The notes under the pieces are model-generated. The model did not search any database, was not told the DNA's origin, and was given only the letters and a program-made list of their open reading frames with translations. Below, piece after piece: positions 1-64,000 of a stretch of 64,000 nt of DNA (the stretch's first letter is position 1; the number at the start of each line of letters is the position of its first letter). Source of the DNA: Caldicellulosiruptor diazotrophicus (GTDB lineage: Bacteria > Bacillota > Thermoanaerobacteria > Caldicellulosiruptorales > Caldicellulosiruptoraceae); contig NZ_AP024480.1 in NCBI RefSeq assembly GCF_017347585.1, forward strand, positions 2,519,501 to 2,583,500. Direction: 5' to 3'. The position numbers were made by a program, and so were the translations under genes.

Positions 1-61
1 TTAACCCTTCTGCAAGCCCATTGAGCATTATTGATGCGCCAAGAAGAGAACTTAGCGACAT
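1..61 (-). CDS. 5' end of an unidentified gene running off the left edge
   Basis: An ATG at 61 on the minus strand is preceded by AGGTGAG at Shine-Dalgarno distance. It opens a 20-codon frame without a stop before the window edge, starting MSLSSLLGASIM and continuing hydrophobic or small-residue. It would be the next gene downstream of the csm operon. Too little is visible to name a family, and it may not be a gene. Confidence 0.35.
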   Translation of the reverse strand, partial: MSLSSLLGASIMLNGLAEGL

Positions 62-192
62 CGCTTCTCACCTCGCAGCACTTTCCTACTACTTATAATT
101 TACCCTCTATGAAAAGCTTACAAAAGTCAATTTTTCTGCGAAGAAAATTGGTTTGCAGCCTGCACAAGTTGAATAGCAGAGTTTTACAAAAT

Positions 193-816
193 CTACTTTA
201 CACAAAACAACTGACAAAACATATCAAGAAGCTCTGTTGAGGCAAATACTTCGTATCTACCAAAATACTCAATTCTTGAAGGAACCACATGCTGTTTTTT
301 CAAGCCATCTTTTATGACAAAGAAAAATCTCTGGTCTTCTGGGTATGTTCCAAACCTTTGGTAGTAGATGCTCAAAAGCTGCCTTCTTAGCATCTCTGAA
401 AAAATCTCTGGCTGTCTGTCATATTCTAAGCAAGCCCCGTCTTTTTGAACAAACACACCGCTGAGCAAATTTCCACTTGTCTTTGGCTGCTGTGTCATGC
501 ATGAAATTCTCTTCAAGTAAATGCCATCAAACAAGCTATTTAAACTTTCATAAATCTTTAATACGTTTTGTGTAACAAGCTCTAAAAAAGGTGTTGCAAG
601 GTATATTCTAAAATCTTCGAACACCCATATGCCATCTTCAACCTCTTTTTTGTTTTTTGTTCTAATGGGTGAGATGGTAAACTGCTCTGTAGCAAGAAGA
701 CTTTTCAAAGCTTCATATACCTTAGAGTAATAAGAGGATGGCAAAAATACGCCATCCTCCCTTGCCCAGAAATGAAATGTAAAGTATTTTGCCACTTTTT
801 CATCACAGCCCATCAT
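193..816 (-). CDS. Cas6-like CRISPR-associated protein lacking the C-terminal glycine-rich loop
   Basis: This 207-residue protein is the last gene of the csm operon; its ATG overlaps the csm5 stop codon. The C-terminal half resembles the second RAMP domain of Cas6: a 'SGVFV' strand, an acidic helix ending in LRRQLLSIYYQRFG, and then EYFGRYEV followed by a helix (TELLDMFCQLF). Cas6 proteins normally continue into a glycine-rich loop (GxGxxxxxGFG type) that contacts the crRNA repeat. Here the protein stops just before that point, and I found no convincing loop in the other frames downstream. It could be a divergent Cas6, a C-terminally truncated one, or another RAMP-like accessory protein. A shortened copy lies at 18603-18999. 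The family call is an inference from position and strand/helix pattern. Confidence 0.5.
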   Translation of the reverse strand: MMGCDEKVAKYFTFHFWAREDGVFLPSSYYSKVYEALKSLLATEQFTISPIRTKNKKEVEDGIWVFEDFRIYLATPFLELVTQNVLKIYESLNSLFDGIYLKRISCMTQQPKTSGNLLSGVFVQKDGACLEYDRQPEIFSEMLRRQLLSIYYQRFGTYPEDQRFFFVIKDGLKKQHVVPSRIEYFGRYEVFASTELLDMFCQLFCVK

Positions 817-1985
817 CTAATGGTTACTTTTATCCAGCCGGGGACTGTCCAAATATTCCCATCTTTGAACAAAAGCCGTCGTGACTTTGGAAAAATGTCT
901 GGATAGATTTTCGACTGAGTATCTACCCTTGAAAGTTTTTCAAAATGGTTTTTGTTGAAAAATATTCCCACAGTTTTTGAAAGATATCCTGTTGAAAATC
1001 CTATCTGGAGCAAAAACTGATTTTTGTCAAGAGAATTCAAAATACTCAAAAGTTTTTGATACTCAGAAACAATCTGCTTTTGATTATATTTTGAGTAAAA
1101 GCTTATTTCTTTCTGGATATAATCCTTTGCAACAGAACTTAAAATCTGGGCAACAAACTCATATGGTGAAGATGATGCTCCACTTGTCAAAAGCTTCTCC
1201 TTTAACCCTTTAACTGCGCTGTTGCCTTCAATTAAATCTTTTTCAGCTTTGATAGTTCCATAAAGCTTTACACCAGGTTTCAATCCTTCAGCAACAATGG
1301 CAGTTGCCTGACTTGGGTCATCAATATTACCATTTCTCGAAAACCATTTTGCATGATTTGAACATATGTTCAAAACTTTTATTTCAAAAATCCCTGCACT
1401 CTCTTGATCTGCAAAGCTGCTGTCGCTTACCTTTAGGTATTTGAACGGCGATTCATAAGGTGTTCCAAAAATCTTCTCATCTGCATCACGGCTTACAAAC
1501 TTGGAATCAACTCTGCTTTTGTTCAACGCCTTCTGGTATGCATTTGATAGCGCATTCTCATAAAGCTGCAAAAGGTTTTTCGAAAGAGCTTTTGTTATAG
1601 AAGATCTCATTGCCCCTTTTAGCGACGATCCCGGAATGTAAAACCTGCCTGCACTTTTTACAAAAGCAACTACTTCTTTGCAATGGCTTGTAACACCCTC
1701 AAGTCTAAGCCTGTACTTTACCGCCTTTTTAAAATCTATGCTATATTTTTTCAAAATATCTTTTATATTAAAATCTCTTGCACCTGACGAAAGCCCTCTT
1801 GAAAGCTCTTCAATGAAGCTATCTTTAAAAAGGTTTTTCTCAAAGAGCTTATCAAAGTTCAAAAAGTACAAATACTCTCCTTCTCTTACAAACTCAAAAC
1901 TCTGAATTTTATCCTGTCCCCCTATGATTGTGGGAGTCAGAATCTCAATCTCGTATGTTTTGCTTTCAAAGCTATCTGCTGCCAA
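813..1985 (-). CDS. csm5: Csm5, type III-A crRNP subunit (RAMP)
   Basis: This 390-residue RAMP-family subunit sits at the head of the type III-A Csm complex and is needed for crRNA maturation in characterised systems. The glycine-rich element PGSSLKG is at residues 118-124, followed by AMRSSI, as in Csm5. The start is a TTG preceded by GGAAGGGGTG at 7-nt spacing. It overlaps the end of csm4 by 14 nt, and its stop overlaps the start of the Cas6-like gene, so translational coupling is likely. Length and gene order (cas10-csm2-csm3-csm4-csm5) fit subtype III-A. Confidence 0.88.
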   Translation of the reverse strand: MAADSFESKTYEIEILTPTIIGGQDKIQSFEFVREGEYLYFLNFDKLFEKNLFKDSFIEELSRGLSSGARDFNIKDILKKYSIDFKKAVKYRLRLEGVTSHCKEVVAFVKSAGRFYIPGSSLKGAMRSSITKALSKNLLQLYENALSNAYQKALNKSRVDSKFVSRDADEKIFGTPYESPFKYLKVSDSSFADQESAGIFEIKVLNICSNHAKWFSRNGNIDDPSQATAIVAEGLKPGVKLYGTIKAEKDLIEGNSAVKGLKEKLLTSGASSSPYEFVAQILSSVAKDYIQKEISFYSKYNQKQIVSEYQKLLSILNSLDKNQFLLQIGFSTGYLSKTVGIFFNKNHFEKLSRVDTQSKIYPDIFPKSRRLLFKDGNIWTVPGWIKVTIR

Positions 1986-2979
1986 ACAGCATCACCCCTT
2001 CCGGCAGAGGAGCCAAAAAGGCAAGCCCAAAACAGTACACCTTGTGACTTAAAAACTTCTCGGGTGTGACATCAACCACTCTGCCACATATTTTACTGGA
2101 AAAAACTGCACCCTCGCCAAACACACTGACAGTTTTTCTCTTTATCCCAAGCCCTGCTTTGGAGTAGACATATCCACTTCGCGTCAAAATCTCGTAATAC
2201 ACAACGCTTTTTATCTCATCTTCATCTTTTGGATTAACTAAAGACAAACTCATGTAATATTTTGATTTATCGCTTTTGAACTGCGGCACATCATCTTTAA
2301 AATCAACATCAAAGCTTCCAAGCCCACAGGTTCTATCGCCGCCAAGTCCTTCATCGCCCAAAAGCCTTATCGCTGCTTTGATTTTATTTTCCAGCTTTTC
2401 GATGTTAATCTTTAGATAGAACCACAAACCTGATTCTTTTTCAAACTCAAAATGAGAAAAGTAATATATGTTAGAAGATGATGTTTGTCTGTCGACAGAA
2501 ACTCTTGCCCTTTCCTTTGTCCTGCCAAGAGAAAAAGTCTTTTTTTTATCATTTTCAAACTCACTTTGCGGTATTAGAAAGCTTCCTGCCGGCTTGTATT
2601 TGAATGGAAAGCCTTCAAACAGATCCTTTTCTCTTACAAACTTTATTTTCTTGAGCTCCTTTTGATGTTCAGCATTTATTATTCCTTTATTCTTGTACTC
2701 TTCCATGTTCAAGCCAAGAGGAACAGGCACAAAATACTGAAAGTTAACATACGGCATTGTAGACGAAACCTCAAACGGTGGTGTGCCGTTTATGAATTCA
2801 CTAATCAGCTTTTCAGTTTCATCTTTGCCGTAAAGCAGCGAATATGCATTTATTATGCCAGACATAAGCGTGTCTGAATGCGCAAACGCTCTGGTGATGT
2901 TGTATAGTTTTTCCTTTTCGCCAATGTGCACAGGTGCTTTAAAGCTCATCACAGCTCTGCAAATTTTGTTTTTGTCCAT
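1972..2979 (-). CDS. csm4: Csm4, type III-A crRNP subunit (RAMP, Cas5-like)
   Basis: This is the 335-residue Csm4, the Cas5-like subunit that binds the crRNA 5' tag and contacts Cas10. The C-terminal half contains a glycine-rich loop, GDEGLGGDRTCGLGSF, typical of RAMP folds, with a second G-rich strand near the end. The in-frame ATG at 2979 is preferred because AAAAGGTG lies six nt upstream; a GTG three codons earlier would overlap that site. It is 28 nt after csm3 and overlaps csm5. The family is assigned from the loop, the length and operon position. Confidence 0.88.
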   Translation of the reverse strand: MDKNKICRAVMSFKAPVHIGEKEKLYNITRAFAHSDTLMSGIINAYSLLYGKDETEKLISEFINGTPPFEVSSTMPYVNFQYFVPVPLGLNMEEYKNKGIINAEHQKELKKIKFVREKDLFEGFPFKYKPAGSFLIPQSEFENDKKKTFSLGRTKERARVSVDRQTSSSNIYYFSHFEFEKESGLWFYLKINIEKLENKIKAAIRLLGDEGLGGDRTCGLGSFDVDFKDDVPQFKSDKSKYYMSLSLVNPKDEDEIKSVVYYEILTRSGYVYSKAGLGIKRKTVSVFGEGAVFSSKICGRVVDVTPEKFLSHKVYCFGLAFLAPLPEGVMLFGSR

Positions 2980-3007
2980 TTTTATCACCTTTTAAAAAAC
3001 AGATTTG

Positions 3008-3808
3008 TTAAGAAAGTTTTAGATCATCAAGGCTTTTCGCCGTCACAATTGGCTGAAGTTCACTTGAGTCTTTTTCATAATCGCTTGAATCCTTGTAGAA
3101 TATCTCTATATCAACAAACCTCACTTTTCCATTTCCTCTTGAACCCTGCCCGCCAAGGTAATCATCTTCTAATAGCTTCATTGCTTTGATAAACTTTTCA
3201 AGGTAGTATTTCTGGTCATCTTTGCTGTTAACTTCAAATCTGTTTATGACAAATTCTGCTGAAAACTGTACACCTGCAGGAACTCTTTCGCTCTGTCTTG
3301 GATTTGCCTTTGATGTTATTCTATCTATATTGTTCTCAAACTTCACTTCTGTCCACTCAAGGTCAAGGTTCTCTTTCATCTCGTCAGTTATAGAGCTTTC
3401 TATCAGCTTTGCATCGCGAACAATGAGCCTTGTGGGGATGACTGCGTCTGTAAGATCTATCTTTCCACCACTTTTTAAATCATGTGAGCCATGGTTTCTG
3501 CCAAAAAGTCCGCATACAGGACAATTCAAATCATCGCACATGTGAATGCATATCTCTGGTTTACCTTCCCTTTTGACCGACACAACAAGCAAATTATCTC
3601 TTACCTTTCCCTCTGCAAACTCCATAAGAGATCTCATCTTACCCTTGAGAGAAGAACCTGGAATGTAAGGCTTGCCTTCTGCATCTTTCACAACTGCATT
3701 GTCAATTCCGCCAATCTCAAGGCTGTTGTTGCCCTCACCAATGTGAAGACCTGTTACAGCTTTAATCTTGCACTTTATGATGTATTTTCCTTTCAAGATT
3801 ACATCCAT
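3008..3808 (-). CDS. csm3: Csm3, backbone subunit with target-RNA nuclease site
   Basis: This 266-residue subunit forms the helical backbone of the Csm complex along the crRNA. The IDN motif at residues 35-37 contains the Asp (D36) matching the residue that cuts target RNA at 6-nt intervals in studied Csm3 proteins. PYIPGSSLKGKMRS follows, the family signature. GGxGSRGNGKV near residue 225 is the second glycine loop. The cysteines of CDDLNCPVCG fit the structural zinc site seen in Csm3/Cmr4. The start has GGAGGAG nine nt upstream. The catalytic Asp is present, so cleavage activity is expected. Confidence 0.93.
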   Translation of the reverse strand: MDVILKGKYIIKCKIKAVTGLHIGEGNNSLEIGGIDNAVVKDAEGKPYIPGSSLKGKMRSLMEFAEGKVRDNLLVVSVKREGKPEICIHMCDDLNCPVCGLFGRNHGSHDLKSGGKIDLTDAVIPTRLIVRDAKLIESSITDEMKENLDLEWTEVKFENNIDRITSKANPRQSERVPAGVQFSAEFVINRFEVNSKDDQKYYLEKFIKAMKLLEDDYLGGQGSRGNGKVRFVDIEIFYKDSSDYEKDSSELQPIVTAKSLDDLKLS

Positions 3809-3832
3809 GGCAATAGTCTCCTCCTTTTGTGA

Positions 3833-4249
3833 TTATTGCTCTTTTCCGCCATAATACTTGTGATATGCAACAGCGCCTTCAAAAAAGTCTTTAAACCTGC
3901 TCAAAGCATCAGGGCTTTGCAAAGCCACAGGAATTGCTTTGTTAACTATCTCCTGGAAATCTTTTATTTTTGGAAACCTTCCTGCTGTGTATGCAAGCTT
4001 TGCTTTCAAAAGATTCAATTTGTATTTGTAATTTTCATCATCAGGAGAAAGTCTTTTTACCTCTGTGAACACTTTTCTAAGCTGAGTAACAGTAACACCA
4101 CAATCTTTCAAAAGCTGACCTGTCTTTTCTGAAACTTCAGCTAAAACAGTACCATCTTTGTCCTTTGAAGGGTCAATCGCAGTCTGGATCTTGCTCAAAA
4201 TATCATTTTTCAAGCTAACAATCGGATTTACATTCTGTTGCGCTGGCAT
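3833..4249 (-). CDS. csm2: Csm2, small subunit of the type III-A complex
   Basis: This is a 138-residue all-alpha protein between cas10 and csm3, the usual place and size of Csm2 (small subunit, Cas11-like). Helices include LSPDDENYKYKLNLLKAKLAYTA followed by a C-terminal FFEGAVAYHKYYGG, matching the common ending of the family. The start is placed at ATG 4249 because AGAGGAG precedes it by eight nt; the longer frame begins at a TTG without a site. It coats the crRNA/target duplex alongside the Csm3 backbone. Confidence 0.87.
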   Translation of the reverse strand: MPAQQNVNPIVSLKNDILSKIQTAIDPSKDKDGTVLAEVSEKTGQLLKDCGVTVTQLRKVFTEVKRLSPDDENYKYKLNLLKAKLAYTAGRFPKIKDFQEIVNKAIPVALQSPDALSRFKDFFEGAVAYHKYYGGKEQ

Positions 4250-4279
4250 AACAAATTCTCCTCTCCCCAAAATTGATTT

Positions 4280-6754
4280 TTACCTTCTCAGCTCAAGCTC
4301 AGCCCAGCGCGCTGCAAGGTATGAGTGCTTGTACAAAGAATTTGATTTTTTATCAATAATTTTTCGTAAAACATCTTCAAGCTCTTTTGAATACTTCTTA
4401 TACCTATCTTTTAACCTTGCCATGAAATATACAAACCTCCATGATTTGAAAAGCTCATCTTGGGTCTGTGCTATCTTTTTAAGATTGCAAACGGCATAGA
4501 TGCCGTTTATAAGCGCTTTTGAAACGTTTTTGCTACCAATTAAATCTGCAATTGTCTCTTTCAACTTTTCCACATCATCATAATCTTCCCAGCCAACAAA
4601 ATTGCCGCCAAACGCAAGGCAGTCTTTCTTCCTACCATCTTCTCTTTCGTATTCTTTGGCTTTGTCCAGATGATCTCCACACACAATAGCAACCCTGTAA
4701 ATTGGATATTTTTTATCTGGTGCTATTTCAAAGCCCATTGAAAGTGTAATATCTGGATTATGGCATGAAAAGCTTCTAAATTCTGTATAAATTTTGTGTG
4801 CTGTATGAGGTAGCACATCCCACTGACCAAGTATGCAAAAGTCATCCCCACCTGCATAAATAACAACAATATTGTCCTGCTGCTCACTTACAAGCCTGTT
4901 GAAATAGTAGCCGAAAAACAGTGAAAACTCCTCAGATAGAGTCATCACTCTTGAAATTGAACTGTCTTTGCCAAGCCCTTCTTTGAAAATTTTTCCCAGA
5001 TTGTCAACATCACCGCGAACAATTCCCCATGTCTTTATTCCTTTTGAAGAATCTGATATCTCTTCTATTGTTTTCAGACTAACTTCATTTTTAAAAGGTG
5101 CATGTGTTGAAATATCAAGAGCTTCATAAAAATCAATCTCAAATCTCAATTTATTTGATTTATTCCCTTTTTCAATATTTACATTTCTTTCTAACAAGTT
5201 TTCAAGTCGATTTCTGTCAATAACAATTGTACTTGCCATGCTTTCATAGTGGTTTGAAAATAAAATCTTTCTTCCAAATGCCTCAAAAATGTCTTCTACC
5301 CTATCAAAATCCGAAAAGTCCTTTTCTTTCCCCCATGAATCTATGATAAAATAGCTTTTCATCAGTCTGTCGCCAAAGTCAACAAAGCTTTCACAAAATT
5401 CGCAAAAATCAGAATCATCTTGTTTTAGTTTCAGCTCCCTTGAACAATGAGGACATTTTTGTTCATAGTCCTCATGCGGCTCAAAAAACCTTAAATTTTC
5501 CTGTTCAATAACACTTTTGAACTTGGAAATTTTCTTCCTGTAGATTTTCGATGAAACTCTGTCAAAGCAATCTCCAAAATTACCTGCAAAATCGTAAAGG
5601 TCAACTATTTCTGCATCAAGAAGAATGCTAATTGAACCTCTGTGTGCTTCAAATAATAGCCTATCAATCTTTTTCTGATACTGCTCAAGTTTTTCTACAA
5701 AGTATGCAGGCATCAAAAGATAGAAATGCCCTCCGCCATTGAATATAAGGTTACAAATGGGCATTTCCTCTTCTTTTAAAATATATTTTGCAACTGTGTC
5801 AAGAAGAAACGAAATATAAAAAGACTTTGCTTTGAGTGCTTTTAAAGCACCATCCATTTTGGTGTCGAAAACAAAATCCTGTATTCCGGATATATCACCT
5901 TTGACAATACAAAAATATGGATAATCCTCTTGTTTTATTGAATAATCATTGCCCGGCAAAAGTTTTGTGTTCATAGCCTCTAAAATTTTTACTCGTTCAT
6001 TTTCCTGCGAAAACTCTTTTTTAAGCTGCCTGTCAAGACAAAATGCAATTGCAGCAGTTGATTTGCTGTGCGCCCAAAGGGATATGTCAGGCTGCGAATA
6101 GTAAAAAGCAGATGGAATGTTGTATGTGTAAATTCTAAGCAAGTTGTAAATAGCAGTCGCAAAGTCTTCTAAGTCAAATGAACTACCAAAACCATCTCTC
6201 AGAGCATTTACTTTTCTGGAAAACTCTGTCCATAGGTTTTGATAATCTTCTTTTGCATTTGTATTGAAACTATTAGAAGGTGGTTCAACTTCATACCTTT
6301 TTTTCAGAAGCTTATAATAAGGTGTTTTCGTATTTCTCTTTTTTTCATCAAGGCTTATTTGAGACAAAACAGAGATTAAGTACTTTGATTTGTCTTCACC
6401 TGTTTCTTCCTCGACTGCATCCTTTCTGTCGACTTTGGCTGAGATCTTGTCAGCAACACTTATCAAAAACTGCTGGTATGAAGATGGTCTGTGATGATAC
6501 AAAACAAGAGATATGACCGTTTTTAAACTTTCTGGCAAAAAATGTTCGACAAAAAACGCGCTCCACTCCTGATGTCGCGGAGCATACTTTCCTTCTTCTC
6601 TGTAAAATGCTTCATATTCTCTTGAGATGTTCTTTTTAGCATCAGGGTTTTCTGTTCTCATATAAAATTTGCCAATATCGTGCAAGATTGCGCCAAGAAA
6701 AAGAGTATAGTCAAAGTTTTTATCTTCTGGTTGATAAGCATTATAAAAAATCAT
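4280..6754 (-). CDS. cas10: Cas10/Csm1, HD plus GGDD cyclic-oligoadenylate synthase subunit
   Basis: This is the 824-residue large subunit of the type III-A effector. An N-terminal HD domain has HDIGK at residues 25-29 (ssDNase site). The middle contains a four-cysteine zinc ribbon (CPHC...CEFC). The second palm domain has AGGDDF, the GGDD motif that makes cyclic oligoadenylates on target binding. Both motifs are intact, so DNase and second-messenger activities are predicted. The start ATG at 6754 has AAGGTGG nine nt upstream; the open frame extends 18 codons further without a site. It is the first gene of the operon, with a promoter near 6822-6850. Two pieces are duplicated at 18995-19521. 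Confidence 0.95.
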   Translation of the reverse strand: MIFYNAYQPEDKNFDYTLFLGAILHDIGKFYMRTENPDAKKNISREYEAFYREEGKYAPRHQEWSAFFVEHFLPESLKTVISLVLYHHRPSSYQQFLISVADKISAKVDRKDAVEEETGEDKSKYLISVLSQISLDEKKRNTKTPYYKLLKKRYEVEPPSNSFNTNAKEDYQNLWTEFSRKVNALRDGFGSSFDLEDFATAIYNLLRIYTYNIPSAFYYSQPDISLWAHSKSTAAIAFCLDRQLKKEFSQENERVKILEAMNTKLLPGNDYSIKQEDYPYFCIVKGDISGIQDFVFDTKMDGALKALKAKSFYISFLLDTVAKYILKEEEMPICNLIFNGGGHFYLLMPAYFVEKLEQYQKKIDRLLFEAHRGSISILLDAEIVDLYDFAGNFGDCFDRVSSKIYRKKISKFKSVIEQENLRFFEPHEDYEQKCPHCSRELKLKQDDSDFCEFCESFVDFGDRLMKSYFIIDSWGKEKDFSDFDRVEDIFEAFGRKILFSNHYESMASTIVIDRNRLENLLERNVNIEKGNKSNKLRFEIDFYEALDISTHAPFKNEVSLKTIEEISDSSKGIKTWGIVRGDVDNLGKIFKEGLGKDSSISRVMTLSEEFSLFFGYYFNRLVSEQQDNIVVIYAGGDDFCILGQWDVLPHTAHKIYTEFRSFSCHNPDITLSMGFEIAPDKKYPIYRVAIVCGDHLDKAKEYEREDGRKKDCLAFGGNFVGWEDYDDVEKLKETIADLIGSKNVSKALINGIYAVCNLKKIAQTQDELFKSWRFVYFMARLKDRYKKYSKELEDVLRKIIDKKSNSLYKHSYLAARWAELELRR

Positions 6755-6821
6755 TTTTCTTGTCCACCTTCTTTTTTGTTGTGTATTCGACAGATTCAGT
6801 AATAACAATACACTTTATACC

Positions 6822-6850
6822 ATTATACAACAAAATATCTTTGAAGAAAA
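6822..6850 (-). promoter_or_regulatory. Putative promoter of the csm operon
   Basis: On the minus strand a TATAAT (6822-6827) lies upstream of cas10, with a weak TTTTCT 17 nt further upstream. The same element is conserved in the damaged copy of the locus at 19484-19489. The -10 match is exact and the -35 poor. The position relative to the first gene of the operon supports the call. Confidence 0.5.
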
Positions 6851-7155
6851 GATTTACAGGGAAATAATATACCCTTTTTTGATAATTGAAAAGTTCAAAA
6901 AATATGCGAAGTTTTTCCTCCGAGAAAAGGGAAGTTACCTTCTTAAGAATTTTTAAATCTATGAGTACAGAAATATATTTTGCACATTAATCAATGTCAG
7001 TTTCCACTTTTAGAGAGTATCTTATCTGAAAAAAAATTCAAGGTTAATTTTATCATTGTATACTTTAGCAACAAAAAATATGAGGGTTTATTTTTGCAAA
7101 ACCCAGTAAGCAGAGTAGTTTTTCCAACACGCCTTTTTCTATACACAACAACAAA
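6851..7155. other. Gene-free stretch with an ATPase-like remnant
   Basis: No intact gene is seen between the csm promoter and the CARF-HEPN gene. At 6900-6965 the minus strand can be read as KILKKVTSLFSEEKLRIFF. This resembles KILERVTPLFLEAKS of the DUF234-type ATPase fragment at 10680-11024, so it is probably a decayed relative. A related stretch (RIFLELFNYQKR) recurs at about 22400-22440. The remainder shows nothing recognisable. Confidence 0.4.
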
Positions 7156-7183
7156 GTTGTAGCCTCTCCTTTGAGATTGAGTG
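7156..7183 (+). CRISPR. Single degenerate CRISPR repeat
   Basis: Twenty-eight nt beginning GTTGTAGCC and ending GATTGAGTG match the repeats at 22826-22958 with a few changes; the CCCCTTTGGGG core is altered to CTCCTTTGAGA. It lies 17 nt past the end of the CARF-HEPN gene. It looks like the last trace of an array once attached to the csm locus. Confidence 0.55.
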
Positions 7184-7200
7184 AACGGGCATTTTTGTAT

Positions 7201-8529
7201 TTATCTTTTCAGCTCATCTTTTCGCTTTAACATCTTCTCAAAGAGCTCAGATGCTAAATTAAACAAATCATTGAATGCTTTTAAATTTAGCAGATAATTT
7301 TGATTAGTCCGTGGCTCTGAACCGTGTGCTGCTGCATTTCGAACATACTCTAAAGTTCGGTAAATTTCTGCTTCATCCTTATCTTTTATAAGTCTATTTT
7401 TCTCTGGGTCAATTTTGGAATTGTGAATCTCTGTCTTAATTTTTTTTCTGCTTTCTTCTCGCGAATCATAATTCATCACATCTTTTATCCCATACACATC
7501 AGCAAACAATAAAATTATTGCTTCATATAAGAGAATTAAAGCTTTGAGATACTGATTTCGCCTAAAGAAAAACTGGGCTCTTTTGAACATCCTCAGATAC
7601 AGCCTATTCTGCCTGTTCAGTTCTGAGAATTCTTTGAGCAAATAATCTGATATTTCCTCAATATAAAAATTCTCTGACAGCTGTTTTTTGCTTCCCAATT
7701 CCTCTATAATTTTTTCTACTTCACGCCAAGGCTGTCTGTTCATTTCAATCTTGAAATATGTTTCTTCAGTATTTTTAATACCTATACAATCAAGCAGAGA
7801 AGAGAAATATCCTGAATTTTCAAATGTCGACATAGATTCTATGAGCTTTACAGCTTCGTTTACAAACCCAACCTCAATAGCCGGTGAGTAATTCTCTCTG
7901 TGTAGAAAATAATCCTTCATCTCAAATGCTCCATAAAAAATCCTAATGTTGTCAATATTTCTCAAATATTTGGAAAACATTAAAGCATAAGAAAAAACAA
8001 TTGGAATGTATCTAAACCCGTGTGTGCAATCAAAAACTACATTATATTTTTTTTGTGGTTCAAGCTCTTTCAGGATAATATCAAGATAAACCTTAAAATC
8101 TAAAGGTTTGACTCTGTGTAACCTCAAAATTGGCAAAAAATTTTGCAAAGTCATTTCCCATTTCTTTAATATCTCCTCAGAGACGCCTTCTTCTTCGTCT
8201 TTTGCGCTCTCTTGCTCATATACTTTCAGATACAAATCAGATATACTCTCGCTTTGCTGCTCTTCAGGTGGTATTACCATCAAAAGCTCTGACCATGCTG
8301 ACTTGTCAGTTCCAACAACTATAAATTTGTCAATATTGAGCTTTTCAACATCTTTTAAATATTCAAGAAGTCCTATACCAAAGAAGGCTGTCTCTTTTGT
8401 TAAGTATTCGTTTTCTGATTTTGCATTGAAAACATAGCGCGTCTTTTCATATCCCCTAGCTCCATCTCTTCTCTCTCGTCCTTTACCTATGATTGATATT
8501 AAAACCCAGTTTTCCTCTTGTATTTCCAT
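7201..8529 (-). CDS. CARF-HEPN ribonuclease, TM1812/DxTHG (Csx1/Csm6-like) family
   Basis: This 442-residue protein is predicted to be activated by cyclic oligoadenylate from Cas10 and then to cleave RNA non-specifically. The N-terminal CARF region carries FDCTHG around residues 167-173, the DxTHG motif that names the family. The C-terminal HEPN domain has RNAAAH (residues 397-402), an R-X4-H catalytic motif. The start ATG at 8529 is chosen because GGAG lies nine nt upstream; an ATG six nt earlier is too close. It is transcribed toward the csm operon but separated from it by about 400 nt of remnant sequence, so it probably has its own promoter. TATAAT is at 8571-8576. Confidence 0.85.
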   Translation of the reverse strand: MEIQEENWVLISIIGKGRERRDGARGYEKTRYVFNAKSENEYLTKETAFFGIGLLEYLKDVEKLNIDKFIVVGTDKSAWSELLMVIPPEEQQSESISDLYLKVYEQESAKDEEEGVSEEILKKWEMTLQNFLPILRLHRVKPLDFKVYLDIILKELEPQKKYNVVFDCTHGFRYIPIVFSYALMFSKYLRNIDNIRIFYGAFEMKDYFLHRENYSPAIEVGFVNEAVKLIESMSTFENSGYFSSLLDCIGIKNTEETYFKIEMNRQPWREVEKIIEELGSKKQLSENFYIEEISDYLLKEFSELNRQNRLYLRMFKRAQFFFRRNQYLKALILLYEAIILLFADVYGIKDVMNYDSREESRKKIKTEIHNSKIDPEKNRLIKDKDEAEIYRTLEYVRNAAAHGSEPRTNQNYLLNLKAFNDLFNLASELFEKMLKRKDELKR

Positions 8530-8698
8530 AACCATAAACTCCTTTCATCCTAAGATTAACATTATAATACTGCTTCAAATAGTAATAACCAATAAAATTT
8601 TCCCAAAAGCAAAACAAGATAAAAAAGCCAGGAAGATAATAAAGAAGATTTTTGTTCCTGCCGTGGCTTGATTCTTACACAAATTTATAAACATCAAA

Positions 8699-10117
8699 CT
8701 ATTCTATTCTATCTTTCAGCCAGCAGTTGATTACATTAAAATTTGTATTAACTGCATATCTTACAAAAATTGTGCTGTCTTCTGTCCTTATCTCTGTTAT
8801 GTTTCTTTCAAATCCGCTGTGGGCAAAATAATTTCTGTCAATTGGCTCGCCCACCAGCTTTCCAGGATCAATTATCTTGTAAAGTCCTGTCCAGCTACTA
8901 ATATCGTCCATTTGTTCTAATATTTTTTGCGTATTTGATATTTCATTGCTAAGCATAACATAGTTTGTAGGTACTCTGAATGTTGAATAAATCTCAAAAA
9001 AGTTTCTCTTTAGAAAGTTTAGGTCAATTCCTGTATCCTGACAGAACATAGTTATATTGTGCTTTTCCAGCATATTTACAATCCCAATGTAAAATCCCAA
9101 ACTCAAAATTGCATCTATGTAAGCTCTTTTATTGAGGTTGGGAGACTTTTGATAATTGCTGCAAAGCTGACCCTTGGCATGTTCAATTAGCTTGAAAATC
9201 TCTTCTTTTATCTCATCTATAGAGTGGTAGTGCTGATAGTAAAGATACAAAGGAACGTTATTTTTTATGGCAGAAAACAAAAGGCAAAACATTTCTATCT
9301 TCTCTCTCAATTTCTTTCTTTTTTCTCTCACCTGCTGTTTGAGCTTTGCAGCCTCTGACCCTTTTGCACCGTTATTTGGATCTGGATATATATTTCTTAA
9401 AAATGAAAAGTTGTACTCTGCTGCCTCTTTTCGTTTAATTGGAGATGAGAAAAATGCCGTAAATCTTTGCTGCTGAATGTGTATCTCAAAACTTTTTGCT
9501 GAACTTCCTATAATCGGGTCAGAAAAAGTGATGCATATCTTTGGCACTTTGCTTTCATCAAGCCAATTCATAAGATTTGAGAAAACAGCAAAGTGTCTTG
9601 CAGCCTCCAAAATTGCAGAAATATAAATGTTGTGTCCGCTTGAAATGTCAAGGTAAAGTTCTTCAAGTTCACCTTTCAAGTGTCTTTCTATCATATCAAA
9701 AAGAATCTCAAGTACAATATCATCATAGCTTGTATCAAGAAATGTTCCCATATACTCACCAAGAGAGTGAACAATAAGCTTTTCGTCCCTGCACCTTTCA
9801 AGTTCTATTTTATCTATAAACTCATCTGGATTTTTCAGGTAGTCTGATGGATCTTTAAAGATGGCTGCAATTTCTTCTTTTAAATTGGTTGGCTGAATGT
9901 ACTCAGGAAGTCTACTGTTAAGAACAATGCTAACAGGATATATAACAACTGTTTTTGCCTCACAGCCTCTTTTGCGAAGAAAATCTCGCAACACAGTTGA
10001 AGAAAGTTCAGACTCTCCGCTCTCCTCAACTATCTCACCATTAAAATTTTTAATATAAAATTTTTTAATAGCTATTGCAGGATTATCCAGTCTCCCAACT
10101 TGGTATATTACTTTCAT
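8699..10117 (-). CDS. CARF-HEPN ribonuclease, MJ1666-like Csx1 family
   Basis: This is a second, clearly different predicted cyclic-oligoadenylate effector of 472 residues. The CARF part has LDISSGHN at 156-163, the counterpart of the DxTHG/N signature in MJ1666-type Csx1 proteins. A basic helical segment (about 255-275) links to a HEPN domain with RNYFAH at 428-433 (R-X4-H). GGAG precedes the ATG by about 8-10 nt. It is 170 nt from the other CARF-HEPN gene on the same strand. The two proteins differ in length, linker and motif spelling, so this is not a simple tandem duplication. Confidence 0.8.
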   Translation of the reverse strand: MKVIYQVGRLDNPAIAIKKFYIKNFNGEIVEESGESELSSTVLRDFLRKRGCEAKTVVIYPVSIVLNSRLPEYIQPTNLKEEIAAIFKDPSDYLKNPDEFIDKIELERCRDEKLIVHSLGEYMGTFLDTSYDDIVLEILFDMIERHLKGELEELYLDISSGHNIYISAILEAARHFAVFSNLMNWLDESKVPKICITFSDPIIGSSAKSFEIHIQQQRFTAFFSSPIKRKEAAEYNFSFLRNIYPDPNNGAKGSEAAKLKQQVREKRKKLREKIEMFCLLFSAIKNNVPLYLYYQHYHSIDEIKEEIFKLIEHAKGQLCSNYQKSPNLNKRAYIDAILSLGFYIGIVNMLEKHNITMFCQDTGIDLNFLKRNFFEIYSTFRVPTNYVMLSNEISNTQKILEQMDDISSWTGLYKIIDPGKLVGEPIDRNYFAHSGFERNITEIRTEDSTIFVRYAVNTNFNVINCWLKDRIE

Positions 10118-10253
10118 TTGACTATCTCCACTCCTTTCTTCAGAAAAACATTTTGCATTTATTGCTAAATTTTTCTTCAGTATAATTTAATTATACCTAA
10201 TTTTCTCCTCTAAAAAAAGAAAAAGCTGCAAAGAGAAGTAGCAATAGCCCTCT

Positions 10254-10660
10254 TTACAGCAAGTTTCCCTGCTTTGTTTTTTTGAGATAATCCAAAATTT
10301 TTTCTACAAGCCAATTATTAGAATTATCTTCAAGAGAAATTTTTTCATATTCGTAAAAACCAAGCTGTGTCATTAATTCTTTTTGGTTTGCCTCTGCTTT
10401 CAAAATAGCTTTTTTGTCAAGTTTTATAGAGCCATCTTTTTCTCTCATTCTTATTTTCATCCTTTTCAAGACCAAGTCTACTACACAGAAGTGGTGAGTT
10501 GACATCATATTTTTTCGCATTTTTGAGGATTGAATTTCTGCTAAAATTTGCATAGCAGTAAGTGCAAAAGTGTTTGCATGTGTTGAATATATCCCAAGGT
10601 CTATGCTCTGGACACATCCGCACGCTTGACGCTGGTTTTTGTCTTTTTTAAAGCTTGCTG
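10254..10660 (-). pseudogene. Frameshifted remnant of a DUF1848-like Fe-S protein, plus an unknown tail
   Basis: Reading alternate minus-strand frames gives CGCVQSIDLGIY, then NTCKHFCTYCYANFS, then SPLLCSRLG. This is the order of the C-terminal cysteine cluster of DUF1848 proteins, whose cluster resembles that of radical SAM enzymes. At least two frameshifts separate the pieces. Downstream, a frame rich in Lys and Glu (KAILKAEANQKELM to the stop at 10254) is unrecognised. No intact start or full-length frame exists, so this is a relic. Confidence 0.55.
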
Positions 10661-10674
10661 TCCAGTAGGGGAGT

Positions 10675-11024
10675 ATATTATCTTGATTAAATGCTACTAT
10701 ATCAATTTCTTCTTCACGCTTTTTATAAGGATTATTCCCCCATCATTTACCTATATTTTCAAAAATGAAGGGTAATTTTTTTGTCTTGTTTAAAATCTTA
10801 AGATAATCCATGCATATCTCCTCATAAACTTCTCCAATAAACTCATTCATAAAAGGTTTGATTTTATTCTCGATAACTTCATCAATCAATCCCTGTTCAA
10901 TTAAAGTCTTGTTGGTAAAAACAAATCGATACCAGAATCTAAAAGAATTATCCTTAATTCTGTAAATACTTTTTCTGCTCTTTGCTTCCAAGAAAAGAGG
11001 AGTTACCCTTTCAAGAATTTTCAA
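10675..11024 (-). pseudogene. C-terminal remnant of a DUF234-type P-loop ATPase
   Basis: The frame encodes TPLFLEAKSRKSIYRIKDNSF, FWYRFVF and then FIGEVYEEIC, all characteristic of the DUF234 region at the C-terminus of archaeal-type ATPases. After an in-frame TGA at 10743 it continues with WGNNPYKKREEEIDIVAF, the nuclease-like end of that family. The whole ATPase domain is missing. It then runs directly into the DUF1848-like relic, which points to a deletion that joined two genes. Confidence 0.65.
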
Positions 11025-11096
11025 ATCTAGCTGATAAATATTATATTTATATTTTCAGTTAGATTACTATTATGTTTTTTGTTATTTTGAAAGATG

Positions 11097-11846
11097 TTAT
11101 GTTAGCAAGATAAAAGAAACATTGTCATTGAAATTTCTCAGATAAAATCTTTTTTGAAATTCCATGCAAAAATCATCAGAATAAAAAATTTCTGGTATTT
11201 CTTTTTCAAATACATCCCAGAACCCATCACTACATATGATGAACCTATCTTCATCAATAATTTCTGTCTCATTTCTATAAATTTGAACCTCTGTTCGATA
11301 ATTATCTGCTATTATTGCAGAAGTTAAAGTATGCTTTTTAGAATGAGTCTTTGCCTCATCCACAGTTATGTAGCCACTTGAGACAAGCTCTTCAACCACA
11401 GTATGGTCTTTGGTTAATCTAATTGCTCTTGTTCCAAGCAATCTATAAACTCTGCAATCGCCTACATTGAAAACCTGAACTTTGTTGTCAACAATCAAGA
11501 TCCCTGCAATCGTACATCCCATTTCAAAACTGTTTGGATTTGTCTGCGCATAATTTTCTAATTCATCTCTTGCTTTTTTAATTGCATCTTCAATAAAAAG
11601 CTCTTTTTTGATAATATCTTCTTTATAACTTTGCAAAACTTCTAAAACCATTTTTGAGGCCAACTCACCTTTATTGTTTCCTCCTATACCATCTGCAACA
11701 GCAAGAAAAATATTTTTGTCATTAATATATATACTCTCACATTTTTCCATATCAGTATTGCTTATAATTTTCTCAGAAATTAACAAAGCATCTTCGTTTG
11801 TGTTTCTCAAATTCCCTCTATTCGTAAAATAAAAAACTTTATACAT
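11097..11846 (-). CDS. PP2C-family protein serine/threonine phosphatase
   Basis: This 249-residue soluble phosphatase has the PPM motifs in order: RNTNEDA near the N-terminus, VADGIGG (metal-binding Asp), VGDCRVYR, CSDGFWD and DNVSFIL at the end. The metal-binding aspartates are therefore present. AGGAG precedes the ATG by eight nt. It is the last gene of the six-gene operon, 24 nt after the FHA gene. It is the natural antagonist of the kinase encoded first in the same operon, probably resetting FHA-read phosphothreonines. The family is certain; the substrate is inferred. Confidence 0.9.
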   Translation of the reverse strand: MYKVFYFTNRGNLRNTNEDALLISEKIISNTDMEKCESIYINDKNIFLAVADGIGGNNKGELASKMVLEVLQSYKEDIIKKELFIEDAIKKARDELENYAQTNPNSFEMGCTIAGILIVDNKVQVFNVGDCRVYRLLGTRAIRLTKDHTVVEELVSSGYITVDEAKTHSKKHTLTSAIIADNYRTEVQIYRNETEIIDEDRFIICSDGFWDVFEKEIPEIFYSDDFCMEFQKRFYLRNFNDNVSFILLT

Positions 11847-11870
11847 GTTTACAACTCCTATCTGGTTTTT

Positions 11871-12356
11871 TTACTGTAACTCATCTACTGTAAGTTCTAA
11901 TGATAACGAAAGAGATATCCTGTCACCTTTTTTGATTACATCTTTACCTTTTATCCTCCTGCCATTTATATAAACTCCATTTGTGCTATTTAAATCCTCA
12001 ACATACCAGGTACCTGCCTGTTTGAAAAATCTTGCATGTCTTCTTGAAACAGTTTTATATACTTCCAAATATTCTTTTCCTTTTTCATGTCTACCTACCA
12101 CATCGCCACTAAAAACCTCTAATACAAAATTATTCCCCCTCAAAACGATTTTAGAAACTTCAACCATTGTTCTATCATCGTAAGACTCTTTTTTAAAAGA
12201 TTCTTTTCTTTCTATCCCTTCAGTCTTCTTAGCTTCTCTGACTGCACTATCCCCAGTTACAGGCACATTTATTATATCTGCCATACATTTGATGCAGATT
12301 ATTTCATCAGGAGGATTTTGCCAATTACAGTTTGGACATATCTTATATCTCTCCAT
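11871..12356 (-). CDS. Zinc-ribbon and FHA domain protein
   Basis: This 161-residue adaptor has two domains. Residues 7-24 form a zinc ribbon (CPNC...CIKC). Residues about 70-160 form an FHA domain with GRHEKGKEYLEV, SRRHARF and LNSTNGVYINGRRI, the conserved phosphothreonine-binding loops. Acidic and charged residues link the two. It overlaps the radical SAM gene by 14 nt. FHA domains bind phosphothreonine peptides, so it likely reads phosphorylation made by the operon's kinase. The partner is not visible from sequence. Confidence 0.88.
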   Translation of the reverse strand: MERYKICPNCNWQNPPDEIICIKCMADIINVPVTGDSAVREAKKTEGIERKESFKKESYDDRTMVEVSKIVLRGNNFVLEVFSGDVVGRHEKGKEYLEVYKTVSRRHARFFKQAGTWYVEDLNSTNGVYINGRRIKGKDVIKKGDRISLSLSLELTVDELQ

Positions 12357-12927
12357 TTATTAACACCTCAGTATCTTTTTGGTAGGGTATGCCTATTATA
12401 ACTAATTTATCTTTCTGATTAATAATCTGGAGAACTCTTTCTTTTTTCTTTTTTATCCAGAGTGAATAATCACTGCTCAAAGACTTATTAAAAAGGAAAA
12501 ATCGTTGATTTTCTGAGCCTTTCCAAATCAATTCACTTTCAAGTCCTTCTATAAAAGGGGAATCCACTAATGCATCTATTAGCTTCAAAATATCTTTATG
12601 TTTATTTAAAAGGTATTCATATGTGTATCCAGTATAAACAAGAATGTCATCAAAAAAGTCTCTTATAGAATTTAAAAGACTCTGCAGGGGGACATGCTGA
12701 TCAAATGGCTCCCCACCACTTATTGTTAGTTTTTTGCAACCAAAACTCTTCAGGACATTAGCAACTTCTTCTATTTTAATTGCTCTGCTTTTATCAAATT
12801 CCCATGTATGTAAAGACATGCATCCTTTACATCTTATTGAGCATCCCTGCAGCCAAATACCTGTTCTTTTACCAGGTCCAAGTGTGTAAACAGGATAATG
12901 TATAATATTAACCAACAACTCTTCCAT
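12343..12927 (-). CDS. NrdG-like radical SAM protein (4Fe-4S activating-enzyme type)
   Basis: This 194-residue protein has the motif QGCSIRCKGC with C29, C33 and C36 (CX3CX2C, binding the 4Fe-4S cluster that cleaves SAM). GKRTGIWLQGC before it and SGGEPFDQH at 70-78 are typical of anaerobic ribonucleotide reductase or other glycyl-radical activases. The start ATG at 12927 has AGGTGGG about seven nt upstream and overlaps the AAA+ gene by 20 nt. The window holds no glycyl-radical enzyme or class III NrdD beside it. Its place among kinase, FHA and phosphatase genes makes an ordinary activase role doubtful. Its role here is unknown. Confidence 0.82.
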   Translation of the reverse strand: MEELLVNIIHYPVYTLGPGKRTGIWLQGCSIRCKGCMSLHTWEFDKSRAIKIEEVANVLKSFGCKKLTISGGEPFDQHVPLQSLLNSIRDFFDDILVYTGYTYEYLLNKHKDILKLIDALVDSPFIEGLESELIWKGSENQRFFLFNKSLSSDYSLWIKKKKERVLQIINQKDKLVIIGIPYQKDTEVLINGEI

Positions 12928-14734
12928 TAAGTTCCCACCTGTCATCTTTTTTAACCAATTCATTAACCACCACAGTACTTTCTGTTTGAGGAAATAATTT
13001 AAACAAAAGCTCTGAGAGAGGATTTATAAACAAAAGTTCAAGTTTATTACCTATTCCCCTTCCACCCATAGACAGGTCTTTTACAATTTCTTCATATATC
13101 TTTTGCTGCACATTATCTGATATTTCAAGCTTTATCCCCTTGTCTTCTTCAAGTTTTATCCTAACATTATTCAGCATTTTATCCAATATTTTTTTTACAT
13201 TTTCATTGCGTATAAAATCAAATACAATGATGTTTTCTCCTATACGATTCAAAATTTCAGGTCTTGCAATCTTGAATGTAAAATATTCTTTTATAGCTTC
13301 AGTCAAAATCTTCTCAATTTCATCATAACTCATTCCTGGTGAGATGCGCTGTATTTTTTTGCCATCCGACGTCACTTCGTAAACACCAAGGTTAGATGTA
13401 AATATTATTAGAGTTTCAGAAAAGTATACAGTTTCTCCCCTGCCAGAGGTAAGTCTGCCATCGTCAAGTATTTGCAAAAAAATATCAAGTATTTTTGGAT
13501 GAGCTTTTTCTATCTCATCAAAGAGAATTACTGAAAAAGGATTTTGTTTTACGGCATTTGTCAACTCACCACCAACATCATATCCCACATATCCGGGTGG
13601 CGCACCAATGAGTCTTTGGTCAGAATGTTCGTGTGAAAACTCTGACATATCGAATCTTATATAATGATGTTCACTTCCAAATATTAATTCTGTTATAGCT
13701 TTTGCAAGTTCAGTCTTCCCCACACCGGTTGGTCCTGCAAAAAACAAAACACCTTTAGGTCTGTTTGAATATCGCGAAAATTGTGAACCCGAAAGATTGA
13801 AAAAAGCTCTTCTCAATATAGTAGCTGCTTGTTTTATAGCTTTTTCTTGCCCCATAACTCTTCTTTTTAAAAATTCCTCTGCGTTATTAAGCCTTTCTTT
13901 ATCTATTTTTGCCCATGGATTTTCGCTGACACCAACTTTATATCTCCTTGTTGCTTCTCCAATCTCTCTTGCACTCAGATTTTCTCTCTTTGACAAAACT
14001 ACTATAGAAAGCATTTCCCTTGCAAACATGCCAGACGTCAGATTTACAAAATCTTTTATCAATTCTTCCTTTTTGCTTTCAGGCAAACTTGTCCACTCAT
14101 CCATTCGCGGCAAAAGAGCTTGTGCTATCCATCTTCTTATCTCAAAATCAGGTTTTGGAATAGGAATTGTTCTTATTCTTGGATTTTCAACAGTATACCA
14201 TGGCGGCAAATCATTTTCTTTTTCTACAAGGAAAATTATTGGATTATAAGAAGGTGGATTACCTTTCTGGTTTATGTTAATAGAGAGCTTGAATGTGTGG
14301 TAAAGAAAATCTGGTAAATCTCTACTGCAAGAAATCTCTGGCAATCTCGATGAAAAGTTAATAACAACAGCTGCCTTCTCATCACCTGTAATAAATTTTT
14401 CTATAGTTTCATACGCATCAAGCAAAGTCACAACTTTATCACCAATTTTTCTTCCAGAGAGGTTTGTAAATATTCCTTCATCTCCTTTTAATAGTCTAAA
14501 CCCTTCAAGAGGAACATACTCTATTACAATCTTGTAGCTATCATATGTAGTAAGCAAATGAGCAATAAATTGAGTTATATTCATGGGTATATATTTTTCA
14601 CCTTGTGGAAATGGAAAAAGGTCATAAATATTCCCAAAAAGAACAAACTGACATGTTATAGAACAAAATCTTAAAAGCTCTTTTGCAAACTTTGGTATGC
14701 CTTTGATTTTTTCAGGTATTATGTCGTTTGCCAT
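12908..14734 (-). CDS. ClpB-like AAA+ ATPase with a degenerate first module
   Basis: The C-terminal half of this 608-residue protein is a complete Clp/Hsp100 D2-type AAA+ module. It has Walker A GPTGVGKT (334-341), pore loop GAPPGYVGY (377-385), Walker B VILFDEIEKAH (402-412), sensor-1 TSN, arginine finger region RPEILNRI and sensor-2 GGRG. The first about 270 residues have the strand pattern of an AAA-like module (FVLFGNIYDLF, AAVVINFSS, NPIIFLVE) but no Walker A, and no ClpB N-domain or M-domain. It starts three nt after the coiled-coil gene. It probably remodels proteins; the client, perhaps an operon partner, is unknown. Confidence 0.87.
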   Translation of the reverse strand: MANDIIPEKIKGIPKFAKELLRFCSITCQFVLFGNIYDLFPFPQGEKYIPMNITQFIAHLLTTYDSYKIVIEYVPLEGFRLLKGDEGIFTNLSGRKIGDKVVTLLDAYETIEKFITGDEKAAVVINFSSRLPEISCSRDLPDFLYHTFKLSININQKGNPPSYNPIIFLVEKENDLPPWYTVENPRIRTIPIPKPDFEIRRWIAQALLPRMDEWTSLPESKKEELIKDFVNLTSGMFAREMLSIVVLSKRENLSAREIGEATRRYKVGVSENPWAKIDKERLNNAEEFLKRRVMGQEKAIKQAATILRRAFFNLSGSQFSRYSNRPKGVLFFAGPTGVGKTELAKAITELIFGSEHHYIRFDMSEFSHEHSDQRLIGAPPGYVGYDVGGELTNAVKQNPFSVILFDEIEKAHPKILDIFLQILDDGRLTSGRGETVYFSETLIIFTSNLGVYEVTSDGKKIQRISPGMSYDEIEKILTEAIKEYFTFKIARPEILNRIGENIIVFDFIRNENVKKILDKMLNNVRIKLEEDKGIKLEISDNVQQKIYEEIVKDLSMGGRGIGNKLELLFINPLSELLFKLFPQTESTVVVNELVKKDDRWELNGRVVG

Positions 14735-14737
14735 ACT

Positions 14738-16282
14738 TTACACACTCCTTTGTCTCTGTTGTATATTAATGTTTTTGATATTTTGATGTTTTTTGCTGAC
14801 TTCCATTTTTTCTCTTTTCATGTAATAAAATCTCATTTCAGGTTCAATCCTCTGTTTGTCTTCAATTACTATCCCTTCCTGACTTAAAAGCTGTTTAATT
14901 TTGTCATAATCGGAACACCACTTTTTTGCTATAGAGATATCCTTATGTTTTTCATATTCACTTAAACTTCTTTCATCTTCAACATACCTTACAAACATAA
15001 TTTTTATTCCGTCATTTTCATATTTTATTCTCAACATATAATCATCTCCAAAAGGTGTTCTAATTTCTACTATTTCACCCTTTGATAATTTTTCCATCAA
15101 ACCTTCTTCTACAACAGAATAACCTAACTCTCTTATTTTTCCAATAAACTTATCCACTGAAGCCTTTCTGATTTTCTGTTCCAAAACCTGTTTTCTTCTT
15201 TCAAGTAGTCTTTTTACAAAATCATCAACTGCTTCTTTATACAATACTCTCATTTGCATTAAATCATTAAATTCACTTTTCATACCTACCTCTTCTGCAA
15301 ATGTTTCGTACATTTTTAAATCATTTTTTAATACTTCAGTTTGAATATATATTGTTCTTGCCTTTATGTAACTGAACTTGAGGTCTTCAAAAATCAGTTC
15401 TACTCTTGATATATCATCTGTTTCTTTTGCCTCTTGTATTAACTGTTTCTTTTCTTCAGCCAACTTGAGATTTATATTTTTTAACTTATCAAATATAACT
15501 TCAATCTTTTCTAATATCTCTTCCTTTTTTGTAACCTCGGTGTTCTCTTCTTTAGTAATTCTTTCTACTTCAATTTGATCTTTTATTTCAAAAGTTTTTT
15601 GCTCAAGCAATTTTTGTTTTATCCTTCTTATAATACCATGATACTCACTTGGTACTTCTTTTAAATACTCCTTTAGTATTTCAATATCTGAAGGATTATC
15701 AAATGTATACTTTTCTATAGTGTTTAGAATTTCGGTATATTGTTTCATCTTTTTATAATATCTATTATTACATAAATCTTTTGGGAATATATTGAGATAC
15801 TGGTTTATAACATTTATATTTGCATTGGGATTTTTAAATTCTTTCTCTAAATTTTCAAATAATTCTATAATTTTTTGTATCTTTTTTTTGGTCTCTAAAG
15901 CACCATCTGGTAATACATCTATAAAAGCTTTTAATGTTTGGATATCTAAATTATCTGTCAGCTCTGTTTTAACTAAAATAATATACTCCTTTGTTTTTCG
16001 AACTACATCCTGCAGTTTTGCAATTTGCGCGTCAACCCACTGAGTATGGTTTTCACTTAACAAAATTTCCATTGTGTATTTTTCCAAAAAATCTTTCTTG
16101 CATTTTTCAAGATTTTCTATTAAATCCTTACCTAAAAAGCATGAATCAATATTTTTTAGCATGTCTTTTACATGGCTAATAGAATTATCTATTTGGTTTT
16201 TAAAAAACTCTTTGTTTTCTCTAAGAGTTTCAGTCAAATTTTTATTGCCGACAAAGGTCCAACAATAAGTGAAGCTACTCAT
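14738..16282 (-). CDS. Coiled-coil protein of unknown function
   Basis: This 514-residue, highly charged, mostly helical protein has no signal peptide or membrane segment. Long Lys/Glu-rich heptad-like stretches occupy about residues 20-120 and 225-380. A small mixed region around 385-440 (LGYSVVEEG, IVEIRTPFGDDYMLRIKY) looks like a compact alpha/beta domain. The C-terminus is Gln/Arg/Lys-rich. I do not recognise the family. It lies between the kinase and the ATPase, 31 nt and 3 nt from them, so it is a likely structural scaffold or client of the system. Confidence 0.8.
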   Translation of the reverse strand: MSSFTYCWTFVGNKNLTETLRENKEFFKNQIDNSISHVKDMLKNIDSCFLGKDLIENLEKCKKDFLEKYTMEILLSENHTQWVDAQIAKLQDVVRKTKEYIILVKTELTDNLDIQTLKAFIDVLPDGALETKKKIQKIIELFENLEKEFKNPNANINVINQYLNIFPKDLCNNRYYKKMKQYTEILNTIEKYTFDNPSDIEILKEYLKEVPSEYHGIIRRIKQKLLEQKTFEIKDQIEVERITKEENTEVTKKEEILEKIEVIFDKLKNINLKLAEEKKQLIQEAKETDDISRVELIFEDLKFSYIKARTIYIQTEVLKNDLKMYETFAEEVGMKSEFNDLMQMRVLYKEAVDDFVKRLLERRKQVLEQKIRKASVDKFIGKIRELGYSVVEEGLMEKLSKGEIVEIRTPFGDDYMLRIKYENDGIKIMFVRYVEDERSLSEYEKHKDISIAKKWCSDYDKIKQLLSQEGIVIEDKQRIEPEMRFYYMKREKMEVSKKHQNIKNINIQQRQRSV

Positions 16283-16313
16283 ACTATCATCCTCTTAATT
16301 TTTAAATTTATAT

Positions 16314-18389
16314 TTAATCATTATAACGTCTTAAAATTTTGAATAATACTGAAATAACAGATAAAACAAAATAAAAATACACTGAGTTAACTAATGTCTT
16401 GTTTGCTGTGCCATTAATGAAATATTCATAAGATGAAATGTAAGAAAAATAGAACATAACTGCACAAACATACAAAATTGATAATCTTGCAATTTTAATC
16501 TTGGTAAAATGAAAATATTTTTTATATAAATAATATGATAATAATGATATAACAATCAATACAAACATATAATAATTTCTACTGTTGTCAAAATATTTTT
16601 TAACTATGACATCGTAAAAATACTGATCTGTGGTAAAATATAATATCAACCTTGTTGCTATCAAACCCACAAGGTAAAATATAGACACTTTATATATACT
16701 TTTTAATGTTTTTTTAATATCTCTTAAAAGCTTTTTTCTGCGAACTGCTTGATGTAATTTGTAACCTTTTATTATCCAATCGACTGCTTCAGACACTGAA
16801 AATTTTGCCTTACACCATTCAATTATTTCATTTGCTATCCTTTCTAAAATTTCACTATCTTTTGTTCCTTTAAAAACCATTTCTTCAACTTCATTAATGC
16901 TAAATCCCAAATTTATAAATTTTGATGCTAATATTGGCTTTACTTTTATTGTTTTCCATCTGACAGCTTCAATTATGCTAACATTATTTTTTTTCCATTC
17001 TTCGGCTTCGTCAGCACTAAATCCTTTTTCAGCCCAATTCTTCGCTTCATCAACATCAAATCCATATTTCTTCCATTTTTGAGCATCTATCTCTGAGAAA
17101 CCATTCATAATATAATGAAAAATACCCTTTTCAACAAAATCAAATATTTTATTCTTATCTATTCCTTTTTCTAATAATTCAAGTATATCAAAAGCAGTAA
17201 TACCTTTTCTTTGCCACTCGTAAGCATTTTTGGGACTGAGTCCAAGGTTGTCAAATATAGTAGATTCTTTTGGGCTAAAACTATAATTATACCATTCCAA
17301 TGCAATATTGCCTTTCCTAAAACCAGCTAAAACCCATTCCTTCATATCTTTTGCAGAAAATCCTTTTTCCCAAAAAATTTTCGCCTCTTGCGGACTGAGG
17401 TTTGTTTCAACACCTGCTTTTACCCACTCGGAGTCAGAAGAAAATCCAACACTATTCCATTCCTTAACATCATAATTTTTGCTCTCCTCATTATATTCTT
17501 CATAGAACACAGGTACGTTTTTCACATTATTTAACCACTGCTTGATCTGTTCATATCCCCATCTTTTTTTGTAGTTCCTCGTAAGAAGTCCTTTCAACAA
17601 AATTTTGTATCTTTCAGAAATATCTTCTGGAATTTGTACCCCTTGGGTAGCAAAAGTATTTATAATAACAGCCTCTGATAAATTAGAGAAAGGATTCTTA
17701 CCTTTTAAAACTTCATATATTACTATTCCTAAATGCCACCAATCAATTTCTTTGCCAAAATAACCTGAAATTTCTTCTGGAGCCATATAAGAATATGTCC
17801 CCTTCAATGTAGTGAAAACCTTAGAAAACTCTTCAGACATAGCAAAAGATATCCCAAAATCAATCAGTACAAGGTCCAATGACTTTAAATCTCTTATAAG
17901 AATATTGGAAGGTTTCAAGTCTCTATGAACAATTCCCTTTTTATGCAGTGCTTCAATAGCTTCTGCAATTTCTTTTACTACAATATCAACTTTGTCTTTT
18001 ACCTTTTCTATGTTATCTTTTAAACTACCATATTGAATATATTCCATTATCTCAAAATATCTGCCGGTCTGTTCATCTTTACCCACTTCAAAAATTGTTA
18101 CAACATGTTCTTTTAGTTCAAAAGATATCTTTTTTAATCTTTCTAATACTTCAATTTTGGGGGTAACACCCTTTCTGTATAGCTTTAAAAACATCTTATT
18201 ACCATTATTTTCTATAACGTAAGCATCGCATTCTCCGCCTTTGGCTGGTAGCTCCTCTACGATGTTGTAATTTCTAAATGTTGTCATGGTTAATTTTTCT
18301 TTTTCGTTAAGAATATCTGTCACTCTCACAGTAGCATCTTGTATATTTTTTTTATCCCACCAGCTCTCTTTCACTGTTTTTTCATCCAT
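16314..18389 (-). CDS. Membrane-anchored Ser/Thr protein kinase with W/GF repeats
   Basis: The 691-residue protein begins with a Hanks-type kinase domain: FLKLY lysine at 69, HRDLKPSN at 155-162, DFG at 177-179 and APE at 203-205. All catalytic residues are seen. From about 310 to 560 come many short repeats of the form W-x3-GF-(S/D)-x2-(E/D)-A-x2-W (for example KNWAEKGFSADEAEEWKK). About four hydrophobic segments in the last 120 residues predict membrane anchoring. The ATG at 18389 is preferred, with GGAAGGG seven nt upstream. First gene of the operon. The repeats are probably a sensing or docking region. Confidence 0.88.
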   Translation of the reverse strand: MDEKTVKESWWDKKNIQDATVRVTDILNEKEKLTMTTFRNYNIVEELPAKGGECDAYVIENNGNKMFLKLYRKGVTPKIEVLERLKKISFELKEHVVTIFEVGKDEQTGRYFEIMEYIQYGSLKDNIEKVKDKVDIVVKEIAEAIEALHKKGIVHRDLKPSNILIRDLKSLDLVLIDFGISFAMSEEFSKVFTTLKGTYSYMAPEEISGYFGKEIDWWHLGIVIYEVLKGKNPFSNLSEAVIINTFATQGVQIPEDISERYKILLKGLLTRNYKKRWGYEQIKQWLNNVKNVPVFYEEYNEESKNYDVKEWNSVGFSSDSEWVKAGVETNLSPQEAKIFWEKGFSAKDMKEWVLAGFRKGNIALEWYNYSFSPKESTIFDNLGLSPKNAYEWQRKGITAFDILELLEKGIDKNKIFDFVEKGIFHYIMNGFSEIDAQKWKKYGFDVDEAKNWAEKGFSADEAEEWKKNNVSIIEAVRWKTIKVKPILASKFINLGFSINEVEEMVFKGTKDSEILERIANEIIEWCKAKFSVSEAVDWIIKGYKLHQAVRRKKLLRDIKKTLKSIYKVSIFYLVGLIATRLILYFTTDQYFYDVIVKKYFDNSRNYYMFVLIVISLLSYYLYKKYFHFTKIKIARLSILYVCAVMFYFSYISSYEYFINGTANKTLVNSVYFYFVLSVISVLFKILRRYND

Positions 18390-18422
18390 AATTAATCCCT
18401 TCCTTGTTCTGTGCTTGATCAT

Positions 18423-18490
18423 TTATATTTGGTAAAATATAGCATTAACAATGCTTTTTCCTATTAACGGGTTTTTCTCCTTAAGTTTAA
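18423..18490 (-). promoter_or_regulatory. Promoter region of the six-gene operon with a short palindrome
   Basis: The 68 nt between the kinase gene and the csm-locus copy contain GCATTAACAATGC (18442-18454), a palindrome with 5-bp arms. Beside it on the minus strand are TATATT and TATAAA, which could serve as -10 boxes. This is where the operon promoter should be. The palindrome may be an operator. No firm -35 is seen. Confidence 0.35.
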
Positions 18491-18999
18491 CTTTCTTACT
18501 ACTTATAATTTACCCTCTATGAAAAGCTTACAAAAGTCAATTTTTCTGCGAAGAAAATTGGTTTGCAGTCTGCACAAGCTGAATAGCAGAGTTTTACAAA
18601 ATCTACTTTACACAAAACAACTGACAAAACATATCAAGAAGCTCTGTTGAGGCAAATACTTCGTATCTACCAAAATACTCAATTCTTGAAGGAACCACAT
18701 GCTGTTTTTTCAAGCCATCTTTTATGACAAAGAAAAACCTCTGTTCTTCTGGATGTGTTCCAAACCTTTGGTAGTAGATGTTCAAAAGCTGCCTTCTTAG
18801 CATCTCTGAAAAAATCTCTGGCTGTCTGTCATATTCTAAGCAAGCACCATCTTTTTGAACAAACACACCGCTGAGCAAATTTCCACTTGTCTTTGGCTGC
18901 TGCGTCATGCATGAAATTCTCTTCAAGTAAATGCCATCAAACAAGCTATTTAAACTTTCATAAATCTTTAATACGTTTTGTGTAACAAGCTCTAAAGAA
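18491..18999 (-). pseudogene. Duplicated 3' part of the Cas6-like gene and its downstream flank
   Basis: This stretch aligns almost base for base with 81-590 (constant offset 18410). It includes about 110 nt downstream of the gene. A 113-codon frame ending at 18603 encodes the same C-terminus with only a few substitutions. The first about 80 codons are absent: at about 18995 the sequence switches to cas10. Confidence 0.92.
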
Positions 19000-19328
19000 G
19001 AATGCTAATTGAACCTCTGTGTGCTTCAAATAATAGCCTATCAATCTTTTTCTGATACTGCTCAAGTTTCTCTACAAAGTATGCAGGCATCAATAGATAG
19101 AAATGCCATCCGCCATTGAATATAAGGTTACAAATGGGTATTTCCTCTTCTTTTAAAATGTATTTTGCAACTGTGTCAAGAAGAAACGAAATATAAAAAG
19201 ACTTTGCCTTGAGTGCTTTTAAAGCACCATCTATTTTGGTGTCAAAAACAAAATCCTGTATTCCGGATATATCACCTTTGACAATACAAAAATATGGATA
19301 ATCCCCTTGTTTTATTGAATAATTATTG
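18995..19328 (-). pseudogene. Internal cas10 fragment, duplicated
   Basis: The segment matches 5618-5951 of cas10 at constant offset 13377 with scattered substitutions. It encodes part of the first palm region but is out of frame with both neighbours, so it cannot make a fusion. Its left edge joins the Cas6-like copy through a few nt of shared AAGAAG-type sequence. Confidence 0.92.
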
Positions 19329-19330
19329 TT

Positions 19331-19521
19331 TTGCCAATATCGTGCAAGATTGCGCCAAGAAAAAGAGTATAGTCAAAGTTTTTATCTTCTGGTTGATGAG
19401 CATTATAAAAAATCATCTTTCTTGTCCACCTTCTTTTTTGTTGTGTATTCGACAGATTCAGTAATAACAATACACTTTATACCATTATACAACAAAATAT
19501 CTTTGAAGAAAATATTTACAG
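19331..19521 (-). pseudogene. Duplicated cas10 5' end with the csm promoter
   Basis: The segment matches 6669-6859 at offset 12662. It covers the cas10 ribosome binding site, its ATG (here 19416), the first codons including HDIG and the upstream TATAAT (19484-19489). The reading frame ends at the junction with the internal fragment. A promoter copy could still fire into the relic and toward the kinase operon. Confidence 0.9.
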
Positions 19522-19530
19522 GCAAAAACT

Positions 19531-19881
19531 TTACTTAAGTTCAAACAAATTATCTTTAATAATTATCCTTGCACAATCAAGAACTTTTTTCTTGAAATCA
19601 TTAAAACCGGATATTCCATTTGCTATGCCAAAATTGATATGGCCATTTTTTACATGCGCACCAATAAAATAAAAGCCAGCAAATGACTTTTCAAGGTTGA
19701 CAGAAAACAGTATCTCACCTGTTGTTTTATCTTTGCCAATAAGTCTGAAAGGATAGTTAATAAGTGGAAGGTTCTCTTCCTTTGCTTGCAGGAAAATCCC
19801 TTCTATTTGCTCAGTAATTTGTACTTTTTCAACCTCTGAGGCTTGTGAAAGATAGTTTTCTAAGTAAGGGTCCCATATCAT
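19531..19881 (-). CDS. Hypothetical protein, 116 residues
   Basis: I do not recognise this small soluble protein. It begins MIWDPYLENYLSQ, has an alpha/beta pattern with strands YPFRLIG, EILFSVN and AGFYFIGAHV, and ends in a helix (KKVLDCARIIIKD). It starts 28 nt after the stop of the split gene at 19910-22303, so the two formed one operon. That partner is now disrupted, so this gene may be poorly expressed. Confidence 0.6.
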   Translation of the reverse strand: MIWDPYLENYLSQASEVEKVQITEQIEGIFLQAKEENLPLINYPFRLIGKDKTTGEILFSVNLEKSFAGFYFIGAHVKNGHINFGIANGISGFNDFKKKVLDCARIIIKDNLFELK

Positions 19882-19909
19882 GTTTTATTTTCCTTTTCTT
19901 TTTAGATAT

Positions 19910-20080
19910 TTAAGGGTTAATTTCATCAAGACTTCCTATTATTTCTTGCCTGTGAGTCCAAGCATTGAACTCTCTTTTATAAACAGTTTTTAAAACTTCA
20001 ACATCCATCGAATAAGCTTGCAAACATTTCAGCTTCATTTTTGTAACTGATGAACAATCTAAGATACTTACAACAATTTT
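19910..20080 (-). pseudogene. 3' part of a gene split by the IS200/IS605 element
   Basis: The frame reads KIVVSILDCSSVTKMKLKC and on to a TAA at 19910. Joining it to the 5' part at 21923-22303 across the transposon, immediately after the TTAC target and TCAA element end, gives one continuous frame (KANYKIVVSILD). The family is not recognised. Confidence 0.75.
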
Positions 20081-20130
20081 TTGACTTCTCCCCGCCTCAC
20101 AGAGACGAGGATTCCTGACAGCTCTTTATT

Positions 20131-21402
20131 TCAGGCTGTCTTCCCAGTAGAATCTTTCTTCCATAGATGGATGTTCCATTCTACTGGGCAACACAGGTGG
20201 GCTCTAAACCTTACACCTGTGGAGCAGGCCAACTGCCCTACTACCAGAGGTTCTGCCTCTGTATACTTTCTGTAGATGTTTATCGCTCCAACTCCATCCC
20301 TGTGGTATCTAAATCCGCACTTGTTACATTTATAGTTCCTGTCCTGTGGTTTGTTTTTGCTTCCACACACAGGACAAACCTGGGATGTCCAGTTTTCCCT
20401 TACCTTCTCAAATTTTATCTCAGCAAATATTGCCTTAGCTTTGAGCCTCTTTTCTATTCTCTTAAACAACCACTGGTGTATCTTTTGGTTTGCTACTTTG
20501 TTGTATTTCTTACTTTTCCTTATTCCAGTTGCATCGCCTATTACTATCGTTCCAATACCATTCTTGATACAATACCCTATCAAATGAGATGTGTATTTTT
20601 CCAACACATCTCTTATCTGGTTGTTCAACTTGCTCAAAACCTTTCTCTTTGCTTTTTCAAACTTTTTGAATCTCTTAGACCCTTTTCGACACAAAGAAAG
20701 TTTCTGTTGAAACTCTGCTATCTTTTTGTTGCGATACCTTATCTTTGAGTTCAAAACTCCGCCATTGTAGATTAAAACATTTTGCCCATCAAAGCAAACC
20801 ATTGGATGTATTACCCCAAGGTCTACTGCTAAAATCTTTCCCCTTTTTTCAACCTTTTTCTCTTCTTTTTCCTTTTCCTTTTTCTTCTCAATTTCAACTA
20901 CCACATGCAAATAGTACTTCTTCATATTTGTATGATAAAGCAATTCAGCATACTTTGGCTTTACATCTGGGTTTATATCTGACAATCTTATTTTGGGCAT
21001 ACCTCTCATGTTAGAAAAAACTAACTTATTGTCCTCTACATGTATCGCACTATCCTTATATACAACCTTGTTATATTTCTTATTCTTGTATGGCAACCTT
21101 ATTTGGGATGTACTTTTGCCTTTCTTTTTTGCTTTTTGTATTTTTCTAAAAGTTGCAATATAATTTGTCCATACCTGTCGGTATGCTACCTGTTTGCTCT
21201 GGCTGTGAAGAACAAAGTCTCTCTGATGTATCCACCATTCCATGTACCTGTCAAATGTCTTTTTTGAAATCTTAATAGCTTTTTTGTTCATTCGCTTTAG
21301 AAAACTTACAGCTTTAGAGTAGATTTTACCTGATTGTTTTGAAAGTTCTCTTGCCAAAACCTGATACTCTTCCGGGATAGGTAGAATATATGTCTTATCC
21401 AT
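20131..21402 (-). CDS. tnpB: TnpB, IS200/IS605 RNA-guided nuclease (OrfB)
   Basis: This 423-residue TnpB has the RuvC-type site: DLG at 194-196, a Glu in the KVRENWTS region, and the last Asp in RDGVGAINI. A zinc finger CPVCG...CNKCG is intact. TnpB proteins of this family are programmable DNA nucleases guided by an RNA from the right end of the element. The tail after the last RuvC motif is about 45 residues long. Its 3' coding end and the next 50 nt (about 20081-20200) would hold the guide-RNA scaffold. It overlaps tnpA by eight nt. Confidence 0.93.
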   Translation of the reverse strand: MDKTYILPIPEEYQVLARELSKQSGKIYSKAVSFLKRMNKKAIKISKKTFDRYMEWWIHQRDFVLHSQSKQVAYRQVWTNYIATFRKIQKAKKKGKSTSQIRLPYKNKKYNKVVYKDSAIHVEDNKLVFSNMRGMPKIRLSDINPDVKPKYAELLYHTNMKKYYLHVVVEIEKKKEKEKEEKKVEKRGKILAVDLGVIHPMVCFDGQNVLIYNGGVLNSKIRYRNKKIAEFQQKLSLCRKGSKRFKKFEKAKRKVLSKLNNQIRDVLEKYTSHLIGYCIKNGIGTIVIGDATGIRKSKKYNKVANQKIHQWLFKRIEKRLKAKAIFAEIKFEKVRENWTSQVCPVCGSKNKPQDRNYKCNKCGFRYHRDGVGAINIYRKYTEAEPLVVGQLACSTGVRFRAHLCCPVEWNIHLWKKDSTGKTA

Positions 21403-21805
21403 TTTTTTCTGCCTTCTTCCATTGACTTTCTATGTATTTTTTGATTGTTTCAGAAGACACATTGCCAGCTGTTGCAACAAAATATGCTCTTGTCCACACT
21501 GAATCCTTCTGCTTATACTTGGGAAACTTTTGAGCTATATTCCTACCAGTTGTACCTTTTATCACGTTAATTAGTTCACTTGGTGAATATCTTGGAAGTG
21601 CTGAAATAAACAAATGAATATGATCAGGCATTATCTCAAGTGCTAAAATTTCGAAATTGTATGTCCTGGAAAGTTCCTCAATTGTTTCTTCGACAATCTT
21701 TTTTACTTCAGGGTCTTTTAAAATATCCTTGCGATATTTTGGTATCCAGACAAAGTGATAGTTGATTAGAAATTTAGCATGTCGTGTTGATTTGTAGGTA
21801 TGCAT
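21395..21805 (-). CDS. tnpA: TnpA, Y1 HUH transposase
   Basis: This 136-residue single-strand transposase has the HUH pair in PDHIHLF (H62 and H64) and the nucleophilic tyrosine in IKKYIESQ (Y124). Length and motifs are those of an active IS200-type TnpA. It starts at ATG 21805, about 115 nt inside the left end, and overlaps tnpB. All catalytic residues are present, so the element may still move. Confidence 0.93.
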   Translation of the reverse strand: MHTYKSTRHAKFLINYHFVWIPKYRKDILKDPEVKKIVEETIEELSRTYNFEILALEIMPDHIHLFISALPRYSPSELINVIKGTTGRNIAQKFPKYKQKDSVWTRAYFVATAGNVSSETIKKYIESQWKKAEKNG

Positions 21806-21922
21806 TATAATCTACCCTGCTATTTTTAAAGGTTTGATTCAATTATATCATAATCGGTTCTCATTTTCAATCATTGCATTCATCCCCGCCCTAAAAGGAC
21901 GAGGCTTTCTGCAAAACTTTCT

Positions 21923-22303
21923 GTAATTTGCTTTTATTTTTCTACAAGTTTCATAAAGATTTTTCAAGTTTTCTTGGTCTATGTCATCATAAAGCATAAG
22001 CCTCTCGCTCAAGTCTTTCTTAAAATACTTTTCTGCAAGCTCAATTAACTTTTTATCTCTAAGAACATATAATCCTATCATTAAAAGAGCATCCTCAAAT
22101 ATGTTCTCAAGAGTGGGAATCTAAACAATTGCACTATCTTCAGTATTCATTTTGTGGTCTTCAAAACGGCTTTCCTGTGAAATTTTTCTTAGCACCCACG
22201 CAGGTCTATCATTTTCCCAAAGATTCAATATATACTCTGGAATAATTCCACTATAGTTCTGGTGAGATATTCCTACAAGCACAGAACAGGTAACTGTTCC
22301 CAT
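21923..22303 (-). pseudogene. 5' part of the gene split by IS200/IS605; also carries an in-frame stop
   Basis: It starts at ATG 22303 after a strong AAAGGAGGAGTG site and reads MGTVTCSVLVGISHQNYSG. An in-frame TAG at 22121-22123 interrupts codon 61. The same frame continues (IPTLENIFEDALLMIGLYVL) to KIKANY, where the transposon begins. The intact gene would encode about 183 residues. Family not recognised. It was dead twice over: by a nonsense codon and by insertion. Confidence 0.7.
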
Positions 22304-22823
22304 ATTACACTCCTCCTTTTTTCTCTACAACTTTTTTAGAGTAGACAATTTTTTCAGCCTCTATGTAAGTTTAATCATTTCAAGGTTTATTTTATAACCT
22401 TTTTTGGTAGTTGAAAAGTTCAAGAAATATGCGAACTTTAATAAAGATAGCAATTATTTAGTCGGTGCGCAATCTGTATAATCATTATATTAGCGTTACA
22501 AAATATAAAAGAGGCATGTATCATAAATTTTAATAAAAGCAAAATAAGACATATTACTTGCAATTTATCCTGTAATTAGCGTATTTGTTTGTTTATTTGT
22601 TCCATATGGCTTTATGTATCTTGAAATATAAGACTTAAACTAGCTTTTGTATTTTCCAATTGCAGTCGACCCGTAATCCTCTCAAAAACCCCCGGGGGTC
22701 GACAGCAAAAGGTAATTTCAGGTATGTGTTGACTTGCAAAATTTTGAGGTGTATAATAGAAATAACATACTGCAGCTTGAAAAATTAACCATTTGTTCCT
22801 TGCAAGGCTCTTCAAGCTATCTA
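22304..22823. other. Gene-free stretch upstream of the split gene
   Basis: No convincing gene. At 22391-22440 there is a near-repeat of 6870-6920 (TTGAAAAGTTCAA then AAATATGCGAA). The rest is AT-rich except for the GC-rich inverted repeat listed separately. Confidence 0.5.
22662..22706. repeat. GC-rich inverted repeat
   Basis: GCAGTCGACCC (22662-22672) pairs with GGGTCGACAGC (22696-22706) with one mismatch. A perfect CCCCCGGGGG palindrome (22689-22698) lies between. It stands out in very AT-rich surroundings with no gene within 350 nt. It could be a small dispersed repeat or a structured RNA; which cannot be told here. Confidence 0.6.
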
Positions 22824-22825
22824 CG

Positions 22826-23080
22826 GTTGTAGCTTCCCCTTTGGGGATTGAGAGACATCAACTTTAGATACAGATTGCACTATATTATTAATTTGTAGCC
22901 TCCCCTTTGGGGATTGAGAGAGGAGGGGGTTTGTAGCCTTCCTTTTGGGGACTGAGAGGAAGAGGGAGTAAAACATAACAAAATATATGATTATGTGTAT
23001 AAGAATCCTTTTGTTAATTTAGAGGGAGCTCTACCTTTGGTGTTTGAGGTATAGGAAAGGTTCCCTTTGGGCTTTGAAAT
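22826..23080 (+). CRISPR. Decayed CRISPR array
   Basis: Two well matched repeats at 22826-22854 and 22892-22920 (TTGTAGC, CCCCTTTGGGG, ATTGAGAG) flank one 37-nt spacer. A third, more changed repeat at 22930-22958 follows after only nine nt. Two weaker relics occur at 23027-23047 and about 23059-23079. The repeat has the short CCCC/GGGG stem and ATTGA-type 3' handle usual for type I and III arrays. A related single repeat lies at 7156. No leader or cas1/cas2 is nearby. Confidence 0.65.
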
Positions 23081-23140
23081 GAATATTAGCGGCAGGAGGA
23101 TTGGAGCAAGGATAATCAAGATAATGACGGCAATCACCAT
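22991..23140 (-). CDS. Possible 49-residue membrane peptide
   Basis: An ATG at 23140 opens a frame with one long hydrophobic helix (VIAVIILIILAPILLPLIF) and a basic tail. GAGAGGTGG lies upstream but at a long spacing. The tail codons overlap the weak CRISPR repeat relics. It may be chance. Confidence 0.25.
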   Translation of the reverse strand: MVIAVIILIILAPILLPLIFISKPKGNLSYTSNTKGRAPSKLTKGFLYT

Positions 23141-23513
23141 CCCATCTTTTGCCACCTCTCAAGGTAAAACTTTTTTCATCTAAGCTTTAATAACTCTATT
23201 TTTCTTATACCCTCATCACGCTTTATTTCTCACATACAGTTTACAACCAGCCGCATTTTTGAACAACTCCAAAATTTATGCGAAGTTTAAAGATCAAATT
23301 TATCAGGTGAGATTAAAAATTTATTTCACCATGAATTTTTGCCATAAACAACACAGCCTCAAATACTTTATTCTCAAGCAATTACTGCACAATTGAGAAA
23401 ATTACAGTTTAAACTCTAATCAAAAATCAACTTCGCATAAAAATTTGTCTTTCCAAAGAGAATAAAACTCAGTTAAAATAACCTTTGCTGCTGCTTGCAG
23501 CAAAAAAAAAATT
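23081..23513. other. Gene-free stretch
   Basis: AT-rich sequence with no gene other than the doubtful peptide. It contains two more copies of the ATGCGAAGTT-like word: about 23275-23289, and inverted at 23427-23437. Nothing else is seen. Confidence 0.5.
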
Positions 23514-23530
23514 AAAGGGAGATGGTACAC

Positions 23531-24076
23531 ATGCAGCGAAAATCAGTTCTTAAAAAACTCTCTTCAATCAGATTTCGCCAATACGTTTTGCAAGAAGAAG
23601 GTTTAAACTCCTGGTGGGATTTTAGAATGCCAATTGAAGATGATTACACTACACTGTTTGAGCTGATCAAATCAATAAAACGCACAATGCTTGTGTTCAA
23701 AGCTTTGATGGCATGCAAAAGATACTTTAGAATAATTCCTTCAAAAAAAGGTCTGTGCCTTGTCTACAGATTCTCCATTCTCTCAACAGCAAAAAACCCA
23801 GAACTTCCAGTTGACATAAATCAACCAACAGAAATAATAGAATACAATGGCATAAAATGGTTTGTCGAAGAATTCGGTTCTCTTATTGTCATCGGTGAGG
23901 TTGACGTAAACAAGGTTAAAAGAATTGTCGAAAAACTTGAAGAAAACTGGAAGAAAAGATATCCAAAGATAAGAGAGAGGGAAATTAAAAAGTATATTGA
24001 CAGCATAAAGAATGAAAACATAAAAGAAATGCAAAAAATGTGGGATGCATTTGTGGATGTTGTAAATGGAGACTAA
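23531..24076 (+). CDS. Hypothetical protein, 181 residues
   Basis: This soluble protein begins MQRKSVLKKLSSIRFRQYVLQEEGLNSWWDFRM. ATG 23531 is chosen because AAAGGGAG (23514-23521) sits nine nt upstream; an ATG at 23522 would touch that site. It has a mixed alpha/beta middle (FRIIPSKKGLCLVYRF, IKWFVEEFGSLIVIGEV) and a charged helical C-terminus. I do not recognise a family. It is convergent with the ClpP-like protease gene. Confidence 0.75.
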   Translation: MQRKSVLKKLSSIRFRQYVLQEEGLNSWWDFRMPIEDDYTTLFELIKSIKRTMLVFKALMACKRYFRIIPSKKGLCLVYRFSILSTAKNPELPVDINQPTEIIEYNGIKWFVEEFGSLIVIGEVDVNKVKRIVEKLEENWKKRYPKIREREIKKYIDSIKNENIKEMQKMWDAFVDVVNGD

Positions 24077-24128
24077 CAAATTTTATTCTATATTCACAAC
24101 ATAAAAAAATCAAATTTTTAAAACTCTG

Positions 24129-24941
24129 CTACTGTCTTTTAGGCTCCCATAGATATTCAACTGATGGTTTTTTAGAAACAGGCTGGGGGTATAAGCACAT
24201 GAGCTGTTTGATTTCTTTATCTATGCAACAGCTTACCTTTAACCCAAGCTCTTTTGCCTTTTCATATGTTATTGGAAAATCATGTGTGTATTTACCCTCA
24301 ACAAGCTCATTTGCTATTTTCTGAGCAACATCCTCAGTATAGTTGTTAGACAAAAGTTCCAAAACTATCTCTTTTGTTTGTTTGATAGCTTTTCTTGCAA
24401 TATCTGCTAAAATCAATGTTTTGTCGTCAATCTCATTGATAGCTTTTTGTTTTACAACCTCTAAAATAGACACAGCAGGAAATTCGCCAATCTGAGGGTC
24501 AACAGGACCTAAAACTGCATCCTCTGACATAACTATTTCATCTGCAGCAAGTGCAATGAGCGTCCCACCTGACATTGCATAGTGCGGAACATGAACTGTG
24601 ACTTTGCCTTTGTGCCGTTTTATAGCTCTTGCAATCTGGGTTGATGCTAAAACAAGCCCGCCCGGTGTGTGAAGAATTATATCAAGCGGGATTGACGGGT
24701 CTGTCATATTGATTGCCCTGATTACTTCCTCTGAGTCGTTTATGTCAATGTATTTGTATATTGGAAAGCCTAAAAAGCTCATAGTTTCTTGCCTGTGAAC
24801 AAGTAGTATCACCCTTGAACCTCTTTTTTTCTCTATTTTAGCAATTAGCTTTTGCCTTGCAGACTCAAGCATCCTTTGTTTTAAAGCAGGCTGAAGAGAA
24901 CTTGCTATGATGAAAAATATAAGCAAATCCCAAAAGCTCAT
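24129..24941 (-). CDS. ClpP-fold membrane serine protease, SDH/DUF114 family
   Basis: This 270-residue protein has an N-terminal hydrophobic segment (LLIFFIIASSL) that anchors it to the membrane, then a ClpP/crotonase-like domain. The motifs are HTPGGLVLAS and HYAMSGGTLIALAADEI, where the Ser in MSGG is the expected nucleophile. GPVDPQIGEFPA follows, as in the family. The ATG at 24941 has AAGGAG ten nt upstream. A second membrane protease (rhomboid) precedes it by 26 nt, suggesting joint action in membrane protein quality control; that role is inferred. Confidence 0.85.
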   Translation of the reverse strand: MSFWDLLIFFIIASSLQPALKQRMLESARQKLIAKIEKKRGSRVILLVHRQETMSFLGFPIYKYIDINDSEEVIRAINMTDPSIPLDIILHTPGGLVLASTQIARAIKRHKGKVTVHVPHYAMSGGTLIALAADEIVMSEDAVLGPVDPQIGEFPAVSILEVVKQKAINEIDDKTLILADIARKAIKQTKEIVLELLSNNYTEDVAQKIANELVEGKYTHDFPITYEKAKELGLKVSCCIDKEIKQLMCLYPQPVSKKPSVEYLWEPKRQ

Positions 24942-24967
24942 ACCATGCACTCTCCTTTTTAAGAATT

Positions 24968-25696
24968 TTAATAATATCTGTAGTAAAAGATTTCATCATC
25001 GAAAAAATTATTGTATCTGCGGTACCTCTTTTTGAAGAAATTAACTGTAAGTGCGCCAAATACAAAACCACCTATATGAGCCCACCAAGCTATTCCGCCT
25101 CCGAATACTGGTCCAAAAAGTTCTAAAATTCCAGACGATACCTGTGATAAAAACCACAGACCAAGATAAAATACAGCCGGGATGTTTACAAAAAGTGGAA
25201 TAAACCCAATCGGTATAAGTGTAACAATACTTGAAAGTGGGAACATCAAAAAGTATGCACCCATCACACCTGCGATTGCACCAGATGCTCCAACAACTGG
25301 CACATTAGAGTCTGTATTGAAAAACCAGTGGGTATAAGCTGCAAAAAATCCACTCAAAAGATAGAAGATTAAAAATTTAAAATGTCCCACCCTGTCTTCA
25401 ACATTGTCGCCAAAAAGCCAGAGTGACCACATGTTAGATATAAGATGCATCCAGCTTCCGTGCATAAACATCGAACAAATTATTGGCATTATTGAATAAG
25501 TAATCCCTGTTACAAGACCATGTGACAAAGCTTTAGTAAAGTCAACAGGGACAAATGCATATCTTAAAACAAGTTCATTGGCTGCATCCGGTGGAAGAGA
25601 AACTTGAAATAAAAAAACAAGGGCATTTGTAACTATTATAAACCATGTCATAAAAGGCTTTTCTCTACTTGGAATTGTGTCTCTAAGTGGAATCAC
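24968..25696 (-). CDS. Rhomboid-family intramembrane serine protease
   Basis: This 242-residue multi-pass membrane protein has the rhomboid hallmarks in order: FMHGSWMHLISNMWSLWLFG (oxyanion His/Asn), GASGAIAG with the catalytic Ser, and AHIGGFVFG with the catalytic His. About six hydrophobic segments fit the fold. GTG 25696 is the likely start, with GGGAG ten nt upstream; the open frame extends to a TTG without a site. It is probably co-transcribed with the ClpP-like protease. Confidence 0.9.
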   Translation of the reverse strand: MIPLRDTIPSREKPFMTWFIIVTNALVFLFQVSLPPDAANELVLRYAFVPVDFTKALSHGLVTGITYSIMPIICSMFMHGSWMHLISNMWSLWLFGDNVEDRVGHFKFLIFYLLSGFFAAYTHWFFNTDSNVPVVGASGAIAGVMGAYFLMFPLSSIVTLIPIGFIPLFVNIPAVFYLGLWFLSQVSSGILELFGPVFGGGIAWWAHIGGFVFGALTVNFFKKRYRRYNNFFDDEIFYYRYY

Positions 25697-25983
25697 TTTT
25701 CTTTTTCTCCCTTTCAAAATGCTTATTATAATTTTTAAATACCCATTTTATAGACAATATTAATCTTCAGAATTTATTATTCTTCAGCATCTTCAAATAA
25801 AATAATTCTTTTAAAAGATTTTGTCAAGTGTAGTTTGGCAGACAAAAAAGGCAACAAAAATATTTTTTTGGTTTTATTTTATTTTGCAAGATGATATAAT
25901 CATTTTAGAAACTATGTAATACAATTTTTATATTTATGAAATCGCTTTCCTATCTAAAATATTAAAAGTTAAGGTGATTGAGT

Positions 25984-27870
25984 ATGTCGTTGAGGCTGCC
26001 TTATTTAATTAGCGACGGTATGGTGCTTCAAAGAAACAAACAAGTAAATATCTGGGGCTGGGCTGAACCAGGCGAGCTGGTAACAGTAAATTTCCTGGGA
26101 AAGTCATACACGGCAGTAGCTGATCACTTGGGAAAATGGAAAGTTACTTTGCCATCCATGGATGCTGGCGGTCCATACTTTATGGAAATCAAATGCCAAC
26201 ATTATGCCGTTACAATCAAAGACATTCTCATTGGAGATGTGTGGGTATGCTCCGGACAGTCTAATATGGTTTTGCCGATGGAAAGAGTCATCGATTTATA
26301 TCCTGAAGAGTTTGATGACTGCAATATTCCGCTTATCAGGCAGTTTACCGTCCCCGATAGATATAACTTTAAAGGACCTCAAGAAGAGTTAGAAGGTGGT
26401 TCATGGGATGTTCTCAGCAAAGAAACACTTCTTAAGTTTTCAGCTGTTGGATATTTTTTTGCAAAAGCGATCTATAAAAAATACAATGTGCCCATTGGAT
26501 TGATTAAAGCATGTGTCGGTGGAACACCAATTGAAGCATGGATGAGTAATGATATAGTCTATAAATTCATTGAAAACCCTGATGAATTTGAAAAACTTAA
26601 AGATGACAGTTACATAGAGTCTGTATCAAAAGAACAGGAAACTAAAATAAAGGCATGGTTTGATTATTTAGATACCCACGATATCGGTCTTAATAGCAAA
26701 CCTTCATTTTTTGATGAAAATTGTTCCACATCTGACTGGAAAATTGTAACAATACCAGCTACATGGAAAGAGATGGGCCTTGGTTCAACAATAGGTGTTG
26801 TGTGGTTCAGAAAAGAAATAGACATACCTTCTTGCATGGCAGCAAATCCAGCAAAATTATATCTTGGAACAATAGTTGATAGTGACTTTACATATGTCAA
26901 CGGAAAGCTTGTTGGGTCAACTTCATACCGATATCCGCCAAGAAAGTATAATATACCTGCTGGTCTTCTAAAAGAAGGAAAAAATACAATTGTTGTAAGA
27001 GTAATAAGCAACGATGGAAATGGAGAGTTTGTAAAAGGGAAGGAATACAAGATATTTATAGGAGATTTCAAGATTGACCTAAAAGGCCAGTGGCTGTGCA
27101 AGGTGGGTGTTAAAAGCCCAGAACCTCTGCCACCACAAACTTTTTGGCAGTACAAACCTACAGGTCTTTATAACGGAATGATTGCACCATTATTAAATTA
27201 CAATATAAAAGGTATAATATGGTATCAAGGTGAATCCAATACAGACAGGCCTGAGGGTTACTGTAAAAAACTGTGTGATCTTGTTGAAGATTGGAGAAAG
27301 AAATGGGGTGATAGCAGTCTACCTTTTCTATACGTACAGCTTGCAAACTTTATGGAAGCAAAGCCGCAGCCTTGTGAGAGCAACTGGGCAAGGTTGAGGG
27401 AAGAACAAAGAAGAGCACTTTTGCATCTTGACAATGTGGGAATGGCAGTTGCAATTGACCTTGGTGAGTGGAACGACCTTCACCCATCGAATAAAAAAGA
27501 TGTGGGTGAAAGGCTTGCTCTTCTTGCGCAAAAAGTTGCATACGGTGAAAAGGATTTGGTTGCATCTGGACCTTTATACAGGTCTATGAAAATTGAAGGA
27601 AATAAAATTATTTTGGAGTTTTCAGAACTTGGGAGCGGACTTGTTGCAAAAGAAGGAGGAATGCTAAAACATTTTGCAATTGCCGGAAAAGATAAGAAAT
27701 TTGTATGGGCAAATGCTATCATAAAAGATAACAAAGTGGTTGTGTGGCACGACAGTATTCAAAACCCAGTTTATGTGCGGTACGCTTGGGCTGATAATCC
27801 AGAAGGTGCAAATCTTTACAACAAAGAGGGCTTGCCAGCATCTCCTTTTACAACCGAAGATGAGATTTAA
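25984..27870 (+). CDS. Sialate/xylan O-acetylesterase-type SGNH hydrolase
   Basis: This 628-residue protein is built like sialate O-acetylesterases. It has an N-terminal beta domain, then VCSGQSNM (nucleophile Ser block), an inserted galactose-binding-like beta domain (about 255-385), WYQGESNTDRP, and DLGEWNDLHPSNK near the end (catalytic Asp/His). There is no signal peptide, so it is cytoplasmic. ATG 25984 has AAGGTG seven nt upstream. It heads an operon with a deacetylase and a GH10 xylanase. The likely substrate is acetylated xylo-oligosaccharide rather than sialic acid; that is inferred from context. Confidence 0.88.
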   Translation: MSLRLPYLISDGMVLQRNKQVNIWGWAEPGELVTVNFLGKSYTAVADHLGKWKVTLPSMDAGGPYFMEIKCQHYAVTIKDILIGDVWVCSGQSNMVLPMERVIDLYPEEFDDCNIPLIRQFTVPDRYNFKGPQEELEGGSWDVLSKETLLKFSAVGYFFAKAIYKKYNVPIGLIKACVGGTPIEAWMSNDIVYKFIENPDEFEKLKDDSYIESVSKEQETKIKAWFDYLDTHDIGLNSKPSFFDENCSTSDWKIVTIPATWKEMGLGSTIGVVWFRKEIDIPSCMAANPAKLYLGTIVDSDFTYVNGKLVGSTSYRYPPRKYNIPAGLLKEGKNTIVVRVISNDGNGEFVKGKEYKIFIGDFKIDLKGQWLCKVGVKSPEPLPPQTFWQYKPTGLYNGMIAPLLNYNIKGIIWYQGESNTDRPEGYCKKLCDLVEDWRKKWGDSSLPFLYVQLANFMEAKPQPCESNWARLREEQRRALLHLDNVGMAVAIDLGEWNDLHPSNKKDVGERLALLAQKVAYGEKDLVASGPLYRSMKIEGNKIILEFSELGSGLVAKEGGMLKHFAIAGKDKKFVWANAIIKDNKVVVWHDSIQNPVYVRYAWADNPEGANLYNKEGLPASPFTTEDEI

Positions 27871-27895
27871 ATTTTTTTAAATGGAGTGATTATAA

Positions 27896-28693
27896 ATGAA
27901 TGTAAGCTATCTATTTCCTGGTGGTAGGTCTAAGGCGCTTACAATGAGCTATGATGACGGACAGGTATATGACAGAAAACTTGTCAGCATATTTAACGAA
28001 TACGGGATTAAGGGAACTTTCTTTTTAAACTCAGCAAATCTTGGCAAGGATATCTTTGTTCTTCCTGATGAAGTTTCTCAGCTTTATAAAGGACATGAGG
28101 TAGCAATACATACAAAAACTCACCCTTTTTTAGACTCAATACCCCTTGAACGTATAATTGAAGAGATTATTGAAGACAGGAAATACTTAGAGCTTCTGGT
28201 TGGATCTCCTGTTAAGGGAATGTCATACCCGTATGGAGTTTACAATGAAGAAGTGATAAAGATTATACCCTCGCTTGGCATTGAATATTCACGAACAGTA
28301 AATTCAACCTATAACTTTAACATGCCAGCAAACTTTATTGTTTGGAATCCAACCTGCCATCACAAACAAAATCTTCTTGAAATTACAAAAAGATTTTTAG
28401 AAATAGAAAATAAAAATCAACTTCAACTTTTGTATGTATGGGGTCACAGTTTTGAGTTTGAGCGAGAAAATAACTGGAAGTTGATTGAAGAGTTTTGCAA
28501 GATGGTTTCAAAAACAAATTCTATTTGGTTCGCGACAAATATTGAAATTGTAAGATACATCAAAGCGTTGAGAATGCTTGAGTTTTCTGTAAAAAGAGAT
28601 ATTGTTTATAATCCTTCGGCCATTTCTGTATGGCTTTCTGTAAATGGTAGTGTTGTTGAAGTTAATCCTGGTCAGATTGTTACACTCAAATAG
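27896..28693 (+). CDS. Polysaccharide deacetylase family protein (CE4-like)
   Basis: This 265-residue NodB-fold protein has MSYDDGQVYDRKL near the N-terminus (catalytic Asp and metal Asp), HEVAIHTKTH (the HxxxxH metal pair), MSYPYG, and WGHSFEFE toward the end. No signal peptide is seen, so it acts inside the cell. GGAG lies nine nt before the ATG. It sits 25 nt after the acetylesterase and 54 nt before the xylanase, so a role in removing acetyl groups from imported xylan fragments is likely. Confidence 0.85.
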   Translation: MNVSYLFPGGRSKALTMSYDDGQVYDRKLVSIFNEYGIKGTFFLNSANLGKDIFVLPDEVSQLYKGHEVAIHTKTHPFLDSIPLERIIEEIIEDRKYLELLVGSPVKGMSYPYGVYNEEVIKIIPSLGIEYSRTVNSTYNFNMPANFIVWNPTCHHKQNLLEITKRFLEIENKNQLQLLYVWGHSFEFERENNWKLIEEFCKMVSKTNSIWFATNIEIVRYIKALRMLEFSVKRDIVYNPSAISVWLSVNGSVVEVNPGQIVTLK

Positions 28694-28747
28694 CTGGTAA
28701 CGCTATTTAACTTGAGTTTTTAGAATATTTTTTTGGGAGGGTTTAGA

Positions 28748-29908
28748 ATGGATAGATACCAACATCGAAAAAGTCAGGTGTTATTGAAAATTACCACAGC
28801 TGATGGTAAACCTTTAAAAAATGTTGAAATCACCGTAAAGCAGATAAAACATAAGTTTTTGTTTGGATGTGCAGAATTTTCAGTTGTTCCTTTTGTAAAT
28901 GGTGAGTTTTCAGGTGAATTGAAAGAAAAAGCTGAAATGGCTTTTGAAAAATTTGTTGATCTTTTCAACTTTGCCACACTTCCTTTTTACTGGGGCAGGT
29001 TTGAACCTGTCAGAGGAAAACCAGATACTCAGCGACTTAAAAACGCTGCTCAGTGGCTAAAAAATGCCGGATTTGTCCTCAAAGGTCATCCGCTTTGCTG
29101 GCACACAGTTACTGCAGACTGGCTTTTAGAACTTACAAATGACCAAATTTTAGAAGCCCAGCTTATGAGGATAAGGCGTGAGGTAAGGGACTTTGCCGGT
29201 CTTATTGATATGTGGGATGTAATAAATGAGGTTGTCATAATGCCAAACTTTAGAAAATACGATAATGGCATTACAAGAATTTGCAGGCAATACGGCAGAC
29301 CAGGACTTGTCAAAATGGTCTTTGACGCAGCAAGAGAGGCAAACCCAAAAAGCATTCTGCTTATCAATGACTATGTTGTATCAGATGCCTATGAAATACT
29401 GATTGAGGCGTTGCTTGACAAAGGTGTGAAGATTGATGCAATAGGAATACAGTCACATATGCACCAGGGTTTCTGGGGAGTGGAAAAGACTCAGGAAGTG
29501 CTTGAAAGGTTTTCACGTTTTGGCCTGCCTCTTCATTTCACAGAAATTACATTAATCTCTGGAAAGCTTATGCCACCGCACATAAAAGACCTCAACGACT
29601 ACAAGCCTGAAAGCTGGCCATCAACTCCTGAGGGCGAAGAAAGACAGGCAATGGAAGCAACACTTTTCTACAAAATGCTCTTTGCACATCCACTTGTTGA
29701 AGCTATTACTTGGTGGAATTTCATTGATACTTTTGCTTGGCTTGGTGCACCAGCTGGATTTATTACAAAAGATGGAAGGGTAAAACCAATTTATAATGCT
29801 CTTTATAATCTTATTAAAAAAGAATGGTGGACAGGCACGCAACAGCTTGTCACAGACCAAGATGGTTTTGTGAAGGTATCAGGTTTTATGGGTGAAGGTT
29901 ATGAATAG
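28748..29908 (+). CDS. Intracellular GH10 endo-xylanase
   Basis: The 386-residue protein is a single GH10 domain with a short N-terminal beta extension. GHPLCWHT, WDVINEVV (acid/base E161), QSHMHQG and LHFTEITL (nucleophile E266) are all present, as is WWNFIDTFAW near the end. There is no signal peptide or binding module, so it cleaves short xylo-oligosaccharides in the cytoplasm. ATG 28748 follows GGGAGGG by six nt; an upstream TTG would overlap that site. It is the last gene of the xylan operon; an inverted repeat overlaps its stop codon. Confidence 0.93.
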   Translation: MDRYQHRKSQVLLKITTADGKPLKNVEITVKQIKHKFLFGCAEFSVVPFVNGEFSGELKEKAEMAFEKFVDLFNFATLPFYWGRFEPVRGKPDTQRLKNAAQWLKNAGFVLKGHPLCWHTVTADWLLELTNDQILEAQLMRIRREVRDFAGLIDMWDVINEVVIMPNFRKYDNGITRICRQYGRPGLVKMVFDAAREANPKSILLINDYVVSDAYEILIEALLDKGVKIDAIGIQSHMHQGFWGVEKTQEVLERFSRFGLPLHFTEITLISGKLMPPHIKDLNDYKPESWPSTPEGEERQAMEATLFYKMLFAHPLVEAITWWNFIDTFAWLGAPAGFITKDGRVKPIYNALYNLIKKEWWTGTQQLVTDQDGFVKVSGFMGEGYE

Positions 29909-29954
29909 TGTTTAAAGTATTAAAAACTATTTAAAATTTTGCTAAACACTATTC
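29903..29954 (+). terminator. Inverted repeat overlapping the xylanase stop codon
   Basis: GAATAGTGTTTA (29903-29914) and TAAACACTATTC (29943-29954) form a perfect 12-bp stem with a 28-nt AT-rich loop, followed by TTTGTT. The first arm contains the TAG stop of the xylanase. It may act as a terminator for both converging genes. It could also belong to the IS607 element's edge. Confidence 0.5.
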
Positions 29955-29958
29955 TTTG

Positions 29959-31164
29959 TTAGGCTACATTCAACCTAATTGGGTGTAACCCCACACCCTC
30001 TATCCCCTCAGCAAATGCTTCGGGGAATACTTTTCTTATAATATTATACGCACTGTTTACATCCGCATTTATTAATATCCCTTTGTTGCTCCTAAATAAG
30101 CCTCTCTTTATTCTTCGACGTGGATTATAATTTATTTCTTTGATTTCTTCTCCATCTAAAAAACTACAGCCACTTGTGTAGCTCTCCTCTGTAATTATTA
30201 TGTTAATCTCTTCTTCTTCACACTTATACTTGAGCATATTTACAAACTGATTAAATGGTATAGAAGCAAAATTTTGATTATTTACTTTGCCAAGCTCTAT
30301 CTCCTGCTTCCAGTTTGGATTATACCCAACAACAAGAGTGTCTATTTCGTGTTGCTTACACCAGTTGACTATAAAACGGCTTGCTTTGTGCATAAAATCC
30401 TTAATCCTGTTGTTCCTCTTTAAAGTCAACTTCTCTATTCTTTTGCTACTTCCTCTATTGCCTACATAACTCATAAGCTGTGCTCTTTTCTTGTTGTAAT
30501 ACTGATTTATTGACTTAATAACTTTGCCATTAATAACAATAGGCTTTATGCCTATGTTATTTACTAAAGTTACAAAGTTATTAAGCCCTAAATCTATACC
30601 TGCTATCCTCTTTGGTGGTCTTTTTACCTTGGCTATTTCTTTCTCATAAACTATTTCAACTACATAAATGCTTCCTTTTGGTATTATCCTGACTTCTTTT
30701 AATTTGTCTGTTATCCTTGTCTTTAGCTTTAATTCTGTCTTCGGAAAAGTCAAATAACCATTTTTAATCTTGCACTGCTGATTTGTAAAAATAGAAATAG
30801 CCCTGCCGTCTTTTTTCTTATACTTTGGTAATTTAGGTCTACCCAAAAATTTGCTTTTATCTTTGCCCCATTCTTTCATTGCTTTAAAAAATGACTTCCA
30901 GTTTTTATCAAGAAGTCTTAGCACTTGCTGTGAAGTCTGAGCTGGCAGGCTCTTATAACTCTCATGGTCTTTTAACATTTTGTCAAGTTCTCTGTATCTT
31001 ATCCACCTGCCACTTTTTATAAATTCCTGTCTTACAGTGTAGTTTGCAAAGTTGTATAAATTCTTTGCTGCAAAACACACTTTATCACAATAATTCCATA
31101 ACTCATGGTTCTTGTTTATCTGTATTTGCTCTGTCCTCTTGAGTATTATCTTCAAACACCTCAC
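29959..31164 (-). CDS. tnpB: TnpB of IS607 type, RuvC-like nuclease
   Basis: This 401-residue protein has RuvC motifs DLGLNNFVTLV (first Asp), IITEESYTSG (Glu) and INADVNSAYNI (last Asp). Unlike the IS605 copy in this window it has no CxxC zinc finger; the region between the last two motifs is SFLDGE...RRRIKRGLF. The frame is complete. It overlaps the end of the recombinase relic. It can no longer be mobilised by its own recombinase, yet its catalytic residues are all kept. Confidence 0.9.
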   Translation of the reverse strand: MRCLKIILKRTEQIQINKNHELWNYCDKVCFAAKNLYNFANYTVRQEFIKSGRWIRYRELDKMLKDHESYKSLPAQTSQQVLRLLDKNWKSFFKAMKEWGKDKSKFLGRPKLPKYKKKDGRAISIFTNQQCKIKNGYLTFPKTELKLKTRITDKLKEVRIIPKGSIYVVEIVYEKEIAKVKRPPKRIAGIDLGLNNFVTLVNNIGIKPIVINGKVIKSINQYYNKKRAQLMSYVGNRGSSKRIEKLTLKRNNRIKDFMHKASRFIVNWCKQHEIDTLVVGYNPNWKQEIELGKVNNQNFASIPFNQFVNMLKYKCEEEEINIIITEESYTSGCSFLDGEEIKEINYNPRRRIKRGLFRSNKGILINADVNSAYNIIRKVFPEAFAEGIEGVGLHPIRLNVA

Positions 31165-31713
31165 TTTCTAAAAGCTTTCTTATTTTTTGAATTTTTCTTT
31201 TGCTATAAAATTTCATACTGTAACAGTAGAGCAAACTTATAATTTCTTCAATTATTTCCTGAGAATCAAGCTTCTTGCTTCCAACTTCCGATACAACAAC
31301 TATTTCAGTGTTAAATTTTCTAAATAAGCGTTTAAACAATTCAAATCCCACTCTGCTCAACCTATCTTTATAGGCTATAACAACCCTTTGTACCTTACCT
31401 GCAAGAATATCTATCGGGCATTTTAAAAAATTCATTTCTTTTTTCAAAGCTAATTCCACTTGCTTGTTCAGAGAATACTCCGTGTATTTTATAGCCACTA
31501 TTAAAACAAAACTGTTTTAATAATTCAATTTGATTTTCTAAATCCCTCTTTTGTTTTGGAGTTGAAACCCTTGTATAAATAGTTGTAATCATAAAATCCA
31601 TTTGGCATAACCGTTACTCTTATTTTCTCTTCTTTTACATACTTAGTTAGGGTTGGTTTTGATATTTCTAATAATTCCAGAACTTCTTTTGCTTTCATAT
31701 TTATATCATCCAT
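31103..31713 (-). pseudogene. IS607 serine recombinase, two frameshifts
   Basis: Three overlapping frames together make one IS607 TnpA. The MerR-like HTH comes first (KAKEVLELLEISKPTLTKYV). The catalytic N-terminus follows (IYTRVSTPKQKRDLENQIE, with the Ser nucleophile). The rest is AGKVQRVVIAYKDRLSRVGF and EIVVVSEV. The shifts lie near 31590 and near 31430. No single frame covers the domain, so the recombinase is inactive unless the breaks are sequencing errors. Confidence 0.85.
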
Positions 31714-31867
31714 AAATACTATAGCACAATTTAGAAGCCAGGCAAATATATTTTATTAAAAATTTTAATATGTTTAAAACCGTTTATTAATTTTTGCAAC
31801 TATATGAAGTATCTTTTAAAGATAAAAAATCAAAATTTACACTTGACAGGACAAATGAAGTTGCTCA

Positions 31868-31942
31868 GATAATTTTATAATCGAAAATAATTCTTGATAT
31901 GAGGGGCTTAAGTAAAATTCTTTTGCTATGCCCCCCTTTTTT
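31868..31942 (+). ncRNA. Candidate small RNA with its own terminator
   Basis: TTGACA (31843) and GATAAT or TATAAT (31868-31881) precede a strong hairpin. Its GGGGC (31903-31907) pairs with GCCCC (31930-31934), extended inside by AGTAAAA/TTTTGCT, and six T follow. No gene on the plus strand ends just before it. A transcript of roughly 60 nt is possible. Alternatively it is only a boundary terminator before bioY. Confidence 0.35.
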
Positions 31943-31958
31943 ATTTGAACAATTATTC

Positions 31959-32018
31959 TTGACAATCTTACGTTTAGCTGTTATATTTTTAGTAAACCAT
32001 TTTAAATTATTGGTTTAC
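31959..32018 (+). promoter_or_regulatory. SigA promoter overlapped by a BirA operator
   Basis: TTGACA (31959-31964) and TATATT (31982-31987) are 17 nt apart. Immediately downstream GTAAACC (31992-31998) and GGTTTAC (32012-32018) form an inverted repeat with a 13-nt centre, the form of a Firmicute BirA box. The operator covers the expected transcription start, so biotin-loaded BirA should block bioY transcription. Confidence 0.85.
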
Positions 32019-32036
32019 ATTAAGGAGGTAAAATAG

Positions 32037-32591
32037 ATGGAAAACGCAAAGACCACATACACAACAAAAATGCTTATTTTATCTGCGCTTTTTGCGGCAA
32101 TAGTTGCTGCATGTAGCCAAGTTTCGATTCCGATTGGACCAGTGCCATTTACCCTTCAGGTTTTAGCAATTTTTTTCGCAAGTTTAATTCTTCCACCAAA
32201 ATATGCCTTTTTTAGTCTTCTTGTGTATGACCTCTTAGGTGCTGTCGGCGTGCCTGTATTTGCTGGTTTTACAGGTGGATTGTCCAAATTTGCCGGTCCA
32301 ACTGGCGGTTATTTGATGGCTTTCCCAATCGCAGCGTTTGTTACAAGTTATATAAATGCAAAAAAGCCAATAAAAAATGAGGTAGCAAACTCAATTTTGG
32401 CACTTATCTTAGGGCTTGCAATCATCTATGTCTTTGGATTTTTGTATCTGTCATGGGCTGCGCATATGACGCTCAAAAAAGCCTTCGCAGTAGGTGTTCT
32501 GCCATTTATAATCCCCGACATTATAAAACTTGCAATTGCATATTTGATTGCCCGCGCAGTAAAAAGTCGCAAAGTGCTGAATATCGCATAG
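32037..32591 (+). CDS. bioY: BioY, biotin transporter substrate-binding subunit
   Basis: This 184-residue integral membrane protein of the BioY family is the S component of a biotin ECF transporter. It has about six hydrophobic segments. Family signatures include IPIGPVPFTLQ near residue 38, then VFAGFTGG and GPTGGYLMAFP. AAGGAGG lies 9-10 nt before the ATG. The BirA box in its promoter confirms the biotin link. Energising subunits are not encoded here, so it uses shared ECF components or works alone. Its last 71 nt overlap the end of recD2 on the other strand. Confidence 0.94.
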   Translation: MENAKTTYTTKMLILSALFAAIVAACSQVSIPIGPVPFTLQVLAIFFASLILPPKYAFFSLLVYDLLGAVGVPVFAGFTGGLSKFAGPTGGYLMAFPIAAFVTSYINAKKPIKNEVANSILALILGLAIIYVFGFLYLSWAAHMTLKKAFAVGVLPFIIPDIIKLAIAYLIARAVKSRKVLNIA

Positions 32592-34746
32592 CCTCTTTCT
32601 GGTTTGCTATCATGTACTCTAATGCGCTTTTTTTACCCACCAGTACAACGAGCTCTTTTGCTCGTGTTACGGCAGTGTAAAGGAGGTTTCTTGTCATCAA
32701 AATGGGGTAGGTCTCAACTATGGGCATCACTATGCAGCGAAACTCAGACCCTTGAGATTTATGAACAGTCATGGCATATGCAAGTTCTAAATCATCAAGT
32801 AGCGAAAAGTCATAATACACAAGCTTTTCATCGTCAAACAAAATTTCCAAAACACCTTGAGCCCTGTCGATGTCCTTTACAACTCCAATGTCGCCGTTGA
32901 ATATCCCTGTTGAGGTCCTGCCCTTCTCCTCTCCCTGTACAATCTCATATTCCAGCGAATAGTTGTTTTTCACCTGCATAACCTTGTCCCCAACTCTAAA
33001 CAGGTTTTCTTTGTAAGCATACTCCTTTTTAGATGGATGTGGCGGGTTGAGATACTTTTGCAATACGCGGTTTAGATTGTACATTCCCACAATTCCCTTT
33101 TTGGAAGGGCACAAAACTTGAATGTCTGTCATCGGGTCACACGAAAGATAGTTCGGAAGTTTTTTTGTCACAAGCTCAACTACAGTTTTTAAAATCTCTT
33201 CCTGAGAGTTTTTCTGAATAAAATAAAAATCGCTCTCTCTTTGAAGGTGTGGAAATTCACCTCTGTTTATCCTGTGCGCGTTGAGAACTATAAAACTATT
33301 TTCGCTCTGGCGATACACCTCAGTCAAGGTTGCGCAAGGAACAATCTGGCTCTTTATTAGATCTTTTAAAACATTCCCTGCTCCAACAGATGGAAGCTGG
33401 TCTTTGTCTCCAACAAGGACAATTCTGGTTGTCGGTTTTGTCGCAGCAAGAAGACAGTTCATAAGAAAACTGTCTACCATACTCATTTCATCAACCACGA
33501 TAACATCGCATTTTAAAGGATTATTTGGCCCTCTTTGGAAAATAACATGTGTGTCTAAAACTGTCATCTCTAAAAGTCTGTGGATTGTTTTTGATTCTCT
33601 TTCACAGGCTGCCTGCATCCTCTTTGCAGCTCTTCCGGTTGGTGCACAAAGAAAAACCTTTTTGCCTTCACCCTCAAAAATCTGAATGATGCATTTTATG
33701 ATTGTGGTCTTACCTGTGCCGGGACCGCCTGTTATAATGCTAACACCTTGAGTCAGAGCCATTTTGATAGCTTTTTTCTGGTTTGGCGAAAATTTGATAC
33801 AATTTTTTTCTTCAAACTGTTTAATTTTTTCATCTATATCAGCAATGTCATCATATTCTTTTAGTATTGAGAGAATTTTATCTGCTATATACTTTTCACA
33901 CTCATAGTAGCCGTACAAAAACACCATCTCTTGAGAGTCAACCTCATCTTTCACAATTCTTCTTTCTTGAGCTAAAGCTTCAATTGCCTCTTCTATTTTT
34001 TCCACTGGAAGGTCAAGGGTTCTGATACAGAGCTGTTTGAGCTTATTTTCTGGCAGACAGGTGTGCCCTTCGTTATTTGCTGCCAATGTCAAAAGATTAA
34101 GTATCTTGGCAGATATTCTTCTTCTGTCATCTGGCATAACTCCCATGTCAAGAGCAAGCCTGTCAACCTTTTTAAAGTCAAGTTCTGGAAATACATCTAA
34201 AAGGAAATATGGATTTTCATGTAAAAGTGATATTGCAGAAAATCCATAAAGCTTAAAAAGTCGCATTGCATGGTTCTGTGAAAGCCCATATTGTGAAAAG
34301 ATTGACATGATATCTTTCAAAAATTTTTGAAAGGCAAACATGTTTCTTATTCGTTCAACCTTTTCAGGAGTCATTCCTCGAATACTCAAAAGCTTTTCTG
34401 GTTCTTGCTGCAAAATCCTTGCTGTGTCATCTCCAAAGGTATCAACAATCTTTTTTGCAGTCTTTTGCCCGATACCTTTTATCACTCCAGAAGAAAGATA
34501 AAGATATATCTCATCCTTTGTCTGTGGCAATAGCTTTTCAAGGTAACTTACTTTAAGCTGCTGACCATAAACAGGATGAACATAAAACTCGCCGTACACG
34601 CTTACCTTTTCCCCAATAGCAATGTCTGGAACTATCCCTACAGCTGTGAATACCTCATTGTCGCAGATTATCTCAAACACTGTATAGCTATTTTCCAAAT
34701 TCCTGTAGATTATATCACTTACCATGCCCTGAATGTTTTGCTGCAT
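32521..34746 (-). CDS. recD2: RecD2-type ATP-dependent 5'-3' DNA helicase
   Basis: This 741-residue SF1B helicase has the long N-terminal OB/helix-hairpin-helix region of RecD2 (KGIGQKTAKKIVDTFG, SIRGMTPEKVERI). The motor follows, with Walker A TGGPGTGKTT, Walker B VIVDEMSMVD, VGDKDQLPSVGAG, and motif VI region LAYAMTVHKSQGSEF...LYTAVTRAK. No RecB or RecC is linked, as expected for RecD2. The 3' end runs 71 nt into bioY on the opposite strand. Its likely role is in DNA repair and recombination. Confidence 0.94.
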   Translation of the reverse strand: MQQNIQGMVSDIIYRNLENSYTVFEIICDNEVFTAVGIVPDIAIGEKVSVYGEFYVHPVYGQQLKVSYLEKLLPQTKDEIYLYLSSGVIKGIGQKTAKKIVDTFGDDTARILQQEPEKLLSIRGMTPEKVERIRNMFAFQKFLKDIMSIFSQYGLSQNHAMRLFKLYGFSAISLLHENPYFLLDVFPELDFKKVDRLALDMGVMPDDRRRISAKILNLLTLAANNEGHTCLPENKLKQLCIRTLDLPVEKIEEAIEALAQERRIVKDEVDSQEMVFLYGYYECEKYIADKILSILKEYDDIADIDEKIKQFEEKNCIKFSPNQKKAIKMALTQGVSIITGGPGTGKTTIIKCIIQIFEGEGKKVFLCAPTGRAAKRMQAACERESKTIHRLLEMTVLDTHVIFQRGPNNPLKCDVIVVDEMSMVDSFLMNCLLAATKPTTRIVLVGDKDQLPSVGAGNVLKDLIKSQIVPCATLTEVYRQSENSFIVLNAHRINRGEFPHLQRESDFYFIQKNSQEEILKTVVELVTKKLPNYLSCDPMTDIQVLCPSKKGIVGMYNLNRVLQKYLNPPHPSKKEYAYKENLFRVGDKVMQVKNNYSLEYEIVQGEEKGRTSTGIFNGDIGVVKDIDRAQGVLEILFDDEKLVYYDFSLLDDLELAYAMTVHKSQGSEFRCIVMPIVETYPILMTRNLLYTAVTRAKELVVLVGKKSALEYMIANQKEAMRYSALCDFLLRGQSNMQLQVL

Positions 34747-34795
34747 ATTTTCATTTCTTCCCCTTCAAAAATTGCAATTTACCTGCTACATTATT

Positions 34796-35308
34796 TTACT
34801 CCAATCCAAACACATTCTCAAGCTCACACTCTTCTTTTATTTTAAGCGCGCCTTGCGCCCAGATACCCTGCAGATAGTCTGTTATGACAGAAGCAAGAGT
34901 TATCCTCTTTTTAAAGTACTTTGCAGAACCAAGGCAGCTCAGAACTGCACCGCAGCGCAAAAGCATCTCAAAGTGGTCGGTTTTGTCATCAATTTTAAAT
35001 ATCTGGCTCATGTTTACATAACCAAAGATGGGGTCTGTTTTCACAACTGCTTTTCTTGTCTTTACAGGAATGAAGGTAGCATCCGGAAGAACAATGGGAA
35101 GAAGATTTTTTTGACCAATCCGCTGGGAAATAAGTTTTTTGATTGCCTGGCAATCTATTGCATAAAGTGAATATAGTTTTTTGGAAAAACTTCGAATTGA
35201 CATTGGCAAAACCTTCTTTTCTCCACTCAAAAAAAGAATCAAAACACCGTCGCCATTTTCTGTATATTGCGGCACAAAATATATGATGTCTTTTGGAATG
35301 CTGTTCAT
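34796..35308 (-). CDS. ComK-like protein
   Basis: This 170-residue protein starts at ATG 35308, with AGGATGGTGAT upstream; the open frame extends 13 codons further without a site. The middle reads DCQAIKKLISQRIGQKNLLPIVL and then FIPVKTRKAVVKTDPIFGYV. This follows the ComK pattern: a helix with a basic patch, 'PI' strand, 'FFPT'-like strand, and a final aromatic strand. ComK activates competence genes in Bacillus. The match is by pattern only, and an unrelated regulator is possible. Confidence 0.5.
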   Translation of the reverse strand: MNSIPKDIIYFVPQYTENGDGVLILFLSGEKKVLPMSIRSFSKKLYSLYAIDCQAIKKLISQRIGQKNLLPIVLPDATFIPVKTRKAVVKTDPIFGYVNMSQIFKIDDKTDHFEMLLRCGAVLSCLGSAKYFKKRITLASVITDYLQGIWAQGALKIKEECELENVFGLE

Positions 35309-35392
35309 AATTAATATCACCATCCTGAAAAAGGCTTTATTTCCCATATTTTTGAAAGTATATTTTTATTATATCGAACATTCTTTTGCATG

Positions 35393-35542
35393 TCAATTGT
35401 TTTTCATCTGCAAAATCTTTTCAGAAAGCTTGTCAATGCTTTCTGAGAGCTTGTCTATCTTGCTTTCAAACCTTGTGAGAAGATAGATGCAAAGCACAAT
35501 CGGAAAGCCTATGTTGGCTATGTTAGCAATTATATCTTGCAT
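35393..35542 (-). CDS. YvrJ-family small membrane protein
   Basis: A 49-residue frame reads MQDIIANIANIGFPIVLCIYLL, then a coiled tail (KIDKLSESIDKLSEKIL). A single helix followed by a short amphipathic coil with the 'NIGFPIV' start is the YvrJ family pattern. GGAGGTG lies just upstream. It closes a set of three small genes with DUF2922 and DUF1659, a common grouping in Firmicutes. Function unknown; phage holin-like roles have been suggested for similar proteins. Confidence 0.75.
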   Translation of the reverse strand: MQDIIANIANIGFPIVLCIYLLTRFESKIDKLSESIDKLSEKILQMKNN

Positions 35543-35652
35543 ATTTTTCACCTCCTATCCATTAGTTTGTTATGTACACTAAAAGTTTTTAAAAACATGC
35601 CGACCTGCCAAGACTTAAAAAGGTCAGGTCGGCACGCTTTATCTTATGCTTT

Positions 35653-35865
35653 TTATTGTCCGATTAATGTGTTTACCTCTCTGTCAACAACTCTTGCTGA
35701 TACCTTTTCAACAATCGGACTTGATGTTACAAATATGTTTTTTTGGACAATCAAGTTCATAACACTGTCAACCTCAGCAGCTGATAAGTTTGGCTTTGGG
35801 TCGGGGATGGAAAGTCTAAAGTTTTTGCCGTTTTGAAGCTTGAATGTCAAAACTAGGGTAAGCAT
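35653..35865 (-). CDS. DUF2922 protein
   Basis: This 70-residue protein begins MLTLVLTFKLQNGKNFRLSI and contains DPKPNLSAAEVDSVMNLIV, matching DUF2922. GGAGGTG lies before the start. It is found beside DUF1659 and YvrJ here as in many Firmicutes. Function unknown. Confidence 0.8.
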   Translation of the reverse strand: MLTLVLTFKLQNGKNFRLSIPDPKPNLSAAEVDSVMNLIVQKNIFVTSSPIVEKVSARVVDREVNTLIGQ

Positions 35866-35923
35866 CCCTATTTCACCTCCTTTCAGCTATTCTTTGTACT
35901 TTTTGACAGCTTGAACTCCTAAA

Positions 35924-36136
35924 TTAGTATAAAAGTTCAAAGTTGTTGCTTCTTATAATTGTGTACAGCGGCTTTGACTGAAGACTTGCAATTGCTTGGC
36001 CAACCTGATATACATCCATATCTTGAGCATCTGGCTTGATGTCAAATGAGAGTGTTTTGAGTCTTATTTTTCCAGTGGATGTAGTGCCGTTTTCAAGTTT
36101 GAGCTGCAATGAGCCTACAAGTGGTTTTGCTGCCAT
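35924..36136 (-). CDS. DUF1659 protein
   Basis: This 70-residue protein reads MAAKPLVGSLQLKLENG and later DVYQVGQAIASLQSKPLY, the DUF1659 pattern. The start at 36136 follows GGAGGTGAGG; a codon two earlier would overlap that site. It is the first of the three small genes DUF1659-DUF2922-YvrJ. Function unknown. Confidence 0.8.
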   Translation of the reverse strand: MAAKPLVGSLQLKLENGTTSTGKIRLKTLSFDIKPDAQDMDVYQVGQAIASLQSKPLYTIIRSNNFELLY

Positions 36137-36344
36137 CCTCACCTCACCTCCTTTCTGCTTCTATTTTAAACTCTTTATAAGGACATTTTCAAAAATTATT
36201 CGAACGTTTGTTTGTAATATCTGAGTGGTATTTTACGCTAAATATCAATCAGATTGTTCTAAATCTCGCTTGGTTGTGAATAAATTTCGAAAAAATTTAA
36301 AATAATATCATCTTGAGACTTTGTTTGAGGAGGTGAATAATAAA

Positions 36345-36803
36345 GTGAATGTAAAAGACAAGAAAGCTTCTGAATATCAGAAACTTGTAAAAGCAGATGA
36401 GCCAAAGACAAATTCTTTCAAAAACTGTATTTTTGCATTCTTAGTTGGTGGGAGTATATGCAGCGTTGGTCAGGCGTTTTTGAATCTCTACAGCAGCTTT
36501 TTTCCAAAAGATGAGGCACAGGTTCTTACATCTATCACAATGATATTCCTTGGTTCTTTTTTGACAGGCCTTGGTGTATACGATAAAATTGGTGCTTTTG
36601 CAGGTGCAGGTTCTATTGTCCCCATAACAGGCTTTGCAAATTCTATTGTCTCGCCTGCAATCGAATACAAAAAAGAGGGATTTGTGTTTGGTGTTGGAAG
36701 TAAGATGTTCTTGATTGCAGGACCTGTTCTTGTATATGGAATTTCCACATCCATACTGGTAGGGATTTTGTACTACCTTGTTAAAGTATTCCCAATGATA
36801 TGA
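36345..36803 (+). CDS. spoVAC: Stage V sporulation protein AC
   Basis: This 152-residue membrane protein of the SpoVAC family has about four hydrophobic segments with the signatures FLVGGSICSVGQ and GAFAGAGSIVPITGFANSI. GTG 36345 is the start because GGAGGTGA lies eight nt upstream. In Bacillus SpoVAC is a mechanosensitive channel in the spore inner membrane, part of the dipicolinic acid uptake and release complex. spoVAD follows by 19 nt. Confidence 0.93.
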   Translation: MNVKDKKASEYQKLVKADEPKTNSFKNCIFAFLVGGSICSVGQAFLNLYSSFFPKDEAQVLTSITMIFLGSFLTGLGVYDKIGAFAGAGSIVPITGFANSIVSPAIEYKKEGFVFGVGSKMFLIAGPVLVYGISTSILVGILYYLVKVFPMI

Positions 36804-36822
36804 AAGTGAGGTTGCCATTGCA

Positions 36823-37833
36823 ATGAAGCTGGGAAGGTCAACATTCAGATTTGAATCAAATGTGGCTATATCCGACTGTTTTACAGTTGTTGGAAAAAAA
36901 GAGGGACAAGGCCCTCTTTCAATATATTTTGACATGGTTATCGAAGATGAGTATGCAGGACAAAAGTCTTGGGAACTTGCAGAGGGAAAGCTTTTAAATA
37001 TTGCAATTACAAAGCTTGTGCAAAGGGTAGGGGAAAACCCAGATAACATAGACTTGATTTTAAGCGGTGACCTTTTAAACCAGCTTTCAAGTTCACACTT
37101 TGCTGCAAGAGACCTTGACATTCCGTTTATTGGTATCTATGGCGCATGTTCAACATTTGCTTTGAGCGTTGGGCTTGCTTCAATATTTGTAGATGCAAAT
37201 TTTGCGAAAAATGTAATAGCTGCAACATCATCTCATTTTTGTTCAGCTGAAAAGCAGTTCAGATACCCTCTGGAGCTTGGCACACAAAGACCTCCAACAT
37301 CACAGTGGACTGTAACAGGTGCTGCTGCATTTTTGATAAGGCAAGAAGATAGTTTTCATTCTCCCAAAATTACTCACTTTACAATTGGCAGAATACTTGA
37401 TTTTGGAATAAAAGACCAAAACAATATGGGAGCTGTAATGGCACCGGCTGCTTTTGACACAATCATGAGGCACTTTTCTGATACAAAGAGGAGTTTTGAG
37501 TATTATGACATGATAATCACAGGTGATTTAGGGTACGTTGGAAGAAAAATCTTAGACCAACTTTTCAAAAAGGAAGGAATAAAATTTTCTTATGAGCTTT
37601 TTGACTGTGGAATTTTGATGTTTGATCCAAAAACTCAAAATACAGGCGCTGGAGCAAGCGGATGCGCAGCCTCTGCCTGTGTTTTTGGTGGATATCTTTA
37701 CAAGCTTTTGCGTGAGAAAACTTTTGAAAGAATTTTGATTGTGCCAACAGGCGCTTTAATGTCTCAATCAACAGTCCAACTTGGAGAAAGTATTCCTGCA
37801 ATTGCCCATGCACTTGCAATTGAAATGATTTAG
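36823..37833 (+). CDS. spoVAD: Stage V sporulation protein AD
   Basis: This 336-residue soluble protein with a thiolase-like fold matches SpoVAD: it begins GRSTFRFESNVAISD, has YGACSTFALSVGLAS and WTVTGAAAFLI in the middle and GAGASGCAASACVFGGYLY near the end. SpoVAD binds dipicolinic acid in studied species. It lies between spoVAC and spoVAE in one plus-strand operon. Confidence 0.94.
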   Translation: MKLGRSTFRFESNVAISDCFTVVGKKEGQGPLSIYFDMVIEDEYAGQKSWELAEGKLLNIAITKLVQRVGENPDNIDLILSGDLLNQLSSSHFAARDLDIPFIGIYGACSTFALSVGLASIFVDANFAKNVIAATSSHFCSAEKQFRYPLELGTQRPPTSQWTVTGAAAFLIRQEDSFHSPKITHFTIGRILDFGIKDQNNMGAVMAPAAFDTIMRHFSDTKRSFEYYDMIITGDLGYVGRKILDQLFKKEGIKFSYELFDCGILMFDPKTQNTGAGASGCAASACVFGGYLYKLLREKTFERILIVPTGALMSQSTVQLGESIPAIAHALAIEMI

Positions 37834-37880
37834 AAATTGCATGTTTTTAAGATTCTTGTAAAAAAGGAGTGAAAGTAAAA

Positions 37881-38234
37881 ATGGACTATCTGAAAGCATT
37901 TTTAGTTGGCGGGCTTATCTGTGCCTTTGGGCAAATTCTCATTGACAAAACAAAACTCACATCTGCAAGAGTTCTTGTTTTGTTTGTAACACTTGGGGCA
38001 GTACTGCAAGGCCTTGGGATATATCAAAAGCTTGTTGAATTTGCCGGAGCAGGTGCAACAGTACCTCTGCCCGGCTTTGGTTATTCTTTGGCAAAAGGTG
38101 CTATCGAAGAAGTGTCGAAAATAGGCATTGTTGGCTCATTTACTGGCGGAGTCTCAAAAACAGCTGGTGGCATCTCTGCCGCAGTGTTTTTCGGATATGT
38201 AATTTCGCTTATTTTTAATCCAAGGAGTAAGTAG
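37881..38234 (+). CDS. spoVAE: Stage V sporulation protein AE
   Basis: This 117-residue membrane protein starts at ATG 37881, 11 nt after AAGGAG. Signature stretches FLVGGLICAFGQ and FAGAGATVPLPGFGYSLAKG make it a SpoVAE of the short (C-terminal module) type. It resembles SpoVAC in layout and completes the core spoVAC-AD-AE trio. The other spoVA genes found in Bacillus are absent. Confidence 0.92.
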   Translation: MDYLKAFLVGGLICAFGQILIDKTKLTSARVLVLFVTLGAVLQGLGIYQKLVEFAGAGATVPLPGFGYSLAKGAIEEVSKIGIVGSFTGGVSKTAGGISAAVFFGYVISLIFNPRSK

Positions 38235-38244
38235 CAAAATTTTT

Positions 38245-38643
38245 CTACCTGCACAGAATGTATCTTCTAAATCTTTCATGTTTGAAAACCTTTGTCATTT
38301 CTATGCTTCCATCGGACTTTACAACTTCTTTTGCAGCCCTTTTTGTTGTTGAGTAAATAGGCACAAATCCATTTTTAAAACACCAGCTTACAAGGTAAAC
38401 TGTTGCTCCAAAGTCGCCTTGAATGAGGCAGAAGTTTTCTTCTTCACCTTTGTTTTGAAGCAAAAAAGCTGTGATATCATCAAACATTTCTTCTGATAGT
38501 TCTATATCTGGTGGGATGTTACTCCAAAAATCCTGAAGCTTAGGTGGAAGATTTATAATTTCTTTAACCTTTAAAGCTTCTCTCGCTTCTTTTTCTTGTT
38601 CTTTAGAAAGTTGGTGGTTGAAAATTAAAAATAGTTTGTTCAA
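38245..38643 (-). CDS. csx20: Csx20, predicted type III CRISPR ring nuclease
   Basis: This small 132-residue protein has the Csx20 pattern: KLFLIFNHQLSKEQEKEA at the N-terminus, LPPKLQDFWSNIPPDIE, FCLIQGDFGATVYLV and PIYSTTKRAAKE. Csx20 is a predicted ring nuclease that degrades cyclic oligoadenylate and so shuts down CARF effectors; this comes from family knowledge. A TTG at 38643 gives the best fit to the family start, with AGAGGAAGTGA upstream; a GTG at 38652 touches that site. It lies about 30 kb from the csm operon, convergent with spoVAE. Confidence 0.7.
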   Translation of the reverse strand: MNKLFLIFNHQLSKEQEKEAREALKVKEIINLPPKLQDFWSNIPPDIELSEEMFDDITAFLLQNKGEEENFCLIQGDFGATVYLVSWCFKNGFVPIYSTTKRAAKEVVKSDGSIEMTKVFKHERFRRYILCR

Positions 38644-38857
38644 TATTCTCACTTCCTCTCAAAAAACTCTAATTCAATAGGCTGGTATAACACAAAGATT
38701 CTTTTTATTATGATACAATTGTTGATCAAAATTTTAAAGTTCAAAAATTCTGTGAATCTGTTTATTGTTAATAATTGTCTTTCATAACTTTGTAATATTA
38801 TTCAATATATTTCAGAATTAGCATATGATTATGCGCTTTGAGTAAAAGTTGTAAAGA

Positions 38858-38887
38858 AAAAGCCACAGTCAAAATACTGCAGCTTTT
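38858..38887 (-). terminator. Rho-independent terminator of the 38896 gene
   Basis: On the minus strand AAAAGC and CAGT pair with ACTG and GCTTTT around a short AT loop, followed by a T run. It begins nine nt past the stop of the three-gene unknown cluster. Confidence 0.7.
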
Positions 38888-38895
38888 AAAATCTT

Positions 38896-39810
38896 TTACT
38901 TCTCATCAAAATCATCAAACAGGTCTGATATATCAAATTTTTCTGAACTGATATCATCATCTTCGAAGTCTTCAAAAAATGTGTCTGACTCATTTTTCTC
39001 TTCGTATTCTATGTTATAATACTCACACATAAAGTCTGCAACAGCAATGTTCAGGTCAAGCTCACCTATCTGGTCCGATATTGAAAAAGGATCTAGCCTT
39101 TTCCATATGGTCTTGATATCTTTTTCTTTTTCAAGATATTCAACAAAAATTTCAAGTCCAACTTTGTCAATTGGAAGAACAACTGTCTGACCAGCTTTCA
39201 CAGGCGATTTTTTGCTCGGCTTTGCAAGAAATACCTTTAACAAAAACTCAACAGCCATTTTGTCTTGATTTGTAATAAACCTTTTCTTACAGTTTTTACA
39301 CTCTAAGTATGCAACATCTGCAAAATTTATAAGTCCAAGTTTGGCAAGATACCCTTCGTCCTGCCACTTGAGTTCAAGATTATCTTCTCCACATTCCGGA
39401 CAGATACTTGGTTGCACAGTCAATTTAACAAGGTTGTGGAAAAACTGATGGTCATAATCTTCCTCCACCGGATTCATATCAGACATTTTTTCAAGCCAAC
39501 ACGAATTAGTATTGCAAAAACTATCTTTTTTGTCTTTACTATGTGGGCATAAACCAAAAAATAGTGGGCAGAACTTGAAATATAAAAAGTCTCTTATTCC
39601 ACCAAAGCTTATATATTCATCTTTCATAAGTTCTCTTATTGACGCGTTTTCTAAAAGCTTTTTTTCTACAAAGTCAAGAATTGTTTGACTGTTACCATAT
39701 TTTATTAAGTTTTTATTTTTATAATCTTTATTATTCATAACAATACCAGCCTCTTTTTCTAAAAATAAGCTTTCATAATATTTATACCACTTTTCAAAAG
39801 CTTTGAACAC
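38896..39810 (-). CDS. Hypothetical cysteine-rich protein, 304 residues
   Basis: Unrecognised. The protein has several cysteine pairs that could bind zinc: FCPLFFGLCPHS, CNTNSC, CPECG and CKNCK. The last 45 residues are very acidic (Asp/Glu/Ser-rich, ending DISDLFDDFDEK). No signal peptide. The GTG at 39810 nearly abuts the upstream gene; an ATG 24 codons in has AGAGG before it and could be the real start. It is the last of three unknown minus-strand genes. Confidence 0.7.
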   Translation of the reverse strand: MFKAFEKWYKYYESLFLEKEAGIVMNNKDYKNKNLIKYGNSQTILDFVEKKLLENASIRELMKDEYISFGGIRDFLYFKFCPLFFGLCPHSKDKKDSFCNTNSCWLEKMSDMNPVEEDYDHQFFHNLVKLTVQPSICPECGEDNLELKWQDEGYLAKLGLINFADVAYLECKNCKKRFITNQDKMAVEFLLKVFLAKPSKKSPVKAGQTVVLPIDKVGLEIFVEYLEKEKDIKTIWKRLDPFSISDQIGELDLNIAVADFMCEYYNIEYEEKNESDTFFEDFEDDDISSEKFDISDLFDDFDEK

Positions 39811-39816
39811 AACTTT

Positions 39817-40314
39817 TTACTTGAAAATGGTATTAATAGCCTTCTTCAAAAACCCAAAATCTTTTTCTGCCACGTTTTTGATTGGTTGAACGTCAAGAAG
39901 ATATTCTTTTAAAAGTTTTAAATTTTCATCTTTATCAGGTTGGAAATACAAAACCTCAATGTTTCGTGCTGTCAATGTAGTTCCAATTTTGCTTTTCAAA
40001 AATACATTACATTTTATTCTGAACTCTAAAAATTCTCTCTGATTAAGCAATATTAGGTCGTCCAAGAGCTCTGTTACATCTATTGAAGAGTTTGTGTATT
40101 TTGCTTTAAAGTCTTTAATTTCTATAATTATATCATCTATTATATCCTTTTGCACATTCAAATTCATAGCCTTTAATACTTGAACAACTTTATCGACAAA
40201 TATCTCAAATGAAGGTGACATTTGCGAAAATATACCCACATCAATATCTTCAAATATACATTTGAACCTATCCAGTACCTGTTGTGAATAAAAAGTAACT
40301 GTTACTTTTTTTAT
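39817..40314 (-). CDS. Hypothetical protein, probably starting at a rare ATA codon
   Basis: The conventional frame starts at a GTG (40239) with no ribosome site. Upstream codons in the same frame are open and protein-like (KKVTVTFYSQQVLDRFKC). GGGGTGG (40321-40327) lies six nt before an ATA at 40314. The extended product has about 165 residues, mostly helical, with LDDLILLNQREFLEFRIKC. The family is not recognised. An indel in the A7 run nearby, joining a GTG to this frame, is the alternative. Confidence 0.6.
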   Translation of the reverse strand: MKKVTVTFYSQQVLDRFKCIFEDIDVGIFSQMSPSFEIFVDKVVQVLKAMNLNVQKDIIDDIIIEIKDFKAKYTNSSIDVTELLDDLILLNQREFLEFRIKCNVFLKSKIGTTLTARNIEVLYFQPDKDENLKLLKEYLLDVQPIKNVAEKDFGFLKKAINTIFK

Positions 40315-40342
40315 CTTTATCCACCCCTTTGAAGCTGAAATT

Positions 40343-41020
40343 TCATTTTTTGTTTATATCATCTTGAAAAGATAGAAGCTGTGTAAAATATATAATTTGA
40401 TTTTGAAAAAAATCTTTTAAAATTTCCTTTAAAGGTGCGACAATAAACTTTTTGGTAATAGGACTTACATAAAGGTCATAATAATCAGGTCCTTTGAATA
40501 TTATTTCAAACTCCTTAAAATTCTTTTTAAACTCTCTTTTTATCTCATCAACTGTTCTTGCATAAATAATATTCATTGCAACATTTTCTTCATTCTCTAA
40601 TAACTTTTTATACGCCTCACATATGTCAAATGGTACGAAATCAGACATCGGAAAGTTTATATAAAGCTCTTCAAAATACTGGTAAAGTGCGCATGGAATT
40701 ATTAATTTCTCCTTGTACTTTGCAACTATACCATAATACCCTTCGCCAAGCCAGATTATTGGTATCATATCTGTTGTAAGCAAAGAAAAAATTTCAAAAT
40801 TGTTATTTGCTGCCCAGATTTTGAGCGAATTTAGCATACAAAGAATGTCTTTAGCATATACAATGTGCAAAAAATCTCTGTAAAATGAATTTGCAACCTC
40901 AAAGCTTTTGAGCTGAGTTTGTGTTGGCAGAGGTACTTTTATCTTTTCTAAAAATTCATGTGTATATATCCATTTATTCTCTTGTATTATTGTGTTTAAA
41001 AATTCTGAAAATGTTAAAAT
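40343..41020 (-). CDS. Hypothetical protein, probably starting at an ATT codon
   Basis: About 225 residues, not recognised. The longest frame starts at a TTG (41047) without a site. AAGGGGG lies seven nt before an in-frame ATT at 41020, the better placed start. The protein is soluble and mixed alpha/beta, with Phe/Tyr/Ile-rich stretches (YDLYVSPITKKFIVAPLKEIL). It is the first of three genes that look co-transcribed. Confidence 0.65.
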   Translation of the reverse strand: MLTFSEFLNTIIQENKWIYTHEFLEKIKVPLPTQTQLKSFEVANSFYRDFLHIVYAKDILCMLNSLKIWAANNNFEIFSLLTTDMIPIIWLGEGYYGIVAKYKEKLIIPCALYQYFEELYINFPMSDFVPFDICEAYKKLLENEENVAMNIIYARTVDEIKREFKKNFKEFEIIFKGPDYYDLYVSPITKKFIVAPLKEILKDFFQNQIIYFTQLLSFQDDINKK

Positions 41021-41233
41021 GTTAAAACCCCCTTGAACATTTTTCAATAAATTTTTATTTGAATTTTATTTTAACCCAACTTATACGAAATTACAAATAC
41101 ACATTTTAAATTTTATTCAATTTTGACTCTTGCAAGATTATACTTTTTTCTACTAAAATTTATATTGTATCAGTATATATTCCTGAATATTTTCTTTGTA
41201 ACAAATCAAAAAACAATTTGGAGGGGTGGTTGT

Positions 41234-41494
41234 ATGGAAGTTTTAAAAGTTGCTGCTACATCAATGCCTCAGAAGGTTGCAAACGCACTTGCTGCAATTG
41301 TAAAAGAGCAGGGTGAAGCAGAACTTCAGGCTGTTGGCGCATCTGCTGTAAACCAAGCTGTAAAAGCTATAGCTATTGCTCGTGGTAAAGTTGCTCCAAA
41401 CGGAATTGATCTTTATGTAATTCCTGCATTTGCAGACATTGTAATTGACGGCGAGAAGAAAACAGCTATAAAGTTTATTGTAAAGTCAAGATAA
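41234..41494 (+). CDS. spoVS: Stage V sporulation protein S
   Basis: This 86-residue Alba-like protein is nearly the canonical SpoVS: EVLKVAATSMPQKVANALA, VGASAVNQAVKAIAIARG, and DLYVIPAFADIVIDGEKKTAI. GGAGGGG lies four to six nt before the ATG. It is monocistronic with a clear terminator. SpoVS acts in late sporulation in Bacillus, but it is widespread in non-sporulating bacteria too. Confidence 0.97.
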   Translation: MEVLKVAATSMPQKVANALAAIVKEQGEAELQAVGASAVNQAVKAIAIARGKVAPNGIDLYVIPAFADIVIDGEKKTAIKFIVKSR

Positions 41495-41506
41495 TAATAA
41501 AAATAG

Positions 41507-41555
41507 CAAATGGGCTGCTTACACCTGTTTTTAACAGCAGCCCATTTGTTTTAGC
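41507..41555. terminator. Bidirectional terminator between spoVS and the 41568 gene
   Basis: CAAATGGGCTGCT (41507-41519) pairs perfectly with AGCAGCCCATTTG (41536-41548), a 13-bp stem, with TTTTAG after it and an A-rich tract before. It can serve both converging genes. Confidence 0.9.
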
Positions 41556-41567
41556 AAGCTTGCTTTT

Positions 41568-41963
41568 TTAAGCACAAGAAAAATGTATTTCAATTCTACC
41601 ATCATTTTTAACCTCAAGCCTATTTATAACTACTCCATTTACATTAAAATTTAAAACCTTTTGAAAATCTATTTCAAGTCTGTCTTTAAGAAGTTTAATA
41701 CCCTCAACCTTTTCATCTTTTAGTCTTCCAAGCAAAAAACCATATATAATGAGGCTTTTAGTTGAATCAAACAATATTAATAATTTGTTATGGTCAGATT
41801 CTACAGTAAACTTTAAAGACATATGTGGCAAAAATGCTGCAGGTTTTACTTTTACTGTAACCTCATTTTTTTCTATTTCAACATTTGTAACAATATCAGG
41901 CATATTAATGTTTTTAAGAAGAATATTTACAAGTTCTTTTACTTCAATTGAAACAAACCCCAC
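41568..41963 (-). CDS. Hypothetical protein, 131 residues
   Basis: Unrecognised protein of mostly beta pattern: alternating hydrophobic strands TNVEIEKNEVTVKVKP, MSLKFTVES and RLEVKNDGRIEIHFSCA. The GTG start follows AGAGGGG by ten nt. No membrane segment or motif. It faces spoVS and stands alone. Confidence 0.7.
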   Translation of the reverse strand: MGFVSIEVKELVNILLKNINMPDIVTNVEIEKNEVTVKVKPAAFLPHMSLKFTVESDHNKLLILFDSTKSLIIYGFLLGRLKDEKVEGIKLLKDRLEIDFQKVLNFNVNGVVINRLEVKNDGRIEIHFSCA

Positions 41964-42090
41964 TTTGAATATTCCCCTCTTTCTAAAAAAGCTTTTGTAA
42001 TCTGTTTTAAAGAAAAGATTTCACATAAATTTTATATACCCAAAATGAGTGTTTGTTAATGTCAAATTTTTTGCGAAAATTAATATGTTA

Positions 42091-42118
42091 AAAAAAATAT
42101 GCTGCCTTTTTGGCAGCC
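42091..42118 (-). terminator. Terminator of the GGDEF-EAL gene
   Basis: On the minus strand GGCTGCC and GGCAGC form a short GC-rich hairpin with an A-rich loop, followed by eight T. It lies 14-40 nt past the stop. Confidence 0.85.
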
Positions 42119-42131
42119 TCTGTAATCCTTT

Positions 42132-45100
42132 TTAAACAGTTATTTTTCTTTCTATCAAAAGCTTTTCAATCTCTGTTTTAGGCACAGGCTTTGAAAACAA
42201 ATACCCTTGCGCAAAATCACATCCTATTTCTTTTAATATCTCAAGCTCTCTTTTAGTCTCAACACCCTCTGCTACAACTTTTAAATCAAGTCTATGAGCC
42301 ATCAATATTATTCCCTCAACAATCGCTCTGCTCTCCTTTGAAAATTCTATCTCTGAAATAAAACTTCTGTCTATTTTAACTCCTCCAATTGGAAGCTTTT
42401 TTAAATAAATCAAAGATGAATAACCTGTCCCAAAGTCGTCTATCATAAATTTTATCCCCAGCTGGCAAAGAAAACTTAAAATCTTGAGAGATACATCAAA
42501 ATTTTCAACAGCACCTGTTTCTGTTATTTCAAATGAAATCTTTTTGGGATCTACTTCATACTTTTCAATAAGCTTTTGAATCATATTTTCAAAAAACTTT
42601 GTTTTGAATTGTCGTGCTGAAAGATTTATTGCCATGTGTAAATAGTTAATTCCCTTGTTTTCCCACTCTTTTAGGTCTGAAAAGGCCTTTTCTATGACCA
42701 TCTCACCAATCTTTACAATAAGCCCACTTTCTTCTGCAACAGGGATAAATTCAAGAGGTGGAATAATACCCTTTCCTGTCAAATGCCATCTTAAAAGAGC
42801 TTCAACAGAATGAATCTCCATATCCGTTAAATTTATAACTGGCTGGTAATAAAGCTCAAACTGGTCAGCATCAATTGCTTTTTTGAGACTTTTTTCAATT
42901 TCAATCTTTTTAAGATTTTTCATAAGCATCAAAGGCATGAAAATCTGGAAATCGTTTTTGCCATTTTCTTTTGCCGAAGATAGTGCTATGTCAACATTTC
43001 TGAAAATTTCTTTGACGTTTCTGCCATCATCAGGGTAAAATGATACACCTATTGAAGCCGATGTAAAGATATACCCTTCTATTTTTTCTATGTAAATTTC
43101 ACTTTCAAAGATGGCAAGAATCTTGGTGGTAATATCAATGACCTGTTCTTTTTTGATAAGTCCATGCAAAATTACCGCAAATTCGTCACCACCAACCCTC
43201 GCAAAAAAGGTATCAAGACTTATGCTATTGAGATATTCTAAAACTTTCTTGCTCACAGCTATTAAGTATTCGTCTCCAGCTTCATGCCCGTATAAGTCAT
43301 TTATGTCCTTAAAATTGTCAATGTCTATAAGCAAAACAGCACCTTGAATTCTTCCATCTTCAGCTTTTTTAATCAAATTTTCCAATTTTACCTCAAATAA
43401 TTTCCTATTTGGCAGATTTGTCAGAGCATCGTAATATGCAATGTGCTCTAATTTATCTTCATACTCTTTTTTTGCTGTCCAGTCTATGTTTACTGCAATA
43501 ATTTTCTCAGGCTTGCCATCTGCACTGTATAAAATCTGAACATGAGAAGAAATCCAGCGCCAGTTCCCGTTTTTATCCTTTATGCGTGATTCAAATTCTA
43601 CCTTTTCTTCATGAAGAAGTATAGCATCCTGTAATTTTTTAAATACAATACTTCTGTCATCTTCATGGAAAAACTCAAGCCATGCTAAAAAATCATTTTT
43701 AGCTTTTATAGCATCAATGTCAAAAATGTCTTTAAGTTTTCCATAAAATTCAATATTCTTTTCATCAAAATCTATTTCCCAGATGCAGTCAGAGACATTT
43801 TCTACCAAAAACTTGTATTTTTCTTTCTCTTCATGTAGCATCTCTGATTGTTTGTTTAAAATCTCTAAGGTATTTATAAGCTTCTGGTTGGTCTGTTCAA
43901 TTTCTTCATAGCTTTCTTCTAAAAGCTGCTGTGTCCTTTTTATTTGTGTTATGTCAAGTCCTGTTGATATTATCAAATGTTCATTTAAGTATGGGCTTTC
44001 GATAAGAGTGTTGTTCCACAAAATCCATTTTATATCTCCATTTTTTGTTATAATTTCATTTTCATGATTATTCAAAGCCTTCTTTTCAGCTATTTCTTTA
44101 AAAAGATTTTCTATGTACTCGCGCCTGTGAGATGGGATAAAAATATCAGTCCATTTTTTACCCACAACCTCTTCACTTTTATATCCAGTAATCTGTTCAG
44201 CAAACCTGTTAAAATATATTATCTCGCCCTTTAGGTTGAGAGTCAAAACAATTGCATTTGCATTTTCTGCTAAAAGCTGAGCATACTTTTCATATGCCTG
44301 TTTGCCGTGTTCAAGTCTTCTGTTTATTCTTGTCATTACAAATATTGCCATTGATGCAGCAAACATTATCACAAGTAAAAGATACAAAGCTGTTAGTAAT
44401 ATTTGCTTGTTTTTTCTTTCATAGTATTCAGGTGAATATGTGGAAAAATAATTATAATATAGCTCATCAAATATGCCCTTGTTTATAAGATAATCTAATC
44501 TCTGGTCGATATATGAAACAAGTTCTGGTCTTTTTTTACTCACTGCAAACGCACTTTTAACAGTAAAGATATTTTTGATTTTGAGCTGAGTTTTGTCATT
44601 CAAATTGTTTTTGATGAGAAAGTAATTTGCTATTTCTTGCGACATTAAAGCCGCATCAATCTTTTTGTTAACTAATGCTAAAATCAACTCTTCAATTGTG
44701 GGGTAGGTATAATACTTTTTTATCCCCAGTTTCTCTTTTAAAAATGTTTCTGTATAATCTGATTTTAATACCCCTACCTTATATCTCTCAAGGTTTTTAA
44801 GCGATACATCTTTCAAAAATCCTCTTGGCGTATATAATCCAACATGTCGGGTAAATATTGGTTTTGAAAAATAAACATATTTTTTTCTCTCCTCAACTAT
44901 AGCAACAGGAACTGTGACATCAATTTCCCCTTCAATAAGTTTTTTGTAAACCTGACTCCACGTATCACTCGAAAGCTCAATTTTGAACTTGTCAGGTTCG
45001 AATACAAGGTTTACAAGGTCAATAGCAAACCCATAAACGCGACCACCTGCTGTATACGAAAATGGTGGATAATTTTTATCAACTTCAAATTTAATAGAAG

Positions 45101-45182
45101 GATGACTAGCATTCGCTGAGGATTGAAAAAATATTATCAATATAATTGTAAATATTGTTAAGACTACTCTATTTTTTACCAT
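42132..45182 (-). CDS. Solute-binding, PAS, GGDEF and EAL sensor protein (c-di-GMP turnover)
   Basis: The 1016-residue protein has, in order: a signal peptide (1-25), an SBP_bac_3 periplasmic amino-acid-binding-like domain (about 30-248), a membrane helix (262-284), PAS (300-415), a coiled coil (415-455), a second PAS with PAC (455-575), GGDEF (580-750; GGDEF at 664-668) and EAL (755-1010; EALLRW at 794-799). Both enzyme signatures are intact; an RxxD inhibitory site before GGDEF is not seen. It likely senses an extracellular small molecule and makes or degrades cyclic di-GMP. It stands alone with its own terminator. Confidence 0.95.
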   Translation of the reverse strand: MVKNRVVLTIFTIILIIFFQSSANASHPSIKFEVDKNYPPFSYTAGGRVYGFAIDLVNLVFEPDKFKIELSSDTWSQVYKKLIEGEIDVTVPVAIVEERKKYVYFSKPIFTRHVGLYTPRGFLKDVSLKNLERYKVGVLKSDYTETFLKEKLGIKKYYTYPTIEELILALVNKKIDAALMSQEIANYFLIKNNLNDKTQLKIKNIFTVKSAFAVSKKRPELVSYIDQRLDYLINKGIFDELYYNYFSTYSPEYYERKNKQILLTALYLLLVIMFAASMAIFVMTRINRRLEHGKQAYEKYAQLLAENANAIVLTLNLKGEIIYFNRFAEQITGYKSEEVVGKKWTDIFIPSHRREYIENLFKEIAEKKALNNHENEIITKNGDIKWILWNNTLIESPYLNEHLIISTGLDITQIKRTQQLLEESYEEIEQTNQKLINTLEILNKQSEMLHEEKEKYKFLVENVSDCIWEIDFDEKNIEFYGKLKDIFDIDAIKAKNDFLAWLEFFHEDDRSIVFKKLQDAILLHEEKVEFESRIKDKNGNWRWISSHVQILYSADGKPEKIIAVNIDWTAKKEYEDKLEHIAYYDALTNLPNRKLFEVKLENLIKKAEDGRIQGAVLLIDIDNFKDINDLYGHEAGDEYLIAVSKKVLEYLNSISLDTFFARVGGDEFAVILHGLIKKEQVIDITTKILAIFESEIYIEKIEGYIFTSASIGVSFYPDDGRNVKEIFRNVDIALSSAKENGKNDFQIFMPLMLMKNLKKIEIEKSLKKAIDADQFELYYQPVINLTDMEIHSVEALLRWHLTGKGIIPPLEFIPVAEESGLIVKIGEMVIEKAFSDLKEWENKGINYLHMAINLSARQFKTKFFENMIQKLIEKYEVDPKKISFEITETGAVENFDVSLKILSFLCQLGIKFMIDDFGTGYSSLIYLKKLPIGGVKIDRSFISEIEFSKESRAIVEGIILMAHRLDLKVVAEGVETKRELEILKEIGCDFAQGYLFSKPVPKTEIEKLLIERKITV

Positions 45183-45255
45183 AATTGTTACGCCCTTTTT
45201 AACATAAAAATATAACTATAATTCTAACAAAATATATACCCATTTTAAAGTAAAT

Positions 45256-46263
45256 TTAAACCATATAATTGTTGCAGTATGTCTTTAGAGCTTTTTTTAC
45301 TCTTGAAATTATATTTTCTCTGATATGCTGAGGTTGTGTTACAACAACATTTTTACCCAAATACAATATTCTTGAGATTATCTCTGCTTCTTCAAAGTCA
45401 TAGTAATAAATTCTTATCTCATGTCTATTTTTTTCTTTCAAATATCGCGCACTTTTTTCAAAAGAAGAAAACACACAAAAAGCCTTTTCTAATGCATTTC
45501 TTGTATTTATCACTTCAATTACTATTGGCTGCTTTGATTTTGCATTTTTTAGATAAATTTCATACTCTTTAAAAACTTGTTCCCTGTTAAAACTTCCTTC
45601 TTTAATTTCTATTCTCTCAATATTTTGAATAATACATTTAGCAAATGCTTTATGTTCAAGAGAATAAAAAATGATATAGAACATGTCATCTTTAAGAGAA
45701 TATTGAATCTTCACAGGGATACCAACAATATCTCTAAAAATTTGTCCATTTCGCGTTTTGTATGTATATTGTACAATCTTTTTTTCAATTATACTCTTTA
45801 ACAGCATTCTAAATTTTGGGGCTAAGATTTTTATATCTTCTCTTCCCAAAATCTTTGAATAGTTCTTCGGAACTATCAAATTAATATCAATTGACGGAAT
45901 ACCAAAAATATTTAGCTTTTTTATTTTATCAATGGTGTTCTCACCTAAAAAAAGTTCTGCATACCTGCTTGACATAATTAGTTTTAACCACATTATTTCT
46001 ATGTTAGTAATATACGGCTCAATCTTTGTATTTATTCTAAGTCTGTAAGTTTTGTCTCCATAAGGTTTTAGAATATAAATATTTTTCTGATATGAATCAT
46101 TTCTAGCAAACACCCTGTTTTCAATTACTGGAAAATTACAATTGTATTTTGTTAAAATATCATAAATCTCTTTGCGTGATATCATACTGTTTTTGTAAGA
46201 TTTGTTTATAATATCTTCTAATGCCTTGTAAAACGTGCTTTTTGGTTCAATAAATATCTCCAT
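45256..46263 (-). CDS. WYL-domain protein (second of a pair)
   Basis: This 335-residue protein has a WYL-like core (IEKKIVQYTYKTRNGQ, then DMFYIIFYSLEHKAF) and a C-terminal extension (GKNVVVTQPQHIRENIISRVKKAL) typical of WYL/WCX regulators. The N-terminal part is probably helical rather than a standard HTH. It overlaps its partner gene by 17 nt, so they are coupled. WYL proteins often bind nucleotides or ssDNA and regulate defence or repair genes; the target here is unknown. Confidence 0.75.
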   Translation of the reverse strand: MEIFIEPKSTFYKALEDIINKSYKNSMISRKEIYDILTKYNCNFPVIENRVFARNDSYQKNIYILKPYGDKTYRLRINTKIEPYITNIEIMWLKLIMSSRYAELFLGENTIDKIKKLNIFGIPSIDINLIVPKNYSKILGREDIKILAPKFRMLLKSIIEKKIVQYTYKTRNGQIFRDIVGIPVKIQYSLKDDMFYIIFYSLEHKAFAKCIIQNIERIEIKEGSFNREQVFKEYEIYLKNAKSKQPIVIEVINTRNALEKAFCVFSSFEKSARYLKEKNRHEIRIYYYDFEEAEIISRILYLGKNVVVTQPQHIRENIISRVKKALKTYCNNYMV

Positions 46264-47560
46264 AGTTTTTCAAGATCTCCTTCCATTCGTTTATCATTTC
46301 TGTTTTCAGCTTGATCCCAGCTTCTGTATCATCCAGCACAACTGATCTTTCACCAAAACTTCTCAGCCATCCTTTGAACTCTTTTATATTGCTAATCTCA
46401 TACTCTACTTCAAATGATTCATCACCAATTTTGGTTATTTTCGCGTTTTTGAGCTCTCTTTTCACTCTTGCGAGCACAAAATTGTATTGCGACTCTGCTG
46501 GACATTTAAACATAATCCTAATCTTTTTTAATTTTTTTCTTCTGCATGGAACAGATACAAAAAAACATTTTTCAATTTTTTTTGCCAAATGCATAATCTT
46601 TTGCGGGTCAAAACTATCATGTAAAATCTCTATCTTTTCTATACGCCAAACCGGCAAAGCTGATAAATCATCTTCTTTTAATACCATAAAATACCATCTG
46701 CCAAGTTTCACATCATACACTATTCTTACAGGTGTACATATAAATTCTGTTATTTGCCTTTTTTGACGGGGATAATACCAAACCCTTATATTTTTATTAT
46801 TTGATGCTGCCACCAAAAATTTCCATACAAGTTCCTCTTCAAGGATATAGTGATGCGGAATGTATGTAAACCAAAACAGTTCATCTACTTCTTTCAAAAA
46901 CTCATCTTGCCCAAGTTCTAAAAGGTATTTCTCCAGACTTTCTTTGAGATACCACCCCGGAACGTTAGGAACATTCGTGTTTATAAAAAACAAAATAGAT
47001 ATGTAAATATCTTTTATTTCCTCTATTGAAAATTCCTCAAAAACATCCTTTGCCTGTGAGCACAGCATATACATCTTTTCATCTTTTAGATACCTAACAA
47101 TACCTAAGTTTTGAAGTTGTTTTAAAACTCTCTTAAGGCTTGATTCTAAATCGGTATCAGCAACATCTTGTTCAAGCACCTGTGATATTTTATCTAACAT
47201 CTGGGTCATAGTTGCTTTTTTGTTCTCTGATGAACTTAATATCTGTAATATCAGAAAAAACAATGTTGTTTGTAATGCAGTTGAAGTTTTTGAAAAATAT
47301 ATGTTTATAAGAGGATTCTCAACATCCCTGAAGAAGTTTTCCACAATACGTGGCAAGGATTTTTTCCCTTCTTTTTCTGCTGAAAAATACTGGTCTTCTC
47401 CCAAAAATACTCTCATTCTTCGAAGTTCATCGTCAAACGTCCTTTTTGAAATGTTAAAGTTCTCAGCATCCTCTCTTGAATAGCAGCCATACAGATATAC
47501 AATCCTTGTAAAATTTCTTAGTTTGTTAAAATCATTTACAAACGGATTGAATCCCGGCAT
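46247..47560 (-). CDS. WYL-domain transcriptional regulator (first of a pair)
   Basis: The 437-residue protein carries an N-terminal helical DNA-binding-like region (YSREDAENFNISKRTFDDELRRMR), a middle helical part, then a WYL-type domain (VWYYPRQKRQITEFICTPVRIVY, GRWYFMVL) and a WCX-like C-terminus (FEVEYEISNIKEFKGWLRSFG). It is paired with a second WYL gene in an operon of two. Such pairs may form hetero-oligomers. No obvious target gene lies next to it. Confidence 0.8.
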   Translation of the reverse strand: MPGFNPFVNDFNKLRNFTRIVYLYGCYSREDAENFNISKRTFDDELRRMRVFLGEDQYFSAEKEGKKSLPRIVENFFRDVENPLINIYFSKTSTALQTTLFFLILQILSSSENKKATMTQMLDKISQVLEQDVADTDLESSLKRVLKQLQNLGIVRYLKDEKMYMLCSQAKDVFEEFSIEEIKDIYISILFFINTNVPNVPGWYLKESLEKYLLELGQDEFLKEVDELFWFTYIPHHYILEEELVWKFLVAASNNKNIRVWYYPRQKRQITEFICTPVRIVYDVKLGRWYFMVLKEDDLSALPVWRIEKIEILHDSFDPQKIMHLAKKIEKCFFVSVPCRRKKLKKIRIMFKCPAESQYNFVLARVKRELKNAKITKIGDESFEVEYEISNIKEFKGWLRSFGERSVVLDDTEAGIKLKTEMINEWKEILKNYGDIY

Positions 47561-47641
47561 TCATTTACACCTTCTTATAACCTTGTAATTGGAAATAATA
47601 AAAAATCTGCAACAATATAATTATATTATATAACATAAAAA

Positions 47642-47663
47642 AAGGGCAGCACAGTCTGCCCTT
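47642..47663 (-). terminator. Terminator of the small membrane gene
   Basis: AAGGGCAG (47642-47649) pairs with CTGCCCTT (47656-47663). On the minus strand it is followed by seven T. Confidence 0.85.
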
Positions 47664-47691
47664 CTTATACTTTTCATCTGAAATCCACTTT

Positions 47692-47919
47692 TTATATGAT
47701 AAAAACTGTAAAAAGCGTTAACATATATCCAACTAAAAGTTGAAATAATAGTATATAATCTTTACATAGCCTAAGGATAGTATACCAATACCCTGATTTA
47801 AATAGATTTAGAAAAATCTCATTGCTTATACACAGACTAAAATAAAATATGATATTCACTGCTATAAACATCAAAATTAATACTGAAAGCCTTCTTAATA
47901 TGATTGTTGCCTTTTTCAT
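47692..47919 (-). CDS. Small membrane protein, 75 residues
   Basis: This hydrophobic protein has two predicted membrane helices (LSVLILMFIAVNIIFYFSL and ILLFQLLVGYMLTLFTVFII) and a basic N-terminus (KKATIILRR). GGAGG lies upstream of the ATG, and a good terminator follows. No family recognised. It is 47 nt after the MCP gene and may be co-transcribed with it. Confidence 0.6.
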   Translation of the reverse strand: MKKATIILRRLSVLILMFIAVNIIFYFSLCISNEIFLNLFKSGYWYTILRLCKDYILLFQLLVGYMLTLFTVFII

Positions 47920-47966
47920 CTCAATATTCCTCCTTTTATTTCTCTTTATGCTAAATCTTATTAATA

Positions 47967-49976
47967 CTATAAATTTTCGTTAGAACCCATTGAAATTGAG
48001 GCAAGTTTTACTATGCCTTCATGTACATCTGAAAACTGGTCAATAAGGTTGTCGACAGCTTTCTTTTGATTTTGAAAAATGTCTCTTATGGATACAAGTG
48101 TTTTAAAATACTGCGAAACAGCCTGCGTTTGATTCTTTAAAACATTGTTTATGGTAAAAATCTTTTCTTGTTGGCTTGCAACCTTATCTATAATATTTTC
48201 TATTTTTGTTTTTATCTGCTGATTTGTCATTTCTATTTTTGACAAAGATTCTGATGAACGTTTTGCCATATCAGCACCCTCCTTTACAATCGAAAGCGCG
48301 TTTTCAAGTTTTTGTCCTGTTTTTTCAAACGCTGAAAGTCCTGTCTCGATACTTTCAACAGAATTCTTAGCAAGCTGGTTTGCTGACTGTGATAACCTTG
48401 AAATCTCTGTTGCTATTACTTCAAATGTTGGAATATTTCTCTTTGCTGCTTCAATTGATGCATTGAGTGCGATTATCTTTATTCTCTCTGCAAGACTTGA
48501 AACACTTTGCGACATTCTTGCAATACTCTTAAAGTCATCTATTGCTTTTTTCAAGTCGGTTGCTACCTCGATTATTGCTGAATTTGCAGTGTACATGTGA
48601 TTAATTAGCATTTTTATAGACTCCTGTTCTTTTGATGTTGTTGCATAAACCATTGAAATCTCATTTTGTATCATTTTGAATATATCAAACATCTTTTGAA
48701 TCTGGCTTTCCAGTTCACAAACCATCTGTGTTGTTTGCTCGAAAACCATTTTTTGACTCTCTGCCAACGTTATAATCTCTTTTATCTGTTCGCTTGTTAT
48801 TTTACTTGTCTTTGCTGCCTCAGATGCAATTTTGTTTAGTCTGTCTATGTACTGCTGAGTTGTGTTTAGCGTCTGTTCAATATTTGTGGCATAAGTATGA
48901 ACATTTTTAACCATACGCGAAAATTCCTGTGTTAAAAGTGCTATCTCGTCATTTGCATCTCTATCTACTTTTATCTGTATGTCAAAACTTCCTGATGCTA
49001 TCTTCTTTGCACTTTCTGCAAGTTTAATAATTGGTCTTGTTATTCTATTTGATACAAATAAACTTACTGTTATAACTAGGATAAGTGTTGCAACTAAAAG
49101 AACAATAGAAAATCTTAAAGACGTCTTTATAAAAGATGACGCTATTGCATTTGTACTAAATAACGCTAAAACTCCAGCTACATCCATCTTTTCAGTTTTT
49201 CTGATTGGAATAAGAATATAGCGATAGTTACCCTTTTGTGTATTTGCGGCAATGTATTCATATTGTCCCGAAAATACTAATTTTAGGTTGTTATTGTCTA
49301 TCAGCCTCCCGGTTGTAGAAGATGAAATTGTTTTGCCTGAATCTTTTGGAAATATTGCAATATCCATTTTAGTAAGTTGTGTAAGATTTTCAACAAATTT
49401 TTTGTCAAGTTTATACCCAACAATAATTGTGCCTATTACCTGCATGTTGTTTGCAGACATTTTACTTACTATGTCTGACACTGATTTTATATAAACTGTA
49501 CCATTTTCACACTGAACAGATGTATATTTAAGTCGTGCAAGACCGCATTTGACCAAATAATCATCTTTCATGTCATCCCCAAATTTTGAAAGAATATCGC
49601 TTCGCCCTATCAAAATGCCTTTATTGTCTGTTACAACAATCTGGTGTATAGACAGTTCACTTGCAAGAGGTGAAATTATCTGGACAACCTTGAGATGTTC
49701 TTTTTTAGCAACTGCTTCTCTGAGCTGTGGATTATTTGATATAAGAATGCTATAGTCAAGGGATAGCTTGCAAAGCCTTTCTATCTCTTGTAACGCAACA
49801 TTTTTTGCACTTTCTAATCTTGACTTTATTTCTTTTTCGGCATCATTCTGAATAAGTCTTATTGAGAATATTAGAAATATTGCAATTGGTATAAACGATA
49901 TTACGACAAACCAAAACATGATGCGTGACTTTAATGATCCTGATATTATTTTTGTTACCTCTTTTAATGCATTCAT
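47967..49976 (-). CDS. Methyl-accepting chemotaxis protein
   Basis: This 669-residue transducer has a first membrane helix (about 20-40), a Cache-like extracellular sensor domain (to about 285), a second helix (290-312), a HAMP domain with RITRPIIKLAESAKKIASGSF, and a cytoplasmic helical signalling domain ending after SMGSNENL. The hairpin tip is the divergent IKIIALNASIEAAKRN. ATG 49976 is chosen, with AAGGGAG upstream. Ligand unknown. No CheA or CheW gene is nearby. Confidence 0.9.
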   Translation of the reverse strand: MNALKEVTKIISGSLKSRIMFWFVVISFIPIAIFLIFSIRLIQNDAEKEIKSRLESAKNVALQEIERLCKLSLDYSILISNNPQLREAVAKKEHLKVVQIISPLASELSIHQIVVTDNKGILIGRSDILSKFGDDMKDDYLVKCGLARLKYTSVQCENGTVYIKSVSDIVSKMSANNMQVIGTIIVGYKLDKKFVENLTQLTKMDIAIFPKDSGKTISSSTTGRLIDNNNLKLVFSGQYEYIAANTQKGNYRYILIPIRKTEKMDVAGVLALFSTNAIASSFIKTSLRFSIVLLVATLILVITVSLFVSNRITRPIIKLAESAKKIASGSFDIQIKVDRDANDEIALLTQEFSRMVKNVHTYATNIEQTLNTTQQYIDRLNKIASEAAKTSKITSEQIKEIITLAESQKMVFEQTTQMVCELESQIQKMFDIFKMIQNEISMVYATTSKEQESIKMLINHMYTANSAIIEVATDLKKAIDDFKSIARMSQSVSSLAERIKIIALNASIEAAKRNIPTFEVIATEISRLSQSANQLAKNSVESIETGLSAFEKTGQKLENALSIVKEGADMAKRSSESLSKIEMTNQQIKTKIENIIDKVASQQEKIFTINNVLKNQTQAVSQYFKTLVSIRDIFQNQKKAVDNLIDQFSDVHEGIVKLASISMGSNENL

Positions 49977-50146
49977 CTTTTGTCTCAACTCCCTTTTCGC
50001 TTTTTCAGTATGAATTTTACTTCTTTTTTGTTAAAAAGAAGTTTTAGATATGTTAAATTATTGTTAAAAATAATTATTATGTATGTTTCATTATATGTGG
50101 TATTATTAAATTACAGTAAATTTATCAGCTGGGTGATTCTACAGAA

Positions 50147-51151
50147 ATGTTTATTAAAAAATGCTTTTTGTTTTACCACTGTTTAATATCTTTAATAACA
50201 ATCTTTATTGTTAGTATTACTGTAGGGCTTACTGACTATGGTTTCGTTTTTGCTGAAAATCCTAAAAATAGAAATGTATATATGTTCTGCCCTAAATCAT
50301 ATTTTGACAAGGTCTACTTTGATATGGATGTGCAAACATTCAAAAGTCCTTTTGATTTTCCTTTTATTGTGTCAGGAAATCCTGCTGACTTTTTTATTGC
50401 AGGGTTTAAAAATGATAAGCTTGTTTTTTATTATACAAACTCGAAATTCTTTTCTGGACTAAGCAATATAAAGATTGGGTCGAATGTTGATGCTGTAAAA
50501 AAATCAAAGCTTTCTTTTATAGATAAGTTTGTAATAATCAGAAAAAACTCAACTTATACTTATTTTGATAGCAATTTAAAAGTCAATTACGACGTAGCCG
50601 CTGTAAAAAACTCGTACTATGTTTTTCTGTTTTTCGACAGGATTGCAAAGCCAAATAACGTTTGTGGAATTTTTATGGTAGAAAAAACTATTTGGGATGA
50701 ATTTTTAATAAATGAACATCCTATTTCTTCGAAAAAAGATATATTACCAAGTATTCTTACATCTTTTGAAAAAATAAACTTTTTTCATTTGAATTCAATT
50801 AGATTTTTCCTCCATAAGCCATATTTAAGTTTTTCTGATAATATTTCTGAACTTGCGAAAATACATTCGCAAAACATGGCAAAATATAATTATTTTTCTC
50901 ACACAGATAATTTTGATAAAACTCCTTCGGACAGATTCAAAGATGCCCATATTCTATATAGAAAACTTGGTGAGAATATTGCCATGGGGACAAAACTTTT
51001 ACCTTTTTTTGCTAACCATATGCTCTTGAATTCAAAAGGTCATAGGCAAAATATTGAAGAAAGTTTTGAAGTAGCTGGTACTGGATGTGCCATTGACCCA
51101 AACTATGAAAATGTGTACTATACACAGGATTTTGCCATTCTTGTGAAATAA
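50147..51151 (+). CDS. Secreted CAP-domain (SCP/PR-1-like) protein
   Basis: The 334-residue protein has an N-terminal signal/anchor helix (CLISLITIFIVSITVGL). A region of about 180 residues follows, resembling the CAP-associated N-terminal domain (VYMFCPKSYFDKVYFDMD). The C-terminal CAP domain reads LAKIHSQNMAKYNYFSHT, RKLGENIAMG, MLLNSKGHRQNI and YYTQDFAILV. The His residues of HSQNM and GHRQN are present. Bacterial CAP proteins are secreted and often linked to sporulation or the envelope. Role unknown. Confidence 0.88.
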   Translation: MFIKKCFLFYHCLISLITIFIVSITVGLTDYGFVFAENPKNRNVYMFCPKSYFDKVYFDMDVQTFKSPFDFPFIVSGNPADFFIAGFKNDKLVFYYTNSKFFSGLSNIKIGSNVDAVKKSKLSFIDKFVIIRKNSTYTYFDSNLKVNYDVAAVKNSYYVFLFFDRIAKPNNVCGIFMVEKTIWDEFLINEHPISSKKDILPSILTSFEKINFFHLNSIRFFLHKPYLSFSDNISELAKIHSQNMAKYNYFSHTDNFDKTPSDRFKDAHILYRKLGENIAMGTKLLPFFANHMLLNSKGHRQNIEESFEVAGTGCAIDPNYENVYYTQDFAILVK

Positions 51152-51235
51152 GAGGCATATTGGCCTATAATTAGCAATTCATCTTTATATTGTAGAATAT
51201 GAAGTCTTCTTACTTAATTTTTTGATAAAAAATTC

Positions 51236-51276
51236 AAAGGGGATGTCTTAACGCAGTAATCAGATATCCCCTTTTA
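51236..51276. terminator. Bidirectional terminator between the CAP gene and fumarase alpha
   Basis: AAAGGGGATGTCT pairs with AGATATCCCCTTTT, a long stem with one mismatch, and A/T runs on both sides. Genes converge on it. Confidence 0.8.
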
Positions 51277-51303
51277 AAACGGTTTGATTTGGTTATTTCT
51301 AAA

Positions 51304-52140
51304 TTATATTTCTATCTTCACATGCCTTGCGACATGACAACATATATTCACTGCAACTGGCAGCCCTGCAATGTGCGTTGGAAATTCTTCAACAAAAACA
51401 TCAAGCGCTGTTGTTTTCCCGCCAAACCCTTCAGGTCCTATCCCCAGTGAGTTTATTCTTTTGAGCAACCTTTCTTCAAGTTCAGCTATATATTTTTTTG
51501 GATGTCTTTGTCCCACCTTCCTCAAAAGCGCTTTTTTAGACAAAAGTGCCGCAAGCTCAAACGTTCCGCCAATTCCAACTCCAACTAAAATTGGTGGGCA
51601 CGGGTCTGAACCAGCTTTTTTCACTGTCTCAACAACAAAATTTTCAATCCCATCAACACCATCTGCCGGTGCGAGCATACAAAGCGCACTTTTATTCTCA
51701 CTTCCAAACCCTTTAGGCATAAAATGTATTGTAATTTTATCGCCTTTTACCATATCAATGTGAATTATAGCTGGAGTGTTGTCTTTAGTATTTTCCCTCT
51801 CAATTGGACTTTTTACCATGGACTTTCGAAGGAAAAAATCTGTATATGCTTTTGCAACTGCGTTGTTTATCGCATCTTTTAATGAACCCTCTATGAAAAC
51901 ATCTTCGCCAATGTCTACAAAAAATACTGCAGCACCGGTGTCTTGGCAAACAGGTCGCATCTTTTGTTGTGCAAGGCTAATGTTTTTTATAAGATTTTCC
52001 AATGTATATTTTGCAATCCCTTCCTCTGAATCATACGCATTGTTAAGACTATCTTTGATATCACTTGGCAGTACACATACTGCTTTATTTATAACATCAT
52101 ATACTTCTTTTTCAATAATTTCAGCTTTGACAACTCTCAT
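51304..52140 (-). CDS. Fumarate hydratase class I, alpha subunit (TtdA/FumA N-type)
   Basis: This 278-residue protein is the alpha half of the two-subunit, Fe-S class I fumarase/tartrate dehydratase. It has [34 protein letters not shown] and [16 protein letters not shown]. Conserved cysteines in [17 protein letters not shown] and NICCH match the cluster ligands. The beta subunit normally follows immediately, but here the next gene is on the other strand, so the partner is elsewhere or missing. It lies 37 nt after cvpA. Confidence 0.92.
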
Positions 52141-52177
52141 TTTTTTTCTCCTTTGCCTTATTTTTCAGATTGCAAAT

Positions 52178-52807
52178 CTATATCTTCAAGTATTGCCTCA
52201 TAAGCATTACAATTATATTATTCTCATACAAAAACTCGGCAAACATTGAGGACTTTATGCCCTTTTGGACTGTCTTGAAAATTTCAGCATTTGGGAAAAA
52301 ATAAAGAACTGAAAAAGCTAAATAGATTATTACAAGCGCCACAGCTACTCCTGTTATTAATCCCAAAAAACGGTCTATTTGTCCAATAACTGGAACTTTA
52401 CTCATAAATCCAATCGATGTTTTTAGCGCTGAGATTATAATTTTTGTTCCGACAAAGACAAGAATCATCGCAATAAAGTTTGCAAGTACAACTGCTGCAG
52501 CATCCTGCAAAGTTCTGTTTAGCGTTTGCTGAGCTTGTATTATTGCACTTTTAAAAAACTGAGGTACTGTTGGCAAAATATCCCCTTTAATTACAACCTT
52601 TTGTCTTACAAAACTATAAATCGCTTCTCTAAGAACTGGTGATTGAAGTATTAAGCTGCTGACATACTTGTACCCAAACACTGCAACAAACCACGATATT
52701 ATGTACGACCCCATATTAAACCCCATCCTAAGCATACCTTTTTTATATCCAATCCAACTGCCCAGTAAAATTATTGCAAGCACAACAAGGTCAACTGTGT
52801 TTGGCAT
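52178..52807 (-). CDS. CvpA-family membrane protein
   Basis: This 209-residue protein with four predicted helices begins VDLVVLAIILLGSWIGYKKGMLRMGF, the colicin V production protein (CvpA) signature, and has GFMSKVPVIGQIDRFLGLITGVA in the middle. ATG 52807 follows AAAGGTGG; an earlier in-frame ATG would overlap the preceding gene by 35 nt. It is close to a DUF5711-like gene upstream, so probably one operon. The cellular role of the family is poorly defined. Confidence 0.88.
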   Translation of the reverse strand: MPNTVDLVVLAIILLGSWIGYKKGMLRMGFNMGSYIISWFVAVFGYKYVSSLILQSPVLREAIYSFVRQKVVIKGDILPTVPQFFKSAIIQAQQTLNRTLQDAAAVVLANFIAMILVFVGTKIIISALKTSIGFMSKVPVIGQIDRFLGLITGVAVALVIIYLAFSVLYFFPNAEIFKTVQKGIKSSMFAEFLYENNIIVMLMRQYLKI

Positions 52808-52814
52808 TGAAGTT

Positions 52815-53849
52815 TTACCACCTTTCTTTATAACATTCGATTCTATCATTAAATATATAATATAACTTGTCCTGACTTAGAACAGCTTTTACAAAGCCAA
52901 AAGAATTTACGTTTAGTTGTTTTAATCTGTTTAAATTCAATGAGTAAATCTCAACCTCGTTGCCCTTTGTCAGTGCTATTTTGTCGTTTGTCGCAACAAC
53001 CCAATTAAATGATGATAATCTTTTGAACGAAAAATTGTCTGTATAGATATTATACGAAAGAATTTCTTTTGACGAAACTAAGATATTTGAGTTTCCATCA
53101 ACAGGTTTTGGAGTACTGCTAAAACTAAAAGATTTTTTCCTTTTTTTCAGCTGTATATCATATATATCGAGCATTTTACCGTCCCAAACAGCAATATTGT
53201 TTTGTATGATGTATAGTTTTTTTACTTTCATAAAGATAGAGGGTAATATTCTTGACATAAAAATCCCTCTTTTATCTATGTATGACACTGCTACTTCTCC
53301 AGTTGATACACTTTTAACAATGGCTACAACAAAATTATTTCCTATATCAAAATCTATGACATCTTCCTTTATCTTTGCAGAATAAAGAATGTTTTGTTTA
53401 TCATCATAGGCAATAAGATAGTTTTCTTTGTCGCTCAGAAGAACGCAAACTTTGCCATTTTTTGCTTTGACATCTTTTATTGTTACAGGGTACACAATGT
53501 CTTTTTGTTCTGATGCTGTTATTATGTGAAGATATTTCCCACCTTCAACAAATGCAACTGCAACCTGCCCATCTGAGTATCCTTTATGGTTTTGATATGC
53601 AATTTTTGTCCACTTTATTGTATCATCTGTTAAAATACCTATCTTGCCTCTGAAAATAACCACAGCTTTGTCTCTAAGTGGCAAAACATCTTCATAGTAT
53701 CTTATGTTTGGATACGTTTTTGTGTAGTTATAATTCATGAACATATATAGACTCAGATACTCTATCCCAAAGAGATTTAACGTCTGTACAAAAGCAATAA
53801 TTATAGCCATACTAATAATCAGTTTATACACAAATTTCAAAAACCTCAT
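52815..53849 (-). CDS. Membrane-anchored beta-propeller-like protein (DUF5711-like)
   Basis: This 344-residue protein starts with one membrane helix (YKLIISMAIIIAFVQTLNLF). The rest is about 300 residues of repeated beta strands with 'AV..F..G', 'LLAYD', 'VAVSYIDKRG' and 'IAVWDGKMLDIYD' patterns, as in WD40-like or DUF5711 extracellular propellers. No catalytic motif. It is 17 nt after the phosphatase gene and eight nt before cvpA, hence the same operon. Family call is tentative. Confidence 0.65.
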   Translation of the reverse strand: MRFLKFVYKLIISMAIIIAFVQTLNLFGIEYLSLYMFMNYNYTKTYPNIRYYEDVLPLRDKAVVIFRGKIGILTDDTIKWTKIAYQNHKGYSDGQVAVAFVEGGKYLHIITASEQKDIVYPVTIKDVKAKNGKVCVLLSDKENYLIAYDDKQNILYSAKIKEDVIDFDIGNNFVVAIVKSVSTGEVAVSYIDKRGIFMSRILPSIFMKVKKLYIIQNNIAVWDGKMLDIYDIQLKKRKKSFSFSSTPKPVDGNSNILVSSKEILSYNIYTDNFSFKRLSSFNWVVATNDKIALTKGNEVEIYSLNLNRLKQLNVNSFGFVKAVLSQDKLYYIFNDRIECYKERW

Positions 53850-53866
53850 TTTTCTTTCCCACTCTT

Positions 53867-54949
53867 TTATATCTTCTCAATCATCAAAACAGCTATATCG
53901 TCATCTATGTCTGACACAAAATTTCTCACATCTCGTATCAAAAGCTCTGTATTTATGTTTTTGATACTCAGTATTCTCTTTATAAGCCTTTTTTTGCCAT
54001 ACATCTCACCCTGTTTGTTTTTACTTTCAATAAGTCCATCTGAGTAAAATATCAGTTTGTCATTTTTCTCAAGGATTGTTTCTTTCATCTCAAACCCTTG
54101 TTCAAGGTCAATTGATGCAATTGGCTGCCCTCTCATCGAAAACATCTTTACCTTCTTATTTGCTTTGACCAAAATGGGTTCTGTCACATGCCCGGCAGAA
54201 ATCATTGTTACTTTTCCGCTCTGTTTTTCTAAGATGCCAAGCACGATTGTGATGTATATCTCGCTTGGAAAGTTCATCTCAATAAAATCTAATAAAACTC
54301 CTTTCATTATCTCTTGTGCACTTGAGTTTATGTATGTATGCGCATTTTTAATGATACTTTGTTTTACAAATATAGTTACCATTGATGCTAAAAGTCCATG
54401 CCCTGCAACGTCTGCTACATAGAAAACTATTTTGTCATCAATGCTAATGACATCCAAAAAATCTCCACCAAGTCTTTCGCATGGTTTATAGGTGTATGTA
54501 ATTCTGTATCCTTCAATCCTTGGTATTACTGGAAGCAGGGATTGTTGAAGCCTCTTTGCAAACTCTAAATCACGTCTTAAAATCTCATTCTGGCGTCTGA
54601 GTCTTTCTTCAATCTTTCTCTGTTCTGTAATATCCCTGAACACCTCAACAGTTCCAACTGCTTTCCCGTTTTGACCGTAGACTGGTGAGCTTATTACATA
54701 ATATATCTTGTCTTTATAATGTGCATACTTCATAAACCGTGTATTTTCTCTCACAGACCTTGTTGCAATGCAATCTTCACACCGCGAATCTTTGCAAAAA
54801 AGTTCATAACATTTTTTCCCTGTCTGGTCACCAAATTCTTCTTTCATCTTGGTATTGCAAAAAACAACAACTCCATCTATGTCAATGACCCTTACAAGGT
54901 CAAGCATTCCATTCAAAATACTCTCATAAAAGCTTTTTGAAAACTCCAT
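53867..54949 (-). CDS. PAS plus SpoIIE/RsbU-type PP2C phosphatase
   Basis: The 360-residue protein has a PAS domain (about 10-115: VRVIDIDGVVVFCN, VISSPVYGQNGKAVGTVEVFRDITEQ), a short coiled linker and a PPM-type phosphatase of the SpoIIE/RsbU class (YKPCERLGGDFLDVI, FYVADVAGHGLLASM, LIFYSDGLIESKN, DDIAVLMIEK). Metal-binding aspartates are present. PAS cysteines (CYELFCKDSRCEDCIATR) suggest redox or metal sensing. It probably dephosphorylates an anti-sigma antagonist, but none is encoded here. Confidence 0.92.
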   Translation of the reverse strand: MEFSKSFYESILNGMLDLVRVIDIDGVVVFCNTKMKEEFGDQTGKKCYELFCKDSRCEDCIATRSVRENTRFMKYAHYKDKIYYVISSPVYGQNGKAVGTVEVFRDITEQRKIEERLRRQNEILRRDLEFAKRLQQSLLPVIPRIEGYRITYTYKPCERLGGDFLDVISIDDKIVFYVADVAGHGLLASMVTIFVKQSIIKNAHTYINSSAQEIMKGVLLDFIEMNFPSEIYITIVLGILEKQSGKVTMISAGHVTEPILVKANKKVKMFSMRGQPIASIDLEQGFEMKETILEKNDKLIFYSDGLIESKNKQGEMYGKKRLIKRILSIKNINTELLIRDVRNFVSDIDDDIAVLMIEKI

Positions 54950-55016
54950 TCTTGCACCCCGCCAATGACAAACTTTTCATCATTGGCAGGTACCCTCCTT
55001 TCTTTTGTGATAATCA

Positions 55017-55529
55017 TTATTCTTTTATCTCTTTTGAAATGTAGTTTTTTCTTGCAATGTCAATTGCCTGCATCTCCTCAGCAGAAAGCGGATACTTTGA
55101 AATTCCATTTTCTATTGGTTTTGCATATACACTGCAACCCTCTCTCGAATATATACTGTTTATCACAACTCCTGTGTCAAACTCATCAAGAAGCGCTAAT
55201 GCAAAACTAAGTCTGCTTCCCACATTTTCAAATGCATCGTATCGAATAATACCCACTTTTTTTATGCACAGTTTGGTATTTTCACTAAGTGTCCTGTGAC
55301 TCTTTGTTAAGGCTTTCAGGACCTCTTCAAAATATTCAACCTTTTCATTGGTTTGTCTTATGATATCTTCTAAATTTTTGAAATCTTGATTTGAAGTAAG
55401 TTCAATAAACCTCTTTTTAAGACTTTTGTTTTTTGTAACTTCTATCAAGAGTGCAAGAAAAAGTATCATGTTCAGTGCAAGACAAAAAATAATTATCTCA
55501 AAAGCATATGTAATTATAAAACCTTTCAT
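55017..55529 (-). CDS. DUF4446 protein
   Basis: This 170-residue protein has an N-terminal membrane helix (IIIFCLALNMILFLALLI), a coiled middle, and the conserved GIIRYDAFENVGSRLSFALALLDE and GCSVYAKPIENG of DUF4446. It is the usual neighbour of parB in clostridial genomes. Function unknown. Confidence 0.9.
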   Translation of the reverse strand: MKGFIITYAFEIIIFCLALNMILFLALLIEVTKNKSLKKRFIELTSNQDFKNLEDIIRQTNEKVEYFEEVLKALTKSHRTLSENTKLCIKKVGIIRYDAFENVGSRLSFALALLDEFDTGVVINSIYSREGCSVYAKPIENGISKYPLSAEEMQAIDIARKNYISKEIKE

Positions 55530-55573
55530 TAGTTTTCCCCCTCGATGATTTAATGTTATCTATGTGTTTTTAA

Positions 55574-55589
55574 TGTTCCACGTGGAACA
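55574..55589. other. parS site
   Basis: TGTTCCACGTGGAACA is a perfect 16-bp palindrome that differs from the Bacillus consensus only at allowed positions. It lies 33 nt past the end of parB. ParB/Spo0J should load here. Confidence 0.95.
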
Positions 55590-55621
55590 TTTCATGGATA
55601 GATTTTTGTTGATGTCTCGCT

Positions 55622-56482
55622 TTATGGCATGAGTATAGATATTATCTTTTCAAGCTCCTCATCTGACGTAAACTCAATTTCTATTTTCCCTCTATTTTTC
55701 TTTTTTTGTATTTTAACCTTAAGTCCAAAAAGCTTCATCAGATTTTCTTCAATCTCCCGAATTATCTCACTCTCAACTTCAATCTCGTTCTTATTATCGC
55801 TTGATTTGACAAGTTTTTCTAATTCTCTTACACTCAAATTCTTTTCAGCAACAATCTGTGCAAGTTTATTTCTTTTCTGTTCATCATCAACTGATAGCAA
55901 TACCTTTGCATGTCCTTCTGAAATTTTTCCCTCTATTATCAAGTTTATTATATCTTCTCCAAGGTTCAAAATTCGAAGTGTATTCGCAACTTTTGCACGC
56001 GAAATTCCAAGTCTTTCCCCAAGCTTTTCTTGTGTGTATCCAAACTCTTCTATAAGTTTTTTAAACGCTAATGCTTTTTCATATGGATTTAAATCCTTCC
56101 TCTGTATATTTTCTATCAAAGCTATCTCAAAAGGATTTTCATATTTCTTTATAATACATTTAACCTTCTTGATACCGGCAAGCATACATGCTCTTAATCT
56201 TCTTTCACCTGCAATCAAAATATACCTGTTACCATCTTTTTTTTGAACCACAATAGGCTGAATTAACCCAACACTTTTAATTGAGTTTGCAAGTTCCTCA
56301 ATTTCTTCATCATTAAATATTTTCCTTGGCTGATTTTCAGATAACTCAATTAAATCGATATCAATTTCTTCTATTCGCTCAATATTTTGGTCATTAACCT
56401 CTTCAACTGTCGACTCATTCTCATTACCTAAATATTCATCCCCAAACAGGGCATCAAGACCTCTTCCGAGCCTCTTTTTCAT
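55622..56482 (-). CDS. parB: ParB/Spo0J chromosome partitioning protein
   Basis: This 286-residue DNA-binding CTPase has ENQPRKIF at the N-terminal ParB-box, GERRLRACMLAG (CTP-binding motif), IENIQRKDLNPYEKALAFKKL, and the HTH GYTQEKLGERLGISRAKVANTLR. The C-terminal dimerisation part is Lys-rich. It starts one nt after parA ends, so they are co-translated. Two parS sites flank the pair. It loads SMC and organises the origin region. Confidence 0.97.
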   Translation of the reverse strand: MKKRLGRGLDALFGDEYLGNENESTVEEVNDQNIERIEEIDIDLIELSENQPRKIFNDEEIEELANSIKSVGLIQPIVVQKKDGNRYILIAGERRLRACMLAGIKKVKCIIKKYENPFEIALIENIQRKDLNPYEKALAFKKLIEEFGYTQEKLGERLGISRAKVANTLRILNLGEDIINLIIEGKISEGHAKVLLSVDDEQKRNKLAQIVAEKNLSVRELEKLVKSSDNKNEIEVESEIIREIEENLMKLFGLKVKIQKKKNRGKIEIEFTSDEELEKIISILMP

Positions 56483-57271
56483 TTATATCGCACCCCTTGA
56501 AAATGTATTTTCTATTCTGTTTATGTACTCCTCAGCAAGTTCTATGTATGCTTTTGCACCTTTTGATTCAGGGTCATAAAATATACCCGGAAGACCAAAT
56601 GAGGGTGCCTCTGAAAGTCTTACATTTCTTGGAATTAAACTCAAAAACACTTTCTGCCCAAAAAACCTTTTTACTTCTTCAACAACTTCCAACGAAAGAT
56701 TTGTTCTTGAATCAAACATTGTAAGAACAACACCATCAATCTCTAAGTTCTTATTTAAATGTTTTCTTACAAGTGAAATCGTATTTGAAAGCTGACTTAA
56801 TCCTTCTAAAGCATAATATTCACATTGTATAGGTATAATTACAGAGTTGGAGGTTGCCAATGCATTAATAGTCAATAATCCCAATGATGGCGGACAGTCA
56901 ATAAAAATATAGTCATATTCATCTTTTATCTTTTCAATAGCATCTTTTAATCTAAATTCTCTTGCAATCATTGACACAAGTTCAATTTCAGCACCAGCTA
57001 AGTTCACATTTGCAGGAAGAATACTCAAATTCTCAAACTTTTCTTTTACAATAGCTTCGTCAGCTGAGCAGTTTCCTATCAAAACATCATATGTTGTTTT
57101 TCCAAGAGATTTTTTGTCTATTCCAAACCCACTTGTGAGATTACCTTGTGGGTCACAATCAATTGCCAAAACCTTTTTGCTCATTCTACTTATAGCAGCA
57201 GACAAATTAACACAGGTGGTTGTTTTCCCAACACCACCTTTTTGATTAACAATTGCAACAATTCTTGCCAT
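56483..57271 (-). CDS. parA: ParA/Soj chromosome partitioning ATPase
   Basis: This 262-residue Walker-type ATPase begins MARIVAIVNQKGGVGKTTTCVNL (deviant Walker A KGGVGKTT) and has DCDPQGNLTSG and FIDCPPSLGLLTINAL. ATG 57271 is the proper start; the frame runs five codons further without a site. It is the first gene of parAB. A parS site sits 49 nt upstream. Confidence 0.97.
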   Translation of the reverse strand: MARIVAIVNQKGGVGKTTTCVNLSAAISRMSKKVLAIDCDPQGNLTSGFGIDKKSLGKTTYDVLIGNCSADEAIVKEKFENLSILPANVNLAGAEIELVSMIAREFRLKDAIEKIKDEYDYIFIDCPPSLGLLTINALATSNSVIIPIQCEYYALEGLSQLSNTISLVRKHLNKNLEIDGVVLTMFDSRTNLSLEVVEEVKRFFGQKVFLSLIPRNVRLSEAPSFGLPGIFYDPESKGAKAYIELAEEYINRIENTFSRGAI

Positions 57272-57319
57272 TTTCCATCTTCTCACTTCAAGTTTTTTAA
57301 TTAAATTATATCATAAGAA

Positions 57320-57335
57320 TGTTCCACGTGGAACA
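57320..57335. other. parS site upstream of parA
   Basis: TGTTCCACGTGGAACA is identical to the site at 55574. It lies in the divergent parA/pstS intergenic region, 25 nt from the PhoP-box array. Confidence 0.95.
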
Positions 57336-57359
57336 TTTGATTAATTTTTAAGTACATCT

Positions 57360-57457
57360 TTAACATACTCTTAATATTACCTTAACTAAACTTTAACCTA
57401 AAATAAACAAACATTTAACGTTGATTTAATAAAATTTAAACATTGAAAGTGTATATT
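57360..57457 (+). promoter_or_regulatory. Extended PhoP-box array and promoter of pstS
   Basis: Eight hexamers start at 57360, 57371, 57382, 57393, 57404, 57415, 57426 and 57437: TTAACA, TTAATA, TTAACT, TTAACC, TAAACA, TTAACG, TTAATA and TAAACA. All are exactly 11 bp apart, as in Bacillus-type PhoP sites (TTAACA repeats with about 5-bp spacers). TATATT at 57452-57457 is a plausible -10 placed just after the last box. No -35 is apparent, as usual for PhoP-activated promoters. Confidence 0.8.
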
Positions 57458-57491
57458 AGAGATTGCAAAAAATTTTAAGGAGGGGTAAACC

Positions 57492-58637
57492 ATGAAAAAA
57501 GCTCTTTTTGAAAGGTTAATTTCATTATTAGTACTTGTTTTTATGATATCAACAATATGCCTAATTCCACTAATCTCTTATTCACAAAGTTTAACAGTAA
57601 AGTCAAAATCATTACCATCAACAACTACACAAAGACAGATTGTGATTACATTTTCTCAAGACATTTCTAAAGGCCCAAACTTTAATAAGATTACACTATT
57701 AAAGAACAAAAAAACAAAGGTACAATTTGTTGCACAGGTTTCATATAACAAGCTTGTTATAACCATAAAAGAAAATCTTACTGCAAAAGCTCAGTATCTT
57801 TTGACAATACCAAAAAATGCTGTTATGTCAGCAAAAGGTGAATCAAACTTAGAACTAAAGTACACATTTATTCCACAGATTTATTCATCAAATCTTTCTG
57901 GAAGAATTATGATTGCAGGTTCAACATCTGTCCAGCCACTTGCTGACGAGCTTGCAAGATATTTCATGCAACAGTATCCAAAAGTATCAATTGAAGTTCA
58001 GGGTGGAGGTTCATCTGTTGGAATAAAATCTGCTATACAAGGAATTGTTGATATTGGAACATCATCAAGAGAATTAACAGAAGATGAATCAAAACAACTA
58101 TCAGCAAAAGGCTGGCAGGAGATAAAAATTGCAGAAGATGGCATTGCAATTATTGTTCATAAATCAAATCCAGTATCAAATCTTACTATTGACCAGATAA
58201 GAGATATCTTCTCTGGCAAAATTAAAAACTGGAAAGAAGTTGGTGGAAAAGATGCCAAGATTGTTGTTGTAACAAGAGAAGAAGGTTCAGGAACAAGAGG
58301 TGCATTTGAAGAAATAGTTATGGGAAAATCATCAAAAATTACAGACTCTGCAATTGTCCAGCCGTCAACTGGTGCTGTAAAAACAACAGTTTCACAGGAT
58401 GAAAATTCAATTGGATATATATCGATTGGTGTATTAGATAGCACAGTAAAAGGTGTTAAGGTTGAAGGTGTAGAACCAACAGAAAAGAATGTTAAACTTG
58501 GGAAATATAAAATTAAAAGACCGTTTCTCTTCTTAGTTTCCAAAAACCCAAGTAAAGTTACAAAAGCTTTTGTAGATTTTGTTCTCTCTGATGAAGGTCA
58601 GGCAATTGTTGCTAAAAATTATATATCAGTAAAATAA
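57492..58637 (+). CDS. pstS: PstS-like phosphate-binding protein with N-terminal Ig-like domain
   Basis: This 381-residue secreted protein has a signal peptide (1-31), a bacterial Ig-like domain of the Big_5 type (about 35-135, with IVITFSQDISKGPNF and YLLTIPKNAVMSAKG), and a PstS domain (140-381). The PstS part has GSTSVQPLADELARYF, GGGSSVGIKSA, DIGTSSREL and TREEGSGTRGAFEE. No canonical lipobox is seen. AAGGAGGGG lies six nt before the ATG. The eight-box PhoP array upstream supports phosphate-starvation control. The pstCAB transporter genes are not here. Confidence 0.92.
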   Translation: MKKALFERLISLLVLVFMISTICLIPLISYSQSLTVKSKSLPSTTTQRQIVITFSQDISKGPNFNKITLLKNKKTKVQFVAQVSYNKLVITIKENLTAKAQYLLTIPKNAVMSAKGESNLELKYTFIPQIYSSNLSGRIMIAGSTSVQPLADELARYFMQQYPKVSIEVQGGGSSVGIKSAIQGIVDIGTSSRELTEDESKQLSAKGWQEIKIAEDGIAIIVHKSNPVSNLTIDQIRDIFSGKIKNWKEVGGKDAKIVVVTREEGSGTRGAFEEIVMGKSSKITDSAIVQPSTGAVKTTVSQDENSIGYISIGVLDSTVKGVKVEGVEPTEKNVKLGKYKIKRPFLFLVSKNPSKVTKAFVDFVLSDEGQAIVAKNYISVK

Positions 58638-58673
58638 AATTTACAAAACAATAACAAGGAGGGAACAGCGTAA

Positions 58674-60317
58674 ATGAAAAATGTTTTTGTAAAAAGAAAA
58701 AATATACTTATTACATCAATTTTAATCCTATGTCTCATCTTATCAACCTTTGCATTTGCCCAGCAAGATACAAACGACAATGAAAACAGAGTAAAAAATG
58801 TGATTCTAATGATTCCTGATGGTATGACAATAGCACACACAACACTTGCACGCTGGTACCAAGATGGCGAACCATTAGCAATGGACGAACTTGCATGTGG
58901 TCTTATAAGAACATATTCTGCTAACAATCCTATTACTGACTCAGCACCGGCTGCAACAGCCTATGCAACAGGTTTCAAAACACAAAACAGGTACCTTTCC
59001 ATTTATCCTGAGATGGTTTCAATGCCTGGAGTTGGTCAGGTTGATGAAAAAGATTTTTATAAACCTATAATAACTGTATTGGAAGCGGCTAAAAAGTTAG
59101 GAAAATCAACTGGTCTTGTTTTTACTTGTCAATTTCCACATGCAACACCTGCTGCATTTGCTTCACATACAGATAACAGAAACGATTATGAATCAATAGC
59201 TGAACAGATGGTTTACAACAATATTGATGTTGTCCTTGGTGGAGGATACAAGTATATCGATAAGAATCAAAGAAAAGACAAAGAAGATTTGGTAGGATAC
59301 CTGAGACAAAATGGATATTTTGTTACAACAAACTGGCATGACGCAAAAAACTATTCTGGTCAAAAAATTTGGGGTTTGTTTGCACAGGATGCTATGCATT
59401 ATGATTTTGACAGAAAAGATGCAGGCGAACCATCTTTGGCAGAGATGACACAAAAAGCGCTTTATATTCTATCTAAGAATAGAAACGGGTTTTTCTTAAT
59501 GATTGAGGGAAGTGAAATTGACTGGGCATCACATGCAAACGACCCTGTCGGAGTTGTGTCAGAAGTTTTGGCTTTTGACAAAGCAGTCAAAGTGGCATTA
59601 GACTTTGCAAAATCAAGAGAAGATACAGCTGTTTTAATAGTCCCTGACCATAATAATGGAGGAATGACACTTGGCACAAGAGGTGTATCTATTGACAGCA
59701 TTATGTTAAATAGTCTTTTGAAATATATTCGAAAAGCTACACGAACAGGATTAGGAGTTGAAGAACTTCTTGGAAATAACAGAACAGATGAGAATATCAA
59801 AAAGATTGTTTCAAAATATTACGGAATTGATGACCTCACACAGGATGAGATAAACGCAATTAAGTCAGCTCCGCAAGGTAAACTAAACACAGTGCTTGGC
59901 CAGATGATAAGTAAAAGGTCATATATTGGTTGGACATCTGATGAACATACAGGAGAAGAAGTGGTACTTTATGCATACCATCCAAAAAATTATATCCCAA
60001 GAGGAGTTATAGATAACACTCAGGTTTGTGACTACATGTGTGAGATTTTAGGTATTGACCTTTATTCATTCAATGAAAATGCATATTTATCTAACATAGA
60101 ATTAGAAGAAAAGGGATATCAGGTCTCAATTGATAACAGCAATCCTTCCAATATACAGCTTTTAATAAATAAAGGTGACAAAACATATATCATTCCACAG
60201 AACAAAAACATTGTTATTGAGGGATCAAACCAGTACAAATTAAAATTTGTCAGTGTATATATCCCATCTGCTAAGAAATTCTTTGTATCAAGCGATATAC
60301 TCGATATAATTAAGTAA
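58674..60317 (+). CDS. Secreted alkaline phosphatase, PhoA family
   Basis: The 547-residue protein has a signal peptide (MKNVFVKRKNILITSILILC to about residue 29) and a PhoA-type catalytic domain: ILMIPDG (metal Asp 49), TDSAPAATAYATG (nucleophile Ser 90), EGSEIDWASHAND, VPDHNNGGMTLG and DEHTGEEVVLYA. A roughly 60-residue C-terminal beta extension (about residues 488-547) resembles a copper-amine-oxidase-like or Ig-like tail. It is co-transcribed with pstS 36 nt upstream and ends at a strong terminator. It frees phosphate from organic sources outside the cell. Confidence 0.94.
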   Translation: MKNVFVKRKNILITSILILCLILSTFAFAQQDTNDNENRVKNVILMIPDGMTIAHTTLARWYQDGEPLAMDELACGLIRTYSANNPITDSAPAATAYATGFKTQNRYLSIYPEMVSMPGVGQVDEKDFYKPIITVLEAAKKLGKSTGLVFTCQFPHATPAAFASHTDNRNDYESIAEQMVYNNIDVVLGGGYKYIDKNQRKDKEDLVGYLRQNGYFVTTNWHDAKNYSGQKIWGLFAQDAMHYDFDRKDAGEPSLAEMTQKALYILSKNRNGFFLMIEGSEIDWASHANDPVGVVSEVLAFDKAVKVALDFAKSREDTAVLIVPDHNNGGMTLGTRGVSIDSIMLNSLLKYIRKATRTGLGVEELLGNNRTDENIKKIVSKYYGIDDLTQDEINAIKSAPQGKLNTVLGQMISKRSYIGWTSDEHTGEEVVLYAYHPKNYIPRGVIDNTQVCDYMCEILGIDLYSFNENAYLSNIELEEKGYQVSIDNSNPSNIQLLINKGDKTYIIPQNKNIVIEGSNQYKLKFVSVYIPSAKKFFVSSDILDIIK

Positions 60318-60339
60318 TAAAATAATAAAATAACAGTCA

Positions 60340-60375
60340 GTGCAGAAAGGACAATCCCTTTCTGCACTTTTTTTG
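60340..60375 (+). terminator. Terminator of pstS-phosphatase operon
   Basis: GTGCAGAAAGG pairs with CCTTTCTGCAC (11-bp perfect stem, 6-nt loop), followed by a run of eight T. Confidence 0.93.
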
Positions 60376-60384
60376 CAAAAAAGT

Positions 60385-60406
60385 ACCTCCTCTTTTATGA
60401 GGAGGT
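60385..60406 (-). terminator. Terminator of noc
   Basis: ACCTCCTC and GAGGAGGT form an eight-bp stem on the minus strand with a T-rich tail after it. Its first arm overlaps the noc stop codon. Confidence 0.75.
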
Positions 60407-61237
60407 CTGCGGGGATTTTTTATTTATTCTAACGATTATTTCGTAGTATGCCTCTGTTTTGTTTTCTTTTATATCATAATTTATATCAGTTTTTTGGAAT
60501 ATTTTCAAGGCCTTTTTTATGGTATTATATACCACTCTGCAATCGTTCATAGATACTTTAATTACTCTTGAAGCTTTATTAGCCTTTTTGCCACTAAGAA
60601 AATCAGAGATAAGTCTTTCTGTCTGTGAAACAGTAAGACCGCCTTCAATTATTCGCGATAGTATATATTTCATATCCTCCTGCGACTCAAGTTTTAAAAG
60701 AGCACGCGCATGACGTTCTGAAAGACCATGTTCACGTATCATCCATCTTATATCAGCCGGTAGCTGTAAAAGCCTAATTTTATTAGCAATAGCGGACTGG
60801 GTTTTTCCAACTCTTTTTGCAATCTCGACTTGTGTGAGACCAAACTCGTCAGCAAGTTGTTTGTAACCTTGAGCTTCTTCGAAAAAGTCAAGGTCTTGAC
60901 GTTGTATATTTTCTATGAGCGCTAAAATTGCACTTTCAATGTCAGTTACATTTATCACAACTGCTTTAATTTTACTATAGCCCAGATGTTTGCAAGCTCT
61001 GAGTCTTCGCTCGCCCGCAATGAGATAATAAAATTCACCTTTTTTCCTCACAATAATTGGCTGCAAAAGCCCATAAGTTTTTATTGATACAGCCAACTCT
61101 TCAATAAGTCTTTCATCAAAATTAATTCTTGGTTGATATGGATTTGGCAAAACCTTTTCAATTGGAACATCTTCAATGTAATATATATCTTTTTCAATAT
61201 CCCCCTTGTTTGCCTGACGTATCAAAAGCGAAAACAA
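60395..61237 (-). CDS. noc: Nucleoid occlusion protein Noc (ParB family)
   Basis: This 280-residue ParB-like protein has an N-terminal amphipathic helix (MFSLLIRQ) as in Noc, then NPYQPRINFDE, GERRLRACKHLGYSK (CTP motif), ENIQRQDLDFFEEAQGYKQL and HTH GLTQVEIAKRVGKTQSAIANKIRLL. It is a paralogue of the parB above. Noc binds its own NBS sites and blocks division over the nucleoid; none of these sites was searched for here. It lies next to rsmG as usual in Firmicutes. Confidence 0.93.
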   Translation of the reverse strand: MFSLLIRQANKGDIEKDIYYIEDVPIEKVLPNPYQPRINFDERLIEELAVSIKTYGLLQPIIVRKKGEFYYLIAGERRLRACKHLGYSKIKAVVINVTDIESAILALIENIQRQDLDFFEEAQGYKQLADEFGLTQVEIAKRVGKTQSAIANKIRLLQLPADIRWMIREHGLSERHARALLKLESQEDMKYILSRIIEGGLTVSQTERLISDFLSGKKANKASRVIKVSMNDCRVVYNTIKKALKIFQKTDINYDIKENKTEAYYEIIVRINKKSPQTSS

Positions 61238-61374
61238 CTTTTATTTTCCCCTTCCTTTAAAAATCCTCTTTGGTAATCTATTTATTTATATTCTTCCCTC
61301 CTTAAAAAAATCCTTCTTTTAATTTCTAAATTTTTCATACATTTTCAAACAAGATAAAACAATTTTCTCATTGA

Positions 61375-62091
61375 CTATAGGGGTTTTTTTACAATCTGCT
61401 TTGTATTTCTGGGGAAATTTGACGGTGTATGTCGCAATTTTTTTATAACAATAATACTTCTTTTTTCCTCTGAGTATGGAAGCACAAATTTTTCTATACT
61501 ATAAATTTCTCCACCCAAAACTTCAATTGCATTTTTCGCAGTGTCAATTTCATCTTCACATTCAAATCCTTTTTGAGCTAAAAAAACACCGCCAATTTCT
61601 AGTAGCGGAAGAGCATATTCACACAGGACATTCAATCTGTCAACTGCACGAGCAAATACAAACCTAAATTTTTCTCTAAACTCCTCTTTCCTGCCTAAAA
61701 TTTCTGCTCTTTCACACACAACTGTCACACCAGAAATTCCCAAACATTCTTTTACCTCATTCATAAATTTACACTTTTTCTTGTTTGAGTCATTGAGAAA
61801 TATATTCAATCTTGGCATTGCAATCTTAACAAAAAGTCCTGGTGCACCAAATCCAGAGCCAATGTCTATAGCAACAGGGTTTTGATACGAGTTATCTTCC
61901 TCAATGAATTTTAACAGTGACAGAGAATCAGCAATATGTTTTACCACAAACTCATTTTCATTTTCTATAGCTGTAAGGTTAAAAAGTTTATTTTTCTCCA
62001 GTACCAAATTCATATACTTAATAAAAAGTTGTTTCACAACCAGTGGATTTTTAACCTTATAGTATTCAAGAACTTTATCCAACAATTCCAT
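61375..62091 (-). CDS. rsmG: 16S rRNA (guanine527-N7)-methyltransferase RsmG
   Basis: The 238-residue RsmG (GidB) starts [16 protein letters not shown]. It has the SAM-binding motif [38 protein letters not shown] and AQKGFE. ATG 62091 follows AAAGGGG by about eight nt; the open frame extends 43 codons into mnmG without a site. It sits in the conserved mnmG-rsmG order. Confidence 0.95.
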
Positions 62092-62125
62092 TTTTCGTTT
62101 CCCCTTTAAAATGTAAAGGTTAAAA

Positions 62126-64000
62126 TTAATCTTTTTGGTCGTGTTTGACTGTCTCAAGCCAGATAAGAAGAACAGATATATCTGCCGGTGAAACACCAGA
62201 AATTCTCGAAGCCTGGCCAATTGAAGTAGGTCTTATTTGCGAAAGTTTTTGTTTTGCCTCAGTTGAAAGACCAATAATTTTATTATAATCAATCCATTCT
62301 GGTATCTTTTTATTTTCAAGTTTTTTAAACTGTTCAATCCTCTCAAGTTGCTTTTTTATATACCCTTCGTATTTTATCTCAATTTCAACCTCATCCTGAA
62401 CATACCACGGAAGTTCTGGTCGGTTTGTATCTATATCCTTCAAATCGTCATACGAAAGCTCAGGCCTCTTTAACAAGTCAGAAAGCCTAACACCCGATGA
62501 GATTGGTGACGAACCCTTTTGCACTAAAAGATTATTTACCTTTTCGTTTGGCGGTATTATAGTATTTTTTACCCTGTTAATCTCATCTTCTATCATCTTT
62601 TTCTTTTGCAGAAACTTTTCATATCTTTGTTGTGATATAAGCCCAATCTTATAACCAATTTCAGTAAGACGAAGGTCTGCATTGTCCTGCCTCAAAATTA
62701 GTCTGTATTCTGCTCTTGATGTCATAATACGGTAAGGTTCATTTGTCCCTTTTGTTACAAGGTCGTCTATCAAAACTCCAATGTAAGCTTGTGACCTGTC
62801 CAAAACAATCATTTCTTTTCCCTTGACATACATTGCTGCATTAATACCTGCAATTATTCCCTGTGCAGCTGCTTCTTCGTATCCTGACGTCCCATTTATC
62901 TGTCCGGCCGAAAAAAGCCCTTTTATTTTCTTAAACTGCAACGTAGGTTCAAGTTGTAATGGGTTTATACAGTCATACTCAATTGCATATGCAGGTCGCA
63001 TAATCTTTACATTCTCAAGCCCTATCACACTTCTGTACATCCTCACCTGCACATCTTCTGGCAAAGAGGTTGACATTCCTTGGACATACATCTCGTCTGT
63101 ATCTATCCCTGTTGGTTCAATAAACACCTGATGTCTTGGTTTATCTGAAAATCTTACAATTTTATCTTCAATCGAAGGACAGTATCTTGGCCCAATTCCA
63201 GAAATAAGACCAGTAAAAAGTGGTGCCCTGTGAAGGTTTTCTCTTATTATTCTATGAGTTTCCTCTGTTGTGTATGTCAAATAACAAGGCACTTGTTCAA
63301 TATTAAAATTATCTTCATTCTCAAAAGAAAAGGGCAAAGGCTTTTCATCTCCTGGCTGAATCTGCATCTTTGAAAAGTCCAAAGACCTTCTGTGAACACG
63401 CGCAGGTGTGCCAGTCTTGAACCTCATCATCTCAATTCCAAGTTTTTTAAGATTTTCTGTCAGATATCTTGCTGGATGCATACCGTCAGGACCACTATCA
63501 AAAACAGTCTCACCTATTATTACCCTTCCACCAAGAAACGTACCTGTTGCAAGCACAACCGCTTTTGCTAAAAAAATTGCGCCTGTTGTAATTTTAACAC
63601 CCTTTACACGTCCATCTTCTACTAAAACCTCGCATACCTCTGCTTGCCTTATATCAAGGTTTTCTTGATTTTCAAGTACTTTTTTCATATACAGCCTATA
63701 TCGGCTTCTATCACACTGTGCTCGCAGTGAATACACCGCAGGACCTTTTGCCCTGTTTAAAATCCGTACCTGAATTGCTGTTGCATCTGCAGCCTTACCC
63801 ATCTCACCACCAAGCGCGTCAATCTCACGAACTAAGTGTCCTTTACCTGTCCCGCCAATGCTTGGATTGCACGGCATATTGCCTATAGAGTCTAAGTTAA
63901 TAGCAAAAACGATGGTTCTAAGTCCAAGCCGAGCAGATGCAAGCGCAGCTTCTATTCCTGCATGTCCAGCTCCAACAACCGCAACGTCATATTCACCTGC
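62126..64000 (-). CDS. mnmG: tRNA uridine 5-carboxymethylaminomethyl modification enzyme MnmG, 5' end missing
   Basis: The frame is open to the window edge, giving 624 codons and lacking only the first few residues. It starts [20 protein letters not shown] (FAD-binding GxGxxG form), followed by [30 protein letters not shown] and the C-terminal helical domain. With MnmE and FAD it modifies the wobble uridine of some tRNAs. An internal ATG at 63877 is not the real start. Confidence 0.97.

Follow-up and report, generated by a model that had tools for sequence, protein, structure and literature searches.

What do a membrane kinase, a Clp-type ATPase and a radical SAM protein do in one operon, and do the six genes found there act together at all? 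This is the question raised by positions 11097 to 18389 of the window, by which we mean the whole stretch of 64,000 nucleotides of Caldicellulosiruptor diazotrophicus DNA that was analysed. A preliminary description of this DNA claimed six tightly spaced or overlapping genes on the minus strand, and indeed the operon is real and intact. Gaps of 31, 3 and 24 nt separate the kinase from the coil protein, the coil protein from the ATPase and the FHA protein from the PP2C phosphatase, respectively; the rest overlap, the ATPase and radical SAM genes by 56 nt, or by only 20 nt should the latter start at the Met of MEELLV, and the radical SAM and FHA genes by 14 nt. The program's list of open reading frames opens the kinase at 18422, as against 18389 in the preliminary description; the latter start is likelier, because the kinase of a relative starts at MDERT. 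Three further members of the genus carry the module intact at 68-96% identity, which makes four of 12 genomes in all. An Rfam search returned nothing.

Our answer, to which we give about even chances of being right, is that the operon encodes one co-inherited machine, in which a phosphothreonine switch would dock an adaptor on the kinase and govern a pair made of the unfoldase and the radical SAM protein. Does the set stay together elsewhere? The preliminary description had proposed a check of co-occurrence, and this was run: the set is kept together, far beyond chance, in about ten phyla (Bacillota, Pseudomonadota, Nitrospirota, Synergistota, Spirochaetota, Aquificota, Bacteroidota, Verrucomicrobiota and candidate phyla). 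Starting from the radical SAM protein, 47 well-flanked loci contained the ATPase in 43 cases, the coil protein in 38 and the kinase in 38. Starting from the ATPase among 398 Bacillota, seven cases were found outside the genus, and in each of them the cluster includes the radical SAM gene; plasmid loci found in this way also have it. The two genes are adjacent in 65 of 68 loci, module neighbours agree in strand by 251 to 2, and across phyla the gene order is shuffled while the membership is constant. Pairwise distances of the four core proteins correlate at 0.79-0.93, which partly reflects species descent, and none of 500 Mantel shuffles reached such values; the kinase and ATPase trees broadly agree. 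The distribution is patchy (11/398 Bacillota, 4/12 genus members), and phage records contain no recognisable full-length homologue, their matches being mostly partial and Clp-like.

The invariant core is the ATPase, the radical SAM protein, the coil protein and the kinase, while FHA and PP2C are confined to one branch. Three variants can be told apart in the ATPase tree: an FHA type, which includes the operon in the window; a betaproteobacterial type, from which FHA and PP2C are missing; and a type of single origin, in which a pseudokinase is fused to a DUF4011 helicase-nuclease. Since the betaproteobacterial module does without FHA and PP2C, the phosphothreonine switch is inessential to the core. 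The fusion of the third variant consists of kinase, DUF4011, SF1 helicase and MTES_1575 nuclease; its kinases have lost their Lys (LTLY) and mostly the DFG Asp, and FHA and PP2C are missing from 12 of 12 such loci. The same families of ATPase, radical SAM protein and third gene accompany these pseudokinases at L034, L038, L082, L095, L100, L103, L114 and L116. Yet the branch has L084 and L117 as its sisters in the ATPase tree, and both of these have FHA.

The ATPase (608 aa, 12908..14734, minus strand) is identified by an NCBIfam ClpB match (1.4e-81) over its C-terminal half, by conservation among 68 sequences and by its AF2 model (pLDDT 89), for which Foldseek finds ClpC, ClpA and ClpB along some 600 columns, with an E of 8.5e-34 at best. 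Domain 2 is intact, with Walker A and B, the pore loop GYVGY, sensor 1, the Arg finger and sensor 2, and these active-ring motifs and the pore loop are conserved across the 68 homologues. The first module had been described as dead, and it is so throughout the family: the Walker A of domain 1 is found in 0 of 68. A ClpP-docking loop is missing from the ATPase in the window and from 67 of the 68. The protein thus shares with ClpB, ClpC and ClpA the two-domain fold, the intact second ring and the pore loop, but differs in that its first ring has no Walker A, the ClpP loop is gone and Pfam matches no ClpN; it stays below the cut-off of TIGR03346 (ClpB; 275 against 1232 bits) and does not have two active rings.

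Could the radical SAM protein (206 aa, 12343..12963, minus strand; Fer4_12 1.1e-29) simply be an activase of a glycyl radical enzyme, next to the other genes by coincidence? Its core and most of its motifs are those of NrdG and the PFL-activating enzyme (PFL-AE): CxxxCxxC, GGEP and GSxNQ are intact, GPGxR, QGC and TW are NrdG-like as well, NrdG is its best family, and NrdD is present in the genome. Yet it scores 97.8 bits against TIGR02491 (NrdG), where the cut-off is 126.1. In PFL-AE, Asp16 and Asn38 hold the substrate glycine (PMC9326890). When this enzyme is aligned to the family, anchored by GPG and CxxxCxxC, the Asp16 position is Leu in 85 of 85 sequences and the Asn38 position is Ser, Ala or Thr in 82 of 85 (Asn in 2); in the protein of the window Leu precedes GPG and Ser takes the place of Asn38. 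The protein is not the housekeeping NrdG and, to judge by these columns, has neither of the residues with which a glycyl-radical activase anchors the glycine. Further, NrdD and an above-cut-off NrdG2 already occur in 12 of 12 genomes of the genus, against 4 of 12 with the module, and the genomic partner of the present protein is the AAA+ protein, which adjoins it in 65 of the 68 loci. No glycyl-radical partner lies nearby, as noted before us, and PF01228 matches are absent from all 12 genomes. In our opinion, the plain activase is largely refuted and very improbable. What the enzyme acts on need not be a protein of the module, because the subfamily also occurs without the ATPase, and these members adjoin unrelated genes (L046, L048, L051-L053).

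Pfam and NCBIfam back every gene name given in the preliminary description with the exception of the coil protein (514 aa, 14738..16282, minus strand), which matches no family in either. Calling it a coiled coil undersells what an alignment of 46 homologues and an AF2 model (pLDDT 84) reveal: an invariant Met1-Ser2 start, a helical middle and a conserved C-terminal alpha/beta domain, in which G387, D448 and C456 are invariant and Y388 and W455 nearly so. A structure alignment with VIA-align places this domain beside AMPK alpha C-terminal/KA1 domains (several entries, Z about 6-8). We take the KA1-like fold as a lead only, because Foldseek gave nothing significant with the model and the N-terminal strand has a pLDDT under 50. 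Beside an NrdG-like enzyme, G387-Y388 and C456 may suggest a glycyl-radical protein. However, the RVxGY context is missing, the AF2 model places the motif at a helix-to-strand turn and the enzyme has lost its glycine anchors; this is a remote option. A PADLOC match to Csx1/Csm6 we read as coil similarity, as Pfam finds neither CARF nor HEPN.

How would the core be controlled? The preliminary description regarded kinase, FHA and PP2C as a set that writes, reads and erases phosphothreonine, and the family matches are in line with that. The kinase (691 aa, 16314..18389, minus strand; Pfam Pkinase 8e-39) has the Lys of VAIK, HRD, DFG and APE, while its glycine loop is replaced by the family motif PxxGxEAD (PAKGGECD in this copy). 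The zinc-ribbon and FHA protein (161 aa, 11871..12356, minus strand; FHA 2.9e-16, conservation) keeps the phosphothreonine-pocket residues GR, SRxH and N, and the PP2C phosphatase (249 aa, 11097..11846, minus strand; PP2C 5.1e-14, conservation) keeps its metal-binding Asp residues. The only other PP2C of the genome adjoins a PrkC-type kinase.

The kinase is built of an N-terminal tail with the sequence DEKTVKES, the kinase domain, W-rich repeats and, from residue 576, C-terminal hydrophobic segments, which are common among the stand-alone kinases of the module. The W-rich repeats are absent from the kinases of relatives. In kinases of FHA loci the N-terminal tails hold 32 T[IVLM]x[E/D] motifs where 3.7 +- 1.9 are expected (0 of 2000 shuffles as high), spread over 15 of 20 tails. 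The motif is degenerate, and the tail in the window has a single match, DEKTVKES; an independent Bacillota kinase carries QQTRRE in tandem. The linkers of the FHA proteins are not enriched in phospho-motifs (5 against 4.8 expected). At loci without FHA, the zinc ribbons are mostly on the kinase itself. Our first neighbourhood counts of FHA took in these kinase-borne ribbons, and a strict FHA count was made separately.

Given these patterns, we propose the following. The core would be a Ser/Thr kinase, the coil protein with its Met-Ser start, a Clp-type unfoldase whose first ring serves as a structural relic, and the NrdG-like radical SAM enzyme. In the FHA branch, the kinase would sense a signal and phosphorylate Thr motifs of its own N-terminal tail, on which the zinc-ribbon/FHA protein would then dock, tying the ribbon to the kinase for as long as the latter stays phosphorylated and no longer; PP2C would reset the switch. 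The assembled complex may license the unfoldase to thread a partner, most likely the coil protein or its cargo, through the single active ring. The radical SAM enzyme would be a dedicated partner of the unfoldase, and would probably modify whichever part of a protein is opened up by it. A stronger form would have the unfoldase open a protein for radical SAM chemistry on a buried stretch, the pairing being switched on by phosphothreonine docking of the ribbon adaptor, and a permanent fusion replacing the switch in the pseudokinase-helicase-nuclease branch. This form we consider unlikely as a whole. We know of no other instance in which an unfoldase is paired with radical SAM chemistry.

A close parallel is found in type VI secretion (T6SS), where PpkA, PppA, Fha and ClpV combine the same four activities in the service of a single assembly: a kinase, a PP2C, an FHA reader and an unfoldase of the ClpB family (PMC5995506, PMC3953482). 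It is possible, though we would rate it somewhat short of even, that the module is a stress or envelope response which governs how a complex of the coil protein is put together and taken apart, in the manner of T6SS threonine phosphorylation, with no role in conflict. The hydrophobic segments of many stand-alone kinases fit this, as does an ATPase without a ClpP loop in 67 of 68. Against it, T6SS offers no counterpart of the radical SAM protein, nor of the coil protein; the first ring is dead, and the ATPase is far under the ClpV1 cut-off (223.6 against 884.95 bits). Sheath or other secretion genes were not seen near the module in the scans made: the six proteins match none of TssB/TssC, TssL/TssM and Hcp/VgrG, and none appears in the top-25 family lists of the 105 nearest neighbours, the two sets to which this search was confined.

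Is the system already known? The preliminary description knew of no characterised one. With respect to function this stands, as we found no reported function for the module; with respect to the genes it does not, because a variant and a gene pair have been mentioned. The section consulted of one review gives a sentence to a P. aeruginosa DLHK pseudokinase operon (PMC12599244), which by that description matches our pseudokinase branch (L034, L082, L095, L114 and others). The kinase in the window, in contrast, is of the active type (Lys, HRD and DFG kept), membrane-bound and without helicase, and is accompanied by FHA and PP2C. That section gives no function and draws no link to FHA-type operons. 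A gene set with no assigned function spans about ten phyla, P. aeruginosa included if the review's description is followed; the pseudokinase operon is now linked to operons with active kinases, whose regulatory logic shows in the pattern of genes lost and fused. Operons of the GAP1-N2 and FtsH-ternary conflict systems (PMC7159879) also mix kinases, PP2C, chaperone-like proteins or a radical SAM gene, but the portions consulted describe none with the module's set, and Pfam finds no vWA or GAP1 domain in the six proteins.

Does the module then defend the cell? A defence role is possible. In this reading the kinase would be the infection sensor, with the unfoldase and the radical SAM protein arming an effector (the fused helicase-nuclease in one branch) against phage or in genome conflict. 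It names a role rather than an alternative mechanism and overlaps with the switched machine that we prefer; as an explanation we find it doubtful, a little more so than the stress response. The fusion to DUF4011, helicase and nuclease matches the PADLOC candidates PDC-S37 and Hhe and Mokosh MkoA, and Aristaeella has a DUF4011 helicase within the module operon; none occurs in the genus of the window, however. A pair of DUF4011 and radical SAM genes flanks a defence hotspot in Pseudomonas (PMC10250203), but in P. aeruginosa these flanking genes are core in every isolate, unlike usual defence cargo. The patchy distribution (11/398 and 4/12) would suit such a role. No PADLOC model set spans the module, the matches being scattered and general (mad6, PD-T4-6, PDC-M37B, DolB, PDC-M21C), and the nearest flanks elsewhere are mostly ordinary genes (MCP, MFS etc.). 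Few defence matches occur among the 105 nearest neighbours, where general defence-island enrichment was not seen, a count that has no matched control.

Within the genus the link to CRISPR is real. Type III CRISPR adjoins the module in three of the four members, as it also does at L041, and this counts in favour of the defence reading. The CRISPR genes around the module in the window are its surroundings and do not belong to it. Downstream of the module in the window lie the type III-A genes Cas6, Csm5, Csm4, Csm3 and Cas10 with two CARF-HEPN proteins (193..10117, minus strand; PADLOC). Just upstream of the kinase, the ruined CRISPR copy noted earlier is confirmed as a Cas6-csm-Cas10 remnant at 18490..19534, containing 97% direct-repeat copies of three pieces of that locus (80-379, 5618-5917 and 6668-6872). 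In two relatives, G003 and G007, the place of the remnant holds intact csm genes.

Based on our analysis, the six genes at 11097-18389 are a real, widespread and uncharacterised system. Open reading frames and domain matches agree with the preliminary description of six minus-strand genes, encoding a membrane Ser/Thr kinase, a coil protein, a Clp-type ATPase, a radical SAM protein, a zinc-ribbon/FHA protein and a PP2C phosphatase, with spacings in that order of 31, 3, -56, -14 and 24 nt. The overlap of 56 nt between the ATPase and radical SAM genes becomes -20 nt if a later Met is taken as the radical SAM start, and 18389 seems the likelier start of the kinase, since a relative opens with MDERT. 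Among the 12 genomes of the genus, the operon is also intact in three others, at 68-96% identity.

The association of these genes, for which the preliminary description suggested a neighbourhood search, is conserved across genomes. A profile built on the radical SAM protein found 426 relatives in named genomes, 80 of which were kept, and the neighbour counts rest on 47 loci flanked on both sides by 5 kb or more. The ATPase is present at 43 of these, the coil protein and the kinase at 38 each and PP2C at 11; a true FHA protein occurs at about 30 of 86 loci. Module genes share the radical SAM gene's strand 251 times and oppose it twice, and the ATPase gene adjoins that of the radical SAM protein in 65 of 68 loci, the remaining gene order being highly variable. 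Because this search had begun from the radical SAM protein, we also scanned 398 Bacillota genomes with ATPase domain 1, at a threshold above the reach of ordinary Clp proteins. It gave 11 matches, four within the genus and seven in genomes outside it. Each of these seven clusters includes the radical SAM gene, FHA is present in six (the contig of the other stops within the ATPase), and the kinase is found at all four that have 20 kb of sequence. Plasmid matches of the ATPase in Rhizobium, Aristaeella, Leisingera and Caballeronia are consistent with the module. Pairwise distances among ATPase, radical SAM protein, coil protein and kinase correlate (r = 0.79-0.93), which is partly due to species descent. 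Three loci (L061, L064, L040) carry tandem duplicates, two kinases or two coil proteins, inside one operon.

The ATPase model aligns over its full length with ClpC, ClpA and ClpB. Its first domain, which had been called dead, indeed lacks Walker A in 68 of 68 homologues, and the second retains Walker A, Walker B, pore loop, sensors and Arg finger. Of the 68, 67 lack the ClpP loop, and we predict a threading motor without proteolytic function. The radical SAM protein retains the cluster cysteines and SAM motifs. One could argue that it is an NrdG needed by its host, but we reject this: it has lost both residues by which the glycyl-radical activase PFL-AE holds its substrate glycine, and NrdD and a proper NrdG2 are present in 12/12 genus genomes, so a glycyl product is unlikely. 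Elsewhere, radical SAM proteins of the same subfamily occur with no ATPase, beside a membrane protein and a short lipoprotein-like protein (L048, L052, L053) or, in two genomes, directly 3' of a Mur-ligase-like protein (L046, L051).

In our opinion, phosphothreonine-gated remodelling is the most likely role of the module. At FHA-type loci, motifs such as DKTIVE and ERTVVE abound N-terminal to the kinase domain: T[IVLM]x[ED] occurs 32 times in 20 kinase tails, whereas composition shuffles gave 3.7 ± 1.9, and 0 of 2000 shuffles reached the observed count. The window's own tail has one match, and tandem QQTRRE occurs in one independent tail from Bacillota. Sites of the T-x-x-acidic type are in keeping with known FHA ligands, and the residues of the FHA pocket are themselves conserved. 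At loci without FHA, the kinase itself mostly bears CPxC-type zinc ribbons like that of the FHA protein. The simplest reading of these sequences is that the FHA protein would bring its ribbon to the phosphorylated kinase, a join that other branches would have made permanent.

The coil protein, judged from its alignment, is a true family, although homologues are only 11-31% identical to the window's protein. Gly387, Asp448 and Cys456 are present in 46/46 sequences, Tyr388 and Trp455 are near-invariant, and all 46 start with Met-Ser, commonly MSGP, in an alignment that itself partly helped to assign the starts. In the model the middle of the protein is helical and the C-terminus forms a small sheet domain, with which the N-terminal strand may pack; the closest folds, the AMPK alpha C-terminal and KA1 domains, have scores compatible with chance.

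The ATPase tree has three groups, which the kinase tree matches in outline. The FHA-type group includes the window's ATPase, whose nearest relatives in the tree are from Spirochaetota and Calescibacteriota (identity up to 64%), and the betaproteobacterial group has coil-ATPase-rSAM-kinase without FHA or PP2C. The helicase-fused group has a single origin (support 100/100), and its kinase is joined to DUF4011, an SF1 helicase and an MTES_1575 nuclease. This kinase is a pseudokinase, with Thr replacing the VAIK Lys throughout and no DFG Asp in most members. Its sister rows, two Verrucomicrobiota loci, retain FHA and an active-type kinase; thus phosphosignalling was probably lost along the line to the fused group. 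The DLHK pseudokinases, as described in a 2025 review (PMC12599244), are matched by this group. The claim that no characterised system has this combination holds for function: our open-access literature search found no report linking DLHK-type pseudokinases to FHA/PP2C operons or stating a function, but the review does note a P. aeruginosa pseudokinase operon. The parts and one variant operon are already known; in the literature searched, neither the system as a whole nor its branching nor the switch proposed here is described. Because the gene set fits no characterised kind, we consider the module new as a system, with the caveat that its pseudokinase variant has been seen before.

A role in defence is plausible. 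Downstream of the operon lies a type III-A CRISPR locus (Cas10, Csm3, Csm4, Csm5, Cas6), with two adjacent, mutually different CARF-HEPN (Csx1-like) proteins beside it (7201-8535 and 8699-10117). Upstream, at 18490-19534, the ruined copy reported earlier is real: a collapsed duplicate (97%) of the Cas6-csm-Cas10 locus, in ordered pieces of 300, 300 and 205 nt. Two other genus genomes, G003 and G007, have intact csm genes immediately upstream of the kinase and on its strand, and in G002 none was found within the 20 kb read, so the linkage is common to three of the four module-bearing members. Outside the genus it is rare, an example being one Persephonella locus (L041) where Cmr1- and Cas10-like genes follow rSAM-FHA, and the 105 flanking genes tested at other loci are largely ordinary. 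On the Leisingera plasmid (L036, 4024-14426), a Mokosh-like helicase, a PIN-domain protein and a hypothetical protein precede the ATPase and radical SAM pair; on the Aristaeella plasmid (L035, 4176-22038), a DUF4011 helicase-nuclease, two kinases, FHA, radical SAM protein, ATPase and PP2C form one run. Near the window's operon there are also a DUF234 ATPase fragment (10743-11024), with a 463-aa relative near the operon in G003 (L155), proteins similar to TnpB and TnpA of an IS200/IS605-type element (20131-21805), and three 29-nt repeats (TTGTAGC...GAGAG; 22827-22959) with spacing 66 and 38, which may mark where a CRISPR array ends.
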